Origin: Neobacillus sp. PS3-12
GTDB taxonomy: Bacteria > Bacillota > Bacilli > Bacillales > Cytobacillaceae
Direction of reading: 5' to 3'
Assembly: GCF_030915385.1 (NCBI RefSeq)
Contig: NZ_CP133268.1
Location: 4,500,001 to 4,564,000 of the forward strand
Length of the DNA: 64,000 nucleotides
This document shows, in pieces, positions 1 to 64,000 of this stretch. The position numbers and the translations under genes are program-made. The notes beneath the pieces were generated by a model. The model saw only the letters and a list, made by a program, of their open reading frames with translations, was not told the DNA's origin and did not search any database. Position 1 is the stretch's first letter; the number at the start of each line of letters is the position of its first letter.

Positions 1-2
1 CA

Positions 3-68
3 AAAGCATTCGAAATGTGGACAGGCCACGAAATGCCTGTTGAATATGTGAAAGAACAAATGTTTTAA
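3..68 (+). CDS. C-terminal end of an unidentified protein (partial)
   Basis: The window opens inside an open frame whose last 21 residues end in a TAA at 66-68. The tail (…WTGHEMPVEYVKEQMF) is too short for me to assign a family. It does not match the glutamine synthetase C-terminus that might be expected near lexA. It runs toward lexA, convergently. Confidence 0.4.
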   Translation, partial: KAFEMWTGHEMPVEYVKEQMF

Positions 69-90
69 TGTGGTATACATGAAAAGTGTT

Positions 91-235
91 AAATATTCCA
101 CTTCTCGAGGAAACTAAGAGAGAAGTGGAAAGAAGAAGGGTCAAATATTCCACTTCTCCAGGATAACGAGGGAGAAGTGGAAAGAATAAGAGCTAAACAT
201 TCCACTTCTCAAAGAAACCAAGCGAAAAGTGGAAA
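91..235. repeat. three tandem 52-bp hairpin repeats
   Basis: Three consecutive units begin at 91, 143 and 195 with a 52-bp period. Each has TTCCACTTCTC on the left and GAGAAGTGGAA (GAAAAGTGGAA in the third) on the right, so each can fold into an 11-bp stem with a 13-14 nt loop. Arms are at 96-106/120-130, 148-158/172-182 and 200-210/224-234. The arms are conserved while loops and linkers vary, which suggests the stem is what matters. The rest of the gap, 236-471, shows nothing recognisable. Confidence 0.85.
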
Positions 236-471
236 TAACCCCTCATGGTCACCGAATTTATTTAAAATGCATCAGACTTTGCTTTTAAGGATCATCGATT
301 TATGGGAAAAATGTAAGTATGACAGTTAACAGAACGAATCGAGCTACCCAAGCCATTCTCTCCATTATAAAGGTCCCCCTTTAAAAAAATTCCTGTCTAC
401 GATAAGAATAAGCTCAAAGTATTAAAACTGGATGAAACAATTGTTAAGTTTTGCTAAAATTTTTAAACGCC

Positions 472-498
472 AAAAAAGCACTCAAACGAGTGCTTTTT
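472..498 (-). terminator. Rho-independent terminator of lexA
   Basis: AGCACT (477-482) and AGTGCT (489-494) form a stem flanked by A and T runs on both sides. It lies 45 bp past the lexA stop and could act in both directions. Confidence 0.8.
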
Positions 499-542
499 CC
501 ATGAATCTATTAAAATGCAAAAACACAAAATGGACAATGGTG

Positions 543-1166
543 TTAATGGATATGACGATAGACACCGATTACTTTTCCAAGGATGGATACATTCCGCAAA
601 ATGATGGGATCCATGGTGGAGTTTTCAGGCTGAAGACGAAAATAATCTTTTTCTTTGAAGAACCGTTTGCAGGTTGCTTCATCTTCCTCCGTCATCGCAA
701 CAACGATATCCCCGTTGTTTGCCGTCGCTTGTTGTTTGACAATGACATAATCTCCATCAAGAATACCCGCTTCAATCATACTTTCTCCCATGATTTCAAG
801 CATAAAGACATGCTCATCTGCAGGAGCCAATCGTTCAGGAAGAGGGAAGTACTCCTCAATATTCTCGATCGCAGTGATCGGAAGGCCGGCCGTTACTTTA
901 CCAACAACAGGTACGTTGATCACATTGTTCCTTGGAATTTGTGCATTCTCATCAACTTCCAAAATTTCGATTGCCCGAGGCTTTGTTGGATCACGTCTGA
1001 TAAGTCCCTTGCTTTCTAATCTTGATAAATGCCCATGAACAGTGGAACTGGAGGCTAGTCCAACGGCTTCACCAATTTCGCGAACGGACGGTGGATAACC
1101 CTTTTTCTTTACTTCACTTTTTATGAAATCAAGGATATCCTGTTGTCTTTTCGATAATTTTGTCAT
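543..1166 (-). CDS. lexA: LexA, SOS transcriptional repressor and autoprotease
   Basis: LexA represses DNA-damage genes and cleaves itself when RecA filaments form. The protein of 207 residues starts with [12 protein letters not shown]. It has the N-terminal winged helix (residues 1-65), the Ala-Gly cleavage site in VTAGLP, and the catalytic serine in GESMIEAG; a C-terminal lysine in the TCKRFF context completes the dyad. The ATG at 1166 was chosen over an upstream in-frame codon because GAGGTG lies just before it and homologues start there. It is divergent from yneA and shares a control region with three SOS boxes, so it is probably autoregulated. Confidence 0.97.
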
Positions 1167-1225
1167 AAGGATGCACCTCGTTTGGTTTTTATTAACTTTA
1201 GTATAGCATGTCACCCATTTTTATA

Positions 1226-1304
1226 CAAACATTAGTTCGAAGAAATAGTTGACACAAAACAAACGTTCGGACTATAATGAAATCAAATAACGAACATACA
1301 TTCT
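1226..1304. promoter_or_regulatory. lexA-yneA control region with three SOS boxes and the yneA promoter
   Basis: Three matches to the Bacillus SOS box (GAAC-N4-GTTC) are visible: CAAACATTAGTTCG at 1226-1239, AAACAAACGTTC at 1257-1268 and CGAACATACATTCT at 1291-1304, each with one or so mismatches. A promoter reading toward yneA has TTGACA at 1249-1254 and TATAAT at 1273-1278 with 18 bp spacing. The second box sits between these hexamers, so bound LexA should block polymerase. Confidence 0.85.
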
Positions 1305-1319
1305 AAATGAGGTGCTGAC

Positions 1320-2320
<1,001 letters not shown>

Positions 2321-2447
2321 CTTACACAACGGGGCAAGCCCTCTTGGTTTTACGAGCAAATTCGATAACTTGTCAGATGTACACTTTTCTAGTAAAATCA
2401 GATGTCATATTGAGCATTTGATTTGTACTTGAAGGGGGGTATACAAA

Positions 2448-2678
2448 ATGCTTTCTAAGGAAAAACTCGCTCGAATAAATGAGCTTGCCAAAAAGGCGAA
2501 GCAATCAGGATTATCGGAAGCCGAAGCAAAAGAACAATCAAAATTACGAAGTGAGTATCTTGCCACATTCCGTTCATCCATGGAAAATACACTTACGAAT
2601 GTAAAGGTAATTGACCCATTAGGAAATGATGTTACACCAGAAAAAATAAAAAAGATCAAAAAGAATAGACTCCACTAG
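2448..2678 (+). CDS. ynzC: YnzC, DUF896 family small protein
   Basis: A 76-residue, highly charged, helical protein (MLSKEKLARINELAKKAKQSGLSEAEAKEQ) typical of DUF896. In B. subtilis it belongs to the yneA-yneB-ynzC SOS operon. A strong AAGGGGGG ribosome site precedes the ATG. The 127-bp spacer after yneB shows no clear terminator. Function is not established. Confidence 0.92.
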   Translation: MLSKEKLARINELAKKAKQSGLSEAEAKEQSKLRSEYLATFRSSMENTLTNVKVIDPLGNDVTPEKIKKIKKNRLH

Positions 2679-2845
2679 GGATACAACATAATTTGTATTC
2701 CTTTTACATATGTTCTGTTTTCATTGTATAAAATAAAAAGAACGTGTTTTTTGTCTAATTTTATACGTATTTGTTGTATAAATTGCAGTTGAATTATAAT
2801 ATTAAGTTTGAAGTTAATAACCAGGGTTGAGAAAGGATGTAAATC

Positions 2846-4852
2846 ATGTTTAATAATATTGATGCATTATCCGTTACATCAATTCGCACGCTTGCAATCG
2901 ATGCGGTTGAAAAAGCAAATTCCGGTCATCCAGGTATGCCAATGGGAGCAGCCCCAATGACTTATACACTATGGACTCGTTTTATGAACCAAAATCCAAA
3001 AAATCCAAAGTGGTTTAACCGTGACCGTTTTGTATTATCTGCTGGACATGGTTCCGCATTGTTATATTCAATGCTCCATTTATCCGGATTTAATCTTTCC
3101 ATTGAAGATTTAAAACAATTCCGTCAGTGGGGAAGTAAAACTCCTGGGCATCCGGAATACAAACATACAGAAGGCGTGGAGGCAACAACTGGACCACTTG
3201 GCCAAGGAATTGCAATGGCTGTTGGGATGGCAATGGCTGAACGTCATTTAGCAAGTGTTTATAACAAAGAGAATTTTGATGTTATTAATCATAATACATA
3301 TGCTATTTGTGGTGATGGTGACCTAATGGAAGGTGTATCTGCCGAAGCTGCTTCACTAGCAGGACACTTAAAACTAGGCCGATTGGTTCTTTTATATGAT
3401 TCAAATGACATTTCTTTAGATGGTAATTTGGCGCAATCCTTCTCTGAAAGTGTGAAGGAACGCTTTTTATCCTACGGCTGGCAATACCTTCGTGTAGAAG
3501 ATGGAAACAATCTTGAGGAAATTGCCAAAGCTATTGAAGAAGCAAAAGCTGATTTGGATCGTCCTACAATGATTGAAGTAAGAACGGTTATTGGATATGG
3601 CTCACCAAATAGAGCTGGAACGTCAGGTGTACATGGTGCTCCACTTGGTGCTGAAGAATTAAAGCTTACAAAAGAGGCTTATAAATGGTCGGAAGAACCA
3701 TTCCAAGTCCCTCAAGAAGTTTATGATAACTTCCATAAACTAATCGTTGAAGCGGGCGAGAAGAAAGAAAAGGAATGGAATGACCTATTCTCTCAATATA
3801 AACAACAATACGCTGATTTAGCGAACCAGCTTGAAGCTGCAATCAAGGGTGAGCTTCCAGAAGGCTGGGATAAAGATATTCCAGTTTACAGCGAAGGGAA
3901 GAGCCTTGCATCACGTGCATCATCTGGTGAAGTACTTAATGCAATTGCGAAAAACTTGCCATTCTTCCTTGGTGGATCTGCCGACCTTGCCGGATCTAAC
4001 AAAACGAACATTAAGGGTGCTGGGGACTTTATGCCTGGTGGATCCTTTAATGGAAGAAATATTTGGTTTGGCGTACGTGAATTTGCGATGGGTGCAGCTA
4101 TGAACGGCTGGGCACTTCATGGTGGAGTGAAAATTTTTGGCGGAACATTCTTTGTTTTCTCTGATTATTTACGCCCAGCTATTCGCCTTGCTGCCTTGAT
4201 GGGACTTCCTGTCACATATGTATTTACACATGATAGTATTGCTGTCGGCGAAGACGGTCCAACACACGAGCCTGTTGAACAGTTGGCTGCTTTAAGAGCA
4301 ATGCCAAATGTATCGGTGATCCGTCCAGCAGATGGAAATGAAACAGCGGCCGCTTGGAAGCTGGCTGTCCAATCAACCGATAAACCAACAGCACTTGTTC
4401 TAACTCGTCAGAACTTGCCAACGTTAAAGGATACAGATAAAAATGCTTACGATGGCGTATCCAAAGGGGCATATGTGGTTTCTCCTGCTGGAAAAGACAC
4501 AGCAGATGCCCTATTGCTTGCAGTTGGTTCAGAGGTAAGCCTGGCAGTAGAAGCACAAGCAGAGTTGGCAAAAGAAAATATTCAAGTTTCCGTTGTCAGT
4601 ATGCCATCATGGGATCGCTTTGATGCTCAACCAAAAGAGTACAAAGAGACAATTTTACCAAAAAATGTGAAAAAACGTCTTGGGATTGAAATGGGTTCAT
4701 CATTTGGCTGGCATAAATATGTTGGTGATGAAGGTGAAGTCCTTGGCATCGACACATTTGGGGCATCTGCACCAATGGAGAAAGTCTTGCCAGAGTATGG
4801 TTTCAGCGTAAGCAACGTAGTAGCTCGGTTAAAAGCGTTATTAAGTAAATAA
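2846..4852 (+). CDS. tkt: Transketolase
   Basis: Thiamine-diphosphate enzyme of the non-oxidative pentose phosphate pathway that moves two-carbon ketol units between sugars. The 668 residues are full length. The N-terminal ThDP-binding domain contains the GDGDLMEG motif (about residues 154-161). The pyrimidine domain follows (with the [12 protein letters not shown] region near 375 and [10 protein letters not shown] near 412), then the C-terminal domain. It is a single gene with its own terminator and sits after ynzC as in B. subtilis. Confidence 0.98.
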
Positions 4853-4862
4853 GCTGTTCTTA

Positions 4863-4902
4863 AAAAATGACTATCAAAGCAATAGATTTGATAGTCATTT
4901 TT
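4863..4902 (+). terminator. Terminator of tkt
   Basis: AATGACTATCAAA and TTTGATAGTCATT form a long perfect stem followed by TTTTTG, 10 bp past the tkt stop. Confidence 0.9.
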
Positions 4903-5006
4903 GTATACCAAAGGCTGTGTAAAAGGTCATTGATGATTTTTTAACCCTGGAGTGGAAATCAACAGGCAAATTTAACACAGCCATGCCAAAAAGAGGAGGC
5001 TATAAA

Positions 5007-5294
5007 ATGATTAAAGTCGTTTCAAAAGCAAAACTGAAACAAGGCGTAAATATCGAAGAATATTTAACAATAGCTAAAAAGGTAATCGAAGAAACAAGAA
5101 AAGAACAAGGATGTATTTCTTATGTTCTATTCCAAGATCTTCAAGATCCATCCATTTTAACAATGCTGGAAGAATGGAAGGATGAAGCTGCGATCAACCA
5201 ACATGATCAGAGCGACCATGTATTGACATTGGTACCGGAGTTAAGAAAAATGAGAGAGAGTACGGAAACTCATCGATATCGGGAATTGTATTAA
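5007..5294 (+). CDS. Putative quinol monooxygenase (ABM-domain protein)
   Basis: The 95-residue protein (MIKVVSKAKLKQGVNIEEYL…) is a single antibiotic-biosynthesis-monooxygenase (ABM) ferredoxin-like domain, resembling YgiN-type proteins. The signature stretch is TRKEQGCISYVLFQD…TMLEEWKDEAAINQH. These usually act as small dimers on quinol-like substrates, but the substrate cannot be read from sequence. The start at 5007 follows AGGAGGC; an upstream in-frame ATG at 4983 has no such site. Confidence 0.8.
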   Translation: MIKVVSKAKLKQGVNIEEYLTIAKKVIEETRKEQGCISYVLFQDLQDPSILTMLEEWKDEAAINQHDQSDHVLTLVPELRKMRESTETHRYRELY

Positions 5295-5426
5295 ATCCAA
5301 TTTCAAATATTCAAATATATTGTAAGTGATTCGACAATAATAGTTATAGTTTTCGCCACGATAAGACAGACGTTTCAAGATTGCTTTTTTATAATAAATA
5401 AAAGAGAGTCTTCGGAAAGGGAGATT

Positions 5427-5869
5427 GTGGTGAGAAACTATCAGCTATACTTAATAGAAGATGAATTTGCCGCCCATTACTTCGGAAAAGAGCGAATGTT
5501 TTTTCAGCTTTTTCAGGAACATGAACAATCAACCGGGAGCTTAAAGATATTACACAAAAGCAAATAAACTATATATCAAAACCATTGCAGGTTTTAAAGA
5601 TACATCAATTGCTCCAAAAACAGCTTGGAAAGGTACGTGGTTTTAAGGAAGATCATGGCATATATATAATGGAACTAAGTGGAAAACTTAGTACAGCCTA
5701 TCTTAAAGTACTAGAAAATAAGCTATTAGTAAAAGCGAGCGGCACATTTGAAGCCGAAACGGTTTTCTTCGAAGTCTTGCGAAAAAGTGAAGCATCCTTT
5801 TTAGCGATCGACATAGAACATTTTAGGTTTGGATGGTTGAAACCATATAAAGAAAGAAAATTAATCTAA
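5427..5869 (+). pseudogene. sirA: SirA (YneE), sporulation inhibitor of replication, frameshifted
   Basis: SirA binds DnaA domain I and stops replication initiation when sporulation starts. The N-terminal frame starts with GTG at 5427 or 5430 and reads RNYQLYLIEDEFAAHYFGKE, then stops at 5566-5568. The remaining homology continues in another frame (KDITQKQINYISKPLQVLKIHQ to FGWLKPYKERKLI, stop 5869). A one-base loss near 5540-5548 explains the break. The parts join to a normal length of about 147 residues. It lies between tkt and yneF, as in B. subtilis. Since this is a core gene, a sequencing error is a real alternative to true decay. Confidence 0.85.
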
Positions 5870-5942
5870 TTTAAAGCAGATATTGTATTGTGGCGCGGAT
5901 TTTAGTACACTGTATGTTAGACATATGTAAGGAGGAAGTCTG

Positions 5943-6158
5943 ATGGTTGTTACTATTACCGTGGGTATTATAGCATTAGCTGCTGGTATAGCTCTTGGAT
6001 TTTTCATCGCTAGAAAGTATATGATGGACTATCTAAAGAAAAATCCGCCAATTAATGAACAAATGTTAAAAATGATGATGACGCAAATGGGAATGAAGCC
6101 GTCTCAGAAGAAAATTAACCAAATGATGAGCGCCATGAATAAACAAGGCGGCAAATAA
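5943..6158 (+). CDS. yneF: YneF, UPF0154 membrane protein
   Basis: A 71-residue protein with one N-terminal membrane segment (about residues 3-22) and a cytoplasmic tail rich in Met, Lys and Gln, including [24 protein letters not shown]. This is the UPF0154/YneF signature. AAGGAGGA precedes the ATG. Its function is unknown. Confidence 0.95.
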
Positions 6159-6271
6159 TACATTTTGCCACATGGTGTAACTGATTGAATATGAGATTTT
6201 TTATGATGGACAACCTTTTATAAGTTGAAACGATCATCAAAGCTAAAATGCTTAATCCATTTTCATATCAC

Positions 6272-6318
6272 AAACCCATCTTATCTGTTGGAAACGACAG
6301 ATAAGATGGGTTTTTTTG
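6272..6318 (+). terminator. Terminator downstream of yneF
   Basis: AAACCCATCTTATCTGT pairs with ACAGATAAGATGGGTTT around a short loop, followed by a run of T. It is about 115 bp past yneF. The AT-rich stretch 6319-6682 beyond it shows no gene. Confidence 0.9.
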
Positions 6319-6682
6319 ATGCTTTTGATCTTCTTTTTCAAAACATATTTGTGAATATTTTGTTAACTAATTAGAAATCAATTTTTAGTTCTATAGCATT
6401 TGTTTACAGACAATATTTCGAAGATTATAATTATTTTAAGTGCACTCATATGATTTTATACCTATGACAAAAGTCGCATTCGAATAATGAAAATGTTTTA
6501 TCAATATATCATATAAACTGCCCTGCCGAGCCATCATCACCTTTACTGAGGACTGTGAAATGGAGAATTTGAGGGCTTTAAGTGTTGTCAATAATCTTAA
6601 AGACTTAGCTGAAGACTTCCATTACATACGTTACAAAAGAGACATAATCTTTCATAAATGTTAAAATGAGGAAGTTAGGTTA

Positions 6683-6856
6683 ATGGTTACAATCACGGAA
6701 CAAGAATTTTTTCTCATAGCTATATTTATAGAGGCCAATTACGGGATTCATCTAAAAAAAGAAAAAAGGACACTTGTCACAGGAAGATTTCAACAAGTTC
6801 TCCAGCAAGGTGGATTTACTAGTTTTACAGAATACTTTAGGCGACAAGGGGCATGA
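6683..6856 (+). pseudogene. CheR N-terminal fragment (chemotaxis methyltransferase remnant)
   Basis: The 57-codon frame reads MVTITEQEFFLIAIFIEANYGIHLKKEKRTLVTGRFQQVLQ in segments, which matches the N-terminal helical domain of CheR (EF..i..yi...yGI.L...K..lv..Rl...l). The methyltransferase domain is absent. The stop overlaps the ATG of a cheB tail, so a deletion appears to have fused the start of cheR to the end of cheB. The downstream kinase probably once worked with a CheB/CheR pair. Confidence 0.7.
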
Positions 6857-6984
6857 CCTTTGGACAGGACGAGCAATCGTCTGTCGTCTATGGGATGCCA
6901 AAAGTGGCATTTAATACTAGTGCTGTTGAAAAACAAACATCCTTGCAGCGGATCCCGCAAGTATTATTAAGCATGCTGAAGTAA
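6853..6984 (+). pseudogene. CheB C-terminal fragment (methylesterase remnant)
   Basis: The 43 residues contain FGQDEQSSVVYGMPKVAF, which matches the active-site-proximal end of the CheB methylesterase domain (usually GQDE.SsvVyGMPkaA). The response-regulator part and most of the esterase domain are missing. It overlaps the cheR remnant by four bases. Confidence 0.75.
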
Positions 6985-7015
6985 GGATGAATACTTACGA
7001 AAATAAGGTGGAAAC

Positions 7016-8938
7016 ATGTTTGATTCACAGAAAATAAACGAGCAGGATAATTTTACCTTACTATTCCAATCAAGTCCGATCGGGATGATTCTCTTAAATG
7101 AAGATGTCAAGATATCGGAAATTAATCATGCAGCTTTGAGACTCATCGATAAAAGCTATGAGGATGCAGTCGGAAAAGCTTTTGGGGATGCATTTGATTG
7201 CATCGGGAGTTTTGAGGATGAACGAGGCTGCGGATTTGGGGCAAATTGTTCCATTTGTATCTTCAGAAAAGCGGTCACATCAGCGATAAAGGATGGGATC
7301 AAGTCAGAGGGACTGGAATTTGACAAGACATTGGTGCAAGGGGACAAAAAGGTAGAAGTATGGTTTCGTTCAAGCATTACCCCGATTACGATCCAAGATC
7401 GTCGCCAGGTTTCCGTTGCATTGGTGGATATAACAGATAGTAAGCAAAAAGAATTTTCCTTGATTAAAGCAAAACAAGCGGCCGAGGCGGCAAATCGGGT
7501 GAAAAGCGAATTTTTAGCGAATATGAGCCATGAAATTCGGACTCCTTTAAATGGGATGATTGGGATGATTGACTTAACCCTTTTATCGGGTCTCAATACC
7601 GAACAAAAAGAAAATTTGCTGACAGCCAAATCATGCGCTAATTCACTGTTACATATGATTAATGATGTATTAGACTTTTCCAAGTTAGAAGCCGAAAAGC
7701 TCGTCATCGAGACAGTAGATTTCAATCTTAAAACTTTAATAGAAGAAACGATAAAAACACACTCGCTACTTGCAACCAATAAAGGCCTGGAGCTTACCTA
7801 TTCATTTGCAGCAAATATTCCCCTTTATCTGAACGGTGACCCGACAAGGTTAAAACAGGTGTTAAACAATTTAATCAGCAATGCGATCAAGTTTACCGAA
7901 AGAGGATCGGTTACTGTGACTGTAAAACATCGGGGAGATGCAAATAATGGTGCAGGCATACAATTTGATGTTGCTGACACTGGCATTGGTATTTCCAAAG
8001 AGGATATGGGAAAACTTTTTCAAACCTTCAGTCAGGTCGATGGTTCGATCACAAGAAAGTTTGGCGGAACAGGACTTGGTCTCGCCATTTCAAAGCAGCT
8101 CGTTGAATTAATGGGGGGGACCATTTGGGCTGAAAGTCAAAAAGGAAAAGGCAGCCATTTTACCTTTGCCTTGGATTTCAAATCAGCCTCACAGCAGCAA
8201 AAATCAGGATCACAAACAATCAATAGCAGTCATTCAGCCTGTCCGATGAATATTCTGCTTGTCGAAGATAATAACATTGCCCAGAAAATATTAACGCGGA
8301 TGCTGAAAGAAAAAGGCCATATTGTTGAGATTGCTAACAATGGACTGGAAGCCCTGAAGCTCCATGGTGCGAAAAAATATGATGCGATTTTAATGGACAT
8401 TTATATGCCGGAAATGGACGGGATTGAAGCAACAAGAAGAATAAGAGAAAGAGAAGGGTTTGCCGAGCATACCCCAATCATTGCCGTGACGGCGGATGCC
8501 CTTCACAAGGAAAAAGAACACTTTTTAACACTGGGGATGGATGAATACCTGGCAAAGCCGATTGATATGGATGAACTTTTTGCGATGTTAGACTATGTTC
8601 AAGGTGAAAAGGGCCCCGTTCAGCCTACCAGAAGTGAGAGCATTCAACATCGGGAGCTGAGACAGTTTTCTAGCGACCAAAATTTGCGAATTATCAATTA
8701 TGTGGAAGGGCAGATTAACACCCTAAAAGATGCGATCATCGAAAAGAACTTTTCTGTTGTGGAAATCTCAGCGCATAAGATTAAAGAGATTGCCAATCGA
8801 ATATCAGCGGAAGAACTAAAAAGTACAGCCTTCAAGATTGAGCTTTCTGCAAAACGAGGAGCATTGCTGGAAGCCGCAGAATATATCCAGCAGATCGAAT
8901 ATGAATTTGAAACCTTAAGGAAATCAGTGAATTCCTAA
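7016..8938 (+). CDS. Hybrid sensor histidine kinase (PAS-HisKA-HATPase-REC-HPt)
   Basis: A cytoplasmic phosphorelay kinase of 640 residues with no membrane segment. Domains in order are a PAS domain (about 10-140), a HisKA domain with the phospho-accepting His172 in MSHEIRTPLNG, a HATPase domain (N box NNLISNAIKF, G boxes DTGIGI and GGTGLGLAI), a receiver domain with Asp461 in LMDIYMPEMDG, and a degenerate HPt-like helical domain at the end (SAHKIKEIANRI). The PAS holds four clustered cysteines (GCGFGANCSIC), possibly a metal or redox site. It follows the cheR/cheB remnants by 31 bp. No output regulator is adjacent. Confidence 0.9.
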   Translation: MFDSQKINEQDNFTLLFQSSPIGMILLNEDVKISEINHAALRLIDKSYEDAVGKAFGDAFDCIGSFEDERGCGFGANCSICIFRKAVTSAIKDGIKSEGLEFDKTLVQGDKKVEVWFRSSITPITIQDRRQVSVALVDITDSKQKEFSLIKAKQAAEAANRVKSEFLANMSHEIRTPLNGMIGMIDLTLLSGLNTEQKENLLTAKSCANSLLHMINDVLDFSKLEAEKLVIETVDFNLKTLIEETIKTHSLLATNKGLELTYSFAANIPLYLNGDPTRLKQVLNNLISNAIKFTERGSVTVTVKHRGDANNGAGIQFDVADTGIGISKEDMGKLFQTFSQVDGSITRKFGGTGLGLAISKQLVELMGGTIWAESQKGKGSHFTFALDFKSASQQQKSGSQTINSSHSACPMNILLVEDNNIAQKILTRMLKEKGHIVEIANNGLEALKLHGAKKYDAILMDIYMPEMDGIEATRRIREREGFAEHTPIIAVTADALHKEKEHFLTLGMDEYLAKPIDMDELFAMLDYVQGEKGPVQPTRSESIQHRELRQFSSDQNLRIINYVEGQINTLKDAIIEKNFSVVEISAHKIKEIANRISAEELKSTAFKIELSAKRGALLEAAEYIQQIEYEFETLRKSVNS

Positions 8939-8948
8939 AGAAGACCAT

Positions 8949-8972
8949 AGCACCATTAACGGTGCTTTTTCT
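8949..8972 (+). terminator. Terminator after the hybrid kinase
   Basis: AGCACC (8949-8954) and GGTGCT (8961-8966) form a short stem followed by T-rich sequence, just past the kinase stop. Confidence 0.7.
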
Positions 8973-9015
8973 TTCGTTCATTTTTGCCTTTAGGTCATGG
9001 AAAGGAGGGGGCCAA

Positions 9016-10767
9016 ATGAAGATCTTCCTACAGTTAGGCTGGTTTTTTAAACGAGAGAAAAAAGCCTACATCACGGGTGTCCTGCTCTTAATGCTTGTGG
9101 CTGTATTGCAGTTAATTCCACCAAAAATGATCGGGCTTCTGGCGGACCAAATGAAGAACAGAACCTTGACAAAGACGCAGTTAGGAAAATGGATCCTCGT
9201 TCTGATTGTAATCGCGCTACTGATATATGTTCTAAGATATTATTGGCGATTGATGATTTTTGGCTCTTCGGTAAAATTAAGCCGCATCTTGAGAAACCAA
9301 TTGTACACTCATTTTACCAATCTCTCCCCATCCTTCTACCAGAAACGGCGGATTGGTGATTTGATGGCCCATGCGACCAATGATATTCAAGCGATTCAGC
9401 AGACGGCCGGCACGGGTGTGCTCACCTTAGTGGATTCCCTTACAACCGGAAGCTTTGTCGTGTTAACGATGGCTTTTACCGTAAGCTGGAAGTTAACCTT
9501 GATTTGTTTGATTCCAATGCCCTTGATGGCCCTGTTAACAAGCTATTATGGAAAACTGCTCCACCGCAGCTTTCAAAAAGCCCAAGAAGCATTTTCAAGC
9601 TTAAACGATAAGACCCAGGAAAGCATAATGGGAATCAAGGTACTTAAAACCTTTGGCCAAGAACAAGAAGACATCGAAGATTTTCGGAAACAATCGGAAG
9701 ATGTCGTCGAAAAAAATATCGTGGTGGCTAAAATAGATTCCCTCTATGATCCTACGATTAATGCCATTGTTGGGGTTTCCTTTTTCTTGTCGATTGTGTT
9801 TGGGGCAAAATATGTGCTCGCTGGTGAACTGACGATTGGCGGTTTAATTTCATTTACCACTTACCTCGGCCTGTTAGTCTGGCCAATGCTGGCTTTTGGC
9901 TTTCTGTTTAATGTCCTGGAGCGGGGCCGTGCCAGTTATGACCGTGTCCGGCTTCTTTTAGAAGAAAAAACAGACATCAAGGATCTTCCACATGCAGTGG
10001 ACAAAATACCAACGGGCGATCTTCAATTTCATATAAAAGAATTTACGTTTCCCGAAGAAACCAAGCCAGTGCTTCAGGATCTTTCTTTTTCTCTTAAGAA
10101 GGGAGAAACACTGGGGATTGTTGGAAAAACAGGGGCTGGGAAAACGACATTATTAAAGCTGCTCATCCGTGAGTATGATATCGACAAAGGCGAGATTACC
10201 ATTGGCGGTAAGAGGCTGCAGGAATACAAACTGGAAAAATTGCGCGAAGCGATTGGATATGTCCCTCAGGATCACTTCTTGTTTTCCTCAACGGTTGCCG
10301 AAAACATTTGCTTTGGTGACCCCGAGGCATCGATGGAGGAAATCATCGAAGCTGCAAAAATCGCTGCCATTCATGAAGACATTCTCACATTTCCCCATGG
10401 TTATGAAACCGTTGTTGGGGAACGTGGTGTTTCCTTATCCGGCGGCCAGAGACAGCGCATTTCGATTGCACGGGCATTGCTCAACAGTCCAGAAATCATC
10501 ATTCTTGATGATGCCCTCTCCGCGGTCGATGCCAAAACAGAAGCAGCGATCCTCCAGGCATTCAAACAAAACCGTCATGGAAAAATGAACCTTATCACAG
10601 CTCACCGACTAAGTGCGATCCAACATGCAGACCTGATTATTGTTCTTGACGACAAAAAAATAGTGGAGCAGGGAACACATGTGGAATTAATGGAAGGCGG
10701 AGGGTGGTATGCGCAAATGTATCGCCAGCAGCAGCTAGAGGAATTGGTCGAGAAAGGGGGGATGTAA
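9016..10767 (+). CDS. ABC transporter, exporter half A (YheI/BmrC-like)
   Basis: The 583-residue fused membrane/ATPase half-transporter has six N-terminal helices (about 1-310) and an ATPase domain with Walker A GKTGAGKTT, Q loop YVPQD, signature LSGGQRQR, Walker B IIILDDALSAVD and H loop TAHRLSA. It has the 'DD' Walker B end (Asp instead of the catalytic Glu), as in the degenerate site of heterodimeric exporters such as BmrC (YheI). The start at 9016 follows AAAGGAGGGGG; an earlier in-frame codon at 8962 lies inside the terminator. One base separates it from its partner. Confidence 0.93.
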   Translation: MKIFLQLGWFFKREKKAYITGVLLLMLVAVLQLIPPKMIGLLADQMKNRTLTKTQLGKWILVLIVIALLIYVLRYYWRLMIFGSSVKLSRILRNQLYTHFTNLSPSFYQKRRIGDLMAHATNDIQAIQQTAGTGVLTLVDSLTTGSFVVLTMAFTVSWKLTLICLIPMPLMALLTSYYGKLLHRSFQKAQEAFSSLNDKTQESIMGIKVLKTFGQEQEDIEDFRKQSEDVVEKNIVVAKIDSLYDPTINAIVGVSFFLSIVFGAKYVLAGELTIGGLISFTTYLGLLVWPMLAFGFLFNVLERGRASYDRVRLLLEEKTDIKDLPHAVDKIPTGDLQFHIKEFTFPEETKPVLQDLSFSLKKGETLGIVGKTGAGKTTLLKLLIREYDIDKGEITIGGKRLQEYKLEKLREAIGYVPQDHFLFSSTVAENICFGDPEASMEEIIEAAKIAAIHEDILTFPHGYETVVGERGVSLSGGQRQRISIARALLNSPEIIILDDALSAVDAKTEAAILQAFKQNRHGKMNLITAHRLSAIQHADLIIVLDDKKIVEQGTHVELMEGGGWYAQMYRQQQLEELVEKGGM

Positions 10768-10768
10768 G

Positions 10769-12544
10769 GTGGAAAAAACGTTGACCGAAAAGGAGCAGCA
10801 GAAAGTTCTCATGAGGCTCCTATCCTATACGAAACAGCACAAGAAATCATTAATTTTCGCCTTCAGCCTCTTGCTGTTTACGACCGTTGCAGATGTTGTC
10901 GGCCCCATTTTTGTGAAAGTTTTTATAGATGATTACTTAACTCCCAAGAAAATGATCGTGAAGAGCTTAGTTCTTCTCGGTTCTTCTTATATTGGCCTTC
11001 AAGTACTGAAAGAGATTTTGCTTTATTTTCAGTTGGTTAAATTCCAGGAAGTTGCTTTAAAGATCATTCAGCGCCTGCGGATTGATGTGTTCTCCAGGGT
11101 AGAAACACTTGGCTTAAAGTATTTTGATAAGACACCATCAGGCAGTATTGTCTCCAGGGTGACAAACGATACGGAAGCGATCAAAGATATGTTTGTTTCC
11201 GTTTTGGCGACCTTTATCCAAAGCGGTGTTTTTCTAATTGGAATTTTGATTGCGATGTTTACGTTGAACGTCACCTTAGCACTGTTTTGTGCGGTGCTGA
11301 TTCCACTCGTTTTGGTGGTGATTGTGTTGTACCGGAAGTATAGCTCGAAGTTTTATCAAGATATGAGGGAGCGGCTCGGCCAATTAAATGTCAAACTGAG
11401 TGAGTCCTTGCAGGGGATGGCTATTGTTCAGGTTTTTCGCCAAGAAAAACGGATGCGGCGGGAGTTTGCCGAAATCAATGACAAACACTTTCAGGCGTGC
11501 ATGAAAAATATTAAAATTGACAGTTTGCTGCTAAGGCCGGCAATTGACCTTGTTTATACCTTAGGCTTGATCATGGTGCTTGGTTACTTTGGCTTCACCT
11601 CCTTCACCCATTCGATTGAAGTCGGGGTGCTTTATGCGTTTGTGAATTACCTGGATCGTTTTTTTGAACCCGTTAATCAAGCGATGCAGCGGCTGTCCTT
11701 GTACCAGCAAGCGATTGTGGCGGGGTCAAGGGTGTTCAAACTATTAGATGAACAGGAGCTAGCACCGAAACAGGATGAGAAGTCGAAGAAGGAGATTCTT
11801 GAGGGAAAGATCGAATTTAAGGGAGTAAGTTTTTCCTATGATGGCATGCAGGATGTACTAAAAGGTATTTCATTTACGGTGAATCCCGGTGAAACGGTGG
11901 CTTTTGTTGGCCACACCGGCAGCGGCAAAAGCACGATTATCAATTTGTTGCTGCGCTTTTATGAATTTGACCGTGGGGAGATACTCATCGATGGTGAATC
12001 GATTCGGAACTATTCCACCCCTGAGCTAAGAGCAAACCTTGGTTTAGTGCTGCAGGATCCGTTTTTGTTTTATGGAACGGTAAAGGACAATATTCGATTG
12101 CATAACAGTACGTTAACAGATGAAGAGCTAAAGGAGGCGGCTGGGTTTGTTCAAGCCCATTCATTTATTGAAAAACTGGATAAGGGTTACGAGCACAAGG
12201 TAGTGGAACGAGGGGCTGCTTTTTCAAGCGGTCAGCGGCAATTGCTTGCTTTTGCACGAACGATCGCAACCAACCCAAAGATTCTTGTTCTGGATGAAGC
12301 GACAGCCAATATTGATACAGAAACGGAAGAGAAGATTCAATCCGCTTTATCGAGAATGCGCAAAGGGAGAACAACGATTGTGATTGCCCATCGCTTATCA
12401 ACGATCCAGGATGCAAATTTAATTTTGGTTCTTCATCAGGGAAGGATTGTGGAACAAGGTACGCATCAAGAGCTGTTAGCACTCAGGGGACTTTATCATA
12501 AAATGTATTTGCTCCAGAAGAGAGAACAGGGGATAGGTTTCTAA
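10769..12544 (+). CDS. ABC transporter, exporter half B (YheH/BmrD-like)
   Basis: The 591-residue half-transporter has six membrane helices and an ATPase domain. Walker A is GHTGSGKST, the signature reads FSSGQRQL instead of LSGGQ, Walker B is ILVLDEATANID with the catalytic Glu, and the H loop is IAHRLST. Together with the preceding gene it fits a heterodimeric multidrug exporter of the BmrC/BmrD type. In these, only one composite ATP site is fully active. A GTG start at 10769 follows the partner's stop directly, which suggests translational coupling. Confidence 0.93.
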   Translation: MEKTLTEKEQQKVLMRLLSYTKQHKKSLIFAFSLLLFTTVADVVGPIFVKVFIDDYLTPKKMIVKSLVLLGSSYIGLQVLKEILLYFQLVKFQEVALKIIQRLRIDVFSRVETLGLKYFDKTPSGSIVSRVTNDTEAIKDMFVSVLATFIQSGVFLIGILIAMFTLNVTLALFCAVLIPLVLVVIVLYRKYSSKFYQDMRERLGQLNVKLSESLQGMAIVQVFRQEKRMRREFAEINDKHFQACMKNIKIDSLLLRPAIDLVYTLGLIMVLGYFGFTSFTHSIEVGVLYAFVNYLDRFFEPVNQAMQRLSLYQQAIVAGSRVFKLLDEQELAPKQDEKSKKEILEGKIEFKGVSFSYDGMQDVLKGISFTVNPGETVAFVGHTGSGKSTIINLLLRFYEFDRGEILIDGESIRNYSTPELRANLGLVLQDPFLFYGTVKDNIRLHNSTLTDEELKEAAGFVQAHSFIEKLDKGYEHKVVERGAAFSSGQRQLLAFARTIATNPKILVLDEATANIDTETEEKIQSALSRMRKGRTTIVIAHRLSTIQDANLILVLHQGRIVEQGTHQELLALRGLYHKMYLLQKREQGIGF

Positions 12545-12550
12545 GTAATT

Positions 12551-12587
12551 AAAAAACCCGCCTGGTCTTTGACTCCAGGTGGGTTTT
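12551..12587. terminator. Bidirectional terminator between the ABC operon and ynzD
   Basis: AAAACCCGCCTGG and CCAGGTGGGTTTT form a strong stem between convergent genes. It abuts the ynzD stop codon. Confidence 0.9.
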
Positions 12588-12784
12588 CAATTGATTTGTT
12601 TCTTTATATATTTTCGTTCATATTCATTTAAAAGGTTGTCAAGCTCTTGGCTAAATTTGACGGCTTGGGATGAACAAAAACCATTCATGGACGCGGCTTG
12701 ATACAATTCCGCCCGTTTCTGCTCAATTCGATCTAGTAAATTCTCTTTAGGCAAAGTGGATGGTCCTTTCTGGATGTTCTCCAT
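12587..12784 (-). CDS. ynzD: Spo0E-like aspartyl-phosphate phosphatase (YnzD type)
   Basis: The 65-residue helical-hairpin protein contains LLDRIEQKRAELYQAA and the family signature SQELDNLLNEY. Spo0E-type proteins dephosphorylate Spo0A~P and so restrain sporulation. Its place between yneF and ccdA matches ynzD of B. subtilis. Its presence supports a spore-forming organism. Confidence 0.88.
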   Translation of the reverse strand: MENIQKGPSTLPKENLLDRIEQKRAELYQAASMNGFCSSQAVKFSQELDNLLNEYERKYIKKQIN

Positions 12785-13039
12785 GATATTCTCCCTATTC
12801 CATGTATACTAGCATGAAACGATTTTTGGGACTGCATTTTACTAGTATAACCGATTATGGGAATATATACAAAAGATTTTTGTCAGCAATTTACCATAAG
12901 AAATTAAAGGAAAATCGCAAAAAAGGTGGAATCTCTAAAGTTAGTAGATGGAGACACAAAATGTTCATAACGAACTATTATCAATTAAGGCTAACATTTG
13001 TTAGAATTGAAACGATAGAACTACAGTGGGAGTGTTTAT

Positions 13040-13747
13040 ATGACAGATATTAATCTATTTTTAGCTTTTGGTGCAGGTTTTCTAAGTTTTATTTCGCCCT
13101 GCTGTTTGCCACTTTATCCAGCTTTTTTATCTTATATAACAGGTGTGTCTGTTGGTGAACTGAAAAGTGAAAATGCGATGCTCCAAAAGAGAAGTCTCAT
13201 TCATACACTGTTCTTCTTACTAGGATTTTCCGTCATATTTATCGCAATCGGCTTTGGAACCAGCATGGTAGGCTCTTTTTTTCGTGAATATAAAGACCTT
13301 ATTCGTCAGCTTGGCGGTATTTTAATTGTCTTGTTTGGATTCGTGATTGTCGGGGTGTTTAACCCTAAATTCATGATGCGAGATAAAAGGTATGAATTTA
13401 AAAGCAGACCTTCTGGATTTTTTGGCTCGGCCTTAATCGGAATGGCCTTTGCTGCAGGCTGGACGCCCTGTACAGGTCCGATTTTATCCTCTGTGATTCT
13501 ATTAGCTGCCTCAAAACCTGGGTCAGCTGTTATCTATATGATTGCCTATACCCTTGGTTTTGCGATTCCGTTCTTCATTCTTTCCTTCTTTGTCGGAAAA
13601 CTAAAATGGATTCGTAAACATAGCGCTACGATTGTGAAAGTTGGCGGCTATTTGATGATCGTGATGGGAATTGTTCTCTTCTTTGACTGGATGACGAAGA
13701 TTATTACGATTTTTTCAAGCGTATTTGGCGGTTTTACAGGATTCTAA
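13040..13747 (+). CDS. ccdA: CcdA, thiol-disulfide transporter for cytochrome c maturation
   Basis: The 235-residue, six-helix membrane protein moves reducing equivalents from cytoplasmic thioredoxin to extracytoplasmic ResA and StoA for cytochrome c and spore cortex formation. Redox cysteines are visible in [13 protein letters not shown] and [22 protein letters not shown] precedes the ATG. The order ccdA, yneI, ccdC matches B. subtilis. Between 12785 and 13039 I see only promoter-like AT-rich DNA. Confidence 0.96.
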
Positions 13748-13876
13748 AATTCGTCTAACAAGTGATTGGAATCATTGTTTTTCACTTTGAAATTAGCTAT
13801 ATTAATAAAGTATTTTAATCCAAAAGTTTTGAAGGGTATTACTGCATAGGCTGGGGCAGTAGGAGGTATAAACACG

Positions 13877-14239
13877 GTGGCAAGAATTTTAATTGTCGAT
13901 GATGCTAAATTTATGAGATTAACGTTAAACAATATATTAAAAAAAGCAGAGCATGAGGTTGTCGCTGAAGCAGACAATGGCCTTAAGGCCGTCAATCTAT
14001 ACCGTGAACTGCAGCCGGATCTCGTGACAATGGACATCACGATGCCGGAAATGGATGGTATTGAAGCCGTCAAAAAGATTAAAAGTGAGTTCCCAGATGC
14101 AAAAATCATTATGTGCTCGGCAATGGGTCAGCAAAAGATGGTGGTTGAAGCGATCGAGGCGGGTGCAAAAGATTTTCTCGTTAAACCTTTTGACGAACAC
14201 AGAGTCATTGATGCCATCAATAGAGTGTTAAAATTATAG
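13877..14239 (+). CDS. yneI: YneI, CheY-like single-domain response regulator
   Basis: The 120-residue receiver domain starts with GTG. It shows the acidic pair in VDDAKFMR, the phospho-acceptor Asp in LVTMDITMPEMDG, the Ser/Thr switch in CSAMGQ and the conserved Lys in LVKPF. It has no output domain. It sits between ccdA and ccdC as in B. subtilis; its partner kinase is not known. Confidence 0.93.
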   Translation: MARILIVDDAKFMRLTLNNILKKAEHEVVAEADNGLKAVNLYRELQPDLVTMDITMPEMDGIEAVKKIKSEFPDAKIIMCSAMGQQKMVVEAIEAGAKDFLVKPFDEHRVIDAINRVLKL

Positions 14240-14371
14240 CCATTTTCCCCGTGCAAAATGGTGTTTCTTTTCTGAAAAAATATTTACCGTATTGAACATG
14301 TAAATGATTTTTAACTTTTGACCAGCTTGTTATATAATGATGGATGAATACTAATTTTTGACAAGGAATGG

Positions 14372-14860
14372 ATGTATCGTATGAATTACGTTGTTTTATC
14401 TACGATTGGTGCAGCAGCCATGGCGATTGGGGTTTTATTCATTCGCTTGAAAGCATCAAAAAAGCCTGCATCAGTTAAAAAGATTATTTTGCCTCCTATT
14501 TTTATGTCAAGCGGAGCATGCATGTACTTTATTCCTCAATTTCGGCTTACCCCGATGGAAGTTTTAGAGGCAGTAGTCGTCGGAATGTTTTTCTCTATTT
14601 TCTTGGTCAAAACATCAAAATTTGAGATTCAAGGTAATGATATCTACCTTAAGCGTTCAAAAGCATTTGTGTTTATTTTAATCGGTCTCTTAATTATTCG
14701 GATTGTGATGAAATCCGTTTTAAGTTCTACGATCGATCTTGGGCAGTTAAGCGGAATGTTCTTCCTCTTGGCCTACAGCATGATCGTTCCATGGCGGATT
14801 GCCATGTATGCGAACTATAAGAGACTATATCGTGAATTACACAATATTAAAGTCATTTAA
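14372..14860 (+). CDS. ccdC: CcdC (YneJ), membrane protein of the ccdA locus
   Basis: The protein of about 160 residues has roughly five membrane helices and the conserved segment RLKASKKPASVKKIILPP, followed by TSKFEIQGNDIYLKRSKAF. It is the CcdC family, linked by location with cytochrome c maturation though not essential for it. The start may be ATG 14372 or ATG 14381; an AAGGAA lies just upstream of both. Confidence 0.92.
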   Translation: MYRMNYVVLSTIGAAAMAIGVLFIRLKASKKPASVKKIILPPIFMSSGACMYFIPQFRLTPMEVLEAVVVGMFFSIFLVKTSKFEIQGNDIYLKRSKAFVFILIGLLIIRIVMKSVLSSTIDLGQLSGMFFLLAYSMIVPWRIAMYANYKRLYRELHNIKVI

Positions 14861-14874
14861 GTGGCTTAAGCAAA

Positions 14875-14905
14875 GCATTGGTCTTCGGATCAGTGTTTTT
14901 TTTGT
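14875..14905 (+). terminator. Terminator after ccdC
   Basis: CATTGGTC, a TTCG tetraloop and GATCAGTG (with G-U pairs), followed by eight T residues, 15 bp past ccdC. Confidence 0.85.
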
Positions 14906-15025
14906 TGCAAAATGTAAAAATGTTTTGGAGTTTAAAAATTCAAAATATTTTGCTGAAAGTTGGTTCTGGTATTAAAATTAGATTTAAATAAAATTTAATA
15001 GTTTGGGCGGGGATTAAACGTAAAG

Positions 15026-15673
15026 ATGAAGCATGTTTTAACCTCATTATTGTTGATTGTCGTCGTATTAGGATTCCTTTCTCCTAAATACGGATTCTAT
15101 CAGCATGCGATCGCCGATGAAATTGCGAATCATGCAGGTTCCATCCGAGGTGAAAATCCTCTTACAAATGTCGCCGTGAAAGTCATCCAGGTTACAAACA
15201 GAAGCCCTAATTTACTCCCAAGTCAGGTCGTACAAAGCACAGACCCACAAATCGTCCAATTGGCAAAAGAAATTACAAATGGTAAAACAACGAACAAGGA
15301 AAAGTCTCGTGCCATCTACGATTGGATGACCCATCATATCACTTATGATGTGGAAGAATACAAATGGTGGAAATCGGACAAAAATTACGTCTATGCGAGC
15401 GCACTCGAAACCTTGAAAAAGGGAAAAGGATTATGTATGGGCTATGCACGTTTAAACGCAGCCCTCCACCGAGCGACTGGCATCGAAGCCAAAATTGTGT
15501 ACGGCCAGGAGCACGCTTGGAATCAAATAAAACTCAACGGAAAATGGCAGAACCAGGACACGACCTTTGGTGCAGGCTACCTTGACATGAAAAAAAATCA
15601 ATTTGTTCCATCCTACAATCCAGCCTACTTTGCTTATACCGATAAGCGCCAGGAAGGCGAATTTGAATGGTAG
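15026..15673 (+). CDS. Secreted transglutaminase-like domain protein
   Basis: The 215-residue protein begins with a signal peptide or anchor (MKHVLTSLLLIVVVLGFLS). A transglutaminase/protease-like fold of about 110 residues follows. The Cys-His-Asp triad is visible as GKGLCMGYARL, GQEHAWNQI and NQDTTFGAGY. Such proteins act outside the membrane as peptidases or cross-linkers; the substrate is unknown. It is not part of the B. subtilis gene order here, so it is a lineage-specific insertion between ccdC and yneK. Confidence 0.85.
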   Translation: MKHVLTSLLLIVVVLGFLSPKYGFYQHAIADEIANHAGSIRGENPLTNVAVKVIQVTNRSPNLLPSQVVQSTDPQIVQLAKEITNGKTTNKEKSRAIYDWMTHHITYDVEEYKWWKSDKNYVYASALETLKKGKGLCMGYARLNAALHRATGIEAKIVYGQEHAWNQIKLNGKWQNQDTTFGAGYLDMKKNQFVPSYNPAYFAYTDKRQEGEFEW

Positions 15674-15824
15674 AATAGGCGAAACTTTCATGTATGATTT
15701 CCATGAACACACTTCGAATATCTTCTTTATTGAATTTTGTATATTAGCTGCCTCATGAATTTGCAACCTAATCTCATTGAAAAAATGCACTGTTAGTTTT
15801 CGGAATATTTTTAATATACAAACA

Positions 15825-15862
15825 AAAAGGCGAAACCGAATTTTAATGGTTTAGCCTTTTTG
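15825..15862. terminator. Bidirectional terminator between the transglutaminase-like gene and yneK
   Basis: AAAAAGGCGAAACC pairs with GGTTTAGCCTTTTT with one mismatch. Convergent genes lie on both sides. Confidence 0.9.
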
Positions 15863-15867
15863 AATGC

Positions 15868-16293
15868 TTAAAATAAATGCTCATATGGAGCCTCGTCAAT
15901 TCGCTTTTCCCGTAATCGTTTCCGTAAAAATTTATGATCTCTTTTAGGGGTGGCTTGAATGTAGCCTTTGATCACTAAATCCTGCGTAATTTTTGGAACC
16001 TTTTCTTTTAATGCCAATTCACCAATCTTACCAGCTATTTTATGCTTGGCCACATCGCGAAACAACTCAGGCACCGGGCTGACCAATTCATTCAGCAAAG
16101 CCTTTTCCTCGTCATGCCAAAGCGGGAGGGATTCATTCACATAATACTCTTCCCAATCCATCACCGACTTGCCATCCTGCTTCGGAAGCTTCTTCAAAAA
16201 CTTTCGGAACATAAAATAACCGCCAATTCCAAAAGACCCCGCCAAGAAACAGATCCAAAGCAAAATGAACCACAAAAACCATCCATGCAGCAT
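15868..16293 (-). CDS. yneK: YneK, DUF2621 membrane protein
   Basis: The 141-residue protein has one N-terminal membrane segment (about 5-27, ending GGYFMFRKFLKKLPKQDGKS) and a cytoplasmic domain (WEEYYVNESLPLWHDEEKALLNELV) typical of DUF2621. Function is unknown. ATG 16293 is preferred to GTG 16302 because AGGTG lies about six bases before it. It is the last gene matching the B. subtilis order; the accessory island begins beyond it. Confidence 0.9.
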   Translation of the reverse strand: MLHGWFLWFILLWICFLAGSFGIGGYFMFRKFLKKLPKQDGKSVMDWEEYYVNESLPLWHDEEKALLNELVSPVPELFRDVAKHKIAGKIGELALKEKVPKITQDLVIKGYIQATPKRDHKFLRKRLREKRIDEAPYEHLF

Positions 16294-16393
16294 CCTCTTC
16301 ACCTACACGTATCTAATTATTTCCTTTATTATAGACGGAATCTCAAGAAGATGACAAGCAAACATTAGTTAGTTTACAATAGTGTGAACGATG

Positions 16394-16421
16394 TTGCATT
16401 TCATTGTGTTTTTAGTATAAT
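16394..16421 (+). promoter_or_regulatory. Promoter of the selenocysteine tRNA gene
   Basis: TTGCAT at 16394-16399 and TATAAT at 16416-16421 with 16 bp spacing lie 17 bp before the mature tRNA 5' end. Confidence 0.7.
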
Positions 16422-16438
16422 AAGTTTGTGTCTTTCAT

Positions 16439-16535
16439 GGGGCTGAATGGGGTACTGGTGTCCTCCACGGTCTTCAAAACCGCTTGTGACCAGCGTGCCT
16501 GGTCAGGTGGGTTCGATTCCCACGCAGTCCCGCCA
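16439..16535 (+). tRNA. selC: tRNA-Sec (anticodon UCA), selC
   Basis: The selenocysteine tRNA reads UGA codons that carry a SECIS element. Visible parts are an acceptor stem 16439-16446/16524-16531 (seven pairs including one G-U, the eighth position A-G unpaired), an anticodon stem CGGT/ACCG enclosing the loop CTTCAAA with TCA at 16474-16476, a 7-bp variable arm TGACCAG/CTGGTCA (16487-16493/16499-16505), a T arm GTGGG-TTCGATT-CCCAC (16507-16523), and an encoded CCA (16533-16535). Its 97-nt length, UCA anticodon and long variable arm set it apart from Ser and Leu tRNAs. No selA, selB or selD is in the window. Confidence 0.95.
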
Positions 16536-16643
16536 TCCCTTACATATCAAGGGATTGAAGCTTTTCACTTTTTAAGCAGTAAGCCTCGATTAAATCCCTT
16601 TCCTCACTCCGGGTGCCATCTGGGTGCCAAATGGGTACTATGA

Positions 16644-17767
16644 CTATTCGTTATCATCATCGTCATCAAATACTTCAACAGCCTGTTCCTGAAGAGAAGG
16701 AATCGCATGACTATAGATATCCAACGTAATTCCAATTTTAGAATGACCTAAACGCTCACTAACAATTTTGGGATGCACATTTTTTTGAAGCAAAATGGAA
16801 GCGTGTGAATGTCTTGTGTCGTGAAAACGGGAATCCTTTAATCCTGCTCGTTTAACTGCTTTTTTATAAACTCGGTGTAATTCACGTTGGTTAATATAGT
16901 AGCCAAAAGAATTGAAGAACACGAGATCATTGGGATTAAAGCTATCTCCTAAACGGTTCTTTAACTCTTGATAACGATCGTAGTGGCTCTTTAACAAATC
17001 CATAAGCTTTTTTCCAATCACAATCGTTCGATCTTTTCCACCCTTTGTCAGATCCCTGATTTGTACTTTGCTTGCTTCCAGATAAGAGGATTTGGTAATA
17101 GACATCCGTCGATTATCAAAATCGATATCTTTCCACTGTAAAGCACGTAACTCACCAAAACGCGCCCGGTATGGCCTGCAGTGTAAATCATTGGGTAATA
17201 GACAGTACTGGATTTTGCTGCCTCCATTAGACGATCTAATTCCTCTTTAGAATAGAAAGTCGGTCTAAATTTTTGTGGCTTTGGCGGCTTGGCTTTCTGA
17301 ACGACATTTTTGTTTACAAACTCCCAATCAACCGCATCATTTAATGCTTTCGATAACAATCGGTGATGATGTTTGACTGTTTGAGCAGATAAATCTTCGA
17401 GTTTTTCCACATAATAATTCTGTAATTGTAAAGGTTTTAACTCATTTAACTTGATAAGTCCTAGTCCGGGTTTCAAATGGACACGGATGATTTGCTCATA
17501 CCCTCTGTAGGTATTGGGAGCAGTATTTGATTTGGCATACGATTTTAGCCAATAATCCAGAAAATCACCTAAGGATAGATCTTCTCTAGACTCGCCTTTG
17601 TCCAATTCGGTTTGAAGTTCTGCTTGAGCAAGATCTAGAGCTACTTTTGCATCTCTTTTCGTTTTGAAATTCTTTAGAACCTTTCGTCTTCGATTTCCTT
17701 TCGTACCAACTTCAATGGTTATATAATAAGTACCTGTTCTTTTGTCTTTCGTTATCCGACCAGTCAT
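16644..17767 (-). pseudogene. Tyrosine-type integrase of the tRNA-Sec island, frameshifted
   Basis: A phage/ICE-type integrase facing the tRNA, 108 bp from its 3' end. The N-terminal part starts at 17767 (MTGRITKDKRTGTYYITIEV: arm-binding, then SAM-like domain SLGDFLDYWLKSYAK). The frame breaks near 17160-17180 around TAGHTGR. The rest resumes one frame over as RFGELRALQWKDIDFD and runs to the HDTRHSHASIL box, GHSKIG and the catalytic Tyr in LDIYSHAIP, stopping at 16644. Apart from this single shift the enzyme is complete (about 375 residues). It therefore died recently or the break is a sequencing error. Confidence 0.88.
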
Positions 17768-17881
17768 TAGTCAACTGCCTCCTTAAAATGACTGGGCACC
17801 TAAACTCAATTCACCATTATCAGTATGAGTTACTGTTTAATGTTATAAACCTTGGTAGAGTTTAAGAGCCATATAATCTTT

Positions 17882-18058
17882 ATTTTTCTCCCTCTAACCA
17901 TTTTTGGATAGATTTTTTAGGGATGAGTATCCTAGTACCGACTTTCACTGTATAAAACTCCCCGAATGAACCAACTCATAAGCTTTAGCTCTACTGATTC
18001 CTAAAAATTCTGTGATATCTTTTACGGTTAGCACATCCTTTAAGTCCTCATATCGCAT
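17882..18058 (-). pseudogene. Excisionase-like HTH protein, frameshifted
   Basis: The protein starts at 18058 after AGGAGG and reads MRYEDLKDVLTVKDITEFLG, then ISRAKAYELVHSG, a MerR-type helix-turn-helix of the excisionase (HTH_17) family. Frame one stops at 17945. The expected end (FYTVKVGTRILIPKKSIQK, then WLEGEK) lies in the neighbouring frame and stops at 17882. One missing base near 17955-17965 accounts for it. With the integrase it forms the int/xis module of the island. Confidence 0.8.
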
Positions 18059-18421
18059 ATCTTTTCCTCCTAATAAAATTGATTCTGAGGTCAAAAGCAA
18101 TGTATTGTTTCTAATGGAGGAAAGAGCCACCCTCAACAAAATGAAGAGGAAGCTTTTTTGCCGAATCATTTACCTTCTTCCTTCTTTTCACTGCTTTCAT
18201 AATTTTCTTTAAAAAATCTTCCCTTCATTTTTTAAGGGTTTATAATTAATACGTAGGTTAAATTCAATATCAAATTAAACTTTAAATAAGATGTCAACTA
18301 GATTTTTTACATAATTTCCGGTAGACAATCCTCATTTCCTTATCCATTTAAAAAATTCATCTCGAAGAACTTTTTTACAACGACCAATTTTCTTCTTCAT
18401 CTTTAATGCTCATTGGCCAAC

Positions 18422-18547
18422 TCACATTTCCTTCGTGTTTTTATTTTCAATGTTGAGATTTTGCAACCAATTTTTAAGTATGATTAAGGCCTGCTTTCTT
18501 TTCTCGTCATCTGGAATTTGATTCTTACCATTCAATCGTTTGTCCAT
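18422..18547 (-). CDS. Small unidentified protein, 41 residues
   Basis: A short frame (MDKRLNGKNQIPDDEKRKQA, then LIILKNWLQNLNIENKN) with an AAAGGAGG ribosome site about 8 bases before the ATG. It is hydrophilic and probably helical. The ribosome site is the right arm of a perfect hairpin (18553-18576). I recognise no family. The surrounding gap 18059-18421 shows nothing else. Confidence 0.45.
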   Translation of the reverse strand: MDKRLNGKNQIPDDEKRKQALIILKNWLQNLNIENKNTKEM

Positions 18548-18552
18548 AAAAA

Positions 18553-18576
18553 AACCTCCTTTTACTAAAGGAGGTT
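18553..18576 (-). terminator. Hairpin acting as terminator and as ribosome-site hairpin
   Basis: AACCTCCTTT (18553-18562) and AAAGGAGGTT (18567-18576) form a perfect 10-bp stem. Read on the minus strand it is followed by a run of T, so it can terminate the 18637-19494 gene. The same arm carries the AAAGGAGG of the small downstream frame. Confidence 0.7.
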
Positions 18577-18604
18577 ACACATAATAGAACTTAAAAATAA
18601 TGTA

Positions 18605-18620
18605 AGACTTAAATAAGTCT
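18605..18620. promoter_or_regulatory. 16-bp palindrome, left copy
   Basis: AGACTTAAATAAGTCT lies just past the stop of the 18637-19494 gene and differs in one base from a perfect palindrome upstream of that gene (19545-19560). A protein-binding site is possible. Confidence 0.55.
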
Positions 18621-18636
18621 ATTAAAAAGTTGATTT

Positions 18637-19494
18637 TTAAAAACTCTTCAAATAGGTAGGGAGTTTAAAATTCTTTGACCGACTTTTACAAATAATAACT
18701 GGATTAATACGCTCTTTTATGACTGTTTCAAAATATCCTGTTTGTATGGGTTCAAATGGTGCTAAAAATTCTTTTAGAATTGTAAAATCATACATTTCAT
18801 TAGTTTGCTTGAAGACTTCAATAATAAAACCGGCATCCTCATAAACAGCAACTCGAATGTAAATGGTATGGGAATTATTAACTTTAAGAATAAACCCATT
18901 TATATCATAAAACCAGAAATCAGTCGGTATTCTATGTTGGTTCGGTTTCCAACTTTTAATGGCATTTTGCTCTGCTGTGATTAAATAATCTTTAAATTCC
19001 TCAAAGGATAATGATGCATCTGGAAGATGTTTAAAATGCTCAACGGACCAGATAGGCTCTGGTACTTTTTCTTGGATCCATGAAACAGGAACTCTCATAA
19101 AAACTGCTAGGGTAGCGTATAGTTCATTTGATATGCTTTGACTGCCAATAATTTGTCTTATCTTTGCTTTAGGATTCTTTCGACTAGGATGGTACTGTCC
19201 TTTAAAAGTTCTTAATTTATCTTTAGCGATTCCGTAGTTTTCTTTTAGTCCATTTCCTGACATGCCTAAAAGCTGACACGTTAATAGAATTTTGAAACGT
19301 CCTTCTACTGATAATTTTAACAAATATGTTCGAAATAGATCCATGTCTTCTTTAACTAGATATAACTCTGGCCAATAAAAAGGAACATCTCCAATAGGTC
19401 CATGTTCTTCTTTTTCCGAGAAATATTTTTCCTCTGAAATTTCACCCTTAATGAATTGATAAAAATATTTGATAGATTCACTTGGTATATCCAT
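18637..19494 (-). CDS. Unidentified protein of about 285 residues, possibly regulatory
   Basis: I do not recognise this family. The protein begins MDIPSESIKYFYQFIKGEIS. A middle stretch (IRQIIGSQSISNELYATLAVFMRV, shown only in part by the ends IRQIIGSQ and ATLAVFMRV) has a helical pattern that could be DNA binding; the C-terminal half is mixed alpha/beta. The start is uncertain: TTG 19506, GTG 19503 and ATG 19494 are in frame and none has a strong ribosome site. It lies between the dead int/xis module and the recombinase trio. Near-identical palindromes flank it. Confidence 0.6.
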   Translation of the reverse strand: MDIPSESIKYFYQFIKGEISEEKYFSEKEEHGPIGDVPFYWPELYLVKEDMDLFRTYLLKLSVEGRFKILLTCQLLGMSGNGLKENYGIAKDKLRTFKGQYHPSRKNPKAKIRQIIGSQSISNELYATLAVFMRVPVSWIQEKVPEPIWSVEHFKHLPDASLSFEEFKDYLITAEQNAIKSWKPNQHRIPTDFWFYDINGFILKVNNSHTIYIRVAVYEDAGFIIEVFKQTNEMYDFTILKEFLAPFEPIQTGYFETVIKERINPVIICKSRSKNFKLPTYLKSF

Positions 19495-19544
19495 ATCGAT
19501 CACCAAGAATAATTTTCATTCATTTAAAGAGTTATCTCAATAAC

Positions 19545-19560
19545 AGACTTATATAAGTCT
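19545..19560. promoter_or_regulatory. 16-bp perfect palindrome, right copy
   Basis: AGACTTATATAAGTCT is a perfect palindrome about 50 bp upstream of the minus-strand gene starting near 19494. This is a typical place for an operator. Confidence 0.55.
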
Positions 19561-19776
19561 CTTCTTTTGATTTTTTTTTGAAATGGATACGATACGAGTA
19601 AATACAGTATTGGATTGAGTTGTTAATTGGTTTTCGTTTGATTTGAAACAAAAATAAGTAACAAAATTAAAAAAATTTAACATCATTCATTCCAACACTC
19701 CTTTCAAAAAAATTTCGCACCATTCAGAAAAAAATTATTGCGCACCCTAAAATTCTTTATTATGAAAAAGAAAGCG

Positions 19777-19846
19777 ATTCGTAGAAATGGGATTCCACGA
19801 ATACATATGGAAATGTCTGGTAATAATAATACCAGGCGTTTTTTTT
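19777..19846 (+). promoter_or_regulatory. Structured leader ending in a terminator, upstream of the recombinase trio
   Basis: A first stem is ATTCGTAGAA/TTCCACGAAT (19777-19786/19793-19802, one mismatch). A second is CTGGTA/TACCAG (19817-19822/19830-19835), followed by GCG and eight T. This looks like a leader or small RNA ending in a Rho-independent terminator about 95 bp before the trio. It matches no riboswitch class that I can name. It could also be a recombinase binding site. Confidence 0.55.
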
Positions 19847-19940
19847 GCCTAAAAATTGTTAGTAACTAATTCCCCTAAATACTTATTACATCCATTTTAT
19901 CAGACATTGGAGAATACCGGGGAATATTTTGGAGGTGAAT

Positions 19941-21263
19941 GTGTTGACTTTAGCAAAAGATTACAGGAAACAAGAGATCCCACCCAGTACAAATATTGAG
20001 AACAGTTTAGTTCATGAATTTATCCTTCAATTTCCAGTATTAAGTTCAAATATTAAAACCTATTATGTGAATATTTTAGTTGACTTTTTTTTATTTTCTG
20101 GAAAGGAATGGACTGATTTATCAGTTGAGCAATCTCAGGGATATTTGGAGTATTTAGAAAGAGTAAATACGTATAAAGAAAATTCCAAATCAAAACTTAA
20201 TAAAAAGGTAAAAATTATCTTTCAATTTCTAAGCTTTTTACACAAAGAAAATGTCGTCGACTTAGAATTTGTGGCTCCATTTAAAGAGTATTTAGACGAT
20301 CAAATTTCATCCAATAGTAAAAGTAAGCCAAGAATGAGAAAAGAAGAAACATCCAGGGAGATAAATCTTTCAGAGATCATAAGTGAATTTCTTGTGTTTC
20401 TGGAAAATAGCAGATATTCCTGTGTCGGATTATATAAAAAACGAATAGTATTATTTCAACAATTTATAGAAAGCAATGGTGAAAATATAAACGTTTTTTT
20501 GGAAGAGAATAAGGAGAAGTTATTATATGAACAAATTGGTAAATATGAGAACATGCTCTCTTCTAGGGTCTCAAGAGAAGAAATTACATTAGCCACAGCA
20601 ACTATCTATCTTAGAACAGTTCAATTATTTGTTAAATATTTATCGAGTAAAAGCTTAGTTAGCAAGAAATACACTATTCCCATTCACTTACGTGGAAGAG
20701 CAAAACGGGCAAATGAGTATGTTCCAAAAGAGAGGATCATTGAATTGATGAATGCGATATATGATTATTCCAATCATGTTATACGTGATTTATCGATTTT
20801 CTTAATCATTGTAGATACAGGGTGTAGACCCAAAGAGGTTTGCAATTTAACTCTTCAGGATGTCGACAAAATTGAAAGAACTCTATCTTTCGAGTGTAGG
20901 AAGACAGAAAGAAGAAAAGTAAAGATTAGCAGTGAAGTAATGGAAGTAATAAAGGATTACCAGAAAATAAGAAGTAAATATGATCCAAAAACGGAACATT
21001 TATTTATCAATTGTAGCGGAGACACTATTACGTCAAGCTATATTAACATAATCTTTTATCAAGCAAATCAAAAAGCATTTGGAGAATCTCTATATACAGC
21101 AAAAGCATTTCGGCATACTTATATTACAAATGCACTAGAAGAGCATAGTTTTGAAAGGGTTTCCAATGCTATTGGTCATAAAGATTGGAAATCTACCTAC
21201 TATTATTACAATCGATCTAACAAGCGGTTATTAGCTAACACTTTAAATAAAAGTCCATTATAA
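19941..21263 (+). CDS. Tyrosine recombinase A of a recombinase trio
   Basis: About 440 residues. A long N-terminal region carries two SAM-like core-binding segments (near 25-110 and 150-240), and a catalytic domain follows. The first catalytic Arg is R296 in DTGCRPKEVCNL, the second is in KAFRHTYIT (the usual preceding His is replaced by Ala), then GHKDWKSTYYYY with the nucleophile Tyr. GGAGGTG at 19932-19938 supports GTG 19941 or TTG 19944 as start. It is 15 bp from the next recombinase. Three adjacent recombinases define 'recombinase in trio' (RIT) elements; Tn554-type elements pair two. Confidence 0.85.
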   Translation: MLTLAKDYRKQEIPPSTNIENSLVHEFILQFPVLSSNIKTYYVNILVDFFLFSGKEWTDLSVEQSQGYLEYLERVNTYKENSKSKLNKKVKIIFQFLSFLHKENVVDLEFVAPFKEYLDDQISSNSKSKPRMRKEETSREINLSEIISEFLVFLENSRYSCVGLYKKRIVLFQQFIESNGENINVFLEENKEKLLYEQIGKYENMLSSRVSREEITLATATIYLRTVQLFVKYLSSKSLVSKKYTIPIHLRGRAKRANEYVPKERIIELMNAIYDYSNHVIRDLSIFLIIVDTGCRPKEVCNLTLQDVDKIERTLSFECRKTERRKVKISSEVMEVIKDYQKIRSKYDPKTEHLFINCSGDTITSSYINIIFYQANQKAFGESLYTAKAFRHTYITNALEEHSFERVSNAIGHKDWKSTYYYYNRSNKRLLANTLNKSPL

Positions 21264-21278
21264 GAAAAGAGGAACGAT

Positions 21279-22355
21279 ATGCCCATAAAAGTACAAACAA
21301 ACATTGATTATGAGGCTCTATGCAAAGAATTAGGTGTTACAATTGATGAACTTATTCACCTTGTAAAAAATAAAGACCAACATTTATCTGGATCTATAGA
21401 AAAAGTATCTCTAATTCAAGTTATTGGAGAATATATTGAGAATCTTAAAAAGCTGGAAACAAAAAGCCGTAGGAGTAATAACACGTTAGTCACGTACTTA
21501 AATTTTTTGGAAAGGGTAAAATCCTTTGTGAATAAAAAAAGTCCAGATATAACAATATCTGAAATAAATGAAGATATGATATTTGAAATATTAGAGAAAT
21601 GTCGTCCAAGAAAAAATACCAAATTGTCAACAAATACTGTAAATAAATATATGGCAATTATTCGAAGTATGTTAGGTTATGCGTTTGAACATGGATATAC
21701 CGAAAAAGACTTAAGATATAAATTTTCTCTAAAGTCGATCTCGACATTACCACGATATTTAAACGATGAGCAAATAGAAAAAGTGCTTAAAGGAGCTCTT
21801 CAGAAAACATATGGTTACCGTAAAAGAGCGATGATTTTATTTTTATTAGGAACGGGCTGCCGAGTTAGTGAGCTCACCAATATAAGGGTAAGTGATTTTA
21901 TTGTAGATGAAAATCTCATTTTTATCCGAAATGGGAAAGGAAATAAAGAGCGATACATTCCTATGTTTAAGAAAGTAAAAAAAGGTATTTTACATTATTT
22001 AAAACTGAGTGGAGTAACAGAATGGAGATCCGATATAAAAGGGTATCTTTTTTGCCAAGATGATGGACTAATAAGAGAGAAAAAGGTGTTAGATCGCAGT
22101 GTCCAACTTTTAGTCCGAGACTTATTTGACTCCATTGGCTTAGGAAATGATTTTACTGTTCACTCTTTTCGGCACACTTTTGCTGTTAAATGTTTGAAAT
22201 CAGGGATTAAAGAGCAATACTTGATGCAAATGCTTGGTCATGAAGACCCTAAAACAACATCTATTTACACGAAACTTCTTCCACAAGATTTGAAAGATGA
22301 AGTAATGAAATTTTATCCATTCCCTTTTGAGGAGCTTTTAGATGAATTGATTTAA
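21279..22355 (+). CDS. Tyrosine recombinase B of a recombinase trio (XerC/D-like)
   Basis: The 358-residue protein has an N-terminal SAM-like domain (about 45-145) and a complete catalytic domain: Arg in GTGCRVSELTNIRV, Lys in NGKGNKERYIP, HSFRHTFAV, GHEDPKTTSIY with the nucleophile Tyr. All six family positions look intact, so it should be active. The ribosome site AAGAGGA precedes the ATG. It sits 11 bp before the third recombinase, so all three are likely made from one transcript. Confidence 0.93.
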   Translation: MPIKVQTNIDYEALCKELGVTIDELIHLVKNKDQHLSGSIEKVSLIQVIGEYIENLKKLETKSRRSNNTLVTYLNFLERVKSFVNKKSPDITISEINEDMIFEILEKCRPRKNTKLSTNTVNKYMAIIRSMLGYAFEHGYTEKDLRYKFSLKSISTLPRYLNDEQIEKVLKGALQKTYGYRKRAMILFLLGTGCRVSELTNIRVSDFIVDENLIFIRNGKGNKERYIPMFKKVKKGILHYLKLSGVTEWRSDIKGYLFCQDDGLIREKKVLDRSVQLLVRDLFDSIGLGNDFTVHSFRHTFAVKCLKSGIKEQYLMQMLGHEDPKTTSIYTKLLPQDLKDEVMKFYPFPFEELLDELI

Positions 22356-22366
22356 CGGAGGTTTGT

Positions 22367-23335
22367 ATGAAAAATCTTATAGAAGAAATTAATCTTTATC
22401 ATAAGCATTCTTCTTATTCCAGTAACTATAAGAACAAGTGCAAAAAAAGGCTAGATGATTTTTTATGTTATTTAGCCAAGGAAACAAGTGCATCTCCTGA
22501 AGAGGTGCACTTGGAGAAAATTTACGAAAAGGTAAACAATGGGAAGACATATTTTTTTTATAGCCTAGATGTATCATTAATTGATCAGTATTTTCTAGAC
22601 CATCTTCATAAAAGTTATAATTGGTTAGATGATTCTAAGCGTGCTCTTCAAAGCTTCTTTTTATATCTATATAGGAAATATGATTTCCCCATTCTTACAG
22701 ATGAGATGAATTTTAATATAGAAGATCATAAACAAAAACCTCAAAAAAAGGAAAAGTATGTTCCAACAAGGCATGATTTACTTAAATTTTTACAGAGCCT
22801 AATCAAAAAAAGTTCTTATTTAGAAAGAGATTTATTATTTTTCTTATTATTAATGACAACAGGAAGTCGTTCTTCAGAAATATTAAACACAAAGGTAAAT
22901 GAAATTGATTTTGTTAATGAAACAATTTACAGAAAGCAAACAAAAAATAAGACAAGTAAATTCATTGTTTTAAGAGCTGGTTTCGGCAAAGTACTTCAAA
23001 AATATGTTGCAGTGTTTAATTTAAAAGATGACGACTATTTAATTAATCATAAGGGTAAGAAAATGAATATTAATGAGTTTCAGGAAGCGTTTGAATTTTT
23101 TTTACAGGATGCCAATTTACCTTTTTCTACCCTTCACAAATTAAGGCATTCATTTGCAACAATGATGGCTGAAAGTGGAGCCGGAATTTTTGTAATCCAA
23201 CAATTATTAGGACATAAAAAAATACATTCTACTAAAACTTATATAGGCCCTAATTATATAAGGAATAATGGAATGGAATTACAAGTGAACAAAGAGGTTT
23301 ATAAACATATAAAGTTACGGTCTAGTAAAAATTAA
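22367..23335 (+). CDS. Tyrosine recombinase C of a recombinase trio
   Basis: The 322-residue protein has a core-binding domain (about 1-120) and a catalytic domain with Arg in TTGSRSSEILN, Lys in QTKNKTSKFI, HKLRHSFATMMAESG, GHKKIHSTKTY with the nucleophile Tyr. A, B and C are clearly different proteins rather than recent duplicates. The first repeat of the downstream array begins about 300 bp past its stop, which makes this operon the natural candidate for assembling or moving the array. Confidence 0.92.
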   Translation: MKNLIEEINLYHKHSSYSSNYKNKCKKRLDDFLCYLAKETSASPEEVHLEKIYEKVNNGKTYFFYSLDVSLIDQYFLDHLHKSYNWLDDSKRALQSFFLYLYRKYDFPILTDEMNFNIEDHKQKPQKKEKYVPTRHDLLKFLQSLIKKSSYLERDLLFFLLLMTTGSRSSEILNTKVNEIDFVNETIYRKQTKNKTSKFIVLRAGFGKVLQKYVAVFNLKDDDYLINHKGKKMNINEFQEAFEFFLQDANLPFSTLHKLRHSFATMMAESGAGIFVIQQLLGHKKIHSTKTYIGPNYIRNNGMELQVNKEVYKHIKLRSSKN

Positions 23336-23528
23336 ATAAGGTATTTCAGAAGATGTTATTTTATAACTTAATGTAAGGTTCATCAAATTATATTTTGTTT
23401 TATATTATTAAGTTCCTCACTCTTCAGATTTTGATTAAAACACTGAAGAAGGAGGAAAGATGGGATAGGTAATACTTTAGATAAGAAATAGGAGTAACTT
23501 ACATTTTGTTATGAAAGAAAAAGTTAAA

Positions 23529-23562
23529 AAAGGTTCAAACAAACTGGTGTTTGTACCTTTTT
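23529..23562 (+). terminator. Terminator of the recombinase trio
   Basis: AGGTTCAAACA and TGTTTGTACCT pair with one mismatch and are followed by TTTTT. The region 23336-23528 shows no gene. Confidence 0.85.
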
Positions 23563-23640
23563 ACATTTAATATCACTTTTTCTGAATTCGTTGTTCCTGT
23601 TTAAAAAGGGTACACCACATTTAAAACTACATTCGGATTG

Positions 23641-23742
23641 TTCCATTAAAGGGCCATTTAATGGAATAACTTACTTTAAAGAAAACTGGATATTTATGTT
23701 GAAATACAGACAAATTGTGAAATATTGAACTTAAACTAACGT
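23641..23742 (+). repeat. Array repeat, copy 1
   Basis: TTCCATTAAA-GGGCCA-TTTAATGGAA (23641-23666) is a perfect 10-bp inverted repeat. It is followed by the GGAATAAC..TTTAAAGAAAA.TGG stretch and the ATTGTGAAATATTGAAC (23714-23730) and TTAAACTAACG part. It is the first copy after the trio. Confidence 0.8.
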
Positions 23743-23899
23743 GATATTTAGCTTTGTAGTTAATGCGGCCTTCTCTTGTGTTTTAGTCTGATAGAACGAA
23801 GATAGAGAAGTACGATATGGGATTGATTCAATGGCAATAGTGGAAGAAAAATTATAAAGTAATCAAACCTTTTTTATAAAAGTAGTCATTATATAGATA

Positions 23900-23940
23900 C
23901 GAGTATGTTTTGATGATTCTTTTCAAAACATACTCTTTAA
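23900..23940. terminator. Terminator-like hairpin downstream of the helicase gene
   Basis: GAGTATGTTTTG and CAAAACATACTC form a perfect 12-bp stem with T-rich and A-rich flanks. The rest of 23743-24086 shows no gene. Confidence 0.75.
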
Positions 23941-24086
23941 ATTTGTTCTTAATTATATTTAATCATACCTAAGCTAAATAAAAGTTATTCAGAATCGAAC
24001 TATCATAGAAATTTTCAGTATCAGCTTGGATATAGTTAATAATGATTGTGAAGAAAATTTGCCAATTTAATTATCAATTACTGATT

Positions 24087-25109
24087 CTAATTCAATATTT
24101 TGTAATTAGATGGAATATCTTTTTCTTTTATAAACCATAAATCTCCGCTAGTTCTAGTACAAGCAACGTAAAATTTACAAAGAGTTTGAGGGGCTAATTC
24201 GCTTAATTCATTCTTTTCGTATTTTTTATATGTAGTATCATTCAATACTATACAAACATGTTTAAAGGTCATTCCTTTAGAATTTCCCCAATTATCACCA
24301 TTCAAATAAAATTTTTTTGAGTTCTGATAGAAAAGTTTTTTTATTTCATTATTCTCAAGAATGCGCTTAATATCCTCAGTGTTTGTTATTATACCAATCT
24401 CAGAGGAATTACTATTAGCTGATTCTATATCTATACCTATTTTTTCTTTAATAAAATTACAAACGGTTAAAGTACATCTATAACTATTAATTAAAGTTGT
24501 TGTATCAAAAATATATCCTTCTCCTTCAATTACTTCTTTATAAACTGAAAAGTCTTTATATAAGTTTTTTAAATGATTCCCTCGTCTACTTGAGGCAAAG
24601 GTAGATTGAAAAAAATCTCCGACTAATGTAACTGGAATTTTTAAATCTGACAAGGATAACATCCATTTAAAATCATCAGAAGCTAAATCCTGCATTTCAT
24701 CAATAAAAACTTCATCAAAGTATCTGTCCATCCTTTGTTTAAAGTCAGATAAGTTCTCCAGGATATATTTAGCCATTCTGTTAGCATAAATTTTACTTTT
24801 ATCATTAGTAAATGCACTAGGATTTCTGAAATTTGGAATTTCATAACATATATTTCTTATAGCAAACGGACATAGAGGTTTTATAATAAATTTTAATAAA
24901 AACTCAAAATATCCATATATAAATATATTGGGTGGTAGATATCCAAATTTATTAATTACCTTTTGTTTTAGATTTTCTTGATTTGCCGTAGTATATGTAA
25001 TAATTAAACTTCTATTAGTATCAATTGATAATTGATCAATTATATAACTTGTTTTACCAGAGCCGGCCACTGCATTTAGAACTCTTTTATTAATTAATTC
25101 GATATCCAT
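24087..25109 (-). CDS. UvrD/PcrA-type helicase, Gabija GajB-like
   Basis: The 340-residue superfamily 1 helicase has Walker A NAVAGSGKTSYI, motif II EVFIDEMQDLASDDF, motif III TLVGDFFQSTF, a NSYRC motif IV-like box and motif VI KFYVACTRTSGDLW. It is shorter than full UvrD (about 700) and than GajB (about 490), lacking much of the 1B/2B insertions. It overlaps the OLD nuclease gene by 16 bp, so the pair is co-translated. OLD nuclease plus UvrD helicase is the class 2 OLD/Gabija anti-phage arrangement; the exact subtype is uncertain. Confidence 0.8.
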   Translation of the reverse strand: MDIELINKRVLNAVAGSGKTSYIIDQLSIDTNRSLIITYTTANQENLKQKVINKFGYLPPNIFIYGYFEFLLKFIIKPLCPFAIRNICYEIPNFRNPSAFTNDKSKIYANRMAKYILENLSDFKQRMDRYFDEVFIDEMQDLASDDFKWMLSLSDLKIPVTLVGDFFQSTFASSRRGNHLKNLYKDFSVYKEVIEGEGYIFDTTTLINSYRCTLTVCNFIKEKIGIDIESANSNSSEIGIITNTEDIKRILENNEIKKLFYQNSKKFYLNGDNWGNSKGMTFKHVCIVLNDTTYKKYEKNELSELAPQTLCKFYVACTRTSGDLWFIKEKDIPSNYKILN

Positions 25110-26689
25110 TGAATAGCTTCCTCAATATAAGTAGGTATTATAAATTTGTCTAAATTCGTTTCTGGATTTTTATTGGTAAACAAGCATAATAATCGGAAAG
25201 CTGATTCAGCCTTATTGCTTAACATGTAATTTTGTACACCATTGTTCATATGATCATTTGCTAAATAAGTATCTATAAATGATTGGTTATTTTCATATAA
25301 ACAAACTTCGAATGTATATTTTAAGTCATCATTATCTGCGTAAATCTTAATATAATCTGATATATATCCAGCATAGTTCTTAGTTATATTATTTTCATAT
25401 TCATGGTCATTATCTGTAATAACTGCAACTTTTTTATTTAAAATTTTGGCAATTTCTAAATATCGTTTAAATGTCTTACCTCCACAGGAGACAATTGTTA
25501 CATCATCATTATAGGGTTCTTTTTCTTTAAGATATTTATAAAATTCATGTAACAAAATGTATTCAGCATCTCCTTCTACTAAAATAGCCCTTTTTGAAAG
25601 AATAAAATTCAAAACATTGTTATCTGGAGCCTTTTCAAAAAATTTCGCCGTTTCTAATTCAAGTTCTTCTAATTTTGTTACGCTATTTTCAGAAAAAAAT
25701 ACAGCGTTCTGCAAATCTAATCTAGAAACAATCATATTGCTATGTGTTGCGATAAATGTTTGTTTTTCATCACCTGTAGCAATAATTTTATCAATCAGTT
25801 TATGCATATTTAGGTAACTTAAATGATTTTCTGGTTCTTCAATTAATATAACTTTTGAATCTTCAGAGGAATTAGTAAGCAAAAATTCGGTATTAATAAA
25901 AGTTTTTTCCCCTTGCCCTAAGTTTTGGATAAGAATACCTCCTTTTTCTACAGTAATATTTTCTTGAAAGCTATTTTCGCTATGGGTGTTTAGTTTAATT
26001 TTTATATCATCTGTCATTTCTATAGCGAAATCGGTATATAGACTGTCTGAAAACTGTTGTGTTGTTTCTCTAAATCTATTATTAATTCTATGTCTCAAAG
26101 ATTGATCTGTTTTACTTTCATATATACGATTAATATAATCTTTCATCGCATAGTTTGAATTAACTTGTGAACTATCTAGATATGAATGCTTTATGTAATT
26201 CGGATACTTCCTATAACTACTATATGCCCGGTCAGAAAAAGTATTAAATTCAACACTGTAATATTCAAATGGAAAAACGCTTGTTTTTTCGAGAGACTCT
26301 TTTATTAATTCTGAAAAATCATCATTCGGGCATATCCGCATCATTAAACCGTTCTTTTCAGTATTTGAAGAATTTTTCTTTCCATTTATTTCATGATTAC
26401 TTACTTCGTCACTTATAAACACTTCAACTTCAACTATGGGTAAATCTTTATATCTTTTCGCCCCATTCATAAATTCATTTATGGCTTGAATATTAAAAAG
26501 AGTATGTAGACCTAATTTTTCAATAAAAGAATAGCTGCCACTTAAAACACAGGATATGGCTAATAATACAGATGATTTCCCTACACCATTTTCTCCAATT
26601 AAGATATTTCTACCCTTGTTAACATGTATTGATGTTTCTTTAAATTTTTTAAAATTATGCAGTCGTATTTTTTCTATCAATCGTATCAC
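25094..26689 (-). CDS. OLD-family ATPase with TOPRIM nuclease domain, Gabija GajA-like
   Basis: About 530 residues. The ABC-type ATPase has Walker A LIGENGVGKSSVLL (near residue 33), a signature-like GQGEKTF and Walker B KVILIEEPENHLS. The C-terminal TOPRIM domain shows the catalytic Glu in ILVEGDAEYILLHEF and the DxD in AVITDNDHEYEN. OLD nucleases cut DNA, and GajA does so when phage deplete nucleotides. GTG 26689 or TTG 26680 can start translation; AGGAG lies before the TTG. It is divergent from the PIN-domain gene. Confidence 0.85.
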   Translation of the reverse strand: MIRLIEKIRLHNFKKFKETSIHVNKGRNILIGENGVGKSSVLLAISCVLSGSYSFIEKLGLHTLFNIQAINEFMNGAKRYKDLPIVEVEVFISDEVSNHEINGKKNSSNTEKNGLMMRICPNDDFSELIKESLEKTSVFPFEYYSVEFNTFSDRAYSSYRKYPNYIKHSYLDSSQVNSNYAMKDYINRIYESKTDQSLRHRINNRFRETTQQFSDSLYTDFAIEMTDDIKIKLNTHSENSFQENITVEKGGILIQNLGQGEKTFINTEFLLTNSSEDSKVILIEEPENHLSYLNMHKLIDKIIATGDEKQTFIATHSNMIVSRLDLQNAVFFSENSVTKLEELELETAKFFEKAPDNNVLNFILSKRAILVEGDAEYILLHEFYKYLKEKEPYNDDVTIVSCGGKTFKRYLEIAKILNKKVAVITDNDHEYENNITKNYAGYISDYIKIYADNDDLKYTFEVCLYENNQSFIDTYLANDHMNNGVQNYMLSNKAESAFRLLCLFTNKNPETNLDKFIIPTYIEEAIQWISN

Positions 26690-27082
26690 TCCTATTTTTT
26701 TAGCATAATAATAATCCTCGACTTTATATTAATTTAAAACAATTACGAAATAAACAAATTTTATGGTAAAATTTTCACAGACCACCAATTTTTATAGTAC
26801 TTACAGAATATAATCCCACAGTGTAATAATAAGTGTTATTTATCAATGTAAACCCTGCTATCCATTAATTTAAAACATAGGGTCAAGTTGAATTCAGTTC
26901 ACACTAACACTAAAATGATGTAAATGTTGGATGCTATTCTAATATATATGTGGTAATTAATGGTACACTAATCTAGTGTATATGAGATGGTGGTTAAGAG
27001 AATGGTGATAGGTGCAATTTCAGATATACAATAAAATTGTTTTTTATTCATTCATTCATTTTTAACAGTAAAGGGAGTTATT
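26690..27082. other. Divergent intergenic region, no gene seen
   Basis: AT-rich DNA between the OLD nuclease gene and the divergent PIN gene. It has no copy of the array repeat, so the helicase, nuclease and PIN genes lie in one inter-repeat segment. Several TATAAT-like hexamers are present but I cannot pick one promoter. Confidence 0.5.
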
Positions 27083-28126
27083 ATGAAGAAAATAATATTT
27101 GACACTAATATGCTCTATAATTATCTGGAAATTAGAGGTAATACCGTTGGTCGAGGCCATTTAATAAATATTATAAATAAGTATGATACATATGTAACTT
27201 CGGTTAGCCTTGTCGAATCAATAGTTAGCTTTAAACATGACTTTATTACAATAAAAAAAATCATTGAAACTATTGGGGAAGATTTCACTTTTATTAATAT
27301 TGGGCTTATGCCTGTTGAAGATGAAACTATCTATTTAATAAAAAATAGTAAATCACTTACACAAATATCGAATTTGATTAGAGAAATTGAAGAAATGAAA
27401 ATAAAAAAAGAAGCAGAGTTTTCAAGACTGTTTTTTTACTCTGTTTTAACGGTATTATCTTGGTGTATTATTGAAATTAACAAAGAAGAATTAGAAGCTT
27501 CAGGTAAAATAGGTGGTGTTATTCAACATTTTAACGCGGCACTACACGGAAATCTTAATTATATTCTTGAACAATATAGAGGTTATTTAGAAAAGGGCTA
27601 TGTTGAAAAAGCACCTCAAAAAAGAATGAAAAAAGTATATGAGATTGACATTAAACTGTTTATGCGGCTTTGTATAGCCTTGTATTATAACGTTATTAAT
27701 GATTTTAGTATAATAGATATGTCCAAAAATAATCAAAAACAACTTGACTCTATTTTCGATGCTTTGGATACAGATAAATTATTAAAAAAAATCAATATAA
27801 AAGGAATTTCAAATACCTTTAATGGACCAAAATTGAAATCAATTATTGATAATACTTTGAATGATTTAAAAGAGATATATAGTGATGATACAATGTTTAG
27901 CGGTATGGAAATGGTAGTAGATTATTTTATTAGGAAGGTAAGAAAAATAATATTGAATGGTGCAAAATTTAAAACTAATGACATTTCTGATATGTTAATT
28001 TTATCTTCAATATATGCTTTTAAAGAAGATGAGGTAATATTATTAACACATGATAAAGACATAAAATCATTTTTAAAGGATACTAAAAACGATAGTTTAG
28101 AATTTATGAATAGCTATAATGTTTAA
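27083..28126 (+). CDS. PIN-domain protein, putative ribonuclease
   Basis: The 347-residue protein has an N-terminal PIN start (KIIFDTNMLYNYLE with the first catalytic Asp, then SLVESIVSF with an acidic residue). The remaining acidic residues come near the C-terminus (NDISDMLILSS and LLTHDKDIKSFL). A long helical insertion of about 220 residues separates the halves. PIN domains are metal-dependent RNases common in toxins and defence. AAAGGGAG precedes the ATG. It shares a repeat-bounded segment with the OLD/UvrD pair, so a joint role is possible but unproven. Confidence 0.75.
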   Translation: MKKIIFDTNMLYNYLEIRGNTVGRGHLINIINKYDTYVTSVSLVESIVSFKHDFITIKKIIETIGEDFTFINIGLMPVEDETIYLIKNSKSLTQISNLIREIEEMKIKKEAEFSRLFFYSVLTVLSWCIIEINKEELEASGKIGGVIQHFNAALHGNLNYILEQYRGYLEKGYVEKAPQKRMKKVYEIDIKLFMRLCIALYYNVINDFSIIDMSKNNQKQLDSIFDALDTDKLLKKINIKGISNTFNGPKLKSIIDNTLNDLKEIYSDDTMFSGMEMVVDYFIRKVRKIILNGAKFKTNDISDMLILSSIYAFKEDEVILLTHDKDIKSFLKDTKNDSLEFMNSYNV

Positions 28127-28172
28127 TGGTGCTTAATTTACATTTTATAATTTTTTTAGGTGCTTTAAGGGG

Positions 28173-28310
28173 AATCGAAAGGGCGCATTTCTTGAATAAG
28201 AAGGCGTCTTTTTGTATTGTACTGAATTCTGGAACAACACTTAATAGGGATTGGAGTTATATTAAGGTGTAAAAGAGATTGTGAAGGATTACACTTAAAC
28301 AAACGGATGC
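28173..28310 (+). repeat. Array repeat, copy 2
   Basis: AATCGAAAGGGCGC core, GGCGCATTTCTT..AAGAAGGCGTC stem with TTTTTG, CTGGAACAAC, then ATTGTGAAGGATTACACTT and AAACAAACGG. This is the most complete two-part layout after the PIN gene. Confidence 0.75.
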
Positions 28311-28338
28311 ATTACTTAAAGATTGGAGGTGCCTTTTT

Positions 28339-28614
28339 ATGAATAAAAAAATTTTTATTTGATATGTAGGGGATTCTCGGATTCACGCCAGTAAAATAAA
28401 TCATGAAAAATGGGATGGTATTCAATTAGATTTTTTATTAATAACTCCTGAAGGAGAAACAATCTTTACCAGCTTTTATAATGTAAAGTCAATAAAATCA
28501 AATAACCAAATTGGTATGAAAATTTATGCATTGAGTGAAATGGAGGATATAGATCCATATAGGAAGTTTATTTTTGCTAATTGGGACGAAGATGATGATA
28601 CAATTCTAGAATGA
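28339..28614 (+). pseudogene. Small protein frame interrupted by an in-frame UGA at codon 8
   Basis: ATG 28339 follows TTGGAGGTG. The frame reads MNKKIFI, a TGA at 28360-28362, then YVGDSRIHASKINHEKWDG and on without a stop to 28614 (DEDDDTILE). Everything downstream looks like normal protein, so the UGA is either a nonsense change (TGG to TGA is one step) or a recoded codon in a genome with tRNA-Sec. I see no convincing SECIS hairpin directly after it. I do not recognise the family. Confidence 0.5.
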
Positions 28615-28982
28615 GTGCTTTAGTGAAAAAAGAATTAATTGATTTTAAAGATTGAGACCATGTTTTAGTTATTCCATTATAAGGCGCAATAAGATATAAA
28701 ATTAAATTGCTTAAAATATACAAGTTTTTATACATTATTTGCGTATTTTACCTTTTTTCATTCAAAAAGGATACTGCTATTAACAGTATTTTATAATTGC
28801 AAAATACAAAGTTATTTACTCAAATCATCATTTGAATAATTGAATGGTATCTTACATAAATACTACATTCGCCAAGTTGTGAAATCCCTTTTGATTTTTT
28901 GATGAACCCAGCCGCCTTATTATTGTTTGCTATAATAGAAATAGTTAATAGAAAATGAATAATAAGTGGGGATCTTAAGAGT
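28615..28982. other. Intergenic region, no gene seen
   Basis: AT-rich stretch. ATTCCATTATAAGGCGCAAT near 28672-28691 may be a decayed array repeat. TATAAT at 28931-28936 is a likely -10 box for the next gene. Confidence 0.4.
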
Positions 28983-29873
28983 ATGAGTGATATCGAATAT
29001 GAACTTGAAGCAAAAATGGAACAAGCAATATCACATTTTGATAAAAAATTTAAAACTAATGAATACGATAAATTCCTTTATCACTACACCACAATTCCAA
29101 CAGCACTAGAGTATATATTATTTACACATAAACTGCGCTTTAATTCCATTCTACATACAAATGATCCAAGAGAAACAAAAGATTGGAATTTTACAATCGA
29201 ATTACCAAAAGGAATTAATCATGATTATATTGAACAGAATTATGATCTTTTCAATAATACACAAATACGTGCTAATGAGCTTGTAAAACACGGCATTAAG
29301 TTAGCTTGTTTTTCTTTGGATAATCAAGAGATTTGTGAAGAAACAAACGCTTATGATTTTGGTAGAGGTTATGCAAAATCAAGAATGTGGGCTCAATATG
29401 CGGGCAACCATACTGGACTATGTTTAGTATTTGATAAAAGGCAACTTGTGAAAGATATTAACAATTGCTTCCACAGAAAGGGTAGTATTTATTCCGGGTT
29501 GGTTTTATATCGTAATCTTGTTTCTCGCGATTCACTCTGTTTAAATTTGAATGATATTTTAAAAGAAGGATTAGAAAATGCTATTACTGGTCATCTGGAA
29601 AAAAATATCGATGCATTGTATTTTATAAAAGGTGTTGATTGGCGTGACGAAGATGAATTTCGAATCGTAATTAATACATTATCTAAAGAAGGCTTTGAAT
29701 ATATAGATATTAGCAATTCTCTGAAAGGAATTGTATTGGGAGAGGCATTTCCAGAGGTGTACAAACCTGCATTAAAATATGTTTTAGATAGAAATTTTAA
29801 AGACGTTTTTGTTTCTAAAATAAAATGGTCGAATGGACACCCTTTAGCTTTTCCCGATTTTTTGGATTATTAG
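28983..29873 (+). CDS. DUF2971 family protein
   Basis: The 296-residue protein has the DUF2971 pattern: LYHYTTIPTALEYILFTHKLRFNS near the start (seen as YHYTTI…LRFNSILHTNDPRE), ACFSLDNQE, then AKSRMWAQYAGNHTGLCLVFD and DEDEFRI. DUF2971 proteins are soluble and common in defence islands; a link to ADP-ribosyltransferase-like folds has been suggested for the family, but activity is not established. GGGGATC lies upstream of the ATG. Confidence 0.85.
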   Translation: MSDIEYELEAKMEQAISHFDKKFKTNEYDKFLYHYTTIPTALEYILFTHKLRFNSILHTNDPRETKDWNFTIELPKGINHDYIEQNYDLFNNTQIRANELVKHGIKLACFSLDNQEICEETNAYDFGRGYAKSRMWAQYAGNHTGLCLVFDKRQLVKDINNCFHRKGSIYSGLVLYRNLVSRDSLCLNLNDILKEGLENAITGHLEKNIDALYFIKGVDWRDEDEFRIVINTLSKEGFEYIDISNSLKGIVLGEAFPEVYKPALKYVLDRNFKDVFVSKIKWSNGHPLAFPDFLDY

Positions 29874-29956
29874 TTATAATGTACAAAGACAATATAAATC
29901 ATAAAGGAGCTTAATACTTGCTCTTTATGGATTTAGTATGTTTGAGGTGAGGAATA

Positions 29957-30457
29957 TTGGTAAATGAGGAATTATGCCCATGCGGTAGTAAAATTAACTT
30001 TGAGCAATGTTGCTATTATCCGAAAGAAGGTAATACCCCAGAGGATGTTAAAAAAAGAATTACTAGGATAGTGATATCTACCTTTGACAAGGTTGGAGAT
30101 ACAAGAGGAGAGACATGTTTATATGTTGCCAGATTAGTAAAAGACTTATTAAATGAATTTGGTATAAAAAGTTATATAGCTGCTGGATCATCTAAGTGGA
30201 ATAGAGTAACAACATTTTATGATTGGAAACCACCAAGAGAGTTCCATGCTTGGGCAGTAACAGAATTTGGAGAAACTGTTGATTTAGCATGTGATGCACT
30301 AAATGAAAGGTCTGATTGGCATCACCACCTATCTAACAATGTTCCGATAAGATGCTGGAAAAAGAAAATTCACGATTACGGGGCTAAAACATTGGAATTC
30401 GATGAAGAAAGTTACCGTATTTTATTATCGATTGCATTAAATAAACTAAAGAAATGA
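29957..30457 (+). CDS. SEC-C motif protein with a transglutaminase-like core
   Basis: The 166-residue protein begins with a SEC-C zinc motif, CPCGSKINFEQCC (residues 7-19). Farther on there is a Cys-His-Asp series (GETCLYVARLVKDLL, EFHAWAVTEFG and TVDLACD) that resembles the papain/transglutaminase-like fold of peptide-processing enzymes. That second assignment is inference. The start is a TTG at 29957 after GAGGTGAGG. It follows the DUF2971 gene by 83 bp with no array repeat between. Confidence 0.65.
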   Translation: MVNEELCPCGSKINFEQCCYYPKEGNTPEDVKKRITRIVISTFDKVGDTRGETCLYVARLVKDLLNEFGIKSYIAAGSSKWNRVTTFYDWKPPREFHAWAVTEFGETVDLACDALNERSDWHHHLSNNVPIRCWKKKIHDYGAKTLEFDEESYRILLSIALNKLKK

Positions 30458-30562
30458 AAATAGTTACTGGGATAAGAAGTTTAATTACTATCATACTACT
30501 TTTTTAAGCTAAGTACTGCTTTACTTTAAGTTTTATTTTTAAAGTCTATTTTTATTTACCAC

Positions 30563-30698
30563 TATTCAACAATCGGGCGCTTTCCTGTAATAAGGAAAGT
30601 GCTTTTTTCAATTTTAGGGCCAGATTGTGGAATAACTCAATTAATGAAAAATTGATAAGGTAGTAGATGCTGTGAGTATTTTTTTTAAAACTAACGGA
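30563..30698 (+). repeat. Array repeat, copy 3
   Basis: ATTCAACAATCGGGCGC core (CAATCGGGCGC at 30570-30580), GCGCTTTCCT/AGGAAAGTGC stem with TTTTTT, TTTTAGGGCCAGATTGTGG and AATAAC, then CTGTGAG…AAAACTAACGG. The stem can also act as a terminator for the gene before it. Confidence 0.85.
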
Positions 30699-30868
30699 TA
30701 ATGAAAAGAAGACGGAAGGATGTTCTAAAAAGTAAATAAATCTAAAAACAGAGATAAGACAAATTAATGACTTTTATATTGAAAGACGTGAATCTTATGT
30801 AGGAAGTTTTAAAATATAAATAGACTTCTAAGATGATACGTGAAATAAAATATGTAGGAGTTGAAATT

Positions 30869-31282
30869 ATGTGGTCTAGAAATCAATATACTGGACCTGG
30901 GTGGTGGGCTATACACAGGACCAGGCGGTGGCCTATATACTGGACCAGGCGGTGGAGCATACACAGGACCAGGTGGTGGATTATACACAGGACCAGATGG
31001 TGGATTGTATACCGGGCCAGGTGGTGGATTATACACAGGACCAGATGGTGGATTGTATACCGGGCCAGGCGGTGGATTATACACGGGCAGGGTGGTGGAT
31101 TGTACACCGGGCCAGGTGGTGGATTGTACACCGGGCAGGGTGGTGGGGCCTATTCTGGAGCTGATACTGAACCTTATATGAGCAATATACCACCATGGCA
31201 TATTTTTGTTCAGGAATTAGAAAAACGTAGATATTACAAACAAGCTGAGTTAATTAGAAGGTACCATAATATTAATAACTGA
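30869..31282 (+). pseudogene. Glycine-rich GGLYTGP-repeat protein with two compensating frameshifts
   Basis: ATG 30869 follows TAGGAG. The start ([11 protein letters not shown]) and the end ([21 protein letters not shown], then SNIPPWHIF…[14 protein letters not shown]) are in one frame. The intended GGLYTGPG repeats between about 30900 and 31085 lie in the next frame. In the start frame they read as Trp/Arg-rich nonsense ([14 protein letters not shown]). Two compensating indels explain this. The unit is a 24-bp tandem repeat that is open in most frames. Similar Gly-rich proteins ending in SNIPPW…ELEKR occur in other bacteria; function is unknown. Confidence 0.65.
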
Positions 31283-31306
31283 TTAAAAATAATTGTTGAA
31301 CTTTTT

Positions 31307-31336
31307 AGACTTGATTTTTAATGATCAAGTCTTTTA
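31307..31336 (+). terminator. Terminator after the glycine-rich protein
   Basis: AGACTTGAT and ATCAAGTCT form a perfect 9-bp stem followed by TTTT. Confidence 0.85.
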
Positions 31337-31632
31337 TGTATTTATATTAAGTTGAGCTGGTAACTATTCAAATCCTATATCTTTTAAGCTAAAGGTTCAG
31401 GTTTGTTTATGAGGTACGAATGTCATTGTTTTGCTAACAAATTAATCACATAAATTAAATGTGCTGTATTTTCAAACCATGCTGACTTACAGGGTGTTCT
31501 TAGATTTATGTTAGGTGCTAATGATGATAATGAGGAACACTTATTATAGCCAAGATGTTTTTGAAAAGAATGTTAATTACGAACTGTTTATGTATAATGT
31601 ATTTCAAAATGAATATCAACAGTAAAATTTCT

Positions 31633-31672
31633 TCAACTAGTTGCTTTAGTTCACTAAGCTAAAGTGGCAATC
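31633..31672 (+). repeat. Array repeat, hairpin-only copy 4a
   Basis: TTGCTTTAG…CTAAAGTGGCAA is an imperfect palindrome of the GGTGCTTTAG type, lying directly before a CAATCGGGCGC copy. The stretch 31337-31632 shows no gene. Confidence 0.5.
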
Positions 31673-31687
31673 AAAATAATTATCTTG

Positions 31688-31765
31688 ATATCACGCAATC
31701 GGGCGCAATTCAGGAATTAGAATTGCACTATTTCTGTATTTAAGGGCCTTATATGGAATAAGGGA
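31688..31765 (+). repeat. Array repeat, copy 4b
   Basis: CAATCGGGCGC at 31696-31706, GCAATTC/GAATTGC stem, then TTTAAGGGCCTTATATGG and AATAAG. The right-hand CACTTAAACTAACGG part is not recognisable. Confidence 0.8.
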
Positions 31766-31832
31766 TTGTTAAATTTATGAAAATTTGAAATAATTATTAT
31801 AAAAAGATATATCTTTAGATGGGATGAAATTA

Positions 31833-32090
31833 ATGATATTAGTTAGCTCCTGTTTAACTGGATGTAACGGAAATGTACATAAAAGGGCCTATACAACATT
31901 AGATTTAGCTCAAAAAACAAATGCTACAAACTGTTGTTTTAAAGGAGAATTGCTCGTCTTGCGGTAATTCAATGATTTTCAACGGTGAATTTATTGGTAA
32001 AAAATAGCTGGGATTGGTGTTACTTCCGCACTGTTAAAAAGAAACGGTTTCCAATTAATTTCCGAAAAAAATTTACTAAACGATATTTAA
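31833..32090 (+). pseudogene. DUF523 family gene remnant
   Basis: ATG 31833 opens MILVSSCLTGCNGN, the DUF523 N-terminus. An internal stretch is deleted. The C-terminal motifs appear in shifted frames: KENCSSCGNSMIFNGEF, then IAGIGVTSALLKRNGFQLI, ending at 32090. At least two frameshifts and one deletion are needed to restore the family pattern (…SPSCGS…GVTAALLKKNG). A second DUF523 fragment lies at 59553-59855. Confidence 0.75.
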
Positions 32091-32128
32091 AACTTAATTA
32101 CGAAAATATATTTAAGGAGGATTGAACT

Positions 32129-34066
32129 ATGGATGACATAATAAATGAGTATTACGAACTGTTTAAGGGCCTACCAAATTATGGTCCTATCGTTAGAAAC
32201 AATATTAAAGAAGATGCTTTTACTGTTGCGGTTCTGGAAATTATGTATAATAAAATACTCAATCTAGATTTCATTGATAAAAATGTAGATAGTATTGCAA
32301 AATATATTGTAGCCCCACCTGACAGTGGTATTGATATTTTCATAGAACATGAAGATGGTGATGAATATTACTATGACATCATTCAAGTGAAATATACAAA
32401 ATTAGGTCAACAAGATATTAAGCAATGTCTTGCAATGATGCAGCGTACTATAAAAGACTTCTTGAAAGATCCTCAATCTGTGCATAAAAATCTAAGAAAA
32501 GTAATTAGCAAAACAAATTTTGATGCTACATATAAAAACAACTGTACTTATTACGTGGTTCACACTGGTGACATTGCTTACGCAACTGGGCTAAAAAAAT
32601 TCGAAAAAGTTGTTACTTTAAGTGAATTGAAAATTCTAAAGGAAAGCCTTGGGGCAGACTGTGTTCCAAAAGAAATATTAAAATCGGATGGTTTCAACAA
32701 TTTCATTTCTTATAATCACGACAGTGATGAAAACACAGAGCAAGCATATCTATGTAATTTAAATGGCTATGATTTAGCTAAGTTAAACAATAAATATACA
32801 AGTACAGAAGTGGGAAAAAATATATTATTTGGTCAAAACCTCCGTGATTCATTAGAAAATAAATCTAAGACTTTTGAATCTATGAAACAAACCATTGATA
32901 ATGAGCCCGAAAAATTTTGGTTTTATAATAATGGAATAACAATTATAGCAGAAGGTTTTACTGCAGATGCTGTGAATACAGAAGATGATGAACAAAATAC
33001 TAAAAAAATTGATTCTGTAACTCTTGAAAATTTTTCTATAATTAATGGAGCACAGACTACAAGTTCGTTAGGGATTTATTTGAAAGAAGCAGAAATGAAT
33101 GGGGATAAAGAAAAGATAAATAACTTGAAAAATGTTTACGTTTTAACACGTATACTGGTCATAAACAAACCTGAACTAAAAGATAATATATCTATATATA
33201 ATAACATGCAAAATCCTATTACAAGCCGAGATATGGTATCGAATCGTCCAGAACAAAAAAAGCTGTATGAGTGGTTAATTAGTGGGGATAACCCTAATAT
33301 TTTTATAGAGATAAGACGTGGTTCTCGCCCACCTTCACATATAAAATTACTAAAGCACCAAATAACTACTAATGAAACATTGGCACAGTTAGCATTTGCG
33401 TCATTTTTTAGAGAGCCGTACACAGCTAAAGATAAAAAGCGAACGTTATTTAATAATGATTATTCAAAAGAAGAATTCACTATTAATGAAGACTATCATA
33501 AAATCTTTAACTTTGATGATGAAAATGACAAATGCGGGATTCTTTTTAAAAAGACTAAATCAGAGATTGATGAGCTATTGTTTGTAGCTTATCTTTATAA
33601 AGAAAGCAAAAAATATCTGAAGAAAGAATATCAACAACGATTAGATAAGCAAAATACGATGTTGAAAAATGCTGATGAAGATGAAAGACAAAACATTAAT
33701 GAATTTATTAATAATTTTAAAACTCAAATCGCCATAAATAATATTTGTTTCTTTTACTGTATTGCCCTGTACTATGAATTTAAAGTACAATTCGATGATG
33801 ATAATAATAAAACATTCAACTATTCTGCATTCTATGGTAAAGATACTCAATTTAAACAAAATTTGATTGAAAGTTTCTCGCAAATTTTTCTGTCAAAAAC
33901 TATTGAAATTATAAAAACTGAATCTGCCGGAACAGCCAACGTTAGCAACTGGATTAGGATTAAAAAAAGTCAAGACATTTTCATGAAGAAATTGCGTAAT
34001 GAACTGTCTGTAAACTTAACTTTTGCAAGAGAATATAAAAACTTTATCAATGAATTCAAGCACTAA
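32129..34066 (+). CDS. AIPR-family abortive infection phage resistance protein
   Basis: The 645-residue protein has the AIPR (PF10592-type) core: KFWFYNNGITIIAEGF, then FSIINGAQTTSSLG and NMQNPITSRDMVSNRPEQ. The N-terminal part (about 40-110) contains PDSGIDIFIEHEDGDEYYYD followed by IIQVKYTK, which fits a PD-(D/E)XK nuclease core. AIPR proteins are linked to abortive phage resistance and often accompany restriction systems. AAGGAGGA precedes the ATG. No partner gene is adjacent. Confidence 0.88.
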   Translation: MDDIINEYYELFKGLPNYGPIVRNNIKEDAFTVAVLEIMYNKILNLDFIDKNVDSIAKYIVAPPDSGIDIFIEHEDGDEYYYDIIQVKYTKLGQQDIKQCLAMMQRTIKDFLKDPQSVHKNLRKVISKTNFDATYKNNCTYYVVHTGDIAYATGLKKFEKVVTLSELKILKESLGADCVPKEILKSDGFNNFISYNHDSDENTEQAYLCNLNGYDLAKLNNKYTSTEVGKNILFGQNLRDSLENKSKTFESMKQTIDNEPEKFWFYNNGITIIAEGFTADAVNTEDDEQNTKKIDSVTLENFSIINGAQTTSSLGIYLKEAEMNGDKEKINNLKNVYVLTRILVINKPELKDNISIYNNMQNPITSRDMVSNRPEQKKLYEWLISGDNPNIFIEIRRGSRPPSHIKLLKHQITTNETLAQLAFASFFREPYTAKDKKRTLFNNDYSKEEFTINEDYHKIFNFDDENDKCGILFKKTKSEIDELLFVAYLYKESKKYLKKEYQQRLDKQNTMLKNADEDERQNINEFINNFKTQIAINNICFFYCIALYYEFKVQFDDDNNKTFNYSAFYGKDTQFKQNLIESFSQIFLSKTIEIIKTESAGTANVSNWIRIKKSQDIFMKKLRNELSVNLTFAREYKNFINEFKH

Positions 34067-34072
34067 TAAAAA

Positions 34073-34097
34073 GGATCGTCGAAAGATGATCTTTTTC
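34073..34097 (+). terminator. Terminator after the AIPR gene
   Basis: GATCGTC, GAAA loop and GATGATC (with one G-U pair), followed by TTTTTC, 6 bp past the stop. Confidence 0.85.
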
Positions 34098-34175
34098 TTT
34101 GGCCCAGCAGATATTCAGCAATTAGCCAGGGAGAAAACTGAGATTGTGAAGTTTTGTACTTAAACTAAAGGAGCA
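34098..34175 (+). repeat. Array repeat, copy 5 (degenerate left part)
   Basis: TTTGGCCCAGCAGAT..ATTC resembles the GGGCCA part. The right part AGATTGTGAAGTTTTGTACT and TAAACTAAAGG (34141-34171) is clear. The following 34176-34298 shows no gene. Confidence 0.6.
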
Positions 34176-34298
34176 TGTTAGGCCAATAAGAAAAATTGTT
34201 TTTAAGATGAAACATTTTATGGTGTGTTTCGTAATTTAAGAAAGTTTATAATTCAGATAAAAAATGAAAAGCATTTTTATTAAAGAGGGGTACTTAAT

Positions 34299-35078
34299 AT
34301 GGATATAATGACGTTACAAAAGTGCAGATTATGTGGTGAGGAAAAAAAACTTATTAAGTCCCATATAGTTCCCGAAGGATTTTATAAGAAGATTTATGAT
34401 GGTAAAAGAAGATTGTTTTTAAAATCTCAGTCGAGAAACGCTATTATTCCTATGCAGAAAGGACAGAGAGAAGAACTATTATGTAAAGAATGTGATAGTA
34501 ATCTAATTGGTAATAAATATGACAAATATGGAATTGAAGTTATTAGGGATGGTTTGCATATTCAAACACTTACCGATTATGAAAAGGAAATTTGGGTAGG
34601 ATTAGATTACAATAAGTTCAAAATTTTTCTATTATCTGTCTTATGGAGAGCACATATTGCTCAAAACTTTCACACGGGTATTACTTTAGAGAAAAGTATA
34701 GAAACCCTGATTGTTGAATCAATTAAAAGTGGACAAGCACCGAAAGAAAATGTTATTCCGATTGTTGGCCTTTCTTTGGTAGACCCACAAGACAGTGATT
34801 TCAAATGTGATGAGATAATTACTAATGGAAACACGTATAAAAGAGAGGGACAATTTAATAGTAAGACTTACATAATTATATTTGGAGGTTATGCTTGGAC
34901 ATTTATTGTACCAAGTGCAGAAAAAAATGATCCTCAAGAAAATTTTTTTCTAAAAGATAATGGTCTTATGGTTTTTCCAAAACAAAATATATATGAATTC
35001 ACTCCTTTAACACAACTTATGAAAAGCATTTATCTCACAAATGACAACTTTAATCGGATTAATCGCAGTAATAAGTAA
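34299..35078 (+). CDS. HNH-like treble-clef protein, unknown role
   Basis: The 259-residue protein begins with a zinc-knuckle start, CRLCGEEKKLIKSHIVPEGF, and a second pair in ELLCKECDSNL. CxxC…H…CxxC spacing of this kind is typical of HNH/treble-clef nucleases found among defence genes. Nuclease residues are not certain, and the C-terminal 180 residues match nothing I know. It sits alone between array repeats. Confidence 0.6.
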   Translation: MDIMTLQKCRLCGEEKKLIKSHIVPEGFYKKIYDGKRRLFLKSQSRNAIIPMQKGQREELLCKECDSNLIGNKYDKYGIEVIRDGLHIQTLTDYEKEIWVGLDYNKFKIFLLSVLWRAHIAQNFHTGITLEKSIETLIVESIKSGQAPKENVIPIVGLSLVDPQDSDFKCDEIITNGNTYKREGQFNSKTYIIIFGGYAWTFIVPSAEKNDPQENFFLKDNGLMVFPKQNIYEFTPLTQLMKSIYLTNDNFNRINRSNK

Positions 35079-35351
35079 AGTCATTGTTTTGCAACAACAT
35101 TTTTCATATGTAAATCCATATTAATCCTAATGCAATTTGCTCCTTGCCGTAAGATTCCTTACAGCTTATGATTTTCCTTATAGAAAAATTTACAAAAAAG
35201 TTCTGCAAGCCTTTCTCAAGTGAGAAGGGCTCTTTATTTTCCAATTCGTTATGCATCGGGATGTTTACTTGAAAAAAGTTCTTTACTGATGTCCTCTATC
35301 GAATAGGGAGCATTTTTTATTTTGTACAATTTTCCTTATGTTATCCAGCAC

Positions 35352-35621
35352 TGTAACCGCCAAGTAGAAATGAACACTTTCTTACCCAAAAATGCTGAAT
35401 AAGACTGAACACTTTTTTCCAGTAAAGACGTGCACTTTATTTGGAGAGGCGGGCATGATAGCCTACATTGGCTGAGCCAGATTCTTTGTTACATCTGGCT
35501 TCATGGCTCATAATCTTGCCCGTAGAGGCTCCAAGTCAAGTGACAAAATACCTCAACTAACTTCCAGTAAAGTGTTCATTCCTATTTAGCAAAAAGTGTT
35601 CAAAGTTATCAGGCGGTTACA
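35352..35621. mobile_element. 270-bp non-autonomous element (IS21-type MITE) with 5-bp target duplication
   Basis: The ends are inverted: TGTAACCGCC at 35352-35361 and GGCGGTTACA at 35612-35621. GAACACTTT-type sub-repeats lie just inside both ends (AATGAACACTTTCTTACC and GACTGAACACTTTTT on the left; AGTGTTCATT and AGTGTTCAAAG on the right), the multiple-repeat end structure of IS21 elements. AGCAC is duplicated at 35347-35351 and 35622-35626. The centre holds a strong hairpin (GCCAGAT/ATCTGGC) and no gene. The flanks 35079-35346 hold nothing I can call. Confidence 0.85.
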
Positions 35622-35650
35622 AGCACTCGGTTAGCTTGTGAGTAAAAATT

Positions 35651-35735
35651 GGATTGTAAAGTTTTTCACTTAAACTATTGGGGGCTTTACTTCAATAACG
35701 ATCTTCAGCAATCGGGCGCGATTGTGGAATAACAC
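35651..35735 (+). repeat. Array repeats, copies 6a/6b fused without a gene
   Basis: GGATTGTAAAGTTTTTCACT and TAAACTATTGGGGGC (35651-35685) run directly into ATCTTCAGCAATCGGGCGC (core 35709-35719) and GATTGTGGAATAAC. CAATC-GGGCGC-GATTG is a perfect inverted repeat. Confidence 0.85.
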
Positions 35736-35790
35736 AGATGGAAAATGATCGATCTTTTTTATAAAAAACTAGTATATATCCTCTAGCAGA

Positions 35791-35835
35791 AGAAGTCATT
35801 TTGATCAAACTTTATTTCAAAATGACTTCTTTTTG
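35791..35835. terminator. Strong hairpin before the ketoacyl-synthase gene
   Basis: AGAAGTCATTTTGA and TCAAAATGACTTCT form a perfect 14-bp stem followed by TTTTTG. The rest of 35836-36152 shows no gene. Confidence 0.8.
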
Positions 35836-36152
35836 TTTATCTTAGAATACGGACTTAAGAAGTTTTTAATCAAACTTTATTCTAAAACTACATTTTATTC
35901 TCACTTTTAGCTCTTTTAGAGTCTCCCTCTTCTGAAGATATTTTGAGAGCCAGTGAAGAAACAATTATGGGCAAGATATTTGGGCATAGTTAAAAAGGAG
36001 GGGATTGTTCCTCGATTTTCCAGTTAAATCAGGTCTATTGTATGATTAATTTCACGAAATCATTTCAATTCTAGTAAAGTTCTAGTAAATTAGTATTATA
36101 AACTGATAAGGTGACGTTTTCATAAATACTCTTCGAGGTGATTTTTCTCAAC

Positions 36153-37346
36153 ATGAATATTGTATGTACCGGCTATGGGGTTATTGCTCCCCACACAATG
36201 AACATGAAACAATTTTTGTTCAATTTGCAAAATGGAATATGTTGTCTTGATATTGTTGAGCAAGCGGGACCCAACAATGAAACCAATATTGTGGGTGTCA
36301 TTCAGGAAGGACTAGAGAATTTTGAAAACGATAAGAAGATGAAACGACTGCCGAGGCTCTCGAAATTAGGGATCATAGCAGCAAAAGAAGCGATTCATTC
36401 CGCTCAGATAGATGTTAGTAAGGAAGGGAAAAGAGTAGGACTTTTCTTTGGTATCTCTCTAGGAGCATGTGGGGAAAAGGTCTTTCAGGATTCAGTTTTA
36501 TATGCAAAGGAAGATCAATACAGAAAAATTCCTGTGACCTTTGCTCATTATGCCAATTACCATAGCATAACCGCTTCTATAGGTCATGCCATTGGAACAA
36601 ATGGAATCACAAAAACCATCACCACGGGATGTACATCTAGCTTGGAAGCTATACAAGAGGCTATTGTGTATTTAAAAAGTGGGCTGATTGATGTGGCAAT
36701 TGTTGGTGGAACCGACAGTCCCTTGGGGAAAGCAACTACTTACGCATTTGCCAAAACAAGAGTACTGCCGCTCGATCAAAATTTGGAAACCGGAGCTGTT
36801 CCATTCCAAGAAGGCAGTAATGGATTTGCTATGTCTGAGGCGGCGGGTGTCTTGATTTTAGAAAGAAAAGAGGATGCGGTGGAAAGAGGAGCCGACCTTA
36901 AAGGAGAAATTGTTGATATTGTTTCAAATAATGATGGAATTTATATTTTTTCATTAGATGAAACGGGAAATCAAATTCTTCATGCGTTAGAAGAAGTAAC
37001 CCGTGGTCGCAAACCAGACTATATTAATAGCCAAGCTCTTGGAATTCAGCTCAATGATCAAATTGAAAAGAGATGTTCAAAGGAATTATTCAATCATCAA
37101 ATCCCCTATACATCTATTAAAAGTATGTATGGAAATCCTTTCGGAGTCACTGGAATCCTACAAGTTCTATCATCTTTATTGAGCATCCAATATAACTTCA
37201 TTCCACCTACTATTCGTACTTCCAAAAAAGGCTATGAAAATATGAAGATTGTAACAAAAACTCAATATCAACAGGTGAACGAAGTTGCGGTTACTAATCA
37301 TGGGTATGGTGGAAATAATGCTTGTGCTTATATTAAAAAGTGCTGA
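36153..37346 (+). CDS. Beta-ketoacyl synthase-like protein lacking both catalytic histidines
   Basis: The 397-residue thiolase-fold protein resembles FabF. The nucleophile Cys160 is kept (TTGCTSSLEA). The two family histidines are not: the NAHGTGT position reads SQALGIQLND (Leu296) and the KxxxGH position reads KSMYGNPFG (Asn328). GFAMSEAAGVLILE and the C-terminal NHGYGGNNAC are typical. A normal condensing reaction is unlikely; it could be a chain-length or decarboxylase-type factor or a binding protein. No acyl carrier protein or FabD is nearby. ATG 36153 is preferred over GTG 36138, which overlaps the GAGGTG ribosome site. A kinase gene follows after 46 bp. Confidence 0.8.
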   Translation: MNIVCTGYGVIAPHTMNMKQFLFNLQNGICCLDIVEQAGPNNETNIVGVIQEGLENFENDKKMKRLPRLSKLGIIAAKEAIHSAQIDVSKEGKRVGLFFGISLGACGEKVFQDSVLYAKEDQYRKIPVTFAHYANYHSITASIGHAIGTNGITKTITTGCTSSLEAIQEAIVYLKSGLIDVAIVGGTDSPLGKATTYAFAKTRVLPLDQNLETGAVPFQEGSNGFAMSEAAGVLILERKEDAVERGADLKGEIVDIVSNNDGIYIFSLDETGNQILHALEEVTRGRKPDYINSQALGIQLNDQIEKRCSKELFNHQIPYTSIKSMYGNPFGVTGILQVLSSLLSIQYNFIPPTIRTSKKGYENMKIVTKTQYQQVNEVAVTNHGYGGNNACAYIKKC

Positions 37347-37392
37347 AAATCTAGTTACTCAATTATAGAGTAACAAGAAAAGGGGTGACTAT

Positions 37393-38832
37393 GTGGTAAT
37401 TGGACTGTTAATTAGTGTAATCGGGTTTATTCCCATTGCACTAGCTCTTAGTATTCATAAAATGTATAACAAATCCAAACTGTCTTTAGCTTTGTTTGTC
37501 TACATGCTTTTAATTACAGTTTGGCAACTAGATGTTGGAGTTTTGTATTTAAGTGATCAGTGGAATGAAAGTGCCAGTTTGTTTCTTTTTCGGTTATTAC
37601 GGTTAGGTCCTACATATGCGATTCCGGTTGTCTTTAATATCGCTTATATCATCATTAAGCATCATTCAACGGTATTATATGATGCAGGAAAATTGGAAAC
37701 TAAAATCTGTAAATTTCTATTTAAGAAGATAACCTTTTACATATTAATTGCATTAAGTTCTTTTGTTTATCTTATCAACTTTACGAATTTAGGCATTTCG
37801 GGATTACAAGTAGCGTATCTTGGACATTCAAATATTAGCTATTATTATGTTAAATATGGCCCATTGTCATGGATCTACGTCCTATATATGAGTACTTTTA
37901 TCCTATTTATGTTTTTAATCTTTCATTTCTCCAAACAAATTCAAAGTTTAAATATAAGGCATTTTTTGAAGGCTTTTTCCATATATTCGTTTTTGCTATT
38001 TGTTACAGGGTTTCTCAATTTTTCTCATGACAGTTCCTATATTGCCAGCAGTATAGGAACTGTCATTTTCTCCACACTTATCATGTTAGAATTTCTTGAA
38101 CTAAATACTCATATCAAGATGAATTATTCCCGGTTGGTTGAGAGGCAGAAGAAGTTAGACTATACAGGAAGTTTAGCCGGGAGCTTGATCCATGAAGTGA
38201 AGAATACGAATCAAATTATCAAAGGGTTTTCTAAAATTTCAAATAAAAGTGAAACGATGACAGAAAATGAAAAAAGCTCTTTAGACATGATTATTAAAGC
38301 AACGGACTATTTTAGCGAATTGACGAACAGTTATCGGGAATATATGGAAACTTCACAAATGACATTTAAAAGAGAAAACTTAGATGACATCATTCACAAT
38401 GCAATTGAATTATCCAAAGAATCCTTGAAGGAACATCATGTCGAGATTGAAATAATCAATCCTTATAATTCGCTGGAGGGGTTTGTCAATCGAACGTATT
38501 TTAGACAAATCTTTATCAATCTAATCAAAAATAGCATAGAGGCTTTTTCCGAGGAGCAAAAAGGAAAGAAGATTACCATTGAAATACAGCTGGTTGAAAG
38601 CAATATTGTCATTCATTTTATAGATACCGGAAAAGGGATTCCTGCTGCCAATTGGAAAAGTGTCTTTGATCCTTTTATCTCTTTTAAGAAAAGCGGTATG
38701 GGGCTTGGACTTCCCTTTGTCAAAAAGGTGATTTTGGAACATTTAGGGGATATTCAAATTGTAGAAAGCACCCCGAAAGGAACTCATTTTCAAATTGAAC
38801 TTCCTCAAAATGGGGTAATTAACATGGATTAA
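37393..38832 (+). CDS. Membrane-bound orphan sensor histidine kinase
   Basis: The 479-residue protein has about seven N-terminal membrane helices (1-240) of the kind seen in 7TM/HisK_N sensors. A HisKA-like segment (LAGSLIHEVKNTNQIIKG, His in HEVKN) follows, then a HATPase domain (INLIKNSIEAF, DTGKGIP, GMGLGLPFVKKVI). AAGGGGTGAC precedes the GTG start. No response regulator is adjacent. The kinase follows the ketoacyl-synthase-like gene in the same segment, so the two may work together. Confidence 0.88.
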   Translation: MVIGLLISVIGFIPIALALSIHKMYNKSKLSLALFVYMLLITVWQLDVGVLYLSDQWNESASLFLFRLLRLGPTYAIPVVFNIAYIIIKHHSTVLYDAGKLETKICKFLFKKITFYILIALSSFVYLINFTNLGISGLQVAYLGHSNISYYYVKYGPLSWIYVLYMSTFILFMFLIFHFSKQIQSLNIRHFLKAFSIYSFLLFVTGFLNFSHDSSYIASSIGTVIFSTLIMLEFLELNTHIKMNYSRLVERQKKLDYTGSLAGSLIHEVKNTNQIIKGFSKISNKSETMTENEKSSLDMIIKATDYFSELTNSYREYMETSQMTFKRENLDDIIHNAIELSKESLKEHHVEIEIINPYNSLEGFVNRTYFRQIFINLIKNSIEAFSEEQKGKKITIEIQLVESNIVIHFIDTGKGIPAANWKSVFDPFISFKKSGMGLGLPFVKKVILEHLGDIQIVESTPKGTHFQIELPQNGVINMD

Positions 38833-39131
38833 GAACCCAAAACTCCTTAACTAGTGTTGAAAACAAACAGTTAAAAAGAAGGACTGCACTTTATGTGTGG
38901 TCTTTTAATTTCATTACTGGTTCGATTATATCTGACATAAAGAAGAACTAGAATAAATGGAATCTATACAAATGATGTTTTTTATTTAAAAACATTTCAA
39001 ACAAAAAATAAAATGCTGGAAAGTTGTTAGGGGTCAAGGGAAAGGTTTCCTAAAGCTCCTTGGATGGTGTTGCTTTAGAATAAAGTTCGATAATTTTAAA
39101 ATAATATTGATGATTTGTAAAAAAGTTTGAT
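38833..39131. other. Intergenic region, no gene seen
   Basis: AT-rich DNA with a weak hairpin near 38877-38915 (AAAAGAAGGACTGCAC…GTGTGGTCTTTT) that could end the kinase transcript. Nothing else is recognisable. Confidence 0.4.
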
Positions 39132-39161
39132 AAAAAAATCCTGTTTAGTACAGGATTTTTT
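39132..39161. terminator. Terminator hairpin next to array copy 7
   Basis: AAAAAATCCTG and CAGGATTTTTT form a perfect 11-bp stem with a 7-nt loop, directly joined to the array repeat. Confidence 0.85.
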
Positions 39162-39162
39162 C

Positions 39163-39260
39163 TAATTCAGCAATCGGGCCAGATTGTTGCATAACATATT
39201 TAAAGAAAATTACTAGGGGTGAAGAAAATGTGTGGATTTTGAGTAAAACAAAGGGATCAT
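39163..39260 (+). repeat. Array repeat, copy 7
   Basis: AATTCAGCAATCGGGCCAGA (core 39171-39180), TTGCATAACATATTTAAAGA, then GTGAAGAAAATGTGTGG and a GAGTAAAACAAAGGG end. It points + although the next genes are on the minus strand. Confidence 0.7.
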
Positions 39261-39352
39261 TAAATACAATAATGGGTTGATTCGGTTAACCAGACCAAAA
39301 AAAATTGGCGCGCATTATGTTTAAAATGTGCTCCCAAAAGGTTTTTAAATAA

Positions 39353-40819
39353 CTATTTGTTTTCTTTTTTACAAATTATTTGAATAACATCTCTACCTGA
39401 CAATGCTGCTGTAGGAACCCCTCCTCCAGGTTCTACCCATTGCCCAATCATAAAGAAGTTTTCCAAACCTGGTAGAGTTTTGTTCATAGACATTCCAAGA
39501 GTCTTGGTTGTAATTAACCAACCCTCAAATGAACCTTGCCAATTATCAGTATAACGTTTGTAGGTAAGTGGAGTTGCTACATCAATAACTTCGATGTCCT
39601 CTTTAAGACCCGGATATATTTTATTGATCTCATTAATATATGTATCAGCAATTTTCTTTTTTTCAGCTTCATAAGCTTCTCTATCCTCTTTAAATTTTTC
39701 CCAATAAGCATAATCAGACTGAAAATTGGTGATTACGACTGATTTTCCAGCAGGAGCTAATGATGAATCAAAACAGTAATGTCTAACAGTCATACTATTT
39801 AATTCTTTTCCGGCAATGGATATAGGCTGATTAAGCCAATGTCTAATATTATGTGGTATATCTGATAAATCACGGTGAATACCCAGCGATACTTGAATTA
39901 AAGGTTCAAAGATTGGTAAATGATCATAATAATCTTTAATCTGTTTATTAATGTAATTTCCTTCAAGCATTTTAAAAATGGTTGCATAACCGTCAGCAGC
40001 TGAGATTACAATATCTGCCATATACTCAGTTCCATCTATCAGCCTAATTCCTTCAGCTTTACCGTTTTTAATAAGTATTTTGTCTACCCTGGACTTATAT
40101 TGTACAGTACCTCCGAGTTCAATGTAATGACGTTCCAATGTCTTTGCAAACGCAAGAGAACCTCCCTTTGGAAAGCCAGAACTTTTATTGTTTAACCCTG
40201 CTAAGGTGAATAATAAGGCCAGCATAGGAAATTCAGGTGTGAAAATCCTTGAAAATGCATCCTTTAGAAAGTCATTTTGAAATTGTTTTACAAAATCAAT
40301 TACTTTAACATTCCGATATTTACTAAAAATTTTTGCATGTGGTAAAATCTTCAGAAGTAGGGAAGCTTCATCAAGGAGGTTATACAGTTCTTTTGCTTTT
40401 TTTAAAGGCTGCTTGAAAAGACAAAGTTCACGGACAGCATCTGCTAATTCACAAATGACAGACTCATCTTCAGGAGCTAATTCTTTTAAATGACTTTCAA
40501 ATTTATCGATATTTGTATAGACGATCATTGTTTTATTTTCTGGACCTTCTATACGGGTGAATTCACTATAGTCAATCACCTCCATTTGGGTTGCACCTAA
40601 TTCCTGCCATATCTTATAAAACGGAGATGCTTCCCCAGAACCAACTAACCAGTGAAGGCAGCCGTCAAAAGTATAACCCTTACGTTTCCAGGATGTGCAC
40701 AGACCGCCTGGAAGATTATGCATTTCGAAAATTTTTGTTTTAAATCCATTCATCTGGCCATAACAGCCGGCGGATAGTCCTGCGATGCCTGATCCAATTA
40801 TAATAATTGATTTTTTCAT
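39353..40819 (-). CDS. Phytoene desaturase/RetSat-like FAD oxidoreductase
   Basis: The 488-residue protein starts with a dinucleotide-binding motif (IIIIGSGIAGLSAGCYGQMNG) and the family box NLPGGLCTSWKRKGYTFDG. This is the carotenoid desaturase/retinol saturase superfamily, which reduces or desaturates polyene chains with FAD. The C-terminus (FMIGQWVEPGGGVPTAALSG) is the second FAD-contact region. The substrate is unknown and no phytoene synthase is nearby. The start overlaps the end of the TetR gene by 4 bp, so they form one operon. Confidence 0.85.
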   Translation of the reverse strand: MKKSIIIIGSGIAGLSAGCYGQMNGFKTKIFEMHNLPGGLCTSWKRKGYTFDGCLHWLVGSGEASPFYKIWQELGATQMEVIDYSEFTRIEGPENKTMIVYTNIDKFESHLKELAPEDESVICELADAVRELCLFKQPLKKAKELYNLLDEASLLLKILPHAKIFSKYRNVKVIDFVKQFQNDFLKDAFSRIFTPEFPMLALLFTLAGLNNKSSGFPKGGSLAFAKTLERHYIELGGTVQYKSRVDKILIKNGKAEGIRLIDGTEYMADIVISAADGYATIFKMLEGNYINKQIKDYYDHLPIFEPLIQVSLGIHRDLSDIPHNIRHWLNQPISIAGKELNSMTVRHYCFDSSLAPAGKSVVITNFQSDYAYWEKFKEDREAYEAEKKKIADTYINEINKIYPGLKEDIEVIDVATPLTYKRYTDNWQGSFEGWLITTKTLGMSMNKTLPGLENFFMIGQWVEPGGGVPTAALSGRDVIQIICKKENK

Positions 40820-41469
40820 CTTAAATTACCTTCCTTCTCTATATCCACTTGTAAGGCCCATAAGAGGTACGAACGAAATGTGGATACTTGTTCAGATGAA
40901 CAAATAGTAGCAGGGCCTAAAACCATTGCACCTAACGAAATACCATTAATAAGGGTCATTAGTGTGTCTGTAATTACTTCTATTGAAATGATAGGTTTAA
41001 ATTCTCCTATTTCAACACCTTTTTTAAAAAGCATTTGAAACGTTTCAGATACCATTGTGTAACGATTTACCTCATAGTCATGCTTTGTTTTTTCCCACCA
41101 TCCAGAAATATAAAATTCTAAAGTAGCCGGGAAAATGCTTTCTGCAATAGAATCCAAACCTTGCACAAGCTGTTTAAGAAAAATTTCGATTGTCTCCCAT
41201 ACGCTACTGCCTGAATCGTTTTGGGGTTTTAAAAGCCATTTAATAATTGCTTGATCAAATTCCTTTATTAATTCTTTTAACATTTCTTCAGTGCTAGAAA
41301 AGTATATATACAATCCTCCACGACTAATGTTAGCTTCCTCTATTACATCTTGCATTGTTGTTGCGGTGTATCCCTTTTTTACAAAAACCTTTGAAGCAGC
41401 ATTCAAAATATGGCGAACTTTCTTTTTCCGATATTCTTCATTAACTTTTGGAGAAATAATAAACACCAC
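40816..41469 (-). CDS. TetR-family transcriptional regulator
   Basis: The 217-residue protein has an N-terminal TetR helix-turn-helix (AASKVFVKKGYTATTMQDVI, then EEANISRGGLYIYFSS) and a C-terminal ligand domain (about 75-205). It overlaps the FAD oxidoreductase gene by 4 bp and probably represses this two-gene operon through the perfect palindrome at 41476-41505. Confidence 0.93.
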   Translation of the reverse strand: MVFIISPKVNEEYRKKKVRHILNAASKVFVKKGYTATTMQDVIEEANISRGGLYIYFSSTEEMLKELIKEFDQAIIKWLLKPQNDSGSSVWETIEIFLKQLVQGLDSIAESIFPATLEFYISGWWEKTKHDYEVNRYTMVSETFQMLFKKGVEIGEFKPIISIEVITDTLMTLINGISLGAMVLGPATICSSEQVSTFRSYLLWALQVDIEKEGNLR

Positions 41470-41475
41470 CTAAGA

Positions 41476-41505
41476 AATAAAAATGACATTAGTGTCATTT
41501 TTATT
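41476..41505 (-). promoter_or_regulatory. TetR operator, perfect 13-bp inverted repeat
   Basis: AATAAAAATGACA and TGTCATTTTTATT are exact reverse complements separated by TTAG, 7 bp upstream of the tetR start. This suggests autoregulation. The stretch 41506-41827 shows no gene. Confidence 0.85.
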
Positions 41506-41827
41506 TTACAATATAACAAGATTTATTAGCAATACCTTGAATTGAATATGCCAAGGTATTAAATTTGATATTATATGAACTGAATTTATCTTAGACAAAA
41601 CCGAATTTCAGGAAGATAGTATCTTGAGTAGTTCCGAATAAAATTATGGCATTTCAATTGTGATTCTTTCAGCCTAGTTTAGCTAATGGGATCAATGATC
41701 AATTCCTGTGTGTGTAATGTTCTACCGAGGGGCAGTTGTTATCTTAAGACCATACAGAAAAAGGTCAACCAGGATTTTGGTTTACCTTATTACAAATGAG
41801 TTCTTTGGTGAATAAAGATTAAGTAAT

Positions 41828-41905
41828 GCTATTCCACAAACGGGCGCTTTTTTATAATAAGGATGAGCGCTTATTTTCCATTTTAAGGCCATTTAAATGT
41901 CCGGA
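41828..41905 (+). repeat. Array repeat, copy 8
   Basis: GCTATTCCACAAACGGGCGC (core 41837-41847), GAGCGCTT stem arm, TTTTAAGGCCATTTAAATG. It points + between two minus-strand genes. Confidence 0.75.
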
Positions 41906-41983
41906 TGCAGCAAAAGTTTATTTATTGCCCTAACGTAGAAGATAGTTAAAATCTCACAATCTTGTTACCGTCGGCTAAATTAT

Positions 41984-42688
41984 TTATTTATTTTGATGTT
42001 CGGATTTGTCACCGACACCCATTATTTTTGATGTGAAACGGCTGATCATCTCAGCAGCAAATCTTTCGTTTGCTCCTGCAAGGAATGCGGCAGCAAAAGT
42101 GAATATTTTTGCCGTATCTCCAGTTGCGTTTATTCCGTTCAGAATAACCGTAGTTACCAGTCCAATAAATGAACCCATTACTACACCAACAATGGGACGG
42201 ATAAGGTACCAGGAGGTAAAGGTAGGGTCCATACTACGATGGATCATATGAGTATATATTCCGTGTAAAGTAAAGGAAATTGCTCCTATGGATCCCGCAA
42301 TAGCACACAAGTAAATGGTTTGCATCCACGTCCATTTTTCTACCTGCATCGATGTGTTAAGTCCGCTTAAATGGATAGCTCCTAACCAAATCCAAAAACC
42401 AAGAAAAGCTAACTCATACAATATGATAATGTAAGGTTTATATGAACATGAAAATTCAAACCTTATCGGAGCGTTGTGGAGAGTTGTTCTTACCTGGTTT
42501 AATGATTCGTTCAATCCAATGTTATCACCAGGCTTTTTTGTTTCTAATTTGGCTTTCATGTTATCCAGAATAATGGACGCTTCCTTCACGTCGTAACCCT
42601 TGTCTGCAAAATCAGCGGTAGTTCCTTCGAGGAAAGATAATTGTTCTAACTCATCAGGCTGTTTTTCCTTTAGTTCTTCGCAACTCAT
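41984..42688 (-). CDS. Unidentified membrane protein
   Basis: The 234-residue protein has an N-terminal soluble, acidic part (1-85) and about four membrane helices (about 87-108, 122-142, 163-185 and 196-212). The end is GANERFAAEMISRFTSKIMG. I do not recognise the family. It stands alone between two array repeats and runs against the repeat orientation. Confidence 0.7.
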   Translation of the reverse strand: MSCEELKEKQPDELEQLSFLEGTTADFADKGYDVKEASIILDNMKAKLETKKPGDNIGLNESLNQVRTTLHNAPIRFEFSCSYKPYIIILYELAFLGFWIWLGAIHLSGLNTSMQVEKWTWMQTIYLCAIAGSIGAISFTLHGIYTHMIHRSMDPTFTSWYLIRPIVGVVMGSFIGLVTTVILNGINATGDTAKIFTFAAAFLAGANERFAAEMISRFTSKIMGVGDKSEHQNK

Positions 42689-42788
42689 TATGGTTTCCCC
42701 TCTATCGAATATAAATTAGCATAAATTAATTTTATACCTTATCTATTAGTTTGAATATAGTATGTTTAGTACATAATGTTGAAAAAGA

Positions 42789-42928
42789 CCAATCTTCAAC
42801 AATCGGGCGCCATTCTTGAGGATTGGCGCTCATTTTGCAATTTTAGGGCCATATTGCGGAACATCACTTTTAAAGAAAAATTGGTAAGAAGGAAGATATT
42901 GTGAAGAGTTTCACTCAAACTAACGGAC
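42789..42928 (+). repeat. Array repeat, copy 9 (fullest copy)
   Basis: CCAATCTTCAACAATCGGG (core CAATCGGGCGC 42800-42810). The outer arms CCAATC.TCAA and TTGA.GATTGG pair around the core. Then come TTTTAGGGCCATATTGCGGA, TTTTAAAGAAAAATTGGTAA and ATATTGTGAAGAGTTTCACT with CAAACTAACGG (ends 42926). A TTCAC/GTGAA mini-hairpin lies in the right part. Confidence 0.9.
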
Positions 42929-43047
42929 AGGTTAATTTAATACGAAATGATTAAAATAATTATAGCTGTGCTATATTCTAAATAATTCCAAAACAATAGA
43001 TTTAGTTTATAATACAGCTATAATAAATTTTTTAAAGGAGATTTTTT

Positions 43048-43863
43048 ATGGAGCTAATTACAGGTAAGGTCATAATAATATCTCTATTTTTATTTATAAT
43101 CACAATGATTGAGACATTAGCTTATTCAACAAGGATTTCAGGAGTAAGGGTAAAATTAATTGCAACTGCATTATCTTTGTTTGGTACATTAGTAATTGTT
43201 TCAAGGTTTTCCACTATGATACAACAACCTCTAACAGCAAAACTTATTGCAGAGGTACCCGAAAAATCTAACCCATTAAACTACATAGAGGGACAGTATA
43301 GAATTTTGATTTGGGTAACAACTTTTGGAGTATTGTTTGGAATACTTCTTTTTCCGACATTCATAAATATCTTTTCACGAGCCATTATTCAATTATCAAA
43401 TCAACGTGGCTCAGTCATTGCACTATTTATTAAGCATTGTAACCGAATAAGCTTTAAAAAGTTTTTTATGTGCTTCAGACTACCAAGATTAACATATCTG
43501 AAGGGTATTACCTTTAATACAATTCCAAAAAGGCTCTTTGTAATTAATGTTATCATTTCTGCTGTATTTACTATTGGGGTTCTTTCTTCTATATACGCAT
43601 CAATGCTAGTTCCAAAGTATTCACAAGCAGCATTAATGTCATCTGGGATAATAAATGGTATAGCAACAATTTTATTGACATTGTTTATTGACCCTAAGGC
43701 TTCCGTGTTAGCTGATAGAGTAATGAAAAATCAAACAGATTATATTTACTTGAAAAGTTACTCTTTGACTATGATTAGTTCTAAATTATTAGGGACAATT
43801 GCGGCTCAACTACTGTTTATCCCTGCGGCATATTATGTTGCTTGGTTTGCTAAGTGGATTTAA
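43048..43863 (+). CDS. amj: Amj-family lipid II flippase
   Basis: Amj moves lipid II across the membrane for wall synthesis and in B. subtilis substitutes for MurJ. The 271-residue protein has about six membrane helices; the start reads TMIETLAYSTRISGVRVKL and continues SLFGTLVIVSRFSTMIQQPL, the family signature, and the end contains FIDPKASVLADRV. Amj is normally a core gene. Here it lies between array repeats, so it is probably an accessory copy that could guard against MurJ-directed toxins. AAAGGAGA precedes the ATG. Confidence 0.85.
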   Translation: MELITGKVIIISLFLFIITMIETLAYSTRISGVRVKLIATALSLFGTLVIVSRFSTMIQQPLTAKLIAEVPEKSNPLNYIEGQYRILIWVTTFGVLFGILLFPTFINIFSRAIIQLSNQRGSVIALFIKHCNRISFKKFFMCFRLPRLTYLKGITFNTIPKRLFVINVIISAVFTIGVLSSIYASMLVPKYSQAALMSSGIINGIATILLTLFIDPKASVLADRVMKNQTDYIYLKSYSLTMISSKLLGTIAAQLLFIPAAYYVAWFAKWI

Positions 43864-43872
43864 TGGGTTTTG

Positions 43873-43945
43873 TTCAACTAACGGGTGCGATTCTGCATGA
43901 ATTGTGCTCTTTCTTTATGTTTAGGGTCATTTAATGGGATAAGAG
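43873..43945 (+). repeat. Array repeat, copy 10 (CTAACGGGTGC type)
   Basis: TTCAACTAACGGGTGCGATT (core 43878-43888), AATTGTGCTCTTTC arm, TTTAGGGTCATTTAATGGG and ATAAG. It shows that CTAACGGGTGC and CAATCGGGCGC are variants of one core. Confidence 0.8.
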
Positions 43946-44003
43946 TTTAAAATGCAGTTTTTATTGAATTAAAAAATTTTGTATTTATGATACCAAAATA
44001 TGG

Positions 44004-44055
44004 TTGACAAACTGAGATTACATTTGTAATATTGTCTATAAGATTACAAATGTAA
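44004..44055 (+). promoter_or_regulatory. blaI-type promoter with two BlaI operators
   Basis: TTGACA (44004-44009) and TAATAT (44027-44032) with 17 bp spacing form a strong promoter. TTACATTTGTAA (44018-44029) and TTACAAATGTAA (44044-44055) match the TACA..TGTA operator of BlaI/MecI. The first overlaps the -10 box and the second the transcript start. Confidence 0.9.
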
Positions 44056-44074
44056 TATTGGAGGATTTCCTTAA

Positions 44075-44485
44075 ATGACAAATGATTTACCTAAAATATC
44101 TGAAGCAGAATTGGAAATTATGAAAGTTCTTTGGGAAAAGGCACCTCAAACAGCCAATGAAATCATTGAAAAGCTGGAGTCAAAAATGGATTGGAAACCA
44201 AAAACTATTCGAACGCTTATTAACAGATTAGTTCAGAAAGAAGCTGTGTCTTTTCATCAAGGTAAAGGACGTTTATACGAGTATTATCCTGTGGTTTCGC
44301 AAGAGCATTTTTTACAAGTAGAGACTAAATCTTTTCTTAAGCGTTTTTATGGTGCATCCCTAAAACCGTTACTTGTGAATTTTTTGAAGGAAGAGAAGCT
44401 GTCATCAGAAGATATTAAAGAACTCAAACTAATTCTGGATGAAAAGAGTGATGAAAAACAGAGGAAGGATAACAAAAATGAGTGA
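44075..44485 (+). CDS. BlaI/MecI-family repressor
   Basis: The 136-residue protein has a winged helix (ISEAELEIMKVLWEKAPQTA, then KTIRTLINRLVQKEAV) and a helical dimerisation tail. Such repressors are cleaved when their M56 partner senses a signal. Two matching operators lie in its own promoter. It overlaps the next gene by 8 bp. No beta-lactamase is nearby, so its target is probably its own operon. Confidence 0.93.
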   Translation: MTNDLPKISEAELEIMKVLWEKAPQTANEIIEKLESKMDWKPKTIRTLINRLVQKEAVSFHQGKGRLYEYYPVVSQEHFLQVETKSFLKRFYGASLKPLLVNFLKEEKLSSEDIKELKLILDEKSDEKQRKDNKNE

Positions 44486-46721
44486 AATTTTTGGATACTA
44501 TCTACCTCGCTTTTTTAACTGGGTAATAAATACAACCATTATGGCAAGTATCCTGGTGGTGCTCATCCTAGCTGTTAAAATCCTTTTGAGAAACAGGCTA
44601 ACCCCAAGGTGGCATTACCTTCTTTGGATGATTTTAATTGTAAGACTGCTGCTTCCCTGGGCACCAGGAAGTTCTTATAGTATTTATTCAATCCTTTCAA
44701 ATGGGCACGTAAACACTATTTCTGTTCAATATAAACCTGATAACTCTATTAATAACAAACTTAATCAGGAACCGACAAATATACCCGACAATTTGGCCTC
44801 TAAGCAAGATCAAAAAGAAATATCCAACATACCTCATACAATTAAGGAGACTAACCCAAATACAATCAATTCAGAAGTGGTGCGGAATAAGAAACAACCG
44901 AATCAACAGAACAAACATAACAAACCAATTTCTTTAAATACTATTGCTTTATACATTTGGTTAACGGGAATTTTGGTTATCAGTTTCATTTCATACCGTG
45001 AAAACAGGAGGTTATACAGCCTAATAAAAAAACAACCAATGATTACAGATAAAAGAATTGTAGAGATGTTTGAGAACTGTAAAAAAGCTATGTCTATTCG
45101 AAAGATGATCACAATTCTCTCATTTGATAAATTATCAAGCCCAACAGTACTTGGATTTTTACGACCAAGGGTTTTACTCTCTAAGCAGTTAATAAATCAG
45201 CTTACGGATTCCCAACTGCGACATATATTTTACCATGAATTAGCCCATGTCAAACGAAAAGATGTAGCATTTAATTGGCTAATGTATTGTTTGTTAATCC
45301 TAAATTGGTTTAACCCCATTCTTTGGTTAGCTTACTTTTGCATGAGGGAGGACCAGGAACTTGCATGTGATGCGTACGCTCTTTCTTACTTGGATGATGA
45401 GGAAAAAATCCCTTATGGACTAACGATTATCAACCTCTTAGAACATTACTCAAATTTTTATCAGGTACCAAGTTTGGCCAATTTGAGCAGAAATAAAGGC
45501 ACATTAAAGAGGAGGATCTTTATGATTAAAACTTTCCAGAAAAAATCGTATCGTTGGTCTGCTCTCGGTTTCATTACGGTTCTTGCCGTTTCATCTTTGA
45601 CCCTGCTAAATGCACATGCAGATGGGTCCAATGGTAAGCAAATAAAACAAACAACAGAAAAAGTTTCAAAGAATGAAAACAAAAAAGAGCAAACTGTGTA
45701 TATCCCCCCAATACAAAAAGAAAGTTTTAAAGTTATGACAAAAGAAGAAGTTCTTACGAAAATGCTTAATACTGTCGATTATTTTAAAACTGCCAAAGGG
45801 GAATTTAAAATACATTATGGAAATATTGATGGTCCAATTAGCTATTCGATCATTGATTACGAACTTAGTTTGAAAAATAATTATAATGCAGGCGGTTATA
45901 GTAAAACAACCGGGGTTGTAAATGGAAAGGAAACATTGAGATATAATTATTATAGGGATGGCGAGATGTGGGATTTAAATCCGGAGACTGCAACGTATAC
46001 TGAAGCAGGATATTTAACGGGTGAAAAGCAAGGGACCTTAAAAATTCAAGATGCATTTCCACAGACCGATGTAACAAACTATCGTGAACGCCCTCCTATT
46101 GGCCAGGCAATGAGTTCTTTATTCCCTTATGAAATTGCGTCAAATTATACAAGGAATTTAGATACCTGGGAAATAGAAAAACAAAACGAAGAATTGTTAG
46201 GTCATAACATGCTGGTTATTAAAGGGAAAATAAACAAAATAGTCAACAAGTCCTTCAGGTTCTGGGTAGATAAAGATACGGGAATACTCGTCAAATACGA
46301 AACCTACGATGCGTCTGGCAAGGTCAATGATTATTTATACCCAACAAAACTTGAGATAAATGTGCCTATTGATCGTAATGATTTTGTTCCAAAATCATTA
46401 GATGCTTATAAGAAATTCGACAAGTCTTTAATCAAAAAAGGACCGATTTTAGAGACTGGTAACATTGATAATGAAATACCAAAGGAATTGAAAACTCAAT
46501 GGGACGAAGCGAAGAAAAAACCAAATGAAACCACCATCTTAAATCAAAATGACATATGGTATATCTCCGTAAAAAGGGGTTACCTGGCAGATTATATTGA
46601 GGTAAATGGTAAGGAAGGTACATTATTTTTGGCAAAAACCTCACGGCAAAAATCACAATTTATTTTCCATGCTCTTGCTAAAGGATATAAAGTGGACACA
46701 CTTAAAATTAAATATGAATAA
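44478..46721 (+). CDS. BlaR1/MecR1-type M56 metalloprotease sensor with a LolA-like sensor domain
   Basis: The 747-residue protein has membrane helices and a cytoplasmic M56 zinc protease: FYHELAHVKRKDVAFNWL (HExxH) and the third ligand region REDQELACDAYAL. After the last helix (about residue 390) the outside domain is not the penicillin-binding domain of BlaR1. It looks like a LolA/RsgI-type lipoprotein-carrier fold (TKEEVLTKMLNTVDYFKTAK … YYRDGEMWDLNPETATY). The signal is thus probably not a beta-lactam. ATG 44478 follows GAGGAAGGA. Confidence 0.85.
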   Translation: MSEIFGYYLPRFFNWVINTTIMASILVVLILAVKILLRNRLTPRWHYLLWMILIVRLLLPWAPGSSYSIYSILSNGHVNTISVQYKPDNSINNKLNQEPTNIPDNLASKQDQKEISNIPHTIKETNPNTINSEVVRNKKQPNQQNKHNKPISLNTIALYIWLTGILVISFISYRENRRLYSLIKKQPMITDKRIVEMFENCKKAMSIRKMITILSFDKLSSPTVLGFLRPRVLLSKQLINQLTDSQLRHIFYHELAHVKRKDVAFNWLMYCLLILNWFNPILWLAYFCMREDQELACDAYALSYLDDEEKIPYGLTIINLLEHYSNFYQVPSLANLSRNKGTLKRRIFMIKTFQKKSYRWSALGFITVLAVSSLTLLNAHADGSNGKQIKQTTEKVSKNENKKEQTVYIPPIQKESFKVMTKEEVLTKMLNTVDYFKTAKGEFKIHYGNIDGPISYSIIDYELSLKNNYNAGGYSKTTGVVNGKETLRYNYYRDGEMWDLNPETATYTEAGYLTGEKQGTLKIQDAFPQTDVTNYRERPPIGQAMSSLFPYEIASNYTRNLDTWEIEKQNEELLGHNMLVIKGKINKIVNKSFRFWVDKDTGILVKYETYDASGKVNDYLYPTKLEINVPIDRNDFVPKSLDAYKKFDKSLIKKGPILETGNIDNEIPKELKTQWDEAKKKPNETTILNQNDIWYISVKRGYLADYIEVNGKEGTLFLAKTSRQKSQFIFHALAKGYKVDTLKIKYE

Positions 46722-46730
46722 ATCACATGG

Positions 46731-46760
46731 AAGCGATACTAGGATTGAGTATCGCTTTCT
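46731..46760 (+). terminator. Terminator after the M56 sensor gene
   Basis: AAGCGATACT and AGTATCGCTT form a perfect 10-bp stem followed by a T-rich stretch. Confidence 0.8.
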
Positions 46761-46802
46761 TTATGTTGTCGTAATTTTATAAGTTATGACACAGACCAAA
46801 CC

Positions 46803-46880
46803 TAAACAATCGGGCGCTATCCTTGAACTGAACAAGGGTAAGCGCTCATTTTCCACTTTAAGGGGTTAGTTGAATAAAGC
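46803..46880 (+). repeat. Array repeat, copy 11
   Basis: CTAAACAATCGGGCGC (core 46807-46817), GCGCTATCCTTG/CAAGGGTAAGCGC stem, TTTAAGGGGTTAGTTGAATA. Confidence 0.85.
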
Positions 46881-46952
46881 GAAAGTATTTTTAGAAATTA
46901 TTTGACTTTCCCCCAAGAGTATAAATTACTGTATGAATAGGAGGTGGAAATA

Positions 46953-47879
46953 ATGAAAATTAGTGATGCAATGAAAGAAACAGGGCTTACTAGAAAGGCG
47001 ATTTATTATTATGAAGAGTTGGGGTTGATTAGTCCAACTCAAGAGGGTGAGAATTCATATCGCAACTATTCAGAGTCGGACATCCAAAGGTTGAAACAAA
47101 TTAAAGCTCTTAGGCTACTTGATATTTCACTGGATCAAATTAAAGGTATCTTTGATAATCCGTTAGCATTTAATGATATTATGGAGGACCAATTAGAAAA
47201 AATTAAGGAAAAAATAGATGTCCTAAACAATACAGAAAATATTATTAAATCAATGTTAACCCAAAATGGAAGTAACAATGTTTCACTATCGAAAAACCTT
47301 GATAAGTTAAATCACTATTTAGTCTTGAATGCAAAAGCATCTAAAAACTTTATGAAGAAGGAACTTGAAAGAATTTTCCCGTCAGGATTTGGTAAATTAA
47401 TGGCGATAATGTATGGAACATTCTTAGATGAACCAATTGATTCAAAGGAAAAGGAAATGGCTTGGTTACAACTTGTAAACACTCTTGACTCAACTGAAAT
47501 TGTGGAATTTCCAGATGAAATTAATTCCATTTTAAATAAGTTTTATGAACAAATTTCAAAAGAAGGAATCGATAATTTTGATGCCCAGATTCAACGAATA
47601 TCCAATAACATTTCATCCTTCTCAGATAATATTTCAGAAGAAGAAAAAGAAGTTATTAAGGGGAAAATGGATAAAGCACAAAATCAAGAAGGATATAACG
47701 AACTATTGGAAATGAGTAAGAAATTATTTCAATACATCCAAGACAACCCTAATATTATCCCAGCGGATTTTTCAAAATATCTTAAAATCTTAAGTAAAAA
47801 ATACAATGAAGTTATTAATAACTTTTCAAAAGCTTTTAAATCAGAATACACCATAGGAAAAACTTTTGGTACAAATTGA
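46953..47879 (+). CDS. MerR-family transcriptional regulator
   Basis: The 308-residue protein has a MerR winged helix (MKISDAMKETGLTRKAIYYY, then EELGLISPTQEGENSYRNYS) and a coiled-coil segment, followed by about 190 helical residues with no known ligand pocket. The start at 46953 follows GGAGGTGG; an in-frame GTG at 46944 sits in the ribosome site. A TTGACT lies about 50 bp upstream. No target gene is adjacent in the same direction. Confidence 0.88.
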   Translation: MKISDAMKETGLTRKAIYYYEELGLISPTQEGENSYRNYSESDIQRLKQIKALRLLDISLDQIKGIFDNPLAFNDIMEDQLEKIKEKIDVLNNTENIIKSMLTQNGSNNVSLSKNLDKLNHYLVLNAKASKNFMKKELERIFPSGFGKLMAIMYGTFLDEPIDSKEKEMAWLQLVNTLDSTEIVEFPDEINSILNKFYEQISKEGIDNFDAQIQRISNNISSFSDNISEEEKEVIKGKMDKAQNQEGYNELLEMSKKLFQYIQDNPNIIPADFSKYLKILSKKYNEVINNFSKAFKSEYTIGKTFGTN

Positions 47880-47928
47880 TATCTTATAAAGGGTGGTGTT
47901 TTTTAAGAAAGCGTCACCCACTTTCTTC

Positions 47929-48085
47929 TTTAACTATTGGTGGCTTTAATGAATTACTTAGGAAGGTTTTACAGCTCTTTGGTATTTTTCAATATTCAGC
48001 AATCGGGCGCTTTACTTCAATATGGAGTAAAGCTTTTTCTTTATTCAAGTAAAGGGTCAGGTTACTTCAATAAACCTTTAGCAGG
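47929..48085 (+). repeat. Array repeats, copies 12a/12b
   Basis: TTTAACTATTGGTGGCTTTA (12a) is followed by ATTCAGCAATCGGGCGCTTT (core 48000-48010). A GCTTTACT/AGTAAAGC stem with TTTTTC and an AAAGGGTCAGGTTACTTC end follow. Confidence 0.75.
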
Positions 48086-48144
48086 GAATTTATAAAATGA
48101 TGTGGAATAGTGTTTTATCGTGGTAATTTATAGGGGGAAATTGG

Positions 48145-48556
48145 GTGGGTTTAATTACACTATTAGAAGATAATGGAATTGTTGTTACACAACATAACAA
48201 AGGTACAGAATTGCGTTTAAAATGGATTAATAAGTTTGTTGGCAAAATGAGTACATTTGAAGAGAAATCTATATTTATTGACCAATTTTTATGGCACGTA
48301 TTTAGTTATGAGAAGATAAAATGCTTAGAGAATAAAGAAGCAAATGATGCATTTAATAAGCAGAAAAAGAAGGTTTGTTATGTTTTTTATCAACAAAGTA
48401 ACAATGCTTACAAACTAAATAATGCTGATAAATTAAAGGCTGATTATTTACAGAACGAAATTGATGTATATAGTTGTTGATGGGGATTTTAATTGGACGT
48501 ATGTAAAAACACACGAAGGTGATTGCGGACCTTATTTTTATAAATCAATTAATTAA
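48145..48556 (+). pseudogene. DUF4275-like protein, frameshifted near the C-terminus
   Basis: GTG 48145 after AGGGGG opens a frame with SIFIDQFLWHVFSYEKIKC and KVCYVFYQQSNNAYKLNNAD, the DUF4275 pattern. It stops at 48480, but the expected tail (DVYIVVDGDFNWTYVKTHEG, then DCGPYFYK) continues in the neighbouring frame to 48556. One base change near 48465-48472 separates them. Without it the protein would be about 136 residues. Confidence 0.7.
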
Positions 48557-48572
48557 TTCTTCTTTAGTAACA

Positions 48573-48680
48573 TTGTGGATATTTTCACTTAAACTAACAG
48601 GGGCGTTAGCAGTAGAACAAATTAATCGATTTTAGGGCTGGGGCAACATCTTAGGTATTCCAGAAAAGGGCGCGTTACTG
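48573..48680 (+). repeat. Array repeats, copies 13a/13b
   Basis: ATTGTGGATATTTTCACTTA and AACTAACAGGGGCG (48573-48605) are followed by TTTTAGGGCTGGGGCAAC, then by CAGAAAAGGGCGCG (48661-48674). Confidence 0.7.
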
Positions 48681-48684
48681 GGAG

Positions 48685-48708
48685 ATCCGGCTCATTGCCG
48701 GATTTTTT
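48685..48708 (+). terminator. Terminator within array copy 13
   Basis: ATCCGGC and GCCGGAT pair around CTCAT and are followed by TTTTT. Confidence 0.85.
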
Positions 48709-48821
48709 ATTATTCAATTAAAGCACTCGATATTTGAAGAAGGATTTTTAATTTAAACAGACGAAATTATTAGGAATTCAAGAAAATTTATAGTGGAAAA
48801 GGCTAATAAGGGGAAGCAAAA

Positions 48822-49418
48822 ATGAAAAAAATTCCGACATCTATTAGAAACTATTGTGTTCGGTGTAGTGAAATAACAGACTTTATTTTTCTTAAAACAG
48901 AGAGAATAAAAGGATTAGGTGAACTAGTCATATTCGAATGCAATAAATGTGGTGAACCACAGAACATTTTCCGAAACGATCTTAAAGATGTCATTAATAA
49001 TTTTAGTGAATGGGAAAAGGGTAAGAAACTGGAGATAGCAGAAGATGAAAAAATTGAGCAGTTAGTTCGGAAGGATATTATGAACTTAGATGAATTGAAA
49101 AAAAACAAACCAACAAACCAATGGGTAGAGAATGGTGAGGATGATGAATTTTTTACTAAAAAAAATATAAATGAAATAAATGAAGTTCTTAACGCCTACA
49201 TTGACAACTTAGTGAAACTAGGGGCTAATTCTTCCGAAGAAGAAATAATGAAAGCAGTTAAGGAAGTGGTCATTCGAATAAATGACTTAAATGAAAAATA
49301 CGATTATTTTATCGAAACGATGGAGAGAGAAGACTTGTATCAGTTTATTGATACTGCTGCAAAGATAGCTGGGTTGGAATCCGAGGACGACATTACTGAA
49401 GAGTGGAGAGAATGGTAA
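48822..49418 (+). CDS. Zinc-ribbon protein of unknown function
   Basis: The 198-residue protein has an N-terminal zinc ribbon: YCVRCSEITDF and IFECNKCGEPQN supply two CxxC pairs. The rest is acidic and helical (EEEIMKAVKEVVIRINDLNE). I do not recognise the family. It may be a Zn-dependent adaptor. AAGGGGAAG precedes the ATG. Confidence 0.65.
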   Translation: MKKIPTSIRNYCVRCSEITDFIFLKTERIKGLGELVIFECNKCGEPQNIFRNDLKDVINNFSEWEKGKKLEIAEDEKIEQLVRKDIMNLDELKKNKPTNQWVENGEDDEFFTKKNINEINEVLNAYIDNLVKLGANSSEEEIMKAVKEVVIRINDLNEKYDYFIETMEREDLYQFIDTAAKIAGLESEDDITEEWREW

Positions 49419-49424
49419 ATTAAG

Positions 49425-49560
49425 TTTCTCTATTTAAATGAATGGGGGCAAGAGTTAGAGTTCGATTACCTGCAATGATCGCTTCGACGGTCATTTTTCT
49501 TGTTGAAGTAAACGTGTCAGTTTAGTGTAATAAGGCTCCTTCCTAAAAAGGATATTTTTA
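49425..49560 (+). repeat. Array repeat, degenerate copy 14
   Basis: AATGAATGGGGGCAAGAG begins a stretch with ATGATCGCTTCGACGGTCAT hairpin and TTTTTCTTGTTGAAGTAAAC, the tail seen in other hairpin-type copies. Confidence 0.5.
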
Positions 49561-49612
49561 TTAATCAAGAGAATTAAAATAGAATGGATTTAAATTAGTG
49601 AAGGAGCTAAAT

Positions 49613-50295
49613 ATGAAAAACAAAACAATCATTGATATTAGGTATTATGGAACTGAACAATATAAATTTGACCGTTCACTAAATGCAATTGGTGAAAGAT
49701 ACGCTAGAAAACTACGTGAGTTGGATTTTAAAACAGGTGAATATGACCATATATACATCAATTTAATCGAATCCTTAAATGAGGGGTGTGTGGAAATTTT
49801 AACTCAAGAAGACGTAATTTAAATCAAGATGAAAAACACTTATTTATTATTGAATTGACTAAGGATGTTTTACGTGTCCTTTGTGAGAGAGATGGACTTG
49901 ACTTTTCTGTTGTAAAGGAAGTCGAGGAAATGATATTACGTTATAAAACAGAATTAGAAATTTTACATAAGGTAAAGGAAACAACAAAATATAAAGTGGT
50001 TATTATTAGCTATCAGATTAGACCCTTAAACAATGCTTCTACTTCAAATATTGAATACACAGATAAAACCAAAGGTGTTAGCAAGAAAAAAATACTTACT
50101 ACTCTTAAAATGTATGAAGATATTTTTTACTTAGTTTCATCTATTAACGTTACAAAGGAATTTGTAACATTAAAACCAAGAGTATCATCAATAGCAGAAA
50201 TGCATCTACGTTCGTATAGAACACCTATCCAAATCCCTGTTGAAGATTTGTTAAACAAAAATGATAAAATTTCTCCAAAAGTTATCTTAAGGTAA
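49613..50295 (+). pseudogene. Unidentified protein in two overlapping frames, probably frameshifted
   Basis: ATG 49613 (MKNKTIIDIRYYGTEQYKFD) stops at 49822 after ILTQEDVI. The next frame is open from 49786 with no good start and continues NQDEKHLFIIELTKDVLRVL to PVEDLLNKNDKISPKVILR at 50295. Joining the frames near 49812-49820 gives one plausible protein of about 227 residues. Alternatively these are two overlapping genes. I do not recognise the family. Confidence 0.55.
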
Positions 50296-50418
50296 CGGGT
50301 GGCTTTAGTAAAAAAATCAGAGTGCATTTTTGCAGTTCTACCACATTTCCCACTATTCCGCAATCGGGCGCTTTCGGGGAATAACGTATTTATTTCTTGG
50401 GCCAGTTAGCGGAATAAA
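50292..50418 (+). repeat. Array repeats, copies 15/16
   Basis: GTAACGGGTGGCTTTAG is followed by TATTCCGCAATCGGGCGCTT (core 50361-50371) with a matching CGGGGAATA arm, and GGGCCAGTTAGCGGAATAA. Confidence 0.8.
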
Positions 50419-50515
50419 TTTATTTTTTTAGAATATCACAGGAAAAGCATGGGCTTTTAAATAATGAAGAAATGTAGTTCAAAATGTGATTTCATTAATT
50501 TGGAGGTAAGATTAG

Positions 50516-51265
50516 ATGAATATAAAATTTGATCAAAACAACGTCGTTATTAAACTCTGTATGAGTGGGATGAACATGGAAGATGGCGGAAACGTTGAAG
50601 GTGCAACCACGATGTTTCATCAAGCTTGGCACGAAGCAAAAGACGACTATGAAAGGTTTATTGCAGCTTATCATTTGGCTCGTCAACAAAAGAGTATTAC
50701 AGACAAATTGAAATGGATGGAAACATCTTTACAGTGTGCACTAAATATAAATGATAAAAATGTTAAGAGTGCATACTCAACATTATATTTAAACATTGCC
50801 AAATGCTATGAGGAGTTGTGTGATTCTGATAATGCAAAAAGAAATTATGAATTGTCAAATTCATATGAGGGTGCACCTTCTGATGAAGGACCATTTTATC
50901 ATGGGACAAAGGCAGATTTGCAGGTTGGTGATTTACTGACAGCGGGTGGAGATTCAAATTACAAACCTGAGCTTAAAATGAACCATATTTATTTCACTGC
51001 TAATGCTAATGGCGCAGGACTTGCAGCAGCATTAGCAAAAGGAGAAGGAAGAGAACGCGTTTATATAATAGAACCAACAGGTGAATTTGAAAACGACCCA
51101 AATGTTACTGACAAAAAGTTTCCGGGTAACTTAACACGATCTTATCGCTCAAAAGAACCTTTAAGAATTATTGGTGAAGAAACAGAGTGGGCGAAACTGA
51201 CAACTACGGAGCGACGTGAATGGCGCGAAAATTTAGCCAAAAACAAGGGCGAAATTATTAACTGA
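50516..51265 (+). CDS. arr: TPR domain fused to Arr-type rifampin ADP-ribosyltransferase
   Basis: Residues 1-115 form two or three TPR-like helix pairs (ATTMFHQAWHEAKDDYERFI, AKCYEELCDSDNAKRNYELS). Residues about 125-245 are a complete Arr domain: GPFYHGTKADLQVGDLLTAG, YFTANANGAGLAAALAKGE, RVYIIEPTGEFENDPNVTDK and SYRSKEPLRIIG. Arr enzymes use NAD+ to ADP-ribosylate rifamycins at the C23 hydroxyl. Typical Arr is about 140 residues and lacks the TPR part. The extension may regulate the enzyme or present another target. GGAGGTAAG precedes the ATG. Confidence 0.88.
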   Translation: MNIKFDQNNVVIKLCMSGMNMEDGGNVEGATTMFHQAWHEAKDDYERFIAAYHLARQQKSITDKLKWMETSLQCALNINDKNVKSAYSTLYLNIAKCYEELCDSDNAKRNYELSNSYEGAPSDEGPFYHGTKADLQVGDLLTAGGDSNYKPELKMNHIYFTANANGAGLAAALAKGEGRERVYIIEPTGEFENDPNVTDKKFPGNLTRSYRSKEPLRIIGEETEWAKLTTTERREWRENLAKNKGEIIN

Positions 51266-51440
51266 ACATATTTAAAAGGAGTAAAATAGTTACTTTTCAA
51301 GTTTATCTGAGGGCTAACACATAAAATAAAGCAAGGCATCCTACGTGATATATCGTAGAGTGCCCAATTTGGCTGATGATCCAAGACCACTCAGCTTTTA
51401 TACCTAATAAAGGGTAAACATTAATTTTTATTTTACCGAT

Positions 51441-51505
51441 ACTCCGCAATCGGGCGCGAAAACGCAACAACCTGGACTGTTTTTGAGCAGTCCATTTTTC
51501 TTGGT
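51441..51505 (+). repeat. Array repeat, copy 17, with terminator
   Basis: ACTCCGCAATCGGGCGCG (core 51447-51457), then GGACTG…CAGTCC stem (51474-51493) and TTTTTC. The rest of 51266-51586 shows no gene. Confidence 0.8.
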
Positions 51506-51586
51506 CTTTAATTAGTAATAGGCAGGTTTGTGTAAGAAGGATTATTTATAAGGTTCAACGAAAATACCTTTTTATGGGGGGATAAA

Positions 51587-52018
51587 GTGGAAATAAATGT
51601 TTTATTTTATAAAATTCAAAAGGGAACAATTACAACTGAGGATTATGTAAATTGGTCTTATAGTCAATTAGAGAAAAATGTATCATCACCATCCTTAAAT
51701 ATTATCTCTTCATTTTCGTTCGATGATAATCTATTTGAAGTGGAAATGTATTTTAAAAGAGCAATAGATGAGTTGGCAATAAACGAACCAACCTTTGATA
51801 TATGTGCAAGGGTATATATAGGCTTTTTAGCAAATAAAATTAAAAAAGCTTATGAGCATACAGTAATATTCGATTTAGCTGATATGATTTTTCAAATTGC
51901 TGCTACGGAATTAGATAATGCAGATGACTTGTTTGCTTGGTTTGAAATTAGTGAAATGATTGATAGGCTAAATTATGATGATCAATCTTTTATGTTGAAT
52001 GAAGACGATTTAATTTAA
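51587..52018 (+). CDS. Unidentified small protein, 143 residues
   Basis: An acidic, mostly helical protein (GTITTEDYVNWSYSQLEKN … FAWFEISEMIDRLNYDDQSF). The style resembles bacterial polymorphic-toxin immunity proteins, but I cannot name a family. TGGGGGG precedes the GTG start. Confidence 0.55.
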   Translation: MEINVLFYKIQKGTITTEDYVNWSYSQLEKNVSSPSLNIISSFSFDDNLFEVEMYFKRAIDELAINEPTFDICARVYIGFLANKIKKAYEHTVIFDLADMIFQIAATELDNADDLFAWFEISEMIDRLNYDDQSFMLNEDDLI

Positions 52019-52077
52019 AGGATAAAGAATGAGGCTGAAATCCTACAAAGGTATATTAATTAAATATTCCTTATTGA

Positions 52078-52140
52078 ACGAACGTGGCGTTTGTTCAGTT
52101 AGGTCAGCTGCTTCTTAAGCTAACGATACAGATTAGTGCA
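52078..52140 (+). repeat. Array repeat, degenerate copy 18
   Basis: GAACGAACGTGGCGTTTGTT and TTCTTAAGCTAACGATACAG resemble the two arms of the palindromic copies. Confidence 0.45.
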
Positions 52141-52228
52141 AGAAGGAGAAATAAGAAAAAACAGCGAAATCATACACCTATTGAACGAAGCTGGAGAGAT
52201 AACGATTTGAATACAAGGAGAGCTGATA

Positions 52229-52582
52229 ATGTTCGAGACCATTGGTTGGCGGTTTTACATAAACGCAAAAACTAAAGATAATGCTCAAAATGTATTAACA
52301 AGAATTGAAAAGGTTACTGGTAACCTAAAAATTAGTTCATTAGAACAATATTGGAAAGACAATTCACTCTTTGAAGTTTATTGTGATTCTTCGTTTCAGG
52401 TAGAGGAACCAGAAAAGGCAATATTCGAAGTTCTTCTTTTGGTTAATCAATTAGGACACGATATAGATATTGTCGGTCCTCTGTTATATGAAAATGAACA
52501 AGTGGAATTCTCGGGTAATTGTTCGAGACCATCTATCGTTGGGTTAAAGTGGCTTCATTTTTATTTAGATAATTTCAGATAA
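52229..52582 (+). CDS. Unidentified small protein, 117 residues
   Basis: A mixed alpha/beta protein (MFETIGWRFYINAKTKDNAQ … GLKWLHFYLDNF) with AAGGAGAGC before the ATG. I do not recognise the family. A GAGTGC hairpin-type repeat follows it (52588-52635). Confidence 0.55.
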   Translation: MFETIGWRFYINAKTKDNAQNVLTRIEKVTGNLKISSLEQYWKDNSLFEVYCDSSFQVEEPEKAIFEVLLLVNQLGHDIDIVGPLLYENEQVEFSGNCSRPSIVGLKWLHFYLDNFR

Positions 52583-52671
52583 ATGTCGTTCATAATAGGC
52601 TACTCCATATTCAATTAACGGAGTGCTTTTGTTTCACAATTAATATTCGAATAAATAGGGGAAGTGTTTCT

Positions 52672-52914
52672 GTGCGGTATGTATATGTTTTAGAACACAG
52701 TTACGAGTATGAATATGAAGGCGAAATGTTTGATGAGATAAAAATGATTGGTGTCTTTTCAACAAAAGAAAAGGCGGAAGAAGTGATTGAAAAATATATG
52801 ACACTACCTGGGTTTGAAGACCATCCCAAGGAATGCTTTCATATAGGTAAATACGAGATTGATAAAATTAGTGGATGGGAAGAAGGCTTTATTAAATGGA
52901 CGGATGCTTATTAA
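52672..52914 (+). CDS. DUF7336-like small protein
   Basis: The 80-residue protein (RYVYVLEHSYEYEYEGEMFD, IKMIGVFSTKEKAEEVIEKY, LPGFEDHPKECFHIGKYEID, GWEEGFIKWTD) has the pattern of a small domain common in Bacillus and in toxin-immunity loci, often labelled DUF7336. It starts with GTG after AGGGGAAG. Function is unknown. Confidence 0.65.
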   Translation: MRYVYVLEHSYEYEYEGEMFDEIKMIGVFSTKEKAEEVIEKYMTLPGFEDHPKECFHIGKYEIDKISGWEEGFIKWTDAY

Positions 52915-52985
52915 GCTAACGGGTAGCAAGAGTTGAATAACAGGGTTGTCGTTGCAGCAACTTTTCCTTATTGTGCTAACTGGCA
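52914..52985 (+). repeat. Array repeat, copy 19
   Basis: AAGCTAACGGGTAGCAAGAG (core 52916-52927), GTTGTCGTTGCAGCAAC hairpin, TTCCTTATTGTGCTAACTGG. It overlaps the stop of the preceding gene. Confidence 0.7.
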
Positions 52986-53042
52986 GTTAAAGATGCAGTC
53001 GAGGTATAATTATCGTTAATAATACTTTTAAAGGTGATTGTT

Positions 53043-53462
53043 ATGACCGTTAAAAATGAATTGGTTGTGTGGAACCCAAAGAGTGAGATACCACTAAAGT
53101 TGCTTGAATTAGAAAAATATGAGTGGAATGAAACTGGGTTCAGTATTACCCTATGTGCTGACGAAAGATTAATAAGATTTAGTTTCAATTTTGTTATGTC
53201 ATTTCAAAGCACTAATGAACAGATGATGCTAAGATTTAGGGATTCATATGGGGAGTTAAGAGATAAAAAGTTTTCAAACTATGTGTGGTCATTATTCAAA
53301 GTAAAGAACTCAGATTACATAAAATGGTTTAATGAACAACACCTCAATCGGTACGAAACCATAGCAAGTAATGTGGAACATTATTTATTTGTCACTGAAG
53401 ATGAGATATTAGAAGTGATAAACGACCACCCTCCAACCATTCATATTGAAAAGAAAAGATGA
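53043..53462 (+). CDS. Unidentified small protein, 139 residues
   Basis: A protein (MTVKNELVVWNPKSEIPLKL … RFSFNFVMSFQSTNEQMMLR) of mainly beta then helical character. AAGGTGATT precedes ATG 53043. I do not recognise the family. Confidence 0.55.
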   Translation: MTVKNELVVWNPKSEIPLKLLELEKYEWNETGFSITLCADERLIRFSFNFVMSFQSTNEQMMLRFRDSYGELRDKKFSNYVWSLFKVKNSDYIKWFNEQHLNRYETIASNVEHYLFVTEDEILEVINDHPPTIHIEKKR

Positions 53463-53466
53463 TATT

Positions 53467-53530
53467 TAACTAACAGGTGCATTACTGGAACAACGGTAAT
53501 GCTATTTTCTTATTGAAGTAACCGTTAATT
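53467..53530 (+). repeat. Array repeat, copy 20 (clear palindrome)
   Basis: AACTAACAGGTGC (core 53470-53480), GCATTAC/GTAATGC stem, CTTATTGAAGTAACCGTTAA, whose end is the near reverse complement of the start. Confidence 0.8.
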
Positions 53531-53693
53531 AAAAAAGGAGAATAATTGTGTGTTGTTGAATTAATACCTATTTGCTGCAGTTTTTAATGTTTCCCGTCCC
53601 TTCAGATGTTTTTAATGCTTATTTGCAGTTAATAGCGGGTGGACAACCGAAAGGAGAAAGAATATTATTTCTTTAAATAAAGGATGGTTTGAT

Positions 53694-54428
53694 ATGACGG
53701 CAGTTTTATGTTATACCACTGATTACTTATCTTTGATTATTTCTAATAAAAGAGTATCTTACGGTAAATACGCTGAAGCAGGATACACCGATGAGTATGA
53801 AAAATTGGTTAATCTCCCCGAAATGGGTTGGGCAGCTGGTGCCGGAGCAGCTGGTTATTTAGATCAACTTAAAGAATCACTGGCAAATACAGTGATTTCA
53901 AGTGTTCAGGACATTATGGATGTTTATAATAAAGTATCTACTTCTTTTTCTTTAAATCCCTTTTATTCGGAGGAGGATTTAAATAGTAGTGCTGTAGTGG
54001 CTTCTTGGATAGGTTTTGATGAAGAAATCAACTCTATAAAGTTTCGCATCGGTGTTCTTTCTTCGGAGCATATAGGACAAGAAGGAATGGGAAGTTTAAG
54101 AGATAATCAGATATTTACCCTTTATCCAATTGATTACATAGAAGATGAGGATAAAATAAGAGATTTGTGGAATAGACATGGATGGGAATATCAGTTTAAT
54201 GGTGATATAAATGCACTTTTTGAAAAGATGTTCACCATTCTTAATGAAATCTCCAGTCATTCAAAATATGTAAGTTCAACCTGTGATATAGGATTACAAA
54301 TCTTACTAGGTGATGGGATATATAAAGTTAAATTCTCAGGAGAAATAGACGAACTTATAAACGAAGTAAAAGCAAATTGCATTCATGAACGATATCAACT
54401 GATAAGTAGGATCGGCAGCAATGATTAA
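53694..54428 (+). CDS. Unidentified protein with Ntn-hydrolase-like N-terminus
   Basis: The 244-residue protein begins MTAVLCYTTDYLSLIISNKR, then WAAGAGAAGYLDQL. A Thr directly after Met, two beta strands and a glycine-rich turn resemble the start of proteasome-beta-type Ntn hydrolases. This is inference from pattern only. AAGGATGG precedes the ATG. It stands alone between repeats. Confidence 0.5.
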   Translation: MTAVLCYTTDYLSLIISNKRVSYGKYAEAGYTDEYEKLVNLPEMGWAAGAGAAGYLDQLKESLANTVISSVQDIMDVYNKVSTSFSLNPFYSEEDLNSSAVVASWIGFDEEINSIKFRIGVLSSEHIGQEGMGSLRDNQIFTLYPIDYIEDEDKIRDLWNRHGWEYQFNGDINALFEKMFTILNEISSHSKYVSSTCDIGLQILLGDGIYKVKFSGEIDELINEVKANCIHERYQLISRIGSND

Positions 54429-54443
54429 GGAGAATGACTCTAA

Positions 54444-54560
54444 ATAACACGGGTGCTTGAGTTCACAATGTATGTTCCGATTGGAAACAACATAATGATG
54501 GCTGTGGCGGTCATTATTTCTTGTTTAAATAACGTTCCAGTTTACTGATTGAAAGTCCTT
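54444..54560 (+). repeat. Array repeat, copy 21
   Basis: AATAACACGGGTGCTTGAG starts a stretch with GTTCCGATTGGAAACAAC, then GGCGGTCATTATTTCTTGTT and a GTTCCAGTTTACTG end. The rest of 54561-54714 shows no gene. Confidence 0.6.
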
Positions 54561-54714
54561 AAGCAACATATCAGCCCTAAAGACTCGGATTTCACATTTT
54601 GGGATGCTTTTCTTTTTAGCTCGATGGATATGTCATGATCCCTGTATTTGCTTTTATTTGTATCACTTTTAATTGATATATCATTTGTTGCAACATGGGA
54701 AAAGGAGAGGAAAA

Positions 54715-55455
54715 ATGAATTACATATTTACGGATATTTCTACCCATCTGGATTTTGGTCTTGGCGTAACGGCTGGGAAATTCAGAGAGGCTGCAAATTT
54801 TTTAGATCAAGCTGAAGATTATAAGTCAGGAATACAATCGGATGAACTTCCTACCCTTTATCTATACCGTCATTCCATTGAACTGTATTTGAAATCGCTA
54901 ATCATCATTTTACATAAAAAGCTACAACTTCCTTACAAAAATGGAGAGGTACCGTTTGATACCACTACCCCTTATGTCTACAATAAGAAAAAAAAACAAT
55001 GGACCGAACTAACGAAAACCCATGATATTTATACATTGTATTCCTATTTTATAAGTCTGGTTACACAGCACAAACCATTGCTAGAACAAAAAGCACCTAA
55101 AGGTGGTTGGAATATAGAGAAGCCAGAAAATGAGAAATATGTGAATCTGATTCGGAATTATGATTTTGACAGCACCTATTTCCGTTATCCCGTTACCAAA
55201 AATACAAATATGGATAAGCATAAATATGGAGTAGAACGGGTGATGGATGAACAATCATTAATGAAAAAAATACAAGCAAATAAACCAGAAAAGGAATTTA
55301 CTCTTCTTATTTTAGATGAAAATGACAACTTCGTAGAAGCTCATCGAAAAACCCATAGCCGTTTACAAGGTGTTGCAGAAGCTTTGAAAGAACTATCGTA
55401 TTTTTTAGAGGGAATTCATATCATGACAAGAATGGCGTTATGTGATGGATGGTAA
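54715..55455 (+). CDS. HEPN-like helical protein
   Basis: The 246-residue protein has LYLYRHSIELYLKSLIIILH near residue 45. This is the pattern (yRHaiElyLKaLi) of HEPN-type helical bundles that bind or cut RNA in toxin and defence systems. The catalytic Rx4-6H motif is not evident, so it may be non-catalytic. ATG 54715 follows AAAGGAGAGG. Confidence 0.55.
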   Translation: MNYIFTDISTHLDFGLGVTAGKFREAANFLDQAEDYKSGIQSDELPTLYLYRHSIELYLKSLIIILHKKLQLPYKNGEVPFDTTTPYVYNKKKKQWTELTKTHDIYTLYSYFISLVTQHKPLLEQKAPKGGWNIEKPENEKYVNLIRNYDFDSTYFRYPVTKNTNMDKHKYGVERVMDEQSLMKKIQANKPEKEFTLLILDENDNFVEAHRKTHSRLQGVAEALKELSYFLEGIHIMTRMALCDGW

Positions 55456-55518
55456 ACAACAAACAACTCGACGAATCTCGTTGGGTTGTCTTATTTTCCG
55501 CTACAGATTCAAATGATT

Positions 55519-55583
55519 CGGGTGCCTACTGGTATATTTCTAAATAAGCGGAGATGCATTTTTCTTATTAAGCTAAGGCACCG
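55519..55583 (+). repeat. Array repeat, copy 22 (clear palindrome)
   Basis: CGGGTGCCTACTGG at the left and AAGCTAAGGCACCG at the right; GGTGCCT (55521-55527) pairs with AGGCACC (55576-55582). CTTATTAAG precedes the right arm as in other copies. The rest of 55584-55748 shows no gene. Confidence 0.8.
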
Positions 55584-55748
55584 TTTGTTCAATAAGAAAT
55601 CACAAAAGGAATGAGCATTTACTGTAAAATGAGATTAGACGTATTAATGTTCTAATAAAAAAGTTATGCAAAAAATCAAGGTGATGCACATTAGAAAAAA
55701 ATGCGAAGAATAATACACAGACAAATAGTAATTTGTTGAGGAGACGTT

Positions 55749-56432
55749 ATGACTAAATTATCGAATGAAAATTGGGAAAATAAAATTATTTGTATAAATA
55801 ATGAGTTCTCCTATGATTACTACAAAGAATTAGTTAACAAATATATGAAAAATGATTGTAGGGAGATTAACTTTCAGAATCGTGTTGTTGTTCCATTTTT
55901 AGAAAGATTATTTATTAACACTGAAGGTATATCGATTGTTGATGTTTCGATGCAATATAAGAACAGAAATAGTGAAATACATGATACTTTTAATTACTCA
56001 TCACAAGAAAAAGCTGCTGCACCGCCAGATTTGTTAATAGCAGATAATTGGAACTATGCTAATAAAAATAATAAGGAAATTAATTATCTTGCGGCCATTG
56101 AAATTAAATCCCCTGTTTTAGACCCTATTTATGATAAAAAAATTGAAGAATACAAGAAGCATACCAGAAATGAGGTGAGCTTTCATTTAGAGGCAAATCG
56201 TAAAGTAATACTAACTGATTGTATCAGATGGCAATTTTTTGAAAGTGGATGTGAATTAGATCCAATACAAACCATTGACTTATTCGATGAAAATAAAAAA
56301 TGGAAAACAAAAATTGTAAAAAACGATGAGTTTTTGATAGAACAATTACAATTAGATTCTACAAGAGAAGATGATCCTGATAAATGGAAGCTGTTGTGTG
56401 GGTATATACCTAAATTTTTAACTGAAAATTAA
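55749..56432 (+). CDS. PD-(D/E)XK nuclease-like protein
   Basis: The 227-residue protein has the nuclease core: APPDLLIADNW with Asp94 and AAIEIKSPVLD with Glu118 and Lys120. A following helix with RNEVSFHLEANRKVILTDC and RWQFFES is typical of the R.HsdR_N/type I-like fold. It probably cuts DNA; no methylase is nearby. It starts with ATG after GAGGAGACG. Confidence 0.75.
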   Translation: MTKLSNENWENKIICINNEFSYDYYKELVNKYMKNDCREINFQNRVVVPFLERLFINTEGISIVDVSMQYKNRNSEIHDTFNYSSQEKAAAPPDLLIADNWNYANKNNKEINYLAAIEIKSPVLDPIYDKKIEEYKKHTRNEVSFHLEANRKVILTDCIRWQFFESGCELDPIQTIDLFDENKKWKTKIVKNDEFLIEQLQLDSTREDDPDKWKLLCGYIPKFLTEN

Positions 56433-56610
56433 CATTATTAAATGACATTTTATGGATCGATAATATAATAAATTCAAATCTTTCAGCGAGATTGCAATAA
56501 AGAGACAAATTCCAATTTATTCGACTGAATAAAATGAGAATAATGTATGATTAATTTAATGCACATTTTTCTTATATTATGATATAGTATCTCATTTAGC
56601 TTCAAAAACG

Positions 56611-56645
56611 AGTTTGTGAAACAATGGACTTAAACTATAGGGGGC
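56611..56645 (+). repeat. Array repeat, right part only (copy 23)
   Basis: AGTTTGTGAAACAATGGACT and TAAACTATAGGGGGC end 10 bp before the next gene. This is the clearest case of a cassette start immediately after the element. Confidence 0.75.
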
Positions 56646-56654
56646 AATAAGAAC

Positions 56655-57149
56655 ATGACGACTTTAATGAAGAAAATAAAAAAGAAGATTCCAGTAAAAA
56701 TTCAAAGTGCATCTATCAGTTATCTAGGAATGTCACTTGAATTGGGATTAAAGAAAAAAATTTCACATGAACATCTTAGAGAACTCTATGTAATCCGAAA
56801 TACTTTGTCCTATTTTTATTTTCTTTATCAACATAAATATGAACTTATCGAGAATCCTTTTGACGACGAACAAAATAATCTTATTGACTTAGCGAAGGAA
56901 GTATTTAGCACTTATAAAAAGCTTGCGGATGTATTATTAGGTAGTGAATATTTTAGCCTAATAGAATTTAACATAAGAGATAGAATCTTGCAGTCCTTCG
57001 ATTATGTTAATATACAAGATGCATATCTAGATGCCCATCCTGATAACGATCTTAGTGAAGAAAAAATTATTCCGATGGTAGAGGGACTTTTAACTATGTT
57101 TGAAGAAATAACGGAGGCAATTCAAGAGCAGGAAAAAAGCTTAAACTAA
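56655..57149 (+). CDS. Unidentified helical protein, 164 residues
   Basis: A helical protein (TLMKKIKKKIPVKIQSASIS … LLTMFEEITEAIQEQEKS) with no known family. TAGGGGGC from the repeat lies at ribosome-site distance from the ATG, so the element may supply the translation signal. Confidence 0.55.
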   Translation: MTTLMKKIKKKIPVKIQSASISYLGMSLELGLKKKISHEHLRELYVIRNTLSYFYFLYQHKYELIENPFDDEQNNLIDLAKEVFSTYKKLADVLLGSEYFSLIEFNIRDRILQSFDYVNIQDAYLDAHPDNDLSEEKIIPMVEGLLTMFEEITEAIQEQEKSLN

Positions 57150-57271
57150 TTAACTCCAATACATTATTAATGTTCATTTAAAATAAAGTTCGATTAATTG
57201 GTTTTGTTCATTTGCAGGTATTTCCATGTAAATCTATAATTTACATTCAATTTTATTGGCTTAATACACTT

Positions 57272-57300
57272 TTCAACAATCGGGCGCTTTTGATGAAGAT
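57272..57300 (+). repeat. Array repeat, copy 24
   Basis: TTTCAACAATCGGGCGCTTT (core 57277-57287) and TGATGAAGAT, a short outer pairing. Confidence 0.75.
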
Positions 57301-57762
57301 AACAATAACAGTATTTAGAAGTGGTTAAATCGAAAATGATATGGCCATATAAATAACCCGGATTCTTCAGCATTTTTCAGCAGTAGATCAACAATAAAAA
57401 CTGCCACAAACAGTTGCGACAAAAGCAAACTTTTTGTAGCTTTGGACAATTGGACAGTATGAATATAGAGGAATATGTATGGTAGTAACTCATCATCATA
57501 AGATCATATTCCAATGGGTAAAATATTCAGCTTTTTGTGTCACTCGATTTTATAAAAGAGGGAGGAAGAGTTTTAAATATAACTGTAATTCACGTAAAAT
57601 ATAAAATTAAACATGGTTAACGATGAACTTAAAACGCTTGAACCTCTTGATATTAGTGGGTTTAAGTGTTTTTTTGTATTTCAACGAAACGAACAGAAAT
57701 TCCGTTAACGCAAATTTGCATATTACTGTATATTTTGTATTTTCATGCTAGACTTATATTAG

Positions 57763-57798
57763 AATTTGCGAAGGATTGCATTCAAACTAATACATAGG
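57763..57798 (+). repeat. Array repeat, right part only (copy 25)
   Basis: AATTTGCGAAGGATTGCATT and CAAACTAATACATAGG match ATTGTGAAG..TTTCACTTA and AACTAACGGG, ending 22 bp before the next start codon. Confidence 0.6.
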
Positions 57799-57820
57799 AT
57801 TATTTAGATGGAGGATTTTC

Positions 57821-59539
57821 ATGCTATTAGGGCGACCATATTATGAAACGTCATATCGTTTGTTTGGAAATATTGTATTACGTTGGTTAATAGACCAGAC
57901 TCTTGCTTGTAATAAAAAACAAGATCCTGTTTCTTCAGGGCTTATTAGTAGTAAAACTGATTCTTTGTGCCTTGAATATGATAATGGATTTCTTTGGAAT
58001 GGTATTCGGTTCTGGTCAGAGTGGTTTATGATGAAAGACGACGTAATAACACCTTGGGGTCATAGTTGGCGTAAATACGTGAGTTGTATTCCGAAAGTTG
58101 GTCTAGGAGATTGGGATGAATGGGACGCTCATTTTTCAGTATTTATTCGTAATCTGTACTTCGATTATTGGAGTGCTCAATTTCCTAGCGACTTGTCTCC
58201 GGATGTCATGGACAGGTTTTGGACTAAACTTTGGATTACCTATGCACGAATATTGAACATTGACAACGTACAGGCTACCTTGGATTCAAATCAGTCAATT
58301 ATATCAAGGGAAGTTAAAACAGGATCATACAACTTATCCTTTCTAAATAAAATTGAATCAGTGCTTCGTGAGATGTGCTTGGTCAATAACATTCAGTGGG
58401 AAGGTGTGGAACAACCCGGTTGGATCAAGTTTTCATTATTAAAAAATCCCATGTGGGGAGACAATGAAATTCTTATTGATTGGGATACTCCTTTGGTCAT
58501 TCTATCCTCTGTCGTGGGTCATAAGGTGGAACAACAGACAATTGTGGTATTTCTTGAGAGCATGAAGGAGGAAATACGTCAACGGCTTGCTTCCATAATT
58601 AAAGTTGTACGTAATGAGCCAACGGAATTATATGAATTTTGGTTTCCTTTGGAAAATCATCAATTAGAGGCAGGTTCCGAGGAATCAATGGGGCAGTATT
58701 CAAAAATAGTTGGTATCTCTAAAGAAATAGCCGAAAAGTTAACTAACTCTGGGGGAATTGGACCGCGTCCATCTGCACATGTGGGTGACGCCTACGTAGT
58801 TGTATCAAGATATGGAAAAACGTTGCACCGTGCGTGTGAAGAAGCATTAAGGGAGCTGGGAGATACTCAAACAATGTTACGTGTCGCAGACACAGGTTTT
58901 AGGTGGGAAACAAGTTATTTTTACTATTGGTCCCTTCTAAAATCATCTCGTCTACCCTTGCAGTCTGGTAGTTTTTTTATTGCCGAGCGTAGAGATAGTC
59001 AGCAACTATATGGCCTATTGACAACAGAATGGTTGTCTCAATCTCGAGATTTGTTTTCTGGTCTTGCAGAGAAATCCGGTAAACTTGCTGATGCATTGTT
59101 GGTTGCAATGAAATGGCTAGGTATGGCTAGAACCCAGGATGGTGCTGAGAGTGAATTTTTGTGTCTATGGATCGCCCTTGAAAGACTCGGAAACGGTAGT
59201 CATGAATATAGAAATGTTATCCCGAAAGTCGTTGGAACTCTATGGCATTTATCAATGTGGTCAAACCTGGCCATCGATAAACAAATCGACGCTGTAGAAG
59301 AAAACCGAGAAATGATGGTCAGTTTACTCCATGATCTAGGTAATCTTCGTAATCAAGAAGTGGCACATCGCGGTCAATTTAGGAAAAAAAAAGATGTTCG
59401 TTATGCTACTTGGATGCTACATCATCTCGTGAATGACCTGACACGCTGGTTAATTCATTTGTTGACAAATCGTGATGATATTCAGACATTTGATGATCTT
59501 ATTACCTATATTGATGAGGAAATTCACCCGAAAAAATAA
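57821..59539 (+). CDS. Large protein with C-terminal HEPN RNase-like domain
   Basis: The 572-residue protein has an unrecognised N-terminal region rich in Trp (about 1-430). A C-terminal Apea/HEPN-type domain follows: ESEFLCLWIALERLGNGSH, then LGNLRNQEVAHRGQFRKKKD, where Arg510 and His516 form the Rx5H catalytic pattern of HEPN RNases. Such proteins often cut tRNA or mRNA in defence. GGAGGATTTTC precedes the ATG. Base composition here looks less AT-rich than in neighbouring genes. Confidence 0.7.
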   Translation: MLLGRPYYETSYRLFGNIVLRWLIDQTLACNKKQDPVSSGLISSKTDSLCLEYDNGFLWNGIRFWSEWFMMKDDVITPWGHSWRKYVSCIPKVGLGDWDEWDAHFSVFIRNLYFDYWSAQFPSDLSPDVMDRFWTKLWITYARILNIDNVQATLDSNQSIISREVKTGSYNLSFLNKIESVLREMCLVNNIQWEGVEQPGWIKFSLLKNPMWGDNEILIDWDTPLVILSSVVGHKVEQQTIVVFLESMKEEIRQRLASIIKVVRNEPTELYEFWFPLENHQLEAGSEESMGQYSKIVGISKEIAEKLTNSGGIGPRPSAHVGDAYVVVSRYGKTLHRACEEALRELGDTQTMLRVADTGFRWETSYFYYWSLLKSSRLPLQSGSFFIAERRDSQQLYGLLTTEWLSQSRDLFSGLAEKSGKLADALLVAMKWLGMARTQDGAESEFLCLWIALERLGNGSHEYRNVIPKVVGTLWHLSMWSNLAIDKQIDAVEENREMMVSLLHDLGNLRNQEVAHRGQFRKKKDVRYATWMLHHLVNDLTRWLIHLLTNRDDIQTFDDLITYIDEEIHPKK

Positions 59540-59552
59540 GTTGTCCATCCAA

Positions 59553-59855
59553 CCTCGTAGAGACGTAACAGTACTGTATATAAAAGGGGCTTATGTTACT
59601 TTAGGAAAAGCTCAAGAGGCTAACGCAACTGTGGTTATTCTTAAGGAGTATAGCCCTTCCTGTGGAAGTTCAATGATTTATAATGGTGAATTTAAAGGTA
59701 AGAAAATTGTTGGAAATGGAGTTACAACTGCTCTACTTAAAAGAAACGGAATTCAAGTAGTTTCAGAAGAAATTTTAATTCTTCTGAAGCTAAACATTCA
59801 TGAAAGGCATTTGGGAATCGCAAGGGGGTTCTCCTTTTTTCTGAAAAAAATATAG
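59553..59855 (+). pseudogene. DUF523 C-terminal fragment
   Basis: The open frame contains RDVTVLYIKGAYVTLGKAQE, then ATVVILKEYSPSCGSSMIYN and GVTTALLKRNGIQVVSEE, the C-terminal half of DUF523. The N-terminal half (MILVSACL…GVNC) is missing. It starts right after the HEPN gene, so that gene's arrival may have cut it. A different decayed DUF523 gene is at 31833-32090. Confidence 0.75.
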
Positions 59856-59884
59856 ACATAAAATAAAATATAAGGTGAGAAAAA

Positions 59885-61048
59885 ATGAACGTAAAATTAC
59901 TTTACAGATTAGCATCTAAAAAATTAATCTCTGATTTTAATATATCCTCTCAGTTAAAACATCAGGGTTCAACCGGTGTATATAGAGAAGACGCAATTAA
60001 AAGGTTTTTATTAGAAGGACGATTACCAGAAAAATACGGGGTTGGATCTGGTGAAATCATTGGTCCTAATAGTGATACGTCTCGTCAATCAGATTTAGTT
60101 ATTTATGATAAGCTTAATTGTCCAGTATTATTATTTGAAGAGTCAGTTCAAATATTTCCTTCTGATGCTGTTTACGGCATAATAGAAGTTAAATCGCGCC
60201 TTTCCAAGCAAAAGCTAATAGAAGGTTTAGAAAATATTGCTGCATTTAAAAGTTTGGTTCCAATAGAACAGGCTGTTCAACATAATGCTTTTATTCAAAT
60301 GACATATAGCAAGCCACGACCATTTGGAATTATTTTTGCTTATAGTTTAGGGGATAACTCCCTTGATTCATTAACAAAAAATTTACGTGACTTTGAATTA
60401 AACAAAGACCCTGATTTATGGCCAAATATGATAGTAGTTTTGGATGAAGGAATAATCTGGCATAATGATAGTTCTTTAAAAACTGTATTACACTCTGAGG
60501 GATTTTATAATAATGTTTTTCCTGTACCTTTCAGTTTTGGGAATGATACGTTATTTGAGTTTTATTTTAACTTATTTGACATATTATCGAATATAAAACT
60601 TGGTGATATAAATTTAAAAAGATATAAAGAGTTACCAAAACGTGTAGGGGACTTTTTTGTATCAGGACATGACAGGTTCGGAAAAGAAGGTAGTAACAAG
60701 GCGTATAGATTAAATGAGCAATTTATCAAACGTATTTTTGATTATTGTAAAAAGGTTGGTAAGAAAAAACATAAAGATGTTTTATTATTAGAATTTGGGG
60801 AAATACCTCAAGGAATAGATGAACGAAGCTTAAATGAAGAAATTTATTATTTTGATCCTGATGAACTTCCGAGTTTGCAAGAAGTTACATTTGTAAATGA
60901 TGAACGTGGAAGGGTAACCACTAATAAAAGGTCGAGAATTCCTAGCTGTACTATCCATATTAATGGAGAGACATATAAAATTCCGGCAGCTTACATAACC
61001 GAAGACGATCTGACAGAAGTTTCAGATATGATAACTGAGGATTTATAG
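59885..61048 (+). CDS. DUF6602 family nuclease-like protein
   Basis: The 387-residue protein has the DUF6602 pattern: LKHQGSTGVYREDAIKRFLL, YGVGSGEIIGPNSDTSRQSD, LVIYD and AVYGIIEVKSRLSKQKLIEG. The D…ExK arrangement (QSDLVIYD / IIEVKS) points to a PD-(D/E)XK nuclease fold. The C-terminal 100 residues contain a separate beta-rich part. The family is common in defence islands. AAGGTGAG precedes the ATG. Confidence 0.75.
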   Translation: MNVKLLYRLASKKLISDFNISSQLKHQGSTGVYREDAIKRFLLEGRLPEKYGVGSGEIIGPNSDTSRQSDLVIYDKLNCPVLLFEESVQIFPSDAVYGIIEVKSRLSKQKLIEGLENIAAFKSLVPIEQAVQHNAFIQMTYSKPRPFGIIFAYSLGDNSLDSLTKNLRDFELNKDPDLWPNMIVVLDEGIIWHNDSSLKTVLHSEGFYNNVFPVPFSFGNDTLFEFYFNLFDILSNIKLGDINLKRYKELPKRVGDFFVSGHDRFGKEGSNKAYRLNEQFIKRIFDYCKKVGKKKHKDVLLLEFGEIPQGIDERSLNEEIYYFDPDELPSLQEVTFVNDERGRVTTNKRSRIPSCTIHINGETYKIPAAYITEDDLTEVSDMITEDL

Positions 61049-61257
61049 CAATTATTATTATAGTAATTATTAATGAATTCAACTCTTTAAAAACAATAAC
61101 ATTAGTGGATACCTTCTTCATGTTGCTCCAACGAATAAACAATTGCATTTTACAAGAAATATGGTATGAAGCAGATAAAAACAGAGATGGATGGGAAAAT
61201 TCTTAGAATGTCAGGAAATATTTAAGACTAAACCCACTTTGGAAAATTTTGATTAAA

Positions 61258-61353
61258 ATATTGTGAAGCACTGGTACTTACACTAAATGGGGAATTTTCT
61301 TCAATAATGCTCAGCAATGATCTTCAACAATCGGGCGCGTTTACGGAAGATCA
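61258..61353 (+). repeat. Array repeats, copies 26a/26b fused without a gene (last copy)
   Basis: ATATTGTGAAGCACTGGTAC and TTACACTAAATGGGG run into TTCAACAATCGGGCGC (core 61328-61338). TGATCTTC (61318-61325) and GAAGATCA (61346-61353) form a perfect 8-bp outer stem around the core. No further copy was seen after this point. The flanking stretch 61049-61257 shows no gene. Confidence 0.85.
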
Positions 61354-61436
61354 AAAGCCTAATTCCTCAATGATCTGACCCAATAAAGTAAAATTTGGAT
61401 TGTCGTGACAGATTGTTCCGGAAAACATGAGTGAAA

Positions 61437-61465
61437 AGAAGGTAGCCTATTGACTGCCTTCTTGA
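61437..61465. terminator. Hairpin after the last array repeat
   Basis: AGAAGGTAG and CTGCCTTCT pair with one wobble around a short loop. It could end a transcript from either side. Confidence 0.5.
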
Positions 61466-61598
61466 TTTGGGTGCCGGAACCAGAGCGGAGAAGTCCCGAA
61501 CCCAATTCGATTTTTATTAGTAGATCGTTTCCAGAGGTTTCAGAGTCGAAAAATCGTCCAGATGATTTGTTTTTATTTCACTGCATGAAGGACAAATT

Positions 61599-61818
61599 TT
61601 ATAAACAAAAATTTCTGCGTTCCTCATGGTAGGTGGATTCTGAAGAATAAAAATCATCCCACATTTTTGCCAATTCTTCATTGCGGTACCGGCTTAACGA
61701 TTTTTGCTGTTCCCAGTGAAATGCACTTTTCCTTTATCTCCAGCGCCAGTTGCTGTCCAATTCTCTTTGGCAGCAGGTATGTCCAATATTCCGAACCTCC
61801 CCAAATCCATTCATCCAT
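61599..61818 (-). pseudogene. Decayed small gene of unknown family
   Basis: On the minus strand, ATG 61818 after GGGGGTGG opens MDEWIWGGSEYWTYLLPKRI and continues GQQLALEIKEKCISLGTAK. The frame then stops near 61680. The next frame continues YRNEELAKMWDDFYSSES to 61599. One frameshift joins them into about 73 residues. The surrounding 61466-61598 and 61819-62220 show no intact gene. Confidence 0.45.
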
Positions 61819-62220
61819 TTTTATCCACCCCCTTTTTTCTATTCTTACATTTCACATTTAGTTATCCAATTCAATCAATATAGAAAATATTTCATAGGAG
61901 GTTGTTGATGTGGAGTGAAGCATTGATGGGACAGTCCTCCGATTGAAAAACGTCGGAACAGTCCTGGTGTTTCTTAGAAACAGAAACAAAAAGTAGGTTT
62001 AAAAGACTATATTTAGGTATAAAGCATTATTTTAAATGCCTATTAAGAAAATATAATGTTATATAAGGACGTTTTTTCAGATGCTATGACTACACCTATT
62101 TTTGCCAAAAAAACCAGATAAAAGCTTGTTTGAGTAGGTGCTGGTGACTTTTAAAAAAAGGACATGTTTCTCTCTCGATCATAATGATCAGCTGTATTTG
62201 CAAGAAAGAAGGAACTGACA

Positions 62221-63324
62221 GTGCGTTTAATATCAACCCTTGATTGTCATGAAGGATTAAAAGTAGCAAAGCCCATTTATGATGGTAGAAATAAAATTTT
62301 ATTAAATTCTGGAGTTAGATTAACAGATAAGATTATCACACAATTAAAAAGCAAAGAGGTCGGCTTTATCTATGTAGAGTCCCCTATTACGGAGGGTGTC
62401 ATCCTGCAAGATGAAATCTCGGTTCCTTTACGAATGGAAACAGCTCAGCATATAGGTAAAGTGTTTAAAGCGCTGACAGATGGTGATAATTCAAGGATAA
62501 AGAAAATTTCAAGAGGGAAAGCCATCCGAGAACTAAAAAGTGTATATGAACGTTTATTAAAAGATATAAAGGCGAAACCTTCGCTTATTAATCTGCTAAG
62601 TAATTTACAGATGGAAAATAACAAAATTCTTCAGCACTCGCTTAATGTCAGCATGTATGCCGTTACGATTGGGCGGCATCTTAGTATCTTTGATAAGGAT
62701 TTGTATCTTTTAGGTTTAGGCGCCATGTTTCATGACATTGGAAGAAGCAAGCTGCGACCGGAATTACTGATTAAGACAGAATTAACAGAAGAAGATAAAA
62801 AGGAATATCGTAACCATACAATAGAAGGATTTGAAATGCTTCGAAAAGACCGGGAACTGCATCTTCTTATTCCTCATTGTGCCTATCAACATCATGAAAA
62901 TGTAGATGGTACTGGGTTTCCAAGAGGACTAAAAGGAAAAGATATTCATCAATTTGCTAAAATTATCGCAGTAGCTGATCTCTTTGATAAATTAACAAAT
63001 CCAAAATCGGGGAAACGAGCGATGTTGCCGCATGAAGCTATGGAGGTTGTTCAAGGTTTATGTTATACGCGATTTGATCCAAACATTATCGACGCATTTC
63101 GGAAATCGGTTGCGATTTATCCGATTGGTGTAACTGTTTCCCTTAATACAGGGGAAAAAGGGGTAGTTGTTGACTATAATCACCATTTACCTCAGCGCCC
63201 TAAAATCCGCGTTTTCACAGATCGAGAAGGGAACAAGCTGGATAATTACTATGAATTAGATTTATTAAAAGAATTAAGTTGTATGATTGTAAAATGTGAT
63301 GCCATACTGGATGAAGGAAAATAA
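62221..63324 (+). CDS. HD-GYP domain protein, putative cyclic-di-GMP phosphodiesterase
   Basis: The 367-residue protein has an N-terminal domain of about 100 residues (RLISTLDCHEGLKVAKPIYD) seen in Bacillus HD-GYP proteins, and an HD-GYP domain: NMYAV…MFHDIGRSKLRPELL, HHENVDGTGFPRGLKGKDIH and IIAVADLFDKLTN. The 'GYP' triplet reads GFP. These enzymes hydrolyse cyclic di-GMP. A GTG start at 62221 follows AAGAAGGAAC. It lies outside the repeat array and may be core chromosome. Confidence 0.9.
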   Translation: MRLISTLDCHEGLKVAKPIYDGRNKILLNSGVRLTDKIITQLKSKEVGFIYVESPITEGVILQDEISVPLRMETAQHIGKVFKALTDGDNSRIKKISRGKAIRELKSVYERLLKDIKAKPSLINLLSNLQMENNKILQHSLNVSMYAVTIGRHLSIFDKDLYLLGLGAMFHDIGRSKLRPELLIKTELTEEDKKEYRNHTIEGFEMLRKDRELHLLIPHCAYQHHENVDGTGFPRGLKGKDIHQFAKIIAVADLFDKLTNPKSGKRAMLPHEAMEVVQGLCYTRFDPNIIDAFRKSVAIYPIGVTVSLNTGEKGVVVDYNHHLPQRPKIRVFTDREGNKLDNYYELDLLKELSCMIVKCDAILDEGK

Positions 63325-63657
63325 ACAATATTGGCGTCAGGCACGATGTATGGACAAATTGTAAAATTTGCCGGTTTGCCAAATTGGTGCCACTGTCCCG
63401 CCTCGGAATCTGTCGAAGGATGATAGGTTTCAAGAGATTTATATTGAGCTTAGGTGATTACTGACAATAAAATATACCATACTTGACATAGTTTTTACTA
63501 CTTCATAAATTTGAAATATTCAAAACTGTCTAGGTGTTATACAAGGTTAATTGATTTCCATAAGAGTAGTCTTCCACAAAACCAGCTAATAGTTGTCAAC
63601 ATTTTTCAATAAAAAAATTAAAATATAGATGATATACTAAAAACGAGTATGCCAAAT
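63325..63657. other. Intergenic region with a REP-like stretch
   Basis: GGCGTCAGGCAC and GGTGCCACTGTCCCGCC (63331-63400) resemble the GC-rich dispersed repeats of Bacillus genomes. No gene is seen. AT-rich DNA follows. Confidence 0.4.
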
Positions 63658-63696
63658 AACCTTCCTCATCTACAAAATTGGAAGGTTTTGTTTTGT
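63658..63696. terminator. Terminator at the 3' end of the transposase gene
   Basis: AACCTTCC and GGAAGGTT form a perfect 8-bp stem with T-rich flanks, just outside the transposase stop. Confidence 0.75.
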
Positions 63697-63713
63697 AATG
63701 TTAAATATAGTTT

Positions 63714-64000
63714 TTAAGCTAATTCCTGGAAAGTGGTTTTGTTCTTTAAAAGCGCATAAATCAAGTGTAAAAGCTTATTAACACAAGCGATAATTGCTAC
63801 TCTATAGGGTTTACCCTCATCGCATTTTTTATCGTAAAACTCTCTTAATTTTTTATTTCGAGGAATAACGGCATCACTCGTCTTCTGTTTTCGGGCATCT
63901 CGAATTCCACAGTATACAGCCATATATAATGCCTGCCTTAACCTTCTAGATCCTCTCTTTGTTATACGATTTTTGGTTGCTGTAAATCTTCCGGAAGAGT
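63714..64000 (-). mobile_element. IS110-family transposase, C-terminal part (runs off the window)
   Basis: On the minus strand the frame enters at 64000 and reads SSGRFTATKNRITKRGSRRL, RQALYMAVYCGIRDARKQ, then LREFYDKKCDEGKPYRVAII and ACVNKLLHLIYALLKNK, stopping at 63714. This is the IS116/IS110/IS902 C-terminal domain with its conserved serine region (SGRF). The rest lies outside the window, so integrity cannot be judged. Confidence 0.85.

Follow-up and report, generated by a model that had tools for sequence, protein, structure and literature searches.

The 64,000-nt window analysed here, positions 4500001–4564000 of a 5.61-Mb single-contig genome, carries at 42789–42928 an element that we interpret as a cluster of core sites of a gene-cassette system, with an Xer-type tyrosine recombinase carried by the system itself as the candidate catalyst; the probability of this reading is put at about 85%. 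The element belongs to a dispersed repeat family and is not a chance occurrence, and the system is of a kind already known, in which gene cassettes are moved by a tyrosine recombinase. A preliminary description of the element had proposed that such repeats are recombination-type sites bordering mobile gene cassettes, which the present results support, and that they form one two-part element whose outer arms enclose a core, which they contradict. All sequence pieces quoted in that description are found at 42789–42928, but they belong to three tandem recombination-type sites at 42791–42825, 42832–42866, and 42911–42945, the third of which continues past the described stretch to 42945.

When many copies are read side by side, the core site has a common plan, consisting of an arm of ∼13 bp, an asymmetric spacer of 6–10 bp, and an inverted arm of ∼14 bp. 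Arm and spacer sequences are conserved, and the recurrent spacers fall into two classes, A (CGGGCGC, GGGTGC) and B (GGGCCA, GGNGCAG). Core site 1 is of A-type, aatcttcaacaat-CGGGCGCC-attcttgaggattg, with its spacer CGGGCGCC starting at 42804 and a plus-strand score of 27.7 (reverse, 17.0). Core site 2 (spacer AGGGCCAT from 42845) scores 18.1 on the plus strand and 11.9 in reverse, and core site 3 (spacer CGGACAGG from 42924, plus strand) scores 15.7. Sites 1 and 2 enclose a 41-bp segment with a terminator-like hairpin, an inner GC hairpin at 42806–42830 on the plus strand (GGCGCCAT..TTGGCGCTC region) that is followed by T-rich DNA and is placed like the terminator-like stems of other copies. 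The gene-free stretch from site 2 to site 3 (42867–42910, plus strand, AAAGAAAAATTGG..ATTGTGAAG) lies within an 85-nt, 92% match at G000:C1:4577665–4577749. The further copies cited in the preliminary description as examples of changing stems are each present where it placed them; those at 23641–23666 and 61318–61353, however, each represent both arms of one single site, and in the copy at 55521–55582 the GGCACC half is part of a site at 55564–55597, which scores higher on the reverse strand (26.5) than on the forward strand (22.3), whereas the GGTGCC half lies within a GGGTGC string at which the matrix calls no site.

A core-site matrix trained on this genome only finds 208 sites (score ≥15) in 440 kb around the clusters of the genome, compared with four in a reversed-sequence control; the 106 matrix sites found at the same score on the complementary strand of the same 440 kb arise in part because the sites are near-palindromic. 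An oriented profile, trained on the forward strand, gives 90 forward matches (E ≤ 1) in this region and 14 on the reverse strand, each weaker than the forward match it overlaps. At a score ≥13 the window contains 42 matches, of which the isolated ones at 8402 and 12425 were set aside, leaving 40 sites from 23637 to 61353; at a score ≥15 it also contains 40 matches, among them the isolated match at 12425. The 40 sites divide the window between 23.6 and 61.4 kb into segments of 0–3 crudely called genes, and many of the segments are gene-free stretches of 34–79 nt. The window array extends beyond the window to about 4615623 in the genome, where similar copies are mainly clustered at about 0.10–0.16, 3.91–3.94, 4.42–4.475, and 4.52–4.616 Mb, with further scattered pattern matches. 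Two chromosomal arrays hold 59 and 105 sites, and two arrays reach site densities (score ≥13) of 0.97 and 1.12 per kb, as against 0.057 per kb in the remainder of 4.40–4.66 Mb. A known RNA family was ruled out as the identity of the element, since a search over 41500–44200 gave no match up to E 1; over the whole window, tRNA-Sec alone was returned at gathering thresholds. This selenocysteine tRNA, in the stretch 16439–17767, is followed by two adjoining integrase pieces (16644–17105 and 17048–17767), as if an element had inserted near the tRNA and then decayed. A 52-bp repeat is present at 84–239 of the window in three tandem copies, each with an inverted repeat; tandem repeats in Bacillus are reportedly treated in a published paper (PMC8161180).

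The sites have a direction that is nearly uniform within each array. Thirty-eight of the 40 window array sites score higher on the plus strand, those at 48709 and 55564 score higher on the minus strand, and one further minus-strand match lies at 53551, while the crude gene calls of the window array number 26 on the plus strand and six on the minus strand. In four arrays of this genome the ratios of majority to minority strand are 50:2, 92:6, 29:2, and 19:1, and neighbouring non-array stretches of 47 and 43 kb contain two sites and one site, respectively. At 16 loci of five other genomes, picked for holding the repeat or the recombinase, 298 sites follow the majority strand of their locus and 13 run opposite to it; the reversed control has nine.

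The segments between sites carry varied cargo. The first array site in the window (23637–23671, plus strand, attgttccattaa-AGGGCCAT-ttaatggaataact, score 24.9, reverse 21.2) is followed by the segment 23650–28304 with a Gabija-type defence pair on the minus strand at 24087–26689, comprising GajB (24087–25109; PADLOC 4.4e-47) and GajA (25094–26689; PADLOC 2e-101). The matrix then identifies, on the plus strand, a pair of sites that are spaced 42 nt apart and enclose a terminator-like hairpin (30561–30637, spacers from 30574 and 30616) and two sites 34 nt apart (35666–35734, spacers from 35679 and 35713). Further plus-strand features are BlaI-like (44075–44485; PF03965) and BlaR1-like (44439–46721; PF05569) genes in the segment 43923–46811, a gene with a rifampin ADP-ribosyltransferase (Arr) domain at 50516–51265 (PF12120, E 3.4e-45) in the segment 50365–51451, a segment at 51438–52146 that is duplicated at G000:C1:4423015–4423709 with 97% identity, and the last recognised window sites at 61274–61353 (matrix; spacers from 61287 and 61332). 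In the duplicated segment the left arms are unrelated, identity begins at GGGCGC, and divergence on the right is at CTAACG. Besides Gabija, the array cargo includes AIPR/AbiU-like, DUF2971, ketoacyl synthase, histidine kinase, CrtI-like, TetR-like, MerR, and NucC-like genes; the CrtI, TetR, and BlaR1 models score under their NCBIfam cut-offs. A Pfam search of 29 window proteins included 22 from the array region, nine of which match no family. At 30833–31282, in one cassette segment, 24-bp repeats occur inside open reading frames (there and in others), and one frame appears glycine-rich by eye.

The cassette bounded on the left by core site 3 extends from 42924 to 43882 and carries on the plus strand a gene for Amj, alternate to MurJ (43048–43863; PF10997, E 2.1e-88), which recurs in other species. 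Its right boundary, identified by matrix and terminator scan at 43869–43944 on the plus strand, consists of sites with spacers from 43882 (CGGGTGCG) and 43923 (AGGGTCAT) and a terminator-like stem at 43883–43909 between them. The Amj stretch 42940–43868 has matches in 75 of 193 genomes, this one included, many of them short or partial, and some are probably ordinary chromosomal orthologues. At 19 other Amj loci a site lies within 10 nt of the homology end on the left in eight and on the right in nine, counts made without a control; six of the 19 have no site near either end. In one genome (G152) the Amj copy and the recombinase are neighbours.

Blocks of homology terminate at the spacers, both within the genome and between species. 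Within the genome, 29 homologous pairs (≥150 nt, ≥75% identity, at least 100 nt outside sites) provide 58 ends, 17 of them no further than 5 nt from a spacer, against 1.18 expected and a maximum of six in 300 draws; 34 of the 58 lie more than 15 nt from any site, which counts against a site-specific model. A 747-bp stretch common to 4440520 and 4453504 (98.9%) diverges after CGGGCG, and a 4.5-kb multi-cassette block is common to 3928031–3932545 and 4427156–4432015 in two pieces of 98.8% and 95.8% identity. Beyond both ends of the latter block the DNA is unrelated, and each end falls inside a site, the left break within shared TTCAACAATCGGGCGC and the right just after CGGGCG. Between species, the 311 ends from a comparison of recombinase loci (homology ≥300 nt, ≥85%) include 170 that are no more than 5 nt away from a spacer (17.6 expected) and 272 no more than 15 nt away (35.0 expected), although the pairs are not independent; loci L241 and L242, for example, have in common a two-cassette block of 1.84 kb at 99.1%. 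An insert of ∼316 bp, present at a cassette site in one block and not in the other, distinguishes two otherwise near-identical blocks (L010:10332–10647, i.e., G000:C1:4430332–4430647, and G000:C1:3931214). This occupied/empty pair was dropped as proof, as the right end of the insert lacks a site arm.

The preliminary description had taken changes in the stem sequence with pairing kept as a sign of selection on a folded structure, as in attC sites used as single strands, and had called for covariation and strand-specific folding to be examined. Across aligned copies, covariation is clear for the inner terminator-like stem and weak for the arms of the sites. In tests of neighbouring sites 33–60 nt apart, the inner stem has at least six of seven bases complementary in 16 of 44 copies (shuffled mean 3.2, maximum 9 in 1000), so that compensatory change holds for this stem; pairing of the arms is barely above that of shuffled arms (0.552 vs. 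0.520 for 203 distinct arm pairs, z 4.3, with none of 500 shuffles as high). The composite outer arms covary unconvincingly (n 44, z 1.9, 39 of 1000 shuffles equally good). T-rich DNA frequently follows this inner GC stem, which makes it terminator-like. A terminator scan of 42600–62000 finds 20 structures, several at sites, against 8.5 expected (sd 3.0), and the copy at 42806–42830 did not qualify. The description had allowed that its folding argument would fall if the stems were fully explained as terminators of the upstream gene; for the inner stem, the results point that way. Folded separately, the two strands of 42791–42866 give similar, unexceptional results (z −1.8 and −2.0), whereas the single site 23637–23671, a perfect palindrome, forms a good fold on either strand (z −4.1 and −3.4), as expected of such a sequence. 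Extrahelical bases were inspected by eye in three sites.

Comparison of the tyrosine recombinases of eight array-bearing genomes yields one family of ∼280–290 aa that is closely tied to the core sites. In 30 of 30 family loci, these being the best-scoring locus in each of 30 genomes from the 102 with a match, core sites lie within about 1.5 kb (154 in all), whereas control recombinase loci, Xer-like genes included, show a single site, at one of 23 loci. An earlier profile search gave matches in 24 of 36 recombinase loci, three of the 36 duplicating places already counted, compared with 0 of 23 controls. The recombinase gene runs antiparallel to the direction of the sites and forms a unit with sites (score ≥15) at both ends in 23 of the 30 loci, at one end in four, and at neither end in three; its length from spacer to spacer is 969–1041 bp, corresponding to a cassette of ∼970 bp. 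By eye, the sequence is alike inside both junctions of the unit and unlike outside them, and in an ungapped column profile, with 26 and 27 of the 30 loci anchored, clear peaks stand at the two sites and identity further inside the unit, where register is lost, is modest. The recombinase inside this cassette has its catalytic residues: R-K-H-R-H-Y are present in 28 of 28 proteins examined, namely 26 of the 30 loci and two others, the remaining loci having been removed by a length or motif filter. A PF00589 match (E 1.9e-40) assigns the recombinase to the tyrosine recombinase superfamily. By sequence, the closest solved structures are 1a0p (XerD, 1.7e-32), 4a8e (4.2e-31), and 5hxy (XerA, 2.9e-28), and the protein scores under the cut-offs of the XerC, XerD, and XerA models. 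In a tree the family stands apart, with support of 1.000, from 16 other recombinases, among them the two Xer-like proteins of this genome. The family match of this genome lies at 4587829–4588410 within a unit at 4587522–4588491, 24 kb past the window, and the gene is broken by a frameshift; two family matches are counted in this genome, and the remaining one probably represents another piece of this broken gene. Relatives carry intact copies, and because the copy found here is broken, mobility in this genome would require a copy in trans.

The recombinase is widespread. At E ≤ 1e-45, 102 of the 193 genomes from the taxonomic family contain a match, with zero to six per genome; at E ≤ 1e-60, 85 of 397 genomes sampled across the order do so, representing 44 of 136 genera. 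A subtype pattern, CAATCGGGCGC, is present in 95 of the 193 genomes; it occurs together with the recombinase in 61 and alone in 34, while 41 have the recombinase alone and 57 neither (p 0.0024). The link between recombinase and repeat is thus real yet incomplete at the level of genomes, and it is much tighter locally. Given these 34 and 41 discordant genomes, some sites may be substrates of another recombinase. The 34 of 95 without a recombinase match (E ≤ 1e-45) include one genome, G013, with 26 copies of the subtype; in its loci L229–L232 the many sites run in one direction per locus, and here a second recombinase perhaps uses the same sites. Among 72,556 plasmid records, 23 match the recombinase at E ≤ 1e-40, seven of them with at least 60% identity; sites flank the recombinase gene on both sides on a Sporosarcina psychrophila plasmid and lie near it on a Peribacillus simplex plasmid. 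In a phage collection, 16 tyrosine recombinase records match at E ≤ 1e-30, and identity does not exceed 60% in any of them. Pattern scans returned at least 119 stretches in genome contigs, for which chance alone is estimated to give about 240, and 35 stretches in viral contigs.

Most likely, the candidate recombinase, itself carried as a cassette, would exchange strands between matching spacers, so that cassettes would be excised, inserted, and reordered head to tail, with the asymmetric spacer setting the direction of each cassette. The interval of roughly 41–60 nt from an A site to a B site often contains a terminator-like hairpin, which would insulate adjoining cassettes from each other. 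We infer that the sites would act as duplex DNA, that excised circles may be the intermediates, and that matching of the spacers would be required. The modelled spacer of 6–10 bp is wider than is usual for tyrosine recombinases, which counts against the model.

Other explanations have been weighed against this one. Integron-type attC sites are recognised by an integron integrase and recombine in a folded, single-stranded form, and the one-direction cassette arrays, the recombinase gene antiparallel to the sites, and the partial stem covariation are what such sites would lead one to expect. The attC boxes are RYYYAAC and GTTRRRY; the two occur together in 0 of 40 window matches (score ≥15) on either strand. 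With the boxes absent, the arm pairing near that of shuffled arms, and both strands folding alike, attC-type folding was rejected, and with it the suggestion of the preliminary description that the site is used as a folded single strand. The candidate recombinase, moreover, scores 88.8–96.8 bits with the integron-integrase model TIGR02249 (cut-off 265) and 57.7–65.1 with NF011946 (cut-off 435) in three proteins, and most loci (23 of 30) show sites at both ends of its own unit. We consider the attC explanation very improbable. Passive REP- or MITE-like repeats and terminators could instead provide homology for ordinary recombination, as the terminator-like hairpins and the more than half of within-genome homology ends that lie away from sites would allow; the breakpoints in or beside a short spacer with unrelated DNA outside, the near-constant direction of the sites irrespective of gene strand, and their tight tie to one recombinase family leave this explanation scarcely tenable.

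That a different enzyme acts on the sites is a further possibility, which we regard as unlikely. It could be supplied by three adjacent tyrosine recombinase genes (444, 358, and 322 aa) at 19929–23335, which end about 300 bp ahead of the first site, or by the host XerC/XerD pair, and the dif-like architecture of the sites and the existence of some site-rich genomes without a close match to the proposed recombinase speak for such an enzyme. The trio was the first candidate for the catalyst, as it borders the first site, and was rejected because its relatives lack sites. Its first protein has matches (E ≤ 1e-40) in six of 193 genomes, this one and G071, G084, G089, G143, and G184; the latter five hold 0, 0, 0, 1, and 0 pattern matches, respectively, and have no sites around the trio, and 16000–23600 of the window is without sites. 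As to the host pair, an exact-string search for the pdif arms CGTATAA and TTATGTTAA, which is a crude test, finds them in 0 of 40 window matches (score ≥15), and the control loci, with Xer-like genes among them, have only the one site mentioned above. The genome also carries other recombinase genes. A RIT-like three-recombinase element has four copies with the same domain scores (L028:1537–3977, G000:C1:3236353–3238793, L025:976–3416, and L014:13133–15572), and the three copies that were compared are at least 99.8% identical, with no core site at their ends by eye. Adjacent recombinase genes at L024:17149–19507 (G000:C1:3917149–3919507), in the 3.9-Mb cluster, have open frames of 353 and 652 aa, sizes that we take to resemble those of Tn554 transposases.

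Integrons are the textbook cassette machine, and the arrays with their candidate Xer-type recombinase resemble them in being long and head to tail, in running in one direction, in having small cassettes with varied cargo, and in having a dedicated antiparallel tyrosine recombinase gene. In contrast to integrons, the sites here are short with inverted arms and stand at both ends of a unit, attC boxes are absent, and the recombinase appears to be carried as a cassette and not on a fixed platform; in 23 of 30 loci ordinary sites stand on either side of it, which speaks against a fixed attI platform. The conserved structure with variable sequence that characterises a folded single-strand attC site is likewise not found in the arms. 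Integrons are rare in Firmicutes, where one complete integron (Limnochorda pilosa) and a few integrase-less arrays are reported (PMC9024848), and the present system would be a counterpart there. The core sites, moreover, provide a search handle for unknown genes and their origin, because the array holds defence-type, Arr, BlaI/BlaR1, and Amj genes in addition to the proteins without a Pfam family. In the open literature, with preprints and most subscription papers outside its scope, no description of such arrays in Bacillales was found, and one may exist elsewhere.

The pdif/dif modules of Acinetobacter plasmids, moved by XerC/XerD, offer a second parallel, in that genes are set apart by inverted-arm sites with short spacers and modules are shuffled by exchange at the spacer. 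Inverted arms with exchange at the spacer are found in the present system as well, with a modelled spacer of 6–10 bp compared with 6 bp. As reported in PMC13141974, pdif modules depend on the XerC/XerD of the host, have dif arms with a 6-bp spacer, and carry their sites in either orientation, from which C and D modules arise; here, by contrast, the arms are different, site direction is near-uniform, the arrays are chromosomal, and the recombinase is self-carried. RIT-like recombinase trios are similar in that they are tyrosine recombinases of the same genome and differ in that relatives of the trio have no surrounding sites, and archaeal XerA and bacterial XerD are the closest structures to the recombinase by sequence, with the recombinase family forming a separate branch. 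The system works like integrons and pdif modules yet fails defining tests of both. On balance, and with less assurance than for the cassette reading itself, it would be a third independent cassette system beside these two, with platform-free arrays across Bacillales built on duplex core sites of two spacer classes, in which all units are interchangeable, the recombinase gene and the gene-free mini-cassettes with terminators among them, and through which genes for defence, stress, and antibiotic response would pass between species and between replicons without a fixed integron.
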